IMG/VR virus record: IMGVR_UViG_3300017762_000047 | Location: 1 to 29,115 of that record | Source of the DNA: a virus | Direction: 5' to 3' (one strand) | Length of the DNA stretch: 29,115 nucleotides | Shown: positions 1 to 29,115 of the stretch, one piece after another | Numbering within the stretch: position 1 is the stretch's first letter | Layout of the letters: each line of letters starts with the position of its first letter | Translations under genes and position numbers: made by a program | The notes under the pieces: model-generated | What the model was told of the DNA's origin: nothing | What the model saw: the letters and a program-made list of their open reading frames with translations, nothing else | Database searches by the model: none

Positions 1-3000
1 GCGCTATACTTTTTTATTTGATTTTTAAGCTTTTGCATTAACGGGCCAGGCTTACCTTTAGTGACCTTGTTAAAGTCTGTAAAGTCAAAGTTCCAGCCTT
101 CGCTAGCTAACACGTCGCCAACAAACGGCCACTCATCAGAAGCTATACGTTTAGTTTCTTTACCTTTAGTTGCGATTACAAAGTTTTCGCTCACACCAAC
201 GGTTTCGTCAAAGTCAAATATGCTTATGCCTTTAGCTTCAGTGTCAGAGTTTATCAGTCTAGCTTTATTGTGAGCTTCGTTAATTGTTGTTTGGTTTTTA
301 GCTCTACCTTTTGAAAGCTGTGCTCTAACATTAGCTGTCGTAGCCATCTGCTTAGCGTCTTGCTTTATAAAAAGGTTTAATTTAGCTTTTTTAAACGCAG
401 CGGCGTTTAGCTGAGGTTCTACTCTTAATATAAGCTTTCCAGTGCTTGATCTAGACATTCTTATAGTTAAAGGTATAACGGCATCGTTAATTCCTTTAGT
501 ATTTAAGTTTAAAACGTCTGTGTCGCCTAGGTGAAAAAGCCCAGCAGAACCCATGTTTATGTATTGAGACGGAATTGATTTGTTTAAGTAAGCAAACGAA
601 ACCCACTCACCGCTAACTATTTTAAAAGTTTTAGAAAGTTTTGCTGCTAACCCAGCGTTTTTTATAACTTCCCATTGAGCTTTAGTAATAGTAGTTTTAC
701 TGTTAAACTCTTTTAAACCAAGCAGGCTAGCCATTTCTTTTAGTATAGGCTTAGCTTTGTCATATAGTTCTTTTACAACGTCAGGGTTAAAAACTTCTTG
801 CGGAGTTTTCAAAGCAGAGTCGCTTAACAAGTCCCATTGATAAGAGTTAGATACTCCTCTAGCAGAGTCTCCTTTAACTTCAAAGCCTATCTTAACACCG
901 CCAGGAAACTCTAACCACATATCTGGTAGACCACCTTCTCTAGGTTTTTTCATTAAAGCTTTTATGTCTTTATTTCCTTTAGCTACTTCAATTAAATTAT
1001 TGATAACTAATATTTCTAGTATTTTATGTGCGGGTTTATTTTTGTTACCTTTTTTGTTTCTTAGCTTAGCATATTCTTCTGCTACGTTAGGTAGCTTAAA
1101 CACTTTAGTGTAGTTTTCTTGTCTTCTTTTCAAGTACTCTCGTATAGCGTGACCTACTATAAGATCTTTGTCTTTAGTTATTCCTTGTACAAACGTTTTG
1201 ACGTTAGCGCTTTGCATGCCGTCTACTCTAAACATTTTTACTAGCTCTAACGCTTGTGTTTCTTGTGTAGAAGAAAGAGAGAATTGAGTATTAATACCTC
1301 TATTTACTTTTCTAGCCAAGTCTTGAAGTTGAACTTCAATATCTATGTTAGGAGAAAATATCATTGCTTCTTGAAGAACCGCTGGCTCTTGAACTGTTTC
1401 CATTACAGCATCAAGGGCTAGTGTAGAAATCATCATACGAGACAAACCATCTTTTCTAGTACCTCTTGTTGATCTACCTATTTCGTAGTTTAATACCTCA
1501 GCCATTGTCTGACCGTCAGACGTTCTACCTAAAAAGAAAGCTTCAACCTCCGCTTTCGTTGGCTTACGCTTTTCGTATAGATCAGGACCAGTGTTTCTAC
1601 CAACGTCAGGCTTTATTTTACCCTTGTTTATAGCGTTGTCAACCTCTGTTGGGCTTATGTTTTTCTTTACTATAACACTGAATATTCTTTTGCCTTCAGG
1701 AAACTTTTGGCCAACAAGTCTTTCCATAGCAACAAGATCTTGTATTGTAGAATATTCTAATATAACGTCAATGTTGTCGTAAACAAAGTCAATAAAGCTT
1801 TTGCCGCTACCCATAGCTTGCTGCACAATGTTTTTCATTTTCTTCTTAACATTGTTTTCAAACTTAAGCATAAAGTCTTTTTCAGATATTTCAGTCTTTT
1901 GAGACTTAACTATATCTCTTACGCCTTGTCTTATGTCTTCTTCTTGCTGTTCAGCAATAAACTTTTTACCGTCTTTTCTTTTTAGTTTTTGTCTATATTC
2001 AGACTTTACAACGCCACGCTCTTCTGTTGGCTCAGCAAATATACTTTGATCTTGATTTTCAAAATCTTCAATCATAGCATCTTGTTCATCTGCTATAAAG
2101 TCAGCTGCCGTCATTTTACCGTCACCACTTACGTCTTTATCAAGAGAGCTTGCTGCAACTTGTTTTTTAGCTTTTTTAGCAGCATCACCAACTCTAAAAG
2201 CTATACGACTGTTTATGTGTCCAGATAAACCAAACTTGCCATCTTTAGTGGTTTCTTTACCTGGGTCAAAACCTAATATGTCTGGAATTAATAACTCTCT
2301 TACGCGCTCTTGAAATTCTTCTAACGGCACGCCGTTTACGTTAGCATCTGTAGCGCTAATATCTATACCAGCTTTTACTAATTGTTTATTAATTAAAGGG
2401 TCTAAGTTTTGATCGCTTACTAAGTACATGTAAGCATCGACGCTGCCTTTGTCGTCGTACTCTTGCTTAGTCATTTTAGAGCCGTCTTCATTTAACGCAA
2501 AGCCGTCAACTTTTTCTTGTATTACAGATGACTTTTGAGCAGTAGCTCTAGCGCCTTCTTTTCCTTTAATAGGACCTACGTCAACACCTTCTCTAGCAGC
2601 CCTCGCTATTATCTTACCAGCGGCTTTATCTCCAGCTACAGCCTTGCCAAAAGTTTTAACAAAGTCAAAAACTTGCTTACCGTCTTTGAACTGTAGTTTT
2701 TTAGCGTAGCTGTCAGGTAGTAAGCCTTGCAATTGCTCTGATATAATATTACCAAGCTTAACGAAGAAACCTTCGTTTTCAGCTTTGTATATTTCGTTAA
2801 CCATTGAGTCAGAGAGTAGGTTTAAAACCTCTTGCGCTTGTAAGTCTTCTGTTAAATTAATTTTACCGTTCTTGTCTACAGCGCCATAAGCTTTTAACCT
2901 AGACTTGATTTGATTAAGAAAATCAACCTCGCCAGACTCAAGTAAATGATTAATAAGCTTTTGCCCAGTTTGTATACCAGCGCCTCTTGCTTCAGTCATA

Positions 3001-5096
3001 CCGGCCACAACGTCAGACTTTTTAAAGAACGTTTTACGTAAAGCAGCATGTAAAAACTCGTGCGCAGCTACATTAACATATCCGCCTTCATCAGTAATAT
3101 CTGCCTCATTACTTAACACCATCGTTAACTTGCCCGTAGTGTTGTCTTCGAGAAGCATACCGTAAGTACCAGCGTTAACAGCTTCAGATATTTTTATTTT
3201 TTTACCTTTTTCGTCTCGCGTTAAACCTTTAGCAGCGTCTTCAAGTGTTTCTTGACGGTCAGCTATTATCTCTTGAACTTCTTTGATAGCTTTTGTATCA
3301 CCTTTTTCTTGATAACCTTTAAGCTCTGCCTCTAAAACCTGTATGTCGTAGTTAGCGTTTTCAACTAAGTTGTTAGTGTATTGCTCTACAATTTCATCTA
3401 TACTTCCTTCAAAGGTATCGATGTCCATATCTTTGTAGGCTTTCATTTTTTTAACCCTACCGGTCATTTCGTCTTTAAGTATATCTAACCTAGCTCTTTT
3501 TACTTTTTGAGCGCCTTCAGATTTACCTATTTCTACAGCGCCTTCGTACTTACCTATAATAGCCTCTATTTCAGCTTCTACCGTAGCAAGTTGCTCTGCA
3601 GCATTAGGTACTTTTTCTATACCTTTCTTTTCTGCTTTTTTATTTAGATCAACTCGTTTTTGCTCAAGCTCAACTAAAGCCTCTCTATCAGCTTTATCTG
3701 TTATTTTAGAATCTATTTGAGAGTCTGCTATTGCTTTGCCTTGAGTTTGATCAACAAAAGTTTTTAAAGACTTGTCGCCAATAACCTCTATCTTAGCTTT
3801 AGCTTTATCTTCGTTTGATACGTTTTCGTTATTTAAAAAGCTTTCTATATCTTTTCTAGTTGCAGCGCCACCGTTTAACGTGTAAGATCTTTTAGCCAGT
3901 ATGTCAGCAACGTTTGCAACACCTTTAGCTTCAGCTATACCTTCTAAAAATATTTCACTAGCATCTAGCTCTTGCCCAGCGGCCTTTTGCCCTAAAGCTT
4001 CACCACCAGCACCTGCTGTCATCTCTAGCGCGGCAACTTGTTTTGCTAGTCTACCTTTCTGCGTTGCGGTTAAGGCTTTTTGAACTTTTTTACCGCTCTT
4101 ACCAATAGTAGTAGCTCCTTTAACGGCAACAGCACCTATACCTCTTGATAGGCCAGCTGTTACACCTTCAATAGCACCTATAGTTAAACCTCTAGCTACA
4201 GCTTTATCTTTTAAATCTTGAAACTTATCAGCGTCTTCTAGTATAGCTCTAACATTTTCTTTTGTCATCTCTACACCTTCACCAATCTCCTCTTGTAATA
4301 GCTGAGCTAAAGTGTTACCAGTTTCCATTACACCGGTAAGACCACCAAAGAAACCACCAACAGCCCCAGATACTGCACCGCCGGCCGTGGTTAAAGCACC
4401 AAGAGGTCCAAGTGAAAAACCTGTAGAACCTATAGCAGCACCCGCGGCAGCACCAGCACCTGAAGATAAAGCGGCCATACCAAGAACTTCTTCAGAGTCT
4501 TCAGCAGAAGAAATCATTTGAGATATAGAACTTACGATTACAGCAGGGGCTATAGTAGGATTTGCAGCAAAAGCTTTTACAGCGCCCCACATACCACCAC
4601 CATTTTCTTCGTACATCTTCTGGTAGTTAAGCATTTCATCCGTAACACCAGCTTCTTGCATACGCTTGTTAGCATCTAAAAAAGCTTGTAGATCTTCTGT
4701 AGATAAGTTTCTACCTTTTTTGTATAACTCTAAAGCTTCATCTACGCTTTGCCCTGCGGCCCAACCTTGTTTACCAGATCTATACAAGTCACCTACAAAA
4801 TCTGTTACAGTGTTTTTGCCAAAAGTATTTTCTATCCAAGTGTTTTTCTCTTGACTAATTTCACCGCCAATCATTATATCGTTTCCATCTTTGTCAACGC
4901 CAGGTTTTACTTTAGGCAAACTATACATGCTTGAAAACCTTTCAAAGTCTCCGTCAAACAAACCTTTTTCTTTAACAGCGGAAAAAACGTTTTGCTTGTA
5001 CTTGTCGTTTTCGTAAAACTGAGAAAACTTATCAAACGATATGTTTAAAAGATTGCTCTCTATTAAAGCTTTGTATAAATGCTGTATATTATTCAT
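1..5096 (-). CDS. Giant polyvalent virion protein, partial (zincin, PD-(D/E)XK-like and HAD-like domains)
   Basis: The frame is open from ATG at 5096 to the left edge: 1698 codons without a stop, checked codon by codon, so the gene continues outside. Starting 8 bases after the preceding stop, it is the last gene of the cluster in view. Residues about 180-320 are a Gly/Ala-rich hydrophobic stretch that could enter membranes. Residues about 440-650 are charged and coiled-coil-like. H679-E-F-L-H683 is a zincin metal site (E756 is a possible third ligand). D988 to D999 forms an EF-hand/dockerin-like loop. P1391-D1392 with E1406-V-K1408 fits a PD-(D/E)XK nuclease core, preceded by an E-bearing helix. 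D1628-F-D1630-E-T1632 fits HAD motif I; the remainder of that domain is cut off. Polyvalent proteins of this sort are known to enter the host with phage DNA and act against host functions; here that role is inferred. Neighbouring cargo-like genes support it. Confidence 0.85.
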   Translation of the reverse strand, partial: MNNIQHLYKALIESNLLNISFDKFSQFYENDKYKQNVFSAVKEKGLFDGDFERFSSMYSLPKVKPGVDKDGNDIMIGGEISQEKNTWIENTFGKNTVTDFVGDLYRSGKQGWAAGQSVDEALELYKKGRNLSTEDLQAFLDANKRMQEAGVTDEMLNYQKMYEENGGGMWGAVKAFAANPTIAPAVIVSSISQMISSAEDSEEVLGMAALSSGAGAAAGAAIGSTGFSLGPLGALTTAGGAVSGAVGGFFGGLTGVMETGNTLAQLLQEEIGEGVEMTKENVRAILEDADKFQDLKDKAVARGLTIGAIEGVTAGLSRGIGAVAVKGATTIGKSGKKVQKALTATQKGRLAKQVAALEMTAGAGGEALGQKAAGQELDASEIFLEGIAEAKGVANVADILAKRSYTLNGGAATRKDIESFLNNENVSNEDKAKAKIEVIGDKSLKTFVDQTQGKAIADSQIDSKITDKADREALVELEQKRVDLNKKAEKKGIEKVPNAAEQLATVEAEIEAIIGKYEGAVEIGKSEGAQKVKRARLDILKDEMTGRVKKMKAYKDMDIDTFEGSIDEIVEQYTNNLVENANYDIQVLEAELKGYQEKGDTKAIKEVQEIIADRQETLEDAAKGLTRDEKGKKIKISEAVNAGTYGMLLEDNTTGKLTMVLSNEADITDEGGYVNVAAHEFLHAALRKTFFKKSDVVAGMTEARGAGIQTGQKLINHLLESGEVDFLNQIKSRLKAYGAVDKNGKINLTEDLQAQEVLNLLSDSMVNEIYKAENEGFFVKLGNIISEQLQGLLPDSYAKKLQFKDGKQVFDFVKTFGKAVAGDKAAGKIIARAAREGVDVGPIKGKEGARATAQKSSVIQEKVDGFALNEDGSKMTKQEYDDKGSVDAYMYLVSDQNLDPLINKQLVKAGIDISATDANVNGVPLEEFQERVRELLIPDILGFDPGKETTKDGKFGLSGHINSRIAFRVGDAAKKAKKQVAASSLDKDVSGDGKMTAADFIADEQDAMIEDFENQDQSIFAEPTEERGVVKSEYRQKLKRKDGKKFIAEQQEEDIRQGVRDIVKSQKTEISEKDFMLKFENNVKKKMKNIVQQAMGSGKSFIDFVYDNIDVILEYSTIQDLVAMERLVGQKFPEGKRIFSVIVKKNISPTEVDNAINKGKIKPDVGRNTGPDLYEKRKPTKAEVEAFFLGRTSDGQTMAEVLNYEIGRSTRGTRKDGLSRMMISTLALDAVMETVQEPAVLQEAMIFSPNIDIEVQLQDLARKVNRGINTQFSLSSTQETQALELVKMFRVDGMQSANVKTFVQGITKDKDLIVGHAIREYLKRRQENYTKVFKLPNVAEEYAKLRNKKGNKNKPAHKILEILVINNLIEVAKGNKDIKALMKKPREGGLPDMWLEFPGGVKIGFEVKGDSARGVSNSYQWDLLSDSALKTPQEVFNPDVVKELYDKAKPILKEMASLLGLKEFNSKTTITKAQWEVIKNAGLAAKLSKTFKIVSGEWVSFAYLNKSIPSQYINMGSAGLFHLGDTDVLNLNTKGINDAVIPLTIRMSRSSTGKLILRVEPQLNAAAFKKAKLNLFIKQDAKQMATTANVRAQLSKGRAKNQTTINEAHNKARLINSDTEAKGISIFDFDETVGVSENFVIATKGKETKRIASDEWPFVGDVLASEGWNFDFTDFNKVTKGKPGPLMQKLKNQIKKYS
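870..926 (-). other. PD-(D/E)XK nuclease-like motif in the giant protein
   Basis: Codons 1391-1392 are P-D and codons 1406-1408 are E-V-K, 13 residues apart, with beta-strand-like sequence (W-L-E-F, then V-K-I-G-F) between them. A helix containing H-K-I-L-E-I lies about 33 residues upstream, where this fold places its first acidic helix. The spacing and context suit a restriction-endonuclease-like fold; activity is not shown. Confidence 0.6.
2100..2135 (-). other. EF-hand/dockerin-like calcium loop in the giant protein
   Basis: Codons 988-999 read DVSGDGKMTAAD. The positions D1, S3, D5, G6, M8 and D12 match the 12-residue EF-hand or dockerin loop. Only one loop is seen, so pairing with a second loop elsewhere or in a partner chain would be needed for a classic EF-hand pair. 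Confidence 0.55.
3048..3062 (-). other. Zincin metalloprotease motif HEFLH within the giant protein
   Basis: Codons 679-683 of the giant protein read H-E-F-L-H inside a hydrophobic helix (VAAHEFLHAAL). This is the HExxH zinc-binding and catalytic signature. A strand-like segment rich in Y, M, L and V precedes it, as in metallopeptidase folds. E756, in a helix downstream, is a candidate third zinc ligand, but the spacing is long and this is a guess. Confidence 0.75.
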
Positions 5097-5104
5097 GCTA
5101 GAGT

Positions 5105-6745
5105 TTATTTGCTAGGATTCCAACCAATCATTTGATGCATCCAGTCTTGAAGAGCTTTTGCCTGATCTTCGTCTTTAGTATCACTCATGTTGTCAAACTC
5201 AAATACTTCCTCTTTAGTTACGCCTAAAGTAGGATGCTCGTAGTATACTGTTAGTTGATCGCCTTTTGAACCTTCCCAAGTTTTTGTTTCAAACCTAAAC
5301 CCATAATCGCCGTACTCTCTGTTTAAAGTTCCTGTGACGTATTTACCGCTGCCGTAGTCAAAAAGGTGATTATCAACACTCATTGTTCTATTCTCAGGGT
5401 CAGTTCCAGGGGCCCAACCGTATTGAGTTATACCAGCAAAAGGACTAGTTGCAATTCCGTAGTTGTCGCCACCTCCTGTTTGACCTTGGTAAATTTCAGT
5501 TCCTTCTATTTTAGGTGGAGCTATTTCAGTTATATCTATTGGGATTGGCGTTATATCGCTACCTTCTCCACCATTACCTCCTGATTCTTCTTCACCTGGA
5601 AACTCGTTTAAGGTGGTCACGGGCTTAGGTTTACCTTTTTCAGACTTTTCAACTTTTTTAAGCTCGTCAGTATACCACTTTCTAAAATGATCAATTACTT
5701 TTCTTTCTTTACCGTCAGCACCTGTTATTTTGTGGTTAACACCATTTTTTTGTATAGCTTGCCTAACGTCTATCATTTCATTTGGATCTGTCACCCCTAA
5801 ATCTTCGTAAAACTTATTAAACCAGTTTGAAGTGTTAAACATATCTCCGTTTTTGCTGTAGCCTACTAAGTTTCCTTCATCATCTTCTAAGCTATGCTCA
5901 GAATCAAATATTAACGACTTAACACCGTCTTGACCAAGATCGCTAAACATATTGTTAACTTGGTAATGCATGTTTTGATCGTAGTTAGGGCTTTCTGCTG
6001 ACATATCAGAAACAGCTGCTAATATATTGTTGTGAGAGTCAAAAGCCGCGCCATAAGTCATTTCAGGCGTTCCTGCTTTAATTGACTCTATAGATATTTT
6101 TTTATCAGGATCATCATCGGCAATGTCAGGATTAGGATCTACCCAATAAAGTTTACCATCTATAGTTTGAAAATTATCTGATACACCTTGCTGGATGTCA
6201 GAGTACATGTTTTTAACACCCGGAGCGTTACCCTTAGACATTTCTTCAAGGTTAAAGTTAGCGTCGTTCATGGTGTTTTTTATTTCCATGAGTTTTGCGT
6301 TTTGATCACGTAAGCCTAAAGAGTTTTTGTTTATATCTGCTATTTCAGCTACTAAATCAGCATACTTAGGATTTCTAGGCGACATATACGCCAACTGCCT
6401 GTTTAACTCTTTAAATCTAGCGTTGTTTTCAGTCATAGTACTAGTGACTAAATCACCAACGCCACCGTGTAGCTTTGAATCGTCTATGTCAGGATTAGCT
6501 AGCTTGTGCGCTAGCATGCCAGCTGTAACTCTGTCTTCGGCATCTTCTACCATTTTAAGAAGAGGCTTATAGCCGCTTTCAAACCTTTTTTGATCTGCTA
6601 AAGGTTGTAATCTTTGTTGTGCTCCAAGCTTAGCTAGTTTATCAAACAAACCAGCGGTTGGCATGCTGTCAACGTTTTTCTGCATATCGCCAAGAAAGTC
6701 TTGACCTAAAAGCTCGTTTCCTTTTTTGTCTTTATCTTCTGCCAT
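5105..6745 (-). CDS. Internal virion/cargo-like protein with C-terminal beta domain
   Basis: This is a 546-residue soluble protein with no signal peptide or membrane segment. Residues 1-190 are helical and charged, with a conserved-looking segment N-A-R-F-K-E-L-N-R-Q-L around 108-118. Residues 190-365 are mixed. A low-complexity acidic, Gly- and Pro-rich linker lies at about 365-427. Residues 428-546 look like a small Trp/Tyr-rich beta domain that might bind a partner. I recall similar sequences beside the internal proteins of crAss-like and marine flavobacterial phages, where their exact job is unclear. It starts at ATG 6745, 6 bases after the stop of the repeat-rich protein, and ends 8 bases before the giant polyvalent gene. 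That packing suggests the three are co-translated and co-packaged. Confidence 0.8.
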   Translation of the reverse strand: MAEDKDKKGNELLGQDFLGDMQKNVDSMPTAGLFDKLAKLGAQQRLQPLADQKRFESGYKPLLKMVEDAEDRVTAGMLAHKLANPDIDDSKLHGGVGDLVTSTMTENNARFKELNRQLAYMSPRNPKYADLVAEIADINKNSLGLRDQNAKLMEIKNTMNDANFNLEEMSKGNAPGVKNMYSDIQQGVSDNFQTIDGKLYWVDPNPDIADDDPDKKISIESIKAGTPEMTYGAAFDSHNNILAAVSDMSAESPNYDQNMHYQVNNMFSDLGQDGVKSLIFDSEHSLEDDEGNLVGYSKNGDMFNTSNWFNKFYEDLGVTDPNEMIDVRQAIQKNGVNHKITGADGKERKVIDHFRKWYTDELKKVEKSEKGKPKPVTTLNEFPGEEESGGNGGEGSDITPIPIDITEIAPPKIEGTEIYQGQTGGGDNYGIATSPFAGITQYGWAPGTDPENRTMSVDNHLFDYGSGKYVTGTLNREYGDYGFRFETKTWEGSKGDQLTVYYEHPTLGVTKEEVFEFDNMSDTKDEDQAKALQDWMHQMIGWNPSK

Positions 6746-6751
6746 AATATA

Positions 6752-7936
6752 TTAACTAAATAAATTGCTTAAAAAGCTTCCTTTGTCAAAAGCTCCTTCG
6801 CTCGCCGCACTTCCAAATGCTGTCAACAAATCACCAGCTCCGCTTGGAGTACTTTGACTTACCGCGGTAGACGAAGCTAAGTTGCTAGCGCTTAAGCCGT
6901 ACATGTTTGTTATTCTGTTTATGTTTTGCTGTTCAACATACTGTTGGCCTTTACGATCTAGCATGTCTACCTGAAAAGCTCCGCTAGCCATAAGTTGATC
7001 TAATCTGCTTTGTTCTGAAGCGCTTAACCCTTGAAGCCTTGAAGCTTCGCCTCTTTGTAGTTGGTCTAATCTACCGGCTTCTTGAGCAGTAAGACCTTGT
7101 AGTCTAGCTCTTTCACCCATTTGCAATTGCTGTATTCTACCTTTATCACCTCTTTGTAGCTGATCTATTCTAGCGGCTTCTTGAGCTGTCATGCCTTGTA
7201 GTCTTGCTGTTTCACCAGCTCTTAATTGATCAAGTCTAGAAGCTTCGCCTAATTGCATTTGTTGTATTCTACCAGCCTCTCCACGAGACGCCATTTGGTT
7301 TTGTCTTTCTTGCTGAGCAATATTTAAAGAAGCTTGCCTTGCTTGTTGGTTGCCAGCCGCGGCTAAACTTTGCGCTAAACCAGCCACGCCGCTAGAACCA
7401 GCGGCTCCACCTAGACTACTTAGTAAATTAGCTTGTTGTTGCTGCGATTGCTCTCTAGCAAAGTCTGCGGCTCTAGTGTCAACTCTTAGGTCTTCCATAG
7501 TATTCTGCATGTCAGAGAATCTATTCTGTAAACCAGCATATTGATTTGTTAATCCGGCAAACTGATTTTCCATTCCACCATATTGACTTTGCAAACCAGC
7601 GTATTGATTAGTAAGGCCTGAAAATTGGTTAGCCATACCTTCGTACTGATTAGAAAGGCCTGACATTTGATTAGTAAGATTAGCGTATGGATTAGTTAAT
7701 CCTTCGTATGGGTTTTGAAACTCAATAGCATTGTATTGAGCCTGCATTTCGTTAAATCTTTGTTGATCTGCTTGCTGTTGTCTTCTAGCTTGTCTTCTAG
7801 CTTTACGCTTTCCAAAGAACCCCATAACAGCTCCGCCAAGTTGTAAGGCAGCGGGTAATCCAACTGGTATTCCTTTTAAAGGACTTTCTTTACCTTCAGT
7901 TTTTTTAAAAGGCGAACGTGAGCCGTATATTGCCAT
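6752..7936 (-). CDS. Repeat-rich internal virion (ejection-like) protein
   Basis: This 394-residue protein has a short Gly-rich hydrophobic segment at 25-42, then a strongly basic stretch (K/R at 43-52). Residues 75-151 are eleven tandem heptads of the form N-Q-Y/F-x-G-L-x. Residues 152-222 are Gln/Ala-rich helix with a G-G-A-A-G break. Residues 223-321 are nine tandem hendecads of the form R-L-x-Q-L-x-x-G-E-A-x. The tail is Ser/Ala-rich. The layout of hydrophobic segment, basic patch and long amphipathic helices recalls small podovirus internal proteins such as T7 gp14 in general character, not by detectable homology. Its place just before two other cargo-like genes supports an ejection role. 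It starts at ATG 7936 after a 41-base AT-rich gap, with no Shine-Dalgarno sequence. Confidence 0.8.
   Translation of the reverse strand: MAIYGSRSPFKKTEGKESPLKGIPVGLPAALQLGGAVMGFFGKRKARRQARRQQQADQQRFNEMQAQYNAIEFQNPYEGLTNPYANLTNQMSGLSNQYEGMANQFSGLTNQYAGLQSQYGGMENQFAGLTNQYAGLQNRFSDMQNTMEDLRVDTRAADFAREQSQQQQANLLSSLGGAAGSSGVAGLAQSLAAAGNQQARQASLNIAQQERQNQMASRGEAGRIQQMQLGEASRLDQLRAGETARLQGMTAQEAARIDQLQRGDKGRIQQLQMGERARLQGLTAQEAGRLDQLQRGEASRLQGLSASEQSRLDQLMASGAFQVDMLDRKGQQYVEQQNINRITNMYGLSASNLASSTAVSQSTPSGAGDLLTAFGSAASEGAFDKGSFLSNLFS
6974..7270 (-). repeat. Nine tandem hendecad repeats (R-L-x-Q-L-x-x-G-E-A-x), protein level
   Basis: Codons 223-321 consist of nine 11-residue units, for example RLDQLQRGEAS, RLQGLTAQEAG and RIQQLQMGERA. 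Arg starts every unit, followed by Leu or Ile. A partial 33-residue higher-order period is visible, since units 3, 6 and 8 share the form R-L-Q-G-x-(S/T)-A. The matching DNA is more alike between units than in the heptad array, suggesting more recent duplication. Confidence 0.95.
7484..7714 (-). repeat. Eleven tandem heptad repeats (N-Q-Y-x-G-L-x), protein level
   Basis: Codons 75-151 of the repeat-rich protein consist of eleven consecutive 7-residue units. Examples are NQYEGMA, NQFSGLT, NQYAGLQ and NQFAGLT. Asn leads ten of the eleven units; an aromatic residue or Met is at position 3 and Leu or Met at position 6. At DNA level the 21-base units are only partly alike, so the repeat is maintained by protein selection or is old. 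Confidence 0.95.
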
Positions 7937-7977
7937 AATATTATATTTTATCTATTTATAGTTACATTAATGAGCTA

Positions 7978-8346
7978 CTATTTACTGCTTGGAGAAATTT
8001 CCGATGCTATTGAAAACAGCTCTACTAGCTCGTCTGAGTTGTTTTCTAGCTTTACCTTTGCATAATAACCTTTTATGCCAGACTTGTTGACAGTTTTGTT
8101 TTTAGCAAACATAATTAAGTCACCAGTTTGAGGCGCATTATCTACAATCATGTTTTTAATATATAAGTTGTTGTTTTCAACTTTACTTATCTCCCCGATT
8201 TTAACTGGAGAGTTTTGAGCGTACGAGACATTGTTGCTAGAGGTATAAGTCTGCTGAGTAACTTTGTAAGCTATATCTCCAGATTGCAAGGAAGCGTTTA
8301 AGCTACCTTCGACGTTAACTGTTAATTTGTGAAATGTATCTGGCAT
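7978..8346 (-). CDS. Small beta-rich virion protein, unknown function
   Basis: This 122-residue protein begins MPDTFHKLTVNVEG. It has no signal peptide, no Cys and no recognisable motif. Alternating hydrophobic residues and many Asn, Ser, Thr and Val suggest beta structure. It starts one base after the stop of the 405-residue beta-rich gene and reads in the same operon, so it is likely a partner of that protein in the virion (tail or head surface). I do not recognise a family. It ends in TAG. The 41-base gap after it is AT-rich and contains no hairpin I can support. Confidence 0.75.
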   Translation of the reverse strand: MPDTFHKLTVNVEGSLNASLQSGDIAYKVTQQTYTSSNNVSYAQNSPVKIGEISKVENNNLYIKNMIVDNAPQTGDLIMFAKNKTVNKSGIKGYYAKVKLENNSDELVELFSIASEISPSSK

Positions 8347-8347
8347 A

Positions 8348-9565
8348 TTATGCGGTTGTTCCTGGGGTTATTATAAAATCTAAATCTAAGTATATTGTTC
8401 TGTTTGCGTTTGGCTGTGAGTTTACAGTTATGCCACCAGAAAGAATTATTGAGTCGGCTAACAATTTAGGCGGGGCAACATCAAAAGTTAGCACCTCGCC
8501 GCCTTTAAATGTTTGAGCAAGTGTTACTACCATTTCTCCAGCGGAAGCTGAGGCCACGTTGTTGCCACTAGCGGTTCTGTTGTTTGTAACAGTGTTGGTG
8601 CTAGAATTGTTAACGCCGTTACCGGTGTAGGTGGCAATGTCCCCGCCTGGAATACCATAAGTTCCGTTGAGCGTTACGACCGTGCTGCCACTAACAGTGC
8701 CTCTCACGGTTGAGGTTACTCTAACTAAATCTGTAAGCCTTAAATCTGGCGTTATGGAACAACCTAACACGCTATTTATTAAAGACATTCCTGACGCTCT
8801 AAATGTTAAAGTTACTCCGTTTGAAATTGTCTGAGCGCTAGATATAGTTATAGTGTTAGCTGTAGTATCTACTGACTGCACGCTAGGAGTGCCAGACAAA
8901 CCAGTTCCACTATAAACTGACATACCTACTATAATATCGCTTACTGAGTCAAGTTTAATTGTAGTAGAAGAAGAAACATCGCCGTCCACAGTTTGTGTGT
9001 TTGAAAAATACCAAGCTTTGTCTTGTATTATTAAGTTTGTGGTAGGCTCGTCTTGATTAATAATAAGACCAAAGCCATTAGCATCAGTATCAGCGTTTTC
9101 TATATTCCAGCTAATACTTTTAGAAGCAGAGCTTGTTGGGCTACCGACAACAGTTACGTTGCTAGGAAACGTTTTATAAGAACTAGAGTTAGCTGTTGAG
9201 GCTAAGGCTAGCGTTAAGGTCGTGTTACCTAGTTGAGTTATTCTTTTATTTATTGCTTTGCCAAGCTTCATCGCTGTTCCGTCCGTTGGATCAGCAATTA
9301 AAAGTATATCGTACAAAGATCCAGCTGCGTCTGGAAATTCTATTTCGCCATCGTAGCTACCGCCTAACAATTCACCTTTAATCATTTTTTGAGAAGAGTG
9401 TCCTGCAGAAAAAGCTTTGTCAGTAAAGTCGTAGTAAGATCCAGAAGAATTACTTACTATAAATATAAACTTAGCGCCTTCGTCACCTTTTATAGTAAAG
9501 CTTCTTACAGCTCCTTCTTTAGGTATGTCGCCAGTGTTTAGTTGTATTGATTTTATTAACTTCAT
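8348..9565 (-). CDS. Beta-rich structural protein with a duplicated Ser/Thr/Asn module
   Basis: This 405-residue protein has an N-terminal domain (about 1-110) with Y, F and I strands and then long Ser/Thr/Asn-rich beta sequence. Two related modules can be aligned by eye at 193-255 and 287-361. Each begins V-x-G-x-V-S-x-S-T, passes through a central Gly-rich turn (G-T-G-L / G-N-G-V), and ends in A-Q-T with G-V-T-L-T-F or G-E-V-L-T-F. Such modules are common in phage fibre, decoration or adhesin proteins. It starts at ATG 9565, 3 bases after the stop of the giant nozzle-like gene, so it is probably a tail or surface component. A head-fibre role is also possible. I do not recognise a named family. 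Confidence 0.75.
   Translation of the reverse strand: MKLIKSIQLNTGDIPKEGAVRSFTIKGDEGAKFIFIVSNSSGSYYDFTDKAFSAGHSSQKMIKGELLGGSYDGEIEFPDAAGSLYDILLIADPTDGTAMKLGKAINKRITQLGNTTLTLALASTANSSSYKTFPSNVTVVGSPTSSASKSISWNIENADTDANGFGLIINQDEPTTNLIIQDKAWYFSNTQTVDGDVSSSTTIKLDSVSDIIVGMSVYSGTGLSGTPSVQSVDTTANTITISSAQTISNGVTLTFRASGMSLINSVLGCSITPDLRLTDLVRVTSTVRGTVSGSTVVTLNGTYGIPGGDIATYTGNGVNNSSTNTVTNNRTASGNNVASASAGEMVVTLAQTFKGGEVLTFDVAPPKLLADSIILSGGITVNSQPNANRTIYLDLDFIITPGTTA
8483..8707 (-). repeat. Beta module copy 2 in the 405-residue protein
   Basis: Residues 287-361. It is longer than copy 1 because of an Asn/Ser-rich insertion around residues 318-342. Start and end motifs match copy 1. Confidence 0.6.
8801..8989 (-). 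repeat. Beta module copy 1 in the 405-residue protein
   Basis: Residues 193-255. It shares the pattern V-x-G-x-V-S-x-S-T at its start and A-Q-T-x-x-x-G-x-x-L-T-F at its end with the module at 8483-8707. The similarity is seen at protein level only. Confidence 0.6.
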
Positions 9566-9568
9566 AGT

Positions 9569-12500
9569 CTATTCTTCTTCAATGTTTTCTGATACTAGCT
9601 CTACAGGATTTGCCGACAAAATTCCTATACCTTGAAATGTAAAATCAGATGTCTTAGGTTCACCTTTTCCTTTTATGTAATTAAACCACTTGTCTTCTTT
9701 TTCTATAAACTCTTTTATAGAGCCGCTTTCCATGTTTGTATCTATGCTTGATACTTTCCATCCAACTTTAGCAAATTGATTATGCAAGCCTGAGTCTGTA
9801 ACACCTAAAACTGTTTCACTACTAGGAACGTGAGCTTGCGATCCTTCATAGTTTATTGTTTTAAAGTTCTTAATAAGCTCAGGCGCATCGTTTAAAAGCG
9901 TTGTTATTGTTGAAGAAACTGATTGCAGGTTATAGAAAGTGTTTGGTGTAGCTTCTTGATGGTAGTGCTGATAGGCTTCTCCGTTTTTAAAAGTAAAATA
10001 CTTTTTAGAAACACTAGTTCCACTTTCAGGAATAAACGACTTAAAACTAGTCCAACCTTTTACCTCTTCGCTGTAAGATATAGTTTGCTTTGTTACTTCA
10101 GGAAAAGCAATCTGAGTCATTGTAATGTTGTCTATAGACATGGTTGTTAAAGAGTCTTCGCTAGAAGAAGTTATCATTAAAGAACCTATTACATGTTGAT
10201 CAGAGTCAAAAGAGTCAATGCTTTGTATTTCTACAGTTTCTGAAACATTAAGCGTGCCTTCGTCTACCGTAAGCGTAAATCCTGCTGTTGGACTAGCGTA
10301 ATAAGTAACTTCTATAGAGCCAGAAGTGTAAGAGGTTACGTTAAAGCTAACGTTGTATTTTTGACCAACTAATACTTCTTGTTCTATGGCTTGAGAAACT
10401 CTTAGTCCTTTTAATGCCTCATTCCATTTAATTTGTTCTTCTGCAAACAAAAGATTGTCAACGTTTTCTGCGCTAAGAGTATTTATTTCACCGCTCTCGT
10501 AATCTATTTCACTAAATACCCATGAGCCTACAACACCTCCACTTACTATAGAAGTTTCGTCTATTATAGACAAATAATCTAACTTGCCAACAAACCAATT
10601 TGGCACAACGTTACCAGTAGAGCCATCTTGATTTATAGGCCTAGCATATATACCTGGTGTATCTGGAGGTTGAACACTTACTCCTGTAATGCTAGCGTTA
10701 GAACCTTCCGGCTGCACTACGCTTGATATGCTTGATTCGTTAAGATTAAAAAACACAGTGTAATCACCCGCTGTATCTACTATGGCTCTAATAACTCTAG
10801 TTTGACCATCTTCCCACTCAGGAGTTTCAATTCTTATATATAGCTTTCCTTCTACAGTCCCCGTGTCTGGGTTTGGTTGTATTCCAAACTTTAAAGCATA
10901 GCCGGCTGAAGTAGCACTAGTAAGCTCGTCACCTGACCAGTCGTAATTTATTCTATTGGCAGCTCCATTACCGCTGTATGTTTCTGGTATGTTCCAAACC
11001 CAACCGCCGTTTTGATAGTAAGAAACAGGTTCGCTAAGAGCGTTTATTAAATTGCTTGTTGTTTGAGAACTCCACTCTTCGGAAAATCCACCTAAACTAC
11101 CAGTTTCAGAAATATTAATTACTGTAATGTCGTTAATTTCAAAAAGTCCATTTTGACAGTCCCACAATGAAAGTCTAACTTTGTCTAAGCCTTCGTAAGA
11201 TTGACTGCTAGCTTGAAACACTGCTCTAAGCACAGGTCTTTCTTCTCCATATTCCGTGGCCATTACTGGCATACATATTACACCACCAACTGGAGTTACT
11301 ACACTTCCACTACTGTTTGTGTTTCCTGTTGCTCCTGGGTATCTATACATTTGACCAAAGTAGCCGTTTGGATAGTTTGCATCGCCAGGAGTTGTTTTGT
11401 ACGCATCGCCACCACCTGTAGCCGCGGGTATGCATCCATATATTATAGGAATAGTATCTCCGTTTATTTTTAAAAAGTTACTTGTACTTGGCGTGCTAAT
11501 AGTAATAGAGTCTGGATCGTAGCCAAGATCAACCATGTACCAATCACCATCTACTAATTCTACATCTACTTCAAACCCTGCCACTTCTGCAGCTGTGTCT
11601 AACGTTCCTATTGAGCCGTCTACAACGTGATTTGTTACTCCAGCAATATTATAAGAAGATAAGGCCGCTCCATTGTGGTTGTCATAAGCTTCACCTGCGC
11701 CATACTGCTGATACGTTGTCGTGCCGTTGTCAGTGCCCGTGTAATATTGATAATCGTTTGTAACACCTTCTTGAGTAATCGATTCTGTTTGCCATGCTCC
11801 AGGGTTTTCTTGTCCATACTGCTGTAACGCGGCGTAGTTAAGTTGAGTGACACCGGTAGAATAGTAGCCTGAAGGCAAAGTGTGTATAACTTCTGCCCAC
11901 GCTGGTATTGTAGAGCTAGGGATTGCCGGCGTAGATTCAGTTCCATAAACAGGGGTTTGACTAGTCTGCTCGTCCTCACCAGTGTCAAAGTCGCCTAAGT
12001 TTTCTGCAGTTACACCTTGAGCGGCCGCTAAGGTTCCGTATTGAACACCACTCGCAGAAGTGTCGTATACTTGCGCGTCTACGTTGTAATACGCAAACTC
12101 TGCTTCTGCCGCAACTTGCTCGTCGTACTCTGCTGCGCCTGGATTAGAGTTTCTAAATTCTTTTTTAATTCTTACGCTAGTAAACAATATATCGTACTCT
12201 TCGCCAGGTTGAGTGTCCATTTCAACCTTTACATTTAGTTGATCAATAACTTTTGATAAAGGTAGCATGTAGTCACTCCAATAGTTGGGCATATTCGGAT
12301 TTTTTGCACCTCGAGCAACTTTATAGTAAAGCTTTATGTATCTTTCATCAGCGCTTTCCCAAGAATGATAGTTAACAGTTCCATTGTGAGTATAACTAGG
12401 TTCGCTTTGAAAGCCAAGGCTTCCAGCTGTGGGTGTTACTTGAAGCCCAACAAAATCTCCTTGAGCAGTAACATTAACATCAGAAGTTGTAACATCATTA

Positions 12501-15500
12501 TAAACGTATGTTTCACCTTCATCGTTAGCCGCAGCGTCAGTGTAGCTTTTAATTGGCGTTGTGCCATCGTAAAGCTGCACTTTTATAGAGTAGGTCATAC
12601 CTCCATCAGGAACGCCGTAAAGGCTTTCACCAAAAGCATCCATTGTTCTAACCTTGTATTTTATTAGCACAGAAAACTCTTCTCTATTAAGAACACTTAA
12701 GTTATGAAAGCCTGGGTGAGCATTTGATATAGCGGACTGTATGTAGTTGGTTGGAAAAGAACCATCAGAAGCACTCCATGGAAACCAAAATGCATGCCTT
12801 CTAGCGCCATAAGAATTACCGCTACCGTTAACGCCAGTACCAGAGCGGTATTGTAACCCGTTAACGTTATTTCCTGTTCCGTTTTCTCTAAATGAAATAA
12901 CACCCTGGTGTGTATCGACTGAACTGTACGAGAATCCGTAGTTACCGTTAATAGTACCTGATATTGTTCCACTACCACCAGCAAAATCAGTGTCGTACGT
13001 TGAAGTAGAATTATTTGCGTAACTAATGCTACTTTGAACATGGTTACCACTGTCCGCTGGATAGTCAGTTTCGTTTAAAGTTCGCCTAAACGTAGCGCCG
13101 TTTCCTACTTGCCCCATAGCACCCATACCACTAGAACCAAAAGGAGAGTCGTCACTTTGGCTTATAAACATCCAGTACGGACTTGTACTAAAAGATGGGT
13201 TTGATGCTTCCGTGGTAACAGTTACTGTAGCGCCTACGTTTGTTTGATATTGCTCAGCGCCATTGCTTGAATTACCCGGAACCATTATAGCTCCGTAGTT
13301 TGGTATTAGTACGTCTGAGTAGACTGGATTGTACGAGACTACCGTACTAAAGTTATCCCAAGCTTGGCTTATAGCTCCAACTGGTATTTCTGGCCAGTTT
13401 ATTATTGTAACCTCAGAATCTATTGATGAGTTAACAACAGGAAGATTTTCATCACCCTCAGTCGCGTTGTCATATATGTTAGCTATGTCAACAGCTGTAT
13501 ACTCAATACCAGACTCAAGGTTAGGGTTGTCAATTATTTCTGTAACATAAGAAGACACGCTTAGCTCTTCACCTTCTGAAATATAAGAGTTTTGTATTAA
13601 GTTGTTATATATGTAATCGTTAAGCGTTAAGTTGTATTGTCTTTTATATTCGTCATAAGTACCCAACAACGTTCCAGACTCAGGAAGATTATCTCTAAAA
13701 TAATCGTGCATGCCAGCGTCGGATATAGGTGTTAAACCGTCCATAGATAATCTTAGCACAGCGCCTCTTTGTTTATCAGTAAAATATGCTCTATACGACT
13801 CAAACGCAAACGATTCAGGATTTTTAGATATACCGTAGTCACCAACAAAAGGTGTAGCTTGACCTAAAACGTTTGTAGTTGCTACAATGTTAGTATTACC
13901 ATCAGCATTAAACAAAGCGTCTTTGTTTGCTAGTATTTTAACAACTCTATCTTCGCAAAAAGCTATAAGATCAGCTCTTCTTGAAAAAAGCTTTTGTATA
14001 CTTCCGTAAGTAGGATTTAAGTCTTTTGTTATTTTTTCTGCTTGTATAAACTGATTTAAGTTGTTTAATCCACTACTAGCGTTGTAAAGGCCTGAATAAA
14101 TTAAACCGTGCTTCCTGCTTTCTTCAGAGTAAGGCTCTTCTAGCGTGGTAGAAGCCTTAGCACCATTACCTATAAACGTAGCGTTAAAATCATCTCTTAA
14201 TCTATTAGATTCAATACCGTCTCCAAACGTAAAGCAGTTATACCAACTTAACCCAGTTTCTAAAGAAGCGTCTATTATAGGGTTTACTGTAAATACAGCT
14301 CTTTGACTAGCATCGCTTTCAAGCTCATAATGTGGTCCAAGCCTACAGGTTGTAAAGCTGCCGTCTGGTCTATAAAATCTAATTCTAGTGTTAACGTAGT
14401 CTATTTGTACGTCTTGATTGTTTTTTATGTTAAAGCCTAAACCGTTAGAACTAGCTGTAGCGCTTTCGCTTTCAGTATTAAAATAAAGTCCTACTCCTTC
14501 GGCGTGCTCCCAACTTTTTACATATATATTGTCGGTTATAGTATCTTTACCTCTAGTAGCGCTAGGTAAATCAACAAACTCAATTCTTGACCCTACAGGA
14601 GCAAACTGACTAACGTTATCTATTGTTAATTCTGTTGGAATTGCGCTACCAGTTTCGTAGAATATGTTTAAGTCTAAAGAATCTTTAGGCTCTGTTTCAA
14701 ATACAGCAGAAACATCTTTAACAGCTCCAGACAAAGCTTGAGCTTTATCGTCTATAAACTGCATTTTCATAGACGTGTTTACATCAATAGCCATAGCTGA
14801 AGTCGTGCCACCTATAATAGGGCTGTTAGTTTGTTGCTGCGGGGCTTTATCTAGCTTTAATACAAATACAGTTCTTCTGTTGCTAGCTTTACCAAAGTTC
14901 TCTAGCTTAGTAAGTAAAGCGGTGTCTTGACCGTCAACTGCGTCTGTTAGCTTAGCTGTAGCCCACTCAACAGCGCACTCTTCAACACTTTTTTGATCTG
15001 CGTGTCTATATATTCCACCTTCATCGGTGTTGGCAAAGACAAATTTAGATCTAAAAGGAGTATGATTATACACGTGTTTTATGGAAACGTCTAGTATAGT
15101 GTACACGACATCGTTGCTGTCTTTTTCAAGCTTAAACTTTTTACCAATAGCTAAATTCTTAACAAAGTCTTCGATGTTGTTATCTGTTTGAGTAGAACTT
15201 GACTGCGTCCACTTTGTAGGTGAAAAGGTTGGGTCCCACTGTCTTTCATGCAGTTCTTTATACTCTAAGTCATAACCTATACCTACGCCCGGTGATGGCG
15301 CTTCGCCTAAAGGTTCGTCGTCAACGTAGTTTCCTTCTAACTCAACAAACTTTACATCGTTCCCGTCATCATTGTCTCCTAGCGAAGTTCCTTGCTCGTT
15401 AGTAAAAGCACCTCCGCCCCATATACCTTGTAGTATTTTACCTAAGCCATTAGCGCCAGTAACTTCTATGTCATCTAAGCTAATCCCAGAAGAATCAAAT

Positions 15501-18286
15501 AAATTTTTTCCAGGCGCGAAAAAAGAAACGTGCATGTAGTGACCACCGACTTCCTCGCCGTAGGTTTCGTTTGTTTCTTGACTAAATATATCGTTTTTCC
15601 ATCTATAAAAACCGTTTACTTGGTCATTAGTAGTAGTTAGTACGCCAGGTATAAACGATCTAACTCTACCCTGCCACGTGCTGTAGCTTGATGTGTCGGC
15701 TAAAGACCAAGTTGTATATTGGTTTAAGTCCCAAGGATATTCTTCACCTTCAGAGTTCCACTTTACTTTACCGTAGGTTAATTCATTTGCAATAACGCCT
15801 TGACCTGCTTCTTTAGCGTAGCCGCTAGAAGATAAGTTAGCGGCAGACATGTGCATGTTGTCTATGAAAAAAGCTTTCGAGTAGCTTGTAAGCAAAGCGT
15901 CCCACTCAGAGGCTTTGTTTGATATACCGCTTACTGCGTCTTCATCCTTAGGTTGGCTGTCAGGAGCTTGTCCAAAACTAGGCACGTTTGCTAACCCTTG
16001 ATCTTCATAAGTACCAGTTCTATCTGCCCACCAAAACATATCTTTAGAAGCAGAAATAAACTCACTTATAGACTTGTTTGACTTTATTGTAGTTATATTG
16101 TTTTTTATAACTTCGTCGGACAGTATCTTAACAAAAAACTTGCCAGAAAACTCTTCAGCGTCTCGCTTTTCTTTTCTATAAACTGTAAACACTAAATCAG
16201 CATTAAGTTTATTTGCTGTGTTAGCAGCTAAAGCCGCGTCGTCTACGTGTATCTTTTTCTGTAGCTTTAGCCTCATAGCGCTACCCATTTCTATAGAAAC
16301 CGCTTTATACCTTCTTGAGTGAACCTCAAATCCACTAGCGTCTACTGTTTTCCAAGAAATATATATATTATCTACAAACTCAGTGTTATCTACACCTGAA
16401 ACATTTGGCGCGCCTGTACCTCTTAAAACTGGATAACCAAACGTAAACCAAGAAGACTTGTCAATTTCTATAATATCTGTTTGTTTATCTATTCTAAACT
16501 CGCTGTCTTGAAACAACGAGCCTTCTGCACCGGCGTTAGCTAGGTTTGTAGACTCTGTTAGGTTTGAAACTTCACCAACAGGTAAGTATACGTAAGCCAC
16601 AGAGTTAGGCGCTTCTGGCTTTACATCTATAACTTTATATCTATTAGCGTCTTCTACGTGGTTATCTGTAGAACTTGAAACTTTTTTTAAGATTAAATAA
16701 TCTTCTGTTGTTATTTTGTTTACTTCAGAAGAAGGAAACGAAAGCCAAACGTGCTCTTCTTTATTGTCAAAATCTGTGCTTATGCTTGGAATATACAACT
16801 TATCCATTAATAAATTATAATATTCTCCAGATGTTTCTTTTATATAAAACTTAAAGTATTTAGCCCAATCTGGCGTTGGCGTTTTAATACTACTAGTTAG
16901 CACCATTGGGCTTAAAAAGTTAGGCCTATCACTATTAGTGCCTACCCAGGGAATATTAACAGACGCGTTTGTAGAGGAAAACACTGGTGTTTCTCTACCG
17001 TATTTATCACCGTAGACAACGCCAAGCTGATAATCTCTTAAAGACTTTACAGACTCAAGCCCTCCACTTAAAGCGTTGTTGTTTTTTAAGCTTTTCTTTT
17101 CGTAGCTAGACTTTAGTTTAATGCTAGAGCTTGGCATATCGTAGCCTTGAGTATAGTTTGCGTAAACTAATCTATTACCTGTTATTTCTTGAGCGGCAGC
17201 TTTTCTAGGCACATTGTCCCAAGATCTAAGCATTTGGTTTTCAGGTAAGGCAGCGTATATGTTTTCTGTTGTAACTAAATATCTACCCTTATTGTTTTCT
17301 TGCGCTCCATAAAGATTGTCAACTCCTTGAGTAGATCCATCGGCCTTAAACTCATCGTCAGAAGGCTTTATGTTTGCTATAGAGTAAACTACATTTGAGC
17401 CTTCGCTTTTATAAAGCAAGTCTACTTGAACGACGTCAGCTGGAATATCAGCTGGTATAAAATCCATAAGCTCAACAGACTTTACGGTGTTGACCATTGA
17501 TTTGTTGTAAACTTCTTTATTAGAGTAAAAATCAGAGGCGCTTGTGCCGTCTTGATGTTTAGCGCTAAACACTACGTTTGTAAAAGGTCCAAAAGCAGAG
17601 TATTCGCCGTCTCTATATTTATACCTAAAACAAAACCTAGGCATTACTCTTTCAAATATACCTTTTTCAGATTTGTTTTTGTTATGATTTATTTTTACAA
17701 AAGGAGGAGATAAAGGTCTTTTCTTTATTACAGTTATAAAGTCTTCAGTAAGCAAAGCGTCTGTAACCTCGTTTTGAGGCGTAACATAAGTAGTGTGCTT
17801 GTTTAAACCTGTAGTTTGATTTTGATCTGTTCCTAACTTACAAAGTCTAACGTTTATTTTTTTAGGCTCTCCTATGCCGTCGGTCCAATACAAAAAGTCA
17901 TCGATAATGTTTATTCCAGTAACATGCGTATTTGGAAAATTTAAAGCTGAATTACTGTTTCTTTTATTAGGATCAACAAAAACAAGGGTAGACTTTTGTA
18001 ATTGGTCGTCCCACTCTAATATCATATCTACGGTGGTAGATGTAACAAACCAGTAAATTCTATTATTTTGCTCGTCGGTTATAGAACCTATACACTTAAA
18101 CTCAGCGTTAGAAAGACCCGCCACTCTATAGTTACCTAGTATATTTTGTACCGTACCAACGTTAGATCCTTCTGAAGTAGAAACCTCAACGTTCATAGCG
18201 TCTATATATTCTCCTTTAGGCACTAATCTTTCGTCAAGGTCTTTATTCATTTTACCTTTAAGAAATGTGTTTTTTATTTCTGCCAT
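9569..18286 (-). CDS. Giant tail nozzle/stabilisation-like protein (2905 aa) with large inserted region
   Basis: The N-terminal pattern (MAEIKNTFLKGKMNKDLDER, then G-E-Y-x-x-A-x-N and V-Q-N-I-L-G-N) is one I recall from the stabilisation/nozzle-like proteins of crAss-like and related phages, whose role resembles P22 gp10 and T7 gp12. Other recalled signatures are G-N-R-L-V-Y-A-N-Y (about 370), Y-F-K-F-Y-I-K-E-T-S-G-E-Y-Y-N (about 478) and a V-L-G-Q-A-T-P-F-V-G-D-Y-G-I-S block (about 1473). Around 1548-1555 comes Y-K-R-Q-Y-N-L-T, and near 2733-2751 comes a conserved-looking segment ending G-W-T-S-F-K-S-F-I. The roughly 1170 residues between are Ser/Thr/Gly/Asn-rich beta sequence, including a CBM4/9-like sandwich at about 2605-2728. 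No signal peptide or membrane segment is seen. It starts 3 bases after the preceding stop. It is likely the distal tail channel, with receptor- or glycan-binding modules inferred. Confidence 0.8.
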   Translation of the reverse strand: MAEIKNTFLKGKMNKDLDERLVPKGEYIDAMNVEVSTSEGSNVGTVQNILGNYRVAGLSNAEFKCIGSITDEQNNRIYWFVTSTTVDMILEWDDQLQKSTLVFVDPNKRNSNSALNFPNTHVTGINIIDDFLYWTDGIGEPKKINVRLCKLGTDQNQTTGLNKHTTYVTPQNEVTDALLTEDFITVIKKRPLSPPFVKINHNKNKSEKGIFERVMPRFCFRYKYRDGEYSAFGPFTNVVFSAKHQDGTSASDFYSNKEVYNKSMVNTVKSVELMDFIPADIPADVVQVDLLYKSEGSNVVYSIANIKPSDDEFKADGSTQGVDNLYGAQENNKGRYLVTTENIYAALPENQMLRSWDNVPRKAAAQEITGNRLVYANYTQGYDMPSSSIKLKSSYEKKSLKNNNALSGGLESVKSLRDYQLGVVYGDKYGRETPVFSSTNASVNIPWVGTNSDRPNFLSPMVLTSSIKTPTPDWAKYFKFYIKETSGEYYNLLMDKLYIPSISTDFDNKEEHVWLSFPSSEVNKITTEDYLILKKVSSSTDNHVEDANRYKVIDVKPEAPNSVAYVYLPVGEVSNLTESTNLANAGAEGSLFQDSEFRIDKQTDIIEIDKSSWFTFGYPVLRGTGAPNVSGVDNTEFVDNIYISWKTVDASGFEVHSRRYKAVSIEMGSAMRLKLQKKIHVDDAALAANTANKLNADLVFTVYRKEKRDAEEFSGKFFVKILSDEVIKNNITTIKSNKSISEFISASKDMFWWADRTGTYEDQGLANVPSFGQAPDSQPKDEDAVSGISNKASEWDALLTSYSKAFFIDNMHMSAANLSSSGYAKEAGQGVIANELTYGKVKWNSEGEEYPWDLNQYTTWSLADTSSYSTWQGRVRSFIPGVLTTTNDQVNGFYRWKNDIFSQETNETYGEEVGGHYMHVSFFAPGKNLFDSSGISLDDIEVTGANGLGKILQGIWGGGAFTNEQGTSLGDNDDGNDVKFVELEGNYVDDEPLGEAPSPGVGIGYDLEYKELHERQWDPTFSPTKWTQSSSTQTDNNIEDFVKNLAIGKKFKLEKDSNDVVYTILDVSIKHVYNHTPFRSKFVFANTDEGGIYRHADQKSVEECAVEWATAKLTDAVDGQDTALLTKLENFGKASNRRTVFVLKLDKAPQQQTNSPIIGGTTSAMAIDVNTSMKMQFIDDKAQALSGAVKDVSAVFETEPKDSLDLNIFYETGSAIPTELTIDNVSQFAPVGSRIEFVDLPSATRGKDTITDNIYVKSWEHAEGVGLYFNTESESATASSNGLGFNIKNNQDVQIDYVNTRIRFYRPDGSFTTCRLGPHYELESDASQRAVFTVNPIIDASLETGLSWYNCFTFGDGIESNRLRDDFNATFIGNGAKASTTLEEPYSEESRKHGLIYSGLYNASSGLNNLNQFIQAEKITKDLNPTYGSIQKLFSRRADLIAFCEDRVVKILANKDALFNADGNTNIVATTNVLGQATPFVGDYGISKNPESFAFESYRAYFTDKQRGAVLRLSMDGLTPISDAGMHDYFRDNLPESGTLLGTYDEYKRQYNLTLNDYIYNNLIQNSYISEGEELSVSSYVTEIIDNPNLESGIEYTAVDIANIYDNATEGDENLPVVNSSIDSEVTIINWPEIPVGAISQAWDNFSTVVSYNPVYSDVLIPNYGAIMVPGNSSNGAEQYQTNVGATVTVTTEASNPSFSTSPYWMFISQSDDSPFGSSGMGAMGQVGNGATFRRTLNETDYPADSGNHVQSSISYANNSTSTYDTDFAGGSGTISGTINGNYGFSYSSVDTHQGVISFRENGTGNNVNGLQYRSGTGVNGSGNSYGARRHAFWFPWSASDGSFPTNYIQSAISNAHPGFHNLSVLNREEFSVLIKYKVRTMDAFGESLYGVPDGGMTYSIKVQLYDGTTPIKSYTDAAANDEGETYVYNDVTTSDVNVTAQGDFVGLQVTPTAGSLGFQSEPSYTHNGTVNYHSWESADERYIKLYYKVARGAKNPNMPNYWSDYMLPLSKVIDQLNVKVEMDTQPGEEYDILFTSVRIKKEFRNSNPGAAEYDEQVAAEAEFAYYNVDAQVYDTSASGVQYGTLAAAQGVTAENLGDFDTGEDEQTSQTPVYGTESTPAIPSSTIPAWAEVIHTLPSGYYSTGVTQLNYAALQQYGQENPGAWQTESITQEGVTNDYQYYTGTDNGTTTYQQYGAGEAYDNHNGAALSSYNIAGVTNHVVDGSIGTLDTAAEVAGFEVDVELVDGDWYMVDLGYDPDSITISTPSTSNFLKINGDTIPIIYGCIPAATGGGDAYKTTPGDANYPNGYFGQMYRYPGATGNTNSSGSVVTPVGGVICMPVMATEYGEERPVLRAVFQASSQSYEGLDKVRLSLWDCQNGLFEINDITVINISETGSLGGFSEEWSSQTTSNLINALSEPVSYYQNGGWVWNIPETYSGNGAANRINYDWSGDELTSATSAGYALKFGIQPNPDTGTVEGKLYIRIETPEWEDGQTRVIRAIVDTAGDYTVFFNLNESSISSVVQPEGSNASITGVSVQPPDTPGIYARPINQDGSTGNVVPNWFVGKLDYLSIIDETSIVSGGVVGSWVFSEIDYESGEINTLSAENVDNLLFAEEQIKWNEALKGLRVSQAIEQEVLVGQKYNVSFNVTSYTSGSIEVTYYASPTAGFTLTVDEGTLNVSETVEIQSIDSFDSDQHVIGSLMITSSSEDSLTTMSIDNITMTQIAFPEVTKQTISYSEEVKGWTSFKSFIPESGTSVSKKYFTFKNGEAYQHYHQEATPNTFYNLQSVSSTITTLLNDAPELIKNFKTINYEGSQAHVPSSETVLGVTDSGLHNQFAKVGWKVSSIDTNMESGSIKEFIEKEDKWFNYIKGKGEPKTSDFTFQGIGILSANPVELVSENIEEE
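10103..10474 (-). other. CBM4/9-like beta-sandwich region in the giant tail protein
   Basis: Residues about 2605-2728 read like a galactose-binding-like jelly roll: an opening segment with L-R-V-S-Q-A-I, then G-Q-K-Y-N-V-S-F-N-V-T-S-Y-T-S-G-S-I-E-V, and a closing M-S-I-D-N-I-T-M-T. This arrangement is typical of carbohydrate-binding modules in families 4 and 9, but ligand residues cannot be assigned by eye. Confidence 0.5.
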
Positions 18287-18289
18287 CTA

Positions 18290-19861
18290 CTAGTGTTTTA
18301 TTTGCTTAGACTTACCTCTAAGTATTTGAGTAATCTCCTCTAACTTAATGTTTGATAGTCTTAGCTTTGCTTGTCTAGTTGCAGCAAACTTCTCTCTTTT
18401 AGCACGCTGAACTATATACTCAGGTATGTTTATCCTGCTCGATAACACCGAGTGGGTTATCCATTTGTACATTGCGTCTTCAGCAAACTTATGTACTTTC
18501 ATTTCGCCGTCAGTGCCAAGGCTATCACTTATATAATCTAATATCACAGTTTTTCCTGCAATGTTAGAGCTAAAGTTTATTTTGCCCATTCGGTTGTCTA
18601 TATAGTAAGATCCGTTTATTTGAGCCCTCGTTGGTTCAAGGCCATATCTTTCGCCTTGCTGAGGCCAATATGTGTCATCTTCGTAGTCCTCAGTTTGATT
18701 TTCGTGAGGCGTGTTAGCTTTATAGTTTTTAAAAGTTGAAGAAATGCCAGAATCTACTTCTGTTAAAGAAGGTTTAACATTAAGATTTGATATTGCTATA
18801 TCATCTACGGTAGCCGTGTCAAATAGCAAACTACTGTTGTAGGCCGTAACATCAATATCCGCGTGATCAATAATACTTAACGCAACCAAATATATTGTGC
18901 CAGTAGCATTTGTTAAGTCTATAAGTTCTCCTTCGTAGTTTTTAAGGCCACTTTCACCTTGCGTCCACTCTATATAGCCTAAGTCAAAATAGTTTGGATT
19001 AGCATTTGAAGTAGGAGCCACGTACTGAACGCCTTGCCAAACGTAGTTTTGCATAGTGATTTTATCGGAAGGTGGTTGAGTAGAAAGCCCCACTCTAACT
19101 GTACTACCAGGCTTAGTAAAAGTTCCAGCAGTACCGTAGTTTGTATCAGCAGCAGCAGCTTCAGCTTCTGTAATAGTAATACTCGAAGCGGCGTTGGTAG
19201 TTGCTGTAGCTCCAAAAGATATAGCGCCAAGATCTGCAGCGTCTATCTCTTGATATATATACGTGCAATAGCCATAAGAAGGATTACCATTAGAACTTCC
19301 TATTGTAGCGTGAGTTTGAAACTTTACAACTGGATTTTCTGCAGAGGCGTCTACTGAAACACTGGTTACAACTCCGCCTACAGAAGAAGGTCTTACCACC
19401 TGCGTGCTTTTAATCCAACCCTCTAATCTGTTTGTAAAGCTTGCGTTTTGAAAAAGATCTGCTTGAGTTGGAAACTCATAAGCGCCACTTAAGTTTTGCT
19501 TTATTTCAAATGGATTTGAAGTATCTTTTGTAGGATATAAAGGATGCTTAATGCCAGAAGAATCAACCCAACTAAGCTTTGTGTAGTTGACATAGTCTTT
19601 CGGCAATATCATAGTTAAGCTTGGCGGCACTTCTATTTGTTGAGCTTTTACAGATTTAAAAGTATCAAAAGAAAGTTCAGCTAAAGCTCTATACGCGTGA
19701 AACTGTACATCTGTTCTACTAACATTAGTTATTAGTTTTTCATCACCAACATAAACAACCATAAATTGCTCTATAATATCATCTAAAGAACAAAACTGAT
19801 AGTCACCGTGCTCTGAGCCTTCGTAATAGCTTAAGTCTGTTTTACCGTATAAATATCCCAT
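18290..19861 (-). CDS. P22 gp4-like connector/tail protein with inserted beta-sandwich domain
   Basis: This 523-residue protein has an N-terminal helical part with the recalled crAss-like pattern S-L-D-D-I-I-x-x-F-M (25-34), R-T-D-V-x-F-H-A-Y-R-A-L (49-60), S-F-D-T-F-K-S-V (64-71) and L-P-K-D-Y-V-N-Y (86-93). The C-terminal part (about 440-523) has H-K-F-A-E-D-A-M-Y-K-W-I and a long basic helix. These match the tail accessory (P22 gp4-like) role assigned in crAss-like phages: it joins the portal to the tail. Residues about 137-362 look like an inserted lectin/CBM-like sandwich, opening N-A-S-F-T-N-R-L-E-G-W and closing L-F-D-T-A-T-V-D-D-I-A-I-S. It starts 3 bases after the preceding stop with an A-rich leader. 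The role is inferred from order and motifs. Confidence 0.75.
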   Translation of the reverse strand: MGYLYGKTDLSYYEGSEHGDYQFCSLDDIIEQFMVVYVGDEKLITNVSRTDVQFHAYRALAELSFDTFKSVKAQQIEVPPSLTMILPKDYVNYTKLSWVDSSGIKHPLYPTKDTSNPFEIKQNLSGAYEFPTQADLFQNASFTNRLEGWIKSTQVVRPSSVGGVVTSVSVDASAENPVVKFQTHATIGSSNGNPSYGYCTYIYQEIDAADLGAISFGATATTNAASSITITEAEAAAADTNYGTAGTFTKPGSTVRVGLSTQPPSDKITMQNYVWQGVQYVAPTSNANPNYFDLGYIEWTQGESGLKNYEGELIDLTNATGTIYLVALSIIDHADIDVTAYNSSLLFDTATVDDIAISNLNVKPSLTEVDSGISSTFKNYKANTPHENQTEDYEDDTYWPQQGERYGLEPTRAQINGSYYIDNRMGKINFSSNIAGKTVILDYISDSLGTDGEMKVHKFAEDAMYKWITHSVLSSRINIPEYIVQRAKREKFAATRQAKLRLSNIKLEEITQILRGKSKQIKH

Positions 19862-19864
19862 TTT

Positions 19865-20596
19865 TTATTGTTTTTGTTGAGCGGTTGTATTGGCGTCTGC
19901 TTGTCCCGCTACTTGAGTTAGCGTAAGTTCTTTTATAGATACCCCTGCGTACTGTAGTATTTTTAAAATTAAAGTTCTTTCTTCAGCCTTATCTAGCTCA
20001 AAGTGTTGAGTAGAATTGTTAGGTGCCCATATTGCTTTTTCGTTAACAACTAAATACGTCCAATTGGGATCTTTAGGTTTTCTAAAGTAAGAATAAAAAA
20101 CAGTATGATCTGAAGCATAACTTTCCTCAAGGTTTGCCGCTAGGTAAAACAAGTTGCCAACTACGTAGTAGTTTGGCCTTCTTACGTTTGGCTTTGTCAA
20201 GTAGCCACTGCTAGTAATATTTAAGCTATCAGCCCTAGTAACTTTCTCTATATTATATCTGTCTTGACCAACGATAAGCATTGCCGTTGAGCACTTGTAG
20301 TGATTGTTGGGTAGCGAGTAGGCCGCGCCGTCTGCAGTTAAATTAGCAGTTGTTATAAACTTAGATAAATAGTCTTCTAAAATTTGCTTTAAGTTAGGCG
20401 AAAAGCTAGAGCTAGTCGTTTGAACACCTCTTTTAACTTGATCTAAATCGTAAAAGTATTGCTCAAATATTTCCATCTGAGCCTGCCTGGCGAATAGGTT
20501 AAACTCTTGAGGCGTAATATAACCTCTTTGTTCTTTGTTAGCTAATGCTAACACTGTCTGGTAGACAGTATCTACGTTTGCAAATTGTTCCGCCAT
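19865..20596 (-). CDS. Head-tail connector/ring-type protein
   Basis: This 243-residue protein has the N-terminal pattern V-Y-Q-T-V-L-A-L-A-N-K-E-Q-R-G-Y-I-T-P (10-28), then E-F-N-L-F-A-R-Q-A-Q-M-E-I-F-E-Q-Y-F. I recall this as a very conserved start in structural proteins of crAss-like and marine Bacteroidota phages, adjacent to the gp4-like gene. The rest is mixed alpha/beta with Tyr-rich strands (R-R-P-N-Y-Y-V-V, F-Y-S-Y-F-R-K-P) and a Gln/Ala-rich end. A ring or adaptor position between portal and tail is inferred from order; the exact ring cannot be named. It starts at ATG 20596 behind a hairpin, with an A-rich leader lacking a Shine-Dalgarno sequence. Confidence 0.7.
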   Translation of the reverse strand: MAEQFANVDTVYQTVLALANKEQRGYITPQEFNLFARQAQMEIFEQYFYDLDQVKRGVQTTSSSFSPNLKQILEDYLSKFITTANLTADGAAYSLPNNHYKCSTAMLIVGQDRYNIEKVTRADSLNITSSGYLTKPNVRRPNYYVVGNLFYLAANLEESYASDHTVFYSYFRKPKDPNWTYLVVNEKAIWAPNNSTQHFELDKAEERTLILKILQYAGVSIKELTLTQVAGQADANTTAQQKQ

Positions 20597-20617
20597 TATG
20601 TTTTATTTTTATAGTTA

Positions 20618-20643
20618 AGCAACCACCCCGAAGAGTGGCTGCT
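20618..20643 (-). other. RNA hairpin with cUUCGg loop, no T-run
   Basis: On the minus strand an 11-base-pair stem (two G-U pairs) closes on a C(UUCG)G tetraloop, which is exceptionally stable. It is followed by TTAACTATAAAAATAAAAC rather than a T-run, so it is not a standard intrinsic terminator. It lies in the 61-base gap before the ring-type gene, 22 bases upstream of its ATG. It may stop RNA decay, slow polymerase, or be a degraded terminator. Confidence 0.75.
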
Positions 20644-20657
20644 CTACTATAGGATGA

Positions 20658-21497
20658 TTACGCGTTTAATCGCTTTTCTATGTTGGAGTATATCTCCATA
20701 CCTTCATCTGTTTTAAACCACGCGGCTAAAGCAGAATATGGGTGTTCATCAAACGGAACTGTCATTAGTTTTCTGTCGTTAGATCCCCAAAGAAAATCAC
20801 GCTGATTGTTAGAAAGTTTTAATATTCCTAGCTCTGTCGCTTTAATACCAAAGTTTCTTAACATAACATTGTCGTCATTAACAAGTTCTAAGAATAAAGA
20901 AGGACTTCTTTTAGCGTATAACAGTAAATCTCTTTTAAGCTCTTTAGAACTCATCTCTGTTACCTTAGATCCTAATTCTACACGCATTACCGCTTCAGCA
21001 ATATCTATGTCTAAAGATCTCGCAGCTACTAAAGCTTCTACTTCTAATTCTAAAATGTCAATTTCCTGAGCAGCAACTTCAACTGGTTTATGTTCTTCAA
21101 ACAGTTTTCCGTTGTGCGGGTGGTATAAGCTCAAAAGCTTTTGTAATACCGTTTTTGTTTTAGGAACAAACAACTGACCATTTTGAAATATAATGTGTTC
21201 AAGTCGTTGCTCTCCTTTCATTTCATCTACAAAACAAGTTCTTTGATTGGAAGTGTACTTTAACTCACGCTCGTAGCCTAACTCTTCATCAAAATAAAAA
21301 ATATTACTACCTCTTATTAAATAAGTTAGTGGAGTTTTGTTATTTCTAAGATAGTACATTCTATCTTTTATCTCCCAACTCTTTTTATTGTTTTCTTTAT
21401 CAACAACAGGTTCCTTAATAACAACCTCTTGCATTTCATTTGTAGCTTTTATTTCTGGCTGTTCTACTTCAGCTTTTTTTGTTTGTTTTTTTGCCAT
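20658..21497 (-). CDS. Conserved accessory structural protein downstream of the capsid gene
   Basis: This 279-residue protein has a Lys-rich disordered N terminus (1-40), a beta-rich domain (41-125) including R-M-Y-Y-L-R-N-N-K-T-P-L-T-Y, and a charged helix with Glu/Leu repeats (140-160). The helical C-terminal half carries M-S-S-K-E-L-K-R-D-L-L-L-Y-A-K-R (182-197), N-F-G-I-K-A-T-E-L-G (215-224) and F-K-T-D-E-G (261-266). I recall this pattern from genes directly after the capsid gene in marine flavobacterial phages, with no known function. It sits between two cUUCGg hairpins: the capsid terminator is upstream and the second hairpin downstream. The ATG follows an AT-only leader about 20 bases long, with no Shine-Dalgarno sequence. 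Confidence 0.75.
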   Translation of the reverse strand: MAKKQTKKAEVEQPEIKATNEMQEVVIKEPVVDKENNKKSWEIKDRMYYLRNNKTPLTYLIRGSNIFYFDEELGYERELKYTSNQRTCFVDEMKGEQRLEHIIFQNGQLFVPKTKTVLQKLLSLYHPHNGKLFEEHKPVEVAAQEIDILELEVEALVAARSLDIDIAEAVMRVELGSKVTEMSSKELKRDLLLYAKRSPSLFLELVNDDNVMLRNFGIKATELGILKLSNNQRDFLWGSNDRKLMTVPFDEHPYSALAAWFKTDEGMEIYSNIEKRLNA

Positions 21498-21517
21498 GAT
21501 ATAATATAATAATAATT

Positions 21518-21551
21518 AAAAAAAAAAGATCGAGAGCCGAAGCTCCCGACC
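21518..21551 (-). terminator. Intrinsic terminator after the major capsid gene
   Basis: On the minus strand a 10-base-pair GC-rich stem (two G-U pairs) closes on a C(UUCG)G tetraloop and is followed directly by ten T residues. This is a textbook rho-independent terminator. It lies 15 bases after the capsid stop codon and about 20 bases before the next ATG, leaving no room for a separate promoter. Read-through is therefore needed to express the downstream genes unless a promoter lies further down. Confidence 0.92.
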
Positions 21552-21566
21552 TTAATAATAATGTGA

Positions 21567-23006
21567 TTAGTTTAACAACATGAAGTTGTTAGCACCTTGT
21601 ACCACTAAACATCTTTCAGATAAGTAGTGTACTTCCATAACGTCTTTTCCTGAAGTCATAGCTCCTACAGAACCTGTTACCCAAGTTTTGTATTTTCTAG
21701 ATTCAGTTTCAGACTGACGGTAACGCACGTGTAAGAAAGGACGCTTAAGGTTCTTTCCTAATTGCTCGTCATATACTGAAGATACGCCCGCTGGAATTAC
21801 AACTCCACGAATGTTGCTTACAGTATCATTAAGAGCTCCACGAGTTCCTTTGTCGTTCAAGTAGCGGAAGTCAGACTTATAAAAGTCGTAAGAACCTCTA
21901 CGGAACCCAGAGAAACCTAAATTTAACGCCATATCTTCTTGGTTGTCAAAAACACCGTAAGAAGTACCACCAGCACCATAAGAGTTCATAGAAGCTAACA
22001 TATCGTCTATAGCAAGAGAAGTTCCTCTGTCTACAAATAACATATTTTCTTCAATAGCACCGTTTTGGTCGAATGTAGCTAAAATTTGATCAAACTCAGC
22101 TAAATCAGTAGCAGCATTAACACCAGTAACACCAGATGATTGGTGACCTCTTGTTTCAATAGCAGCGAATAAACCTTCAGTACCATCATTAATACTTTGA
22201 TCAGTACCACCAATTGCTCCAGCGCCATCAACAGCTTTTTCTGCTTCTAGCATAGTCATCTCTAAATAATCAGAGAAACGAGCTCTAGTATCACCTGCGG
22301 CTTTTAAATACCATAAGTAACCACTTTGACCTTCTTCACCAGAAATTTCAACCCAACCAACTTGAGCAGCATCAGATCCAGATACTTCGTAGAAGTCCTT
22401 CATGATGATGTGCTTGTTTGAGTGAGACTTGAATTTTGGCGCGTTAGCAGCTGATCTTCCGTCAGTTCCTTTTTCAAATTCAGAACCAATAACTAAGATT
22501 CTTACAGCTCCTGCTGTAGTAGCAGTAGAACCTAAGGCTGTAGTCATGTTTGCAGCTCCATAAGCGATAACTCTAATTTGATCAGTATCATCATCATCTG
22601 GATCGATTGCAGAAACATAACCTTTAGCAGTAGCACCAGCTACAGACATGATAACCATATCACCTACTCTAATACCGTGGTTTGCACCAACTGCATTTCC
22701 ATCTACGTCATTAACGATAGTATAGTCTGTGTTGTTGTCATTGTAAGTAGCAGTGTAAGCTAAGTGTAGACGACCTTGTTCAGACCAAATTACTCGGTCA
22801 GAAGCAGAAGGCTCTTCAGCACCTACTTGAGCTAAAAATCCTGCGATAGTTCTTTTACCATAGACTTCAGCTTCTTGCTCCATTAAGTCTGGTAAGTATT
22901 GTTGTGCCCAGCCTTCAGTAGCTGAACTTGTAAAATCAACGTAATTAGAGTTTAGCGTCTGTTTTCTAGGCGCTGCGTCTATTCCGTTTGCACTTGTAAT
23001 TGCCAT
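21567..23006 (-). CDS. Major capsid protein (HK97-fold, crAss-like type)
   Basis: This 479-residue protein forms the head shell. The assignment rests on gene order (terminase, portal, scaffold, this gene), on length, and on the C-terminal pattern H-Y-L-S-E-R-C-L-V-V-Q-G-A-N-N-F, which I recall from crAss-like capsid proteins. Residues about 83-175 look like an inserted small beta domain (A-Y-T-A-T-Y ... V-G-D-M-V-I-M ... I-R-V-I-A-Y-G). It includes an acidic loop with six Asp in eight residues (135-142) that could hold a metal ion. A long helix follows at about 240-260 (D-Y-L-E-M-T-M-L-E-A-E-K-A). It starts at ATG 23006 with an A-rich leader and no Shine-Dalgarno sequence. The strong terminator behind it suggests a separately abundant transcript end. 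The HK97 fold is inferred from family knowledge. Confidence 0.88.
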   Translation of the reverse strand: MAITSANGIDAAPRKQTLNSNYVDFTSSATEGWAQQYLPDLMEQEAEVYGKRTIAGFLAQVGAEEPSASDRVIWSEQGRLHLAYTATYNDNNTDYTIVNDVDGNAVGANHGIRVGDMVIMSVAGATAKGYVSAIDPDDDDTDQIRVIAYGAANMTTALGSTATTAGAVRILVIGSEFEKGTDGRSAANAPKFKSHSNKHIIMKDFYEVSGSDAAQVGWVEISGEEGQSGYLWYLKAAGDTRARFSDYLEMTMLEAEKAVDGAGAIGGTDQSINDGTEGLFAAIETRGHQSSGVTGVNAATDLAEFDQILATFDQNGAIEENMLFVDRGTSLAIDDMLASMNSYGAGGTSYGVFDNQEDMALNLGFSGFRRGSYDFYKSDFRYLNDKGTRGALNDTVSNIRGVVIPAGVSSVYDEQLGKNLKRPFLHVRYRQSETESRKYKTWVTGSVGAMTSGKDVMEVHYLSERCLVVQGANNFMLLN

Positions 23007-23035
23007 TTTTTTATAGTTTTAAATGGGTTAATAAA

Positions 23036-24229
23036 TTATTTTCTGTTTTTAATTTTAAACTTAAAATCAGAAGAATTTTGGCCCAAAACTTTAAACTTTA
23101 ATCCACCAGTATTAGCTTCTCCGCCGTGTTCTTGACGAGGATTCATGCTAACGTTTTTAGCTTTAGCAACACTATCTTTTAGAGCGTCAGCTTTGCCTTG
23201 CTCGTAAAAATGCTGTGCTACAGCGTCTGGGTTCATAGCTGTGTATAAAGATTTGTGATAACCTTTAGCGTCAGAGATTGTATTGTCTTCGTTCAAAAAC
23301 TTTTTGATGAAGTTGTTAATGTCACTCTGTGTTTCTTTAACCGACTCTTTATTTTTAACATTAAACCTGTACTTTTTATCACCGACGTTGTATTCAAAAC
23401 CTTTGAACTTGTCGTTAAAAAGATTATCAGTCTTCTGCTTAAAAGTATTAAGTCGCTTTTCAGCTACTTTATTGGACTCTTCCGATTCCTTGTTATACCT
23501 ATTGAAAAAATTAATAGCTTTTTGTTGTTCTTTTGTCAACCTTGAGCCATTTTTAATTTCATCATAGTAGTTGGATTTTACACTCTCCAAGTGGTTCTTT
23601 GCCTGAGCAACTTGCTCTTTCAAAGCTAATTTCTTTCTTTTTATATCTCTATCCTCGTCTATTTCTTCGTCAAAAGAAAACTGATCTTCAATCATGAAGT
23701 CTATTTCTTCCGCGTCTAAATGTGGTTTAGTTTGCTTATAGTATTCTCTTAAAAGAGTTAAGTTATCTAAACCAGAGTAATCTTTGTTTAAATTAACATA
23801 GTCTTCTAGTGTACCGCCAGTTTCATTCATAAAGTCAACTAACTTTTGAATGTTTTCTGGTAACGGTTTGCCAGTAACCTCAGCTTCTTCAACAGCTTCG
23901 TCTACTTCGTCAACTAATTCTTTCAAAGCCTCGTTCGGCTCTTCATCAGTAATTTCTTCTAGTACTGCATCTTGTGCTTCGGCTTCCGGCTGTACTTCTT
24001 CTTGTTCCGGTGTGGCGTCGGCACTTTCATCGCTTCCAACCACTCCTGCGTCGTCAGCTGAGCCATCTGCAGCTTCTGCTGTTTGTTCTTGGTCTTCATT
24101 TTCAATTGGTTTACTTAAATCTACTTTAATAACACTGTCATCGCCAGCGCTTTCAAATTTAGTTTCATCAACTGTCTCTACAGCCTGTTCTTGTGTAGTC
24201 TCTTCGACTACGTTTTCGTTTTCTTCCAT
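23036..24229 (-). CDS. Acidic capsid scaffold protein
   Basis: This 397-residue protein is very acidic over residues 1-120 (Glu/Asp/Ala-rich, low complexity). It is followed by helical, coiled-coil-like sequence at about 190-270 with many Lys, Glu and Gln. The C-terminal tail (376-397) is basic and contains two short F-K-F-K-like motifs (L-K-F-K-V and F-K-F-K-I). Position between portal and capsid genes, the acidic N terminus and the basic C-terminal tail are the usual marks of a phage scaffold, which guides shell assembly and is then lost. I see no protease catalytic motif. It starts at ATG 24229, with a 23-base AT-rich gap after the portal stop and no Shine-Dalgarno sequence. A packed internal protein is the alternative. 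Confidence 0.75.
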   Translation of the reverse strand: MEENENVVEETTQEQAVETVDETKFESAGDDSVIKVDLSKPIENEDQEQTAEAADGSADDAGVVGSDESADATPEQEEVQPEAEAQDAVLEEITDEEPNEALKELVDEVDEAVEEAEVTGKPLPENIQKLVDFMNETGGTLEDYVNLNKDYSGLDNLTLLREYYKQTKPHLDAEEIDFMIEDQFSFDEEIDEDRDIKRKKLALKEQVAQAKNHLESVKSNYYDEIKNGSRLTKEQQKAINFFNRYNKESEESNKVAEKRLNTFKQKTDNLFNDKFKGFEYNVGDKKYRFNVKNKESVKETQSDINNFIKKFLNEDNTISDAKGYHKSLYTAMNPDAVAQHFYEQGKADALKDSVAKAKNVSMNPRQEHGGEANTGGLKFKVLGQNSSDFKFKIKNRK

Positions 24230-24252
24230 AATATAAAATATAAATTAGTAAT

Positions 24253-26670
24253 TTATCTAGGATCGTAACCACCTAAATTAAATCCACTTCCAATAGTATC
24301 ATTACCTGATGACTCAAAGTTTTTAGGTGGTTTACCTGACTTTCTTTGATCTATAAGCTCTGATTGTTGTGAAGCTTGGATCTTAGTTCTATTATCTTTA
24401 CGATCTTCTTTTTCTTTTTCTCTATTCATCAGCGTCTGATTATCCATAGCTCTAAGCTGCATGTTATATTGAAACTCTTGAGCCATAAGTCTTTCTTTAA
24501 TGACAGACTCTGCTTGTAGTTTTTGAGCGTCGAGTTGAGCTTGCATTTGAGCTAGCTGAGCTTCAGCTTGCTTAAGAGCCTGTTGCTTTTGCACTTCCAT
24601 TTGAGCAGATGCTTGTTGTTGTTGTATATTAGCTTGAGACTGCGCTTGAATGTTTTGTTGTTGTATTTGCTGGTCTTTCTGCATCTTCTTCTTTCTACGT
24701 ATTTTAAGAAGTTGATTAGCTAGCTTAATGTTCTTTATTTCTCTTAAATCAATAACATCTTCTAAGTCTATAGTCTGTTGAGCTAAAGCTTGTTGTATGT
24801 TGTTTTCTAGCTTAGCTTGCTCTTCTTCGTCTGGAGCTAAATCTAAAAATATACCAAAGTCATATAAGTGTAAGTTGCTCATTTCTTCTAGCGTAGCTAC
24901 ATTGTGTACGCCAATACTTTGAATAAAAGCATCTTTTGTAGGCGAATACTCTATTATATCAGATATTCTTAAAGACAAAGCTTCAGCTACTTCAGTCGTT
25001 AAATACAAACCAGAGTTTAATATATGCCTAGTTGCGGTGTTTGAGTTTGCTGCAGCCATTTTTTGAACGCCAACCAAAGCTCTTTCATCTGGCGTGCTAC
25101 CATCTCTAGCTTCGTTAAGACCCGTAGTATCACGTATCATTTGTAAGTAATAGTTATAATTACCTATTAGCGCTTGTATTTTGTTGCCTCCAGATCCAGA
25201 AGTTATTTCTTGAATAGGCACTTTACCTGGATTCATGTCACCTTCTGAAGTAAAGCTTCTTCCAATAACACTACCTGTTTGAAAGAACATGTTTAAAGCT
25301 TCTTGTGGGCTGTAGTTAGTTCCATTACCTAAGTCTATTTCAGCTAAACCATCAGCGTCAAGATAAACACCATCTGGAACCATTTTAGACATTACTTGCT
25401 GCAGCTTTAAATGTGTAAGCTGAATCATATCTGCAAAACCCGTAATGCGCTTAACTAAAGACTCTATTTTACCTTTGTACATTCTAGGCGCTACAATACT
25501 GTAGTTCATTTTAACTTTAGTAAAATCACTTTTAGGTCTCATCATGTTCTTTGACATCTCCCACTTAAGCAATTTGTTCGTCCCTAAAACTATAGCGCCT
25601 TCGTACAAGCACTCTATTGATCTTTGTAATTTAGAGAAGTTTTCAGCGTCTTCAGGCGGGTTAAATCTATCGTCTTTTTCTATAACTTTATTAGCTCCAC
25701 TACCTGTTTCTTTAACTTTATACACCTCGTTCATGTACGTTTTATAATTAAAATATAGTACAGAAACTTTGTTGTTGTCTTGATTCTCATAACCTCCACC
25801 TCTATGCTTATTAGTCTGAGGGGCTGAGTTTGTTTCGTTTATTTCCTCTAGATCAGATTGTTCTAAATGCGGAAATTGTTTAGCTAATTCATTTATAGGT
25901 ATTGTTTTAACTTCACCAACATAATATATGTCATCAAAGTAAGGAGACTCTGTGTAAGAGTAAACCAAGTTGGCTGGGTCAACATAGTCTATAACTACAC
26001 CTTCAGACGTGTTAAAACTAGTTTTTACCGCACCAATACCTAATACAGTTAGATCGTAAAAAAATTGCTTTTTAATTAAATCGTACTTGTTGCCTTCCAT
26101 TAAAACTTTTATAGCTTGCTCTTCAGCTATTTCTACGGCTTGCTTGTAAGTTAGCTGCATGTGAAGCTCTAGCTCTTCTTGTGTCTGTGGTAAAGTTTCA
26201 GGATCGTTTTCATACAAGTTCATGCCGAACTCTTCAGCCGCGAAGTCATTCATTTCTTTAGCTGCCATGTCGCCAAGTATACTTTCCATATACTCTGTTC
26301 GTTTAGCAACGCCATTAGGATCTTGAGAATACGCTTTAATATCGTACACGCGTTCTGCTATGCCGTTAACCACAATGTCTACAAACTTAGGTATAATTGG
26401 CACTGGCGTCCAGTCTAAGTTTAAATATGATAAGTCGCCGTTTATAGAAAGCTCGTCTTTGTATTTCTTTATTGACTGTTCTCCTCTAGCGTATAATCTT
26501 AACCTATGAAAATCATTTTGATAACTTTCATATCTGTCAGTTCCGCTGTTGTCGTTAAACCATTCTGACTCTATAGCTTTAGCTACTTTTAAGCCGTAGT
26601 CGTAACTTATTTTTTCTGCGTCGCTAACGACTTGACTTGGGAAATAATTTTTTATAACAGACTCTGCCAT
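24253..26670 (-). CDS. Portal protein
   Basis: This 805-residue protein should form the dodecameric ring through which DNA enters and leaves the head. It lies 4 bases after the terminase gene and just before the scaffold, the standard position. Its size fits the large portals of crAss-like phages. Recognisable segments are the N-terminal wing with P-I-I-P-K-F-V-D-I-V-V-N-G-I (91-104), a central T-G-F-A-D-M-I-Q-L-T-H-L-K-L-Q-Q-V-M (410-427), and R-D-T-T-G-L-N-E-A-R-D-G-S (513-525), a portal-type D-x-T-G-L-N motif. Residues 658-770 are an extreme Gln/Ala/Met-rich helix that could form the portal barrel or crown inside the head. The leader is A-rich (AAAATAAAAAT before ATG). Confidence 0.9.
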   Translation of the reverse strand: MAESVIKNYFPSQVVSDAEKISYDYGLKVAKAIESEWFNDNSGTDRYESYQNDFHRLRLYARGEQSIKKYKDELSINGDLSYLNLDWTPVPIIPKFVDIVVNGIAERVYDIKAYSQDPNGVAKRTEYMESILGDMAAKEMNDFAAEEFGMNLYENDPETLPQTQEELELHMQLTYKQAVEIAEEQAIKVLMEGNKYDLIKKQFFYDLTVLGIGAVKTSFNTSEGVVIDYVDPANLVYSYTESPYFDDIYYVGEVKTIPINELAKQFPHLEQSDLEEINETNSAPQTNKHRGGGYENQDNNKVSVLYFNYKTYMNEVYKVKETGSGANKVIEKDDRFNPPEDAENFSKLQRSIECLYEGAIVLGTNKLLKWEMSKNMMRPKSDFTKVKMNYSIVAPRMYKGKIESLVKRITGFADMIQLTHLKLQQVMSKMVPDGVYLDADGLAEIDLGNGTNYSPQEALNMFFQTGSVIGRSFTSEGDMNPGKVPIQEITSGSGGNKIQALIGNYNYYLQMIRDTTGLNEARDGSTPDERALVGVQKMAAANSNTATRHILNSGLYLTTEVAEALSLRISDIIEYSPTKDAFIQSIGVHNVATLEEMSNLHLYDFGIFLDLAPDEEEQAKLENNIQQALAQQTIDLEDVIDLREIKNIKLANQLLKIRRKKKMQKDQQIQQQNIQAQSQANIQQQQASAQMEVQKQQALKQAEAQLAQMQAQLDAQKLQAESVIKERLMAQEFQYNMQLRAMDNQTLMNREKEKEDRKDNRTKIQASQQSELIDQRKSGKPPKNFESSGNDTIGSGFNLGGYDPR

Positions 26671-26674
26671 ATTT

Positions 26675-28891
26675 TTATTTTATTATTTTTGATGTGTTAC
26701 CAGTGTTAGTGTATCTTGATATGTTAAGGTTTAGTGCTGGTTTTTTTATGTCAGCGTGAGGTTTGTATAAGTGCCGATTGCACGCCATTATAGCTAAACC
26801 AGAACTTATTGCAGCATCAAACTTTGTACGTTTATTTATATCAAACCTACTCCATTCGTTCAGCGTTTGGTTAAAGTATACGTTTCCGTAATTACCATCA
26901 CCTTTGTGGCCTACGTGGTCTTGTATATACATTTCTATTGCCGCAGCGTGAGCTTGCTTTATGTCTTCACTAGAGTTTGGTATACCACCAACTTCTTTTT
27001 CTGCCACAGACAACTTGTTCCATGTTTTGTCTGGTCTATTCATACTAAAACCTCTATATCCTCTACGCTTTAAATAATAAAGCAATCTAGGTTTATTATT
27101 CTCAGCGAGCAATGGCATACCATAAAATACTAAAGCCATTAATACGTCTTCAAAAAATATTTCAGCGGTTTGTGGTCTTGCAATGTATTCTAAGAACATG
27201 TGATTTGGCGGAGCGTCTTCCATTGAAAACTTTGTTAAACCATGCAAAGCACCTTTAGATCCTTTACCGTCTACCGTTCCACTAATATCGTAGCTATCAC
27301 ACCCAAAAGCACCAACATGCTCATTACCCGGGTATTTAACTCCGTTCTTTATTATAACTCTATTCTGAAGGTTTACTGGTGGAACCCAACTAATGTTGAA
27401 CCTACCTTTTGGATCTGGATAAAAAACTACCTTTGTATCTTTTACTCCGTTCACCCATTGGAAATTACCCGTGTTAACTACAGAGCTATTTCTAATGCCT
27501 TCATTGTAATCTATCTGTTCGTATATCTTAACTAAGTTAAATATACTGTTTTTTGCTTCATCTCTGAAAGCGTGTTCTTCTGTTCTAGGAAACTGACGGT
27601 AAAATTCATTTAAACCATCTTGATCTCCTTTTAGTCCATCGGCCTCATTGTCCCAGTGCTCAATAATACCTATGTCTATCAATTCACCGTCGGGTCCATA
27701 AACGTCTCGTCCGGGAGTATTAAAGACAGGGCTTCCAAATTCATCAATGAATCCTTCATAGTTCCATTCCATTGGGATAAACAGAGAGTATAAACCAGAA
27801 CGTGTTTGACCATTTCTATTTCTTTGCGTTACATCACTATCTTGATATAACTTTTTAAAATTATCACCGCCTTTATCCAAAGCGTTACTTGTTGAACCCA
27901 TCATACACTTGCCAACTATTCTAGAACCTAGTCTAAGACAAGTCTTTGTAACTCGCCAGTTGTTAAGTATATTGTCAGGCCTTTCCCACTTACCACTTTC
28001 ATCGTGAACAAGTAAAGAAAGTTTCTCACCATCATAACTGTTGTCACCAGTGTTCTTCCAGTCAATCGTCGTGTCTAGACCTTTTATATCTTCTAACTGT
28101 TCGTTAACCTCTATTTTTTTACGAGTAAACTTACTCGCTGGCACACGATATGCTAGCTCAGACTTAGGTCTATCCATACCATCTTGAATAGGCTTGAAGA
28201 AAAAAGGATAGTTTATAGATATAGGTACAACCTTGTCAGTAAACATCTTTTTAGCATCACCACCACTTTTGGATAGTATTCCATATCTACTATCACTCGA
28301 TATTGTAGCTAAGTTAACGGTTTCAGCAGAGCTCATAAAAGAAAAGCCAGAACGTCTGTTTTTAAGATAGCACATACCGTAACATCTTTTATCAGCTTTA
28401 CAAGCCTCCCAAAATATAAAAAATAATCTATTAGCCTCACGAAAGTCTGGAGCGCCTACATCTATTTTAGACCATTGGAGGTACATGTAGTGAGCTCCCG
28501 TAAGATAAGTTGGAACACCAGCATTGCAAAACCAGAAGCCTTCGTCTCTTCTTTTGAATTCTTCATCTATATAATCGTACCATTGTTCTTTTTGCTCTTC
28601 AGGATAAGCTCTCCAGTCAAATATATTTTTTATTTTTTCTAAAGACTTAGGGTATTCTATTTTACGCCACTTCTGCTCTTCGTTAGCGTAGACATTGCTA
28701 GGCGGTTTTGGTAGAGCTATTTTTAAATTCTGAATCTCGTATATTTCACCTATTTGACCAGTCTTAGATACAACAACAACATCGTGCTCTTTGTCATATC
28801 CGTATTTCCATTTTTTACCTTTATTAAGTCTACTAATCGTAGTTTTCTTAATAGGCTCAATTATACTATATAGCGTTTGCTCGTAACTCAT
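26675..28891 (-). CDS. terL: Terminase large subunit (packaging ATPase and nuclease)
   Basis: This 738-residue protein is the motor that drives DNA into the head and cuts it. The ATPase half shows a divergent Walker A region L-K-N-R-R-S-G-F-S-F (176-185), lacking the usual G-K-S/T. Walker B is L-S-L-L-V-H-D-E (291-298, D297 and catalytic E298). The coupling motif is G-S-T-S-N (332-336). The RNase H-like nuclease half shows D532 (F-G-C-D-S-Y-D), E597 (P-L-L-A-E-N-N) and D692 (K-F-D-A-A-I-S-S-G) as the likely metal-binding acids. The ATG overlaps the upstream TGA (ATGA), giving translational coupling. A GGAAG sequence about 8 bases upstream could serve as a Shine-Dalgarno site, unlike most genes here. 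Confidence 0.92.
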   Translation of the reverse strand: MSYEQTLYSIIEPIKKTTISRLNKGKKWKYGYDKEHDVVVVSKTGQIGEIYEIQNLKIALPKPPSNVYANEEQKWRKIEYPKSLEKIKNIFDWRAYPEEQKEQWYDYIDEEFKRRDEGFWFCNAGVPTYLTGAHYMYLQWSKIDVGAPDFREANRLFFIFWEACKADKRCYGMCYLKNRRSGFSFMSSAETVNLATISSDSRYGILSKSGGDAKKMFTDKVVPISINYPFFFKPIQDGMDRPKSELAYRVPASKFTRKKIEVNEQLEDIKGLDTTIDWKNTGDNSYDGEKLSLLVHDESGKWERPDNILNNWRVTKTCLRLGSRIVGKCMMGSTSNALDKGGDNFKKLYQDSDVTQRNRNGQTRSGLYSLFIPMEWNYEGFIDEFGSPVFNTPGRDVYGPDGELIDIGIIEHWDNEADGLKGDQDGLNEFYRQFPRTEEHAFRDEAKNSIFNLVKIYEQIDYNEGIRNSSVVNTGNFQWVNGVKDTKVVFYPDPKGRFNISWVPPVNLQNRVIIKNGVKYPGNEHVGAFGCDSYDISGTVDGKGSKGALHGLTKFSMEDAPPNHMFLEYIARPQTAEIFFEDVLMALVFYGMPLLAENNKPRLLYYLKRRGYRGFSMNRPDKTWNKLSVAEKEVGGIPNSSEDIKQAHAAAIEMYIQDHVGHKGDGNYGNVYFNQTLNEWSRFDINKRTKFDAAISSGLAIMACNRHLYKPHADIKKPALNLNISRYTNTGNTSKIIK

Positions 28892-29115
28892 TTAGATCTT
28901 CCTTCAGCAAATCCTTTAAATACACGTTCTTTTTTTTCTTCAGGTTCTTTTCCATCGAGTATCGCCTCTTCCTCTTGTATTCTGTTAAGTATTTCGAATG
29001 CATCAAATATAGCTAGCTTTTTAGTAGCAGCAGCGTTTTTAAGTCTATCAGCAGTAATATCATCACCACTATCAACAATAGCCTCTTTAGCCACTTTAAT
29101 AAGCTCTTCTACAGC
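28888..29115 (-). CDS. C-terminal part of a small protein upstream of terL (possible small terminase)
   Basis: The frame is open to the right edge. The visible 75 residues begin A-V-E-E-L-I-K and form helical, charged sequence: a segment T-A-D-R-L-K-N-A-A-A-T-K-K-L-A-I-F-D-A, then E-I-L-x-R-I with an acidic stretch and a basic end (F-A-E-G-R-S-K). The valine codon GTG at 29094 could in principle start a 68-residue protein, but coding-like sequence continues upstream, so a longer gene is more likely. Position before terL suggests a small terminase subunit or packaging accessory. I recall similar sequence at this position in related phages, without a proven function. It ends in TGA overlapping the terL start. 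Confidence 0.65.
   Translation of the reverse strand, partial: AVEELIKVAKEAIVDSGDDITADRLKNAAATKKLAIFDAFEILNRIQEEEAILDGKEPEEKKERVFKGFAEGRSK

Follow-up and report, generated by a model that had tools for sequence, protein, structure and literature searches.

Modular giant protein of a phage virion locus, with zincin, PD-(D/E)XK and HAD modules and repeated linkers at the module borders

In phage T7 the ejection proteins gp14, gp15 and gp16 follow one another in the order small, medium and giant, and in T4 Pnkp mends tRNA that has been broken by a host defence nuclease. The virion RNA polymerase of N4 and DEV is likewise a giant ejected protein, accompanied by a small and a medium-sized one (PMC12633501, PMC10925440); in the N4 ejection operon the three are gp52 (150 aa), gp51 (644 aa) and gp50 (about 3,500 aa) (PMC12633501). 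The N4 polymerase contains a HExxH domain and, in the account of Iyer et al. 2017 (PMC5512222), is packaged uncut despite it. The same paper describes the polyvalent proteins, which are very large, combine several unrelated enzyme modules, have a zincin as their hub and are encoded at a virion-gene locus, and it already proposed that polyvalent proteins are processed by their zincins.

The giant protein studied here shares these four features and, judged from its sequence, is a polyvalent protein and so of a known kind. It differs in its HAD module, as a HAD or polynucleotide-kinase phosphatase module is not named in the main text of that paper. Like N4 vRNAP it contains a HExxH domain and lies beside one small and one medium gene, though it differs from the N4 and DEV polymerases in its other cargo, with no RNA polymerase motif assigned in it and no sequence homology to them detected. 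In the literature searched, no description was found of repeated, protein-specific linkers or of a constant HAD-plus-core with exchangeable slots; the linkers are the new finding here.

The virion block and the giant gene

The window, that is, the whole stretch of DNA analysed, is an IMG/VR virus fragment of 29,115 bp. The genes of its virion block that are considered individually are:

26675-28891, minus strand: terminase large subunit (phrog_6681, 2e-169), in the head of the virion block (24253..28891)
24253-26670, minus strand: portal (phrog_6547, 2e-158)
21567..23006, minus strand: capsid-like virion protein (phrog_13704, 1e-97), which links the window to flavobacterial phages
6752..7936, minus strand: 394-aa gene in the small ejection-protein slot (T7 gp14 / N4 gp52)
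5105..6745, minus strand: 546-aa gene in the medium ejection-protein slot (T7 gp15 / N4 gp51), by position and size only
3..5096, minus strand: first 1,698 codons of the giant polyvalent gene, which starts at the ATG at 5096 and leaves the window at its left edge

The order of the genes is terL, portal, a 397-aa gene, the capsid-like gene, structural genes, a 2,905-aa protein, small genes, the 394-aa gene, the 546-aa gene and the giant, which is the last gene of the block in the window. Like the genes of other polyvalent proteins, it lies among late virion genes. The ends of the 2,905-aa structural protein (window 9569-18286) match phrog_14478 and phrog_18548, and its middle part (1346-1557) is also present in several family phages.

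A preliminary description had reported a single uninterrupted frame of at least 1698 codons, and the frame is indeed open over all 1,698 codons from the ATG. The gene is also found on three other IMG/VR contigs (94% and 81% identity), through which it could be completed leftwards to a full length of 2,565-2,587 aa (2,565 aa in L002, 2,587 aa in L004). The stop, read from the relatives' copies, lies about 870 codons past the window edge, so that about two thirds of the gene are inside the window. A frameshift was looked for and found in no copy; the relatives have an unbroken, full-length frame, so a frameshift can be dismissed. Searches of phage records with the whole protein by tblastn and with megablast gave nothing useful.

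The same description had called the two adjoining genes cargo-like. They hold up as virion-delivery neighbours, their position and size fitting the small and medium members of an ejection cassette, and the small-medium-giant order of T7 and N4 is present. No profile match or homology to the T7 or N4 ejection proteins was detected for the 546-aa protein, the 394-aa protein or the giant. Homologues of the 394-aa gene occur in about 20 family loci, where they precede an ORF of 380-640 aa, and as gene 72 of Gundel_1. An ORF of this size ends at most 60 nt from the start of the giant in 67 of 87 family members.

The capsid-like gene has 85 relatives in named phages, nearly all of them phages of Flavobacteriia (Flavobacterium elemo, Cellulophaga phages and Maribacter phage Panino). 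In phi38:1, phi13:2 and elemoA the block likewise ends in a giant annotated as structural, which for the Cellulophaga phages is a similarity statement in the records, and the same arrangement is seen in Gundel_1. The giants of these flavobacterial podoviruses (phi38:1 gp101, Gundel_1 gene 74 and elemoA gene 89) thus occupy the same slot of the same virion block, though their sequences are mostly unrelated to that of the window giant and the HAD plus core was not found in them. Part of the C-terminal core is shared with the Gundel_1 giant (E 6e-6), and HExxH with the giants of elemoA, Gundel_1 and podovirus ctfjg026. The giant that Panino has in this slot (L006:31774-37263) bears a tRNA methyltransferase annotation, and a similarity between it and the window giant was not found.

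Modules of the giant and their exchange

The protein is a chain of separable modules, running from an N-terminal domain through a zincin, a helical domain, the PD-(D/E)XK slot and the HAD to the core and the Zn-knuckles, with short linkers between them. Those that fall within the window are:

3708..5096, minus strand: N-terminal domain (residues 1-463; phrog_32588), common to 35 sequences
2562..3224, minus strand: zincin-type metallopeptidase domain (residues 625-845), with HExxH and a downstream Glu
1767..2519, minus strand: conserved helical domain (residues 860-1110), which holds a non-conserved EF-hand-like loop
327..1274, minus strand: PD-(D/E)XK nuclease module (residues 1275-1590), swapped as a unit between relatives
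3..239, minus strand: start of the HAD phosphatase (residues 1620-1698), with motif I DFDET; the remainder lies beyond the window

The Gly-rich N-terminal segment noted earlier is present as a Gly/Ala-rich stretch at residues 201-260 (window 4317-4496; 52% G+A in the L002 copy). As a source of phrog_32588, phi38:1 gp101 was rejected, as it has no similarity to the window giant.

Three unrelated enzyme domains, identified by invariant catalytic residues, are joined in the one chain. All three had been proposed before, and the residues on which each was based are retained in distant relatives. The zincin motif HEFLH is at residues 679-683 (window 3048-3062), with E756 (window 2829-2831) as the candidate third ligand. 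In an alignment of 30 highly divergent zincins nothing but the H, E and H is invariant; 77 residues beyond the first His, at least 90% of them retain a Glu. Of the 72 full-length members counted as independent, 70 contain HExxH, as against 0 of 72 shuffled sequences. The AF2 model of the domain, a weak one, runs helix, three strands, HExxH helix and more helices, one with that Glu, which is the order given for the class by Iyer et al. (PMC5512222). In Foldseek its highest-probability matches were selecase, CapP and PprI, none of them significant.

In the nuclease the residues concerned are E1361, P1391-D1392, E1406 and K1408 (PD...EVK at 1391-1408), and across 21 sequences at about 20% identity the E, D, E and K never vary. 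The AF2 model has a pLDDT of 55; Foldseek placed SduA first, with VRR-NUC, YaeQ and a Cas4-like nuclease in the top 50, none significant. The AF2 models are too weak to assign folds, and profiles made from the zincin, HAD and PD alignments gave only chance matches to PDB sequences.

For the HAD only motif I (DFDET, residues 1628-1632, window 201-215) is within the window; motifs II-IV lie past its edge and were seen in relatives. Over motifs I-IV (DxDxT, T, K, DD) the D, D, T, T, K, D and D are invariant in 25 sequences. The phrog_415 polynucleotide kinase profile is matched by 16 of the 25 HADs (best 1.1e-6; L002 0.0088), and in eight relatives (L019, L020, L025, L027, L030, L041, L042 and L043) a P-loop kinase is inserted in the HAD just after motif I. 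The two inserted kinases that were tested match Pfam AAA_33 and Zeta_toxin above the cut-off, and phrog_505 polynucleotide kinase was matched at 2e-10. These matches and insertions point to a putative Pnkp-like end-healing function. The likeness to T4-type Pnkp extends to the pairing of kinase and HAD, the difference being that in the relatives the kinase lies inside the HAD domain and not alongside it. In the eight relatives a Pnkp-like pair is thus nested in one domain of a giant virion-locus protein. The member in the window has the phosphatase only, without the P-loop kinase domain. The C-terminal third outside the window comprises the core, which is the constant partner of the HAD and is about 650-740 aa long (a mean identity of 49% across 18 sequences, without any Pfam family match), and, at the extreme C-terminus in the window's group, two DUF5763-type Zn-knuckles.

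The calcium loop of the preliminary description did not survive the comparison. It is a formal EF-hand match, DVSGDGKMTAAD, at residues 988-999 (window 2100-2135) of the helical domain. Homologous domains have other residues in place of DVSGDGKMTAAD, and 3 of 74 members contain a loop of this kind as against 1.5 in shuffles, so that an EF-hand module was rejected for want of conservation and for a frequency close to chance. In some members the helical domain (about 220 aa, alignment A9) reads SLDAPIDDSGRTAAELV, which is sigma-factor-like; a sigma-factor reading of residues 900-1050 (SLD...IADE) was without Pfam or PDB support and was set aside.

L002 and L004 are phages that are otherwise about 95% identical. 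Over residues 1272-1593 their identity falls to 31-48% in protein and 51-58% in DNA, with flanks at 80-100% and 78-97% respectively, a drop that marks the replacement of the nuclease module by a distant allele; in L004 the exchanged segment is residues ~1272-1615. L055, which is 71% identical across the last 990 residues, has an unrelated module in the nuclease slot (residues ~1151-1520) with KFSK linkers on either side. The borders of the replacements are sharp and lie at linkers. Across the family the core is constant and the cargo exchangeable.

Repeated linkers at the module borders

By eye, similar short sequences flank the modules: NTQFSL, RAQLSKG and, after the HAD in L002, RAQFSKG, with TAQKSS behind the zincin. 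In the window they are:

2526..2549, minus strand: post-zincin linker RATAQKSS, the weakest in this protein; a putative processing site
1275..1301, minus strand: pre-nuclease linker RGINTQFSL, the left border of the exchanged segment
306..329, minus strand: pre-HAD linker VRAQLSKG, paired with RAQFSKG after the HAD in L002

A fixed motif, Q-x-S-K, was not enriched in the family in its loose form (42 against 36.7±5.6). Since it failed to generalise, a motif-free test within each protein was used instead, in which the segment just after the HAD was compared with the 69 residues before it for the best 8-residue match, with mismatched protein pairings as the control. The match was 20.7 against 16.3±0.64 in a first set of 30 proteins, a value reached in 0 of 20,000 permutations, and 20.25 against 15.71±0.38 (p 5e-5) in an independent set of 72. 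For the post-zincin region of the independent set it was 18.49 against 16.67±0.35 (p 5e-5), and for a random upstream window 14.97 against 14.34 (p 0.03). The permutations ignore phylogeny, a concern lessened by the independent set and by the codon test described below.

The linkers differ from protein to protein and change jointly at two or three borders. Examples are ALASKDL, present three times in L023, KYSKSNR/KYSKSNK in L019, RLNSDNM/RLNSENL in L022, FKRTA/FKRAG/FKRVD in L177 and KFSKT/KFSKS in L055; in some members a clear pair is missing. Identical codons were used at 62 of 121 positions of the repeats, where 57.5 were predicted, and at 77 of 128 in the replication, where 69.1 were predicted. 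Serine pairs fell in the unrelated codon family in 15 of 23 cases and, in the replication, in 18 of 30. As the codons differ about as codon usage predicts, the repetition is maintained at the level of the protein.

Linker similarity also tracks zincin similarity beyond that of the core (r 0.205, p 0.005 in the first set; 0.213, p 0.0003 in the combined sets), weakly so in the replication set, where r was 0.093-0.122 with p of 0.097, 0.064 and 0.012. L134 was left out of the replication codon test and of the linker-zincin retest. L022 and L041 have cores from different clades but share their zincin class and their RLNS[DE]N linkers.

Proposed processing and function, and the probable host

It would seem very likely that the giant is packaged in the particle and delivered to the host together with the DNA, and its N-terminal and core parts may then serve packaging or channel functions. 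Taken as a whole, the best explanation is that it is the third and giant member of an ejection cassette of the podovirus type, with processed linkers, which we rate at even odds. The linkers are probably sites of proteolytic processing; that the resident zincin is what cuts them, freeing the cargo enzymes, is finely balanced. In its full form the proposal is a tentative one, somewhat short of an even chance: a tailed-phage polyprotein in which the zincin would cut the virion-delivered giant at linkers matched to the protease, releasing exchangeable anti-host or repair enzymes, with protease and sites co-evolving and new cargo gaining the right flanking linker.

It is conceivable, though rather unlikely, that the ejected protein stays whole, the linkers being recognition or hinge motifs for unfolding at the portal or for docking to a chaperone or channel, and the zincin cutting host proteins. 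According to Iyer et al. (PMC5512222), N4 vRNAP and the plasmid proteins ArdC and TraC1, whose peptidase domains are similar, are delivered in one piece, and repetition by itself is no proof of cutting. A common docking partner, however, would favour one motif throughout the family, whereas the linkers vary by protein and change together at their two or three borders. A poorer prospect still is cleavage by a separate head-maturation protease, as for the ejection proteins of SPN3US, whose particles contain ejected proteins and whose essential prohead protease, gp245, cleaves head proteins (PMC10052503). A candidate could be seen in the 397-aa gene, with no assigned function, that separates the portal from the capsid, but no comparable linker is present in the other virion proteins of the window (the best, in the capsid, scores 18 against 33), the zincin is found in 70 of 72 members and linker type tracks zincin type in the combined data. 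Modules do swap at the linker borders, as they would if the repeats were DNA-level recombination joints that aid module exchange and have no role in the protein; this reading is largely refuted by codon choice and the serine switches, and is very improbable.

The linkers make the 2017 hypothesis testable, as the predicted sites, being repeated, protein-specific and maintained at the protein level, can be read off each protein. If true, processing by the resident zincin would provide a rule for locating the borders between modules in many phage giants that lack annotation, and a modular route by which phages swap injected cargo.

Of the enzymes that would be released, the HAD is somewhat favoured to act on nucleic-acid ends, and one might speculate that an injected, pre-made phosphatase of the Pnkp type could serve an end similar to the tRNA repair by T4 Pnkp. 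For the nuclease slot, the fastest-changing part of the protein, the chances are about equal for and against an action on host or competitor DNA. The role against host defences suggested in the preliminary description may apply to such enzymes.

The HAD was matched at no fewer than 579 places in IMG/VR and the core at a minimum of 581; the family is widespread, yet nearly unannotated. The host is presumably a member of the Bacteroidota, since contigs of close relatives were binned with MAGs of Sphingobacteriales, Saprospiraceae and Flavobacteriaceae. The contigs of family members L056, L057, L060 and L061, assigned to Maricaulis, Aliivibrio, Caldiserica and Woesearchaeota MAGs, are probably misbinned phage contigs. 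Contigs L003 and L004 were recovered from separate metagenomes; over the 23 kb common to both, a single base differs.
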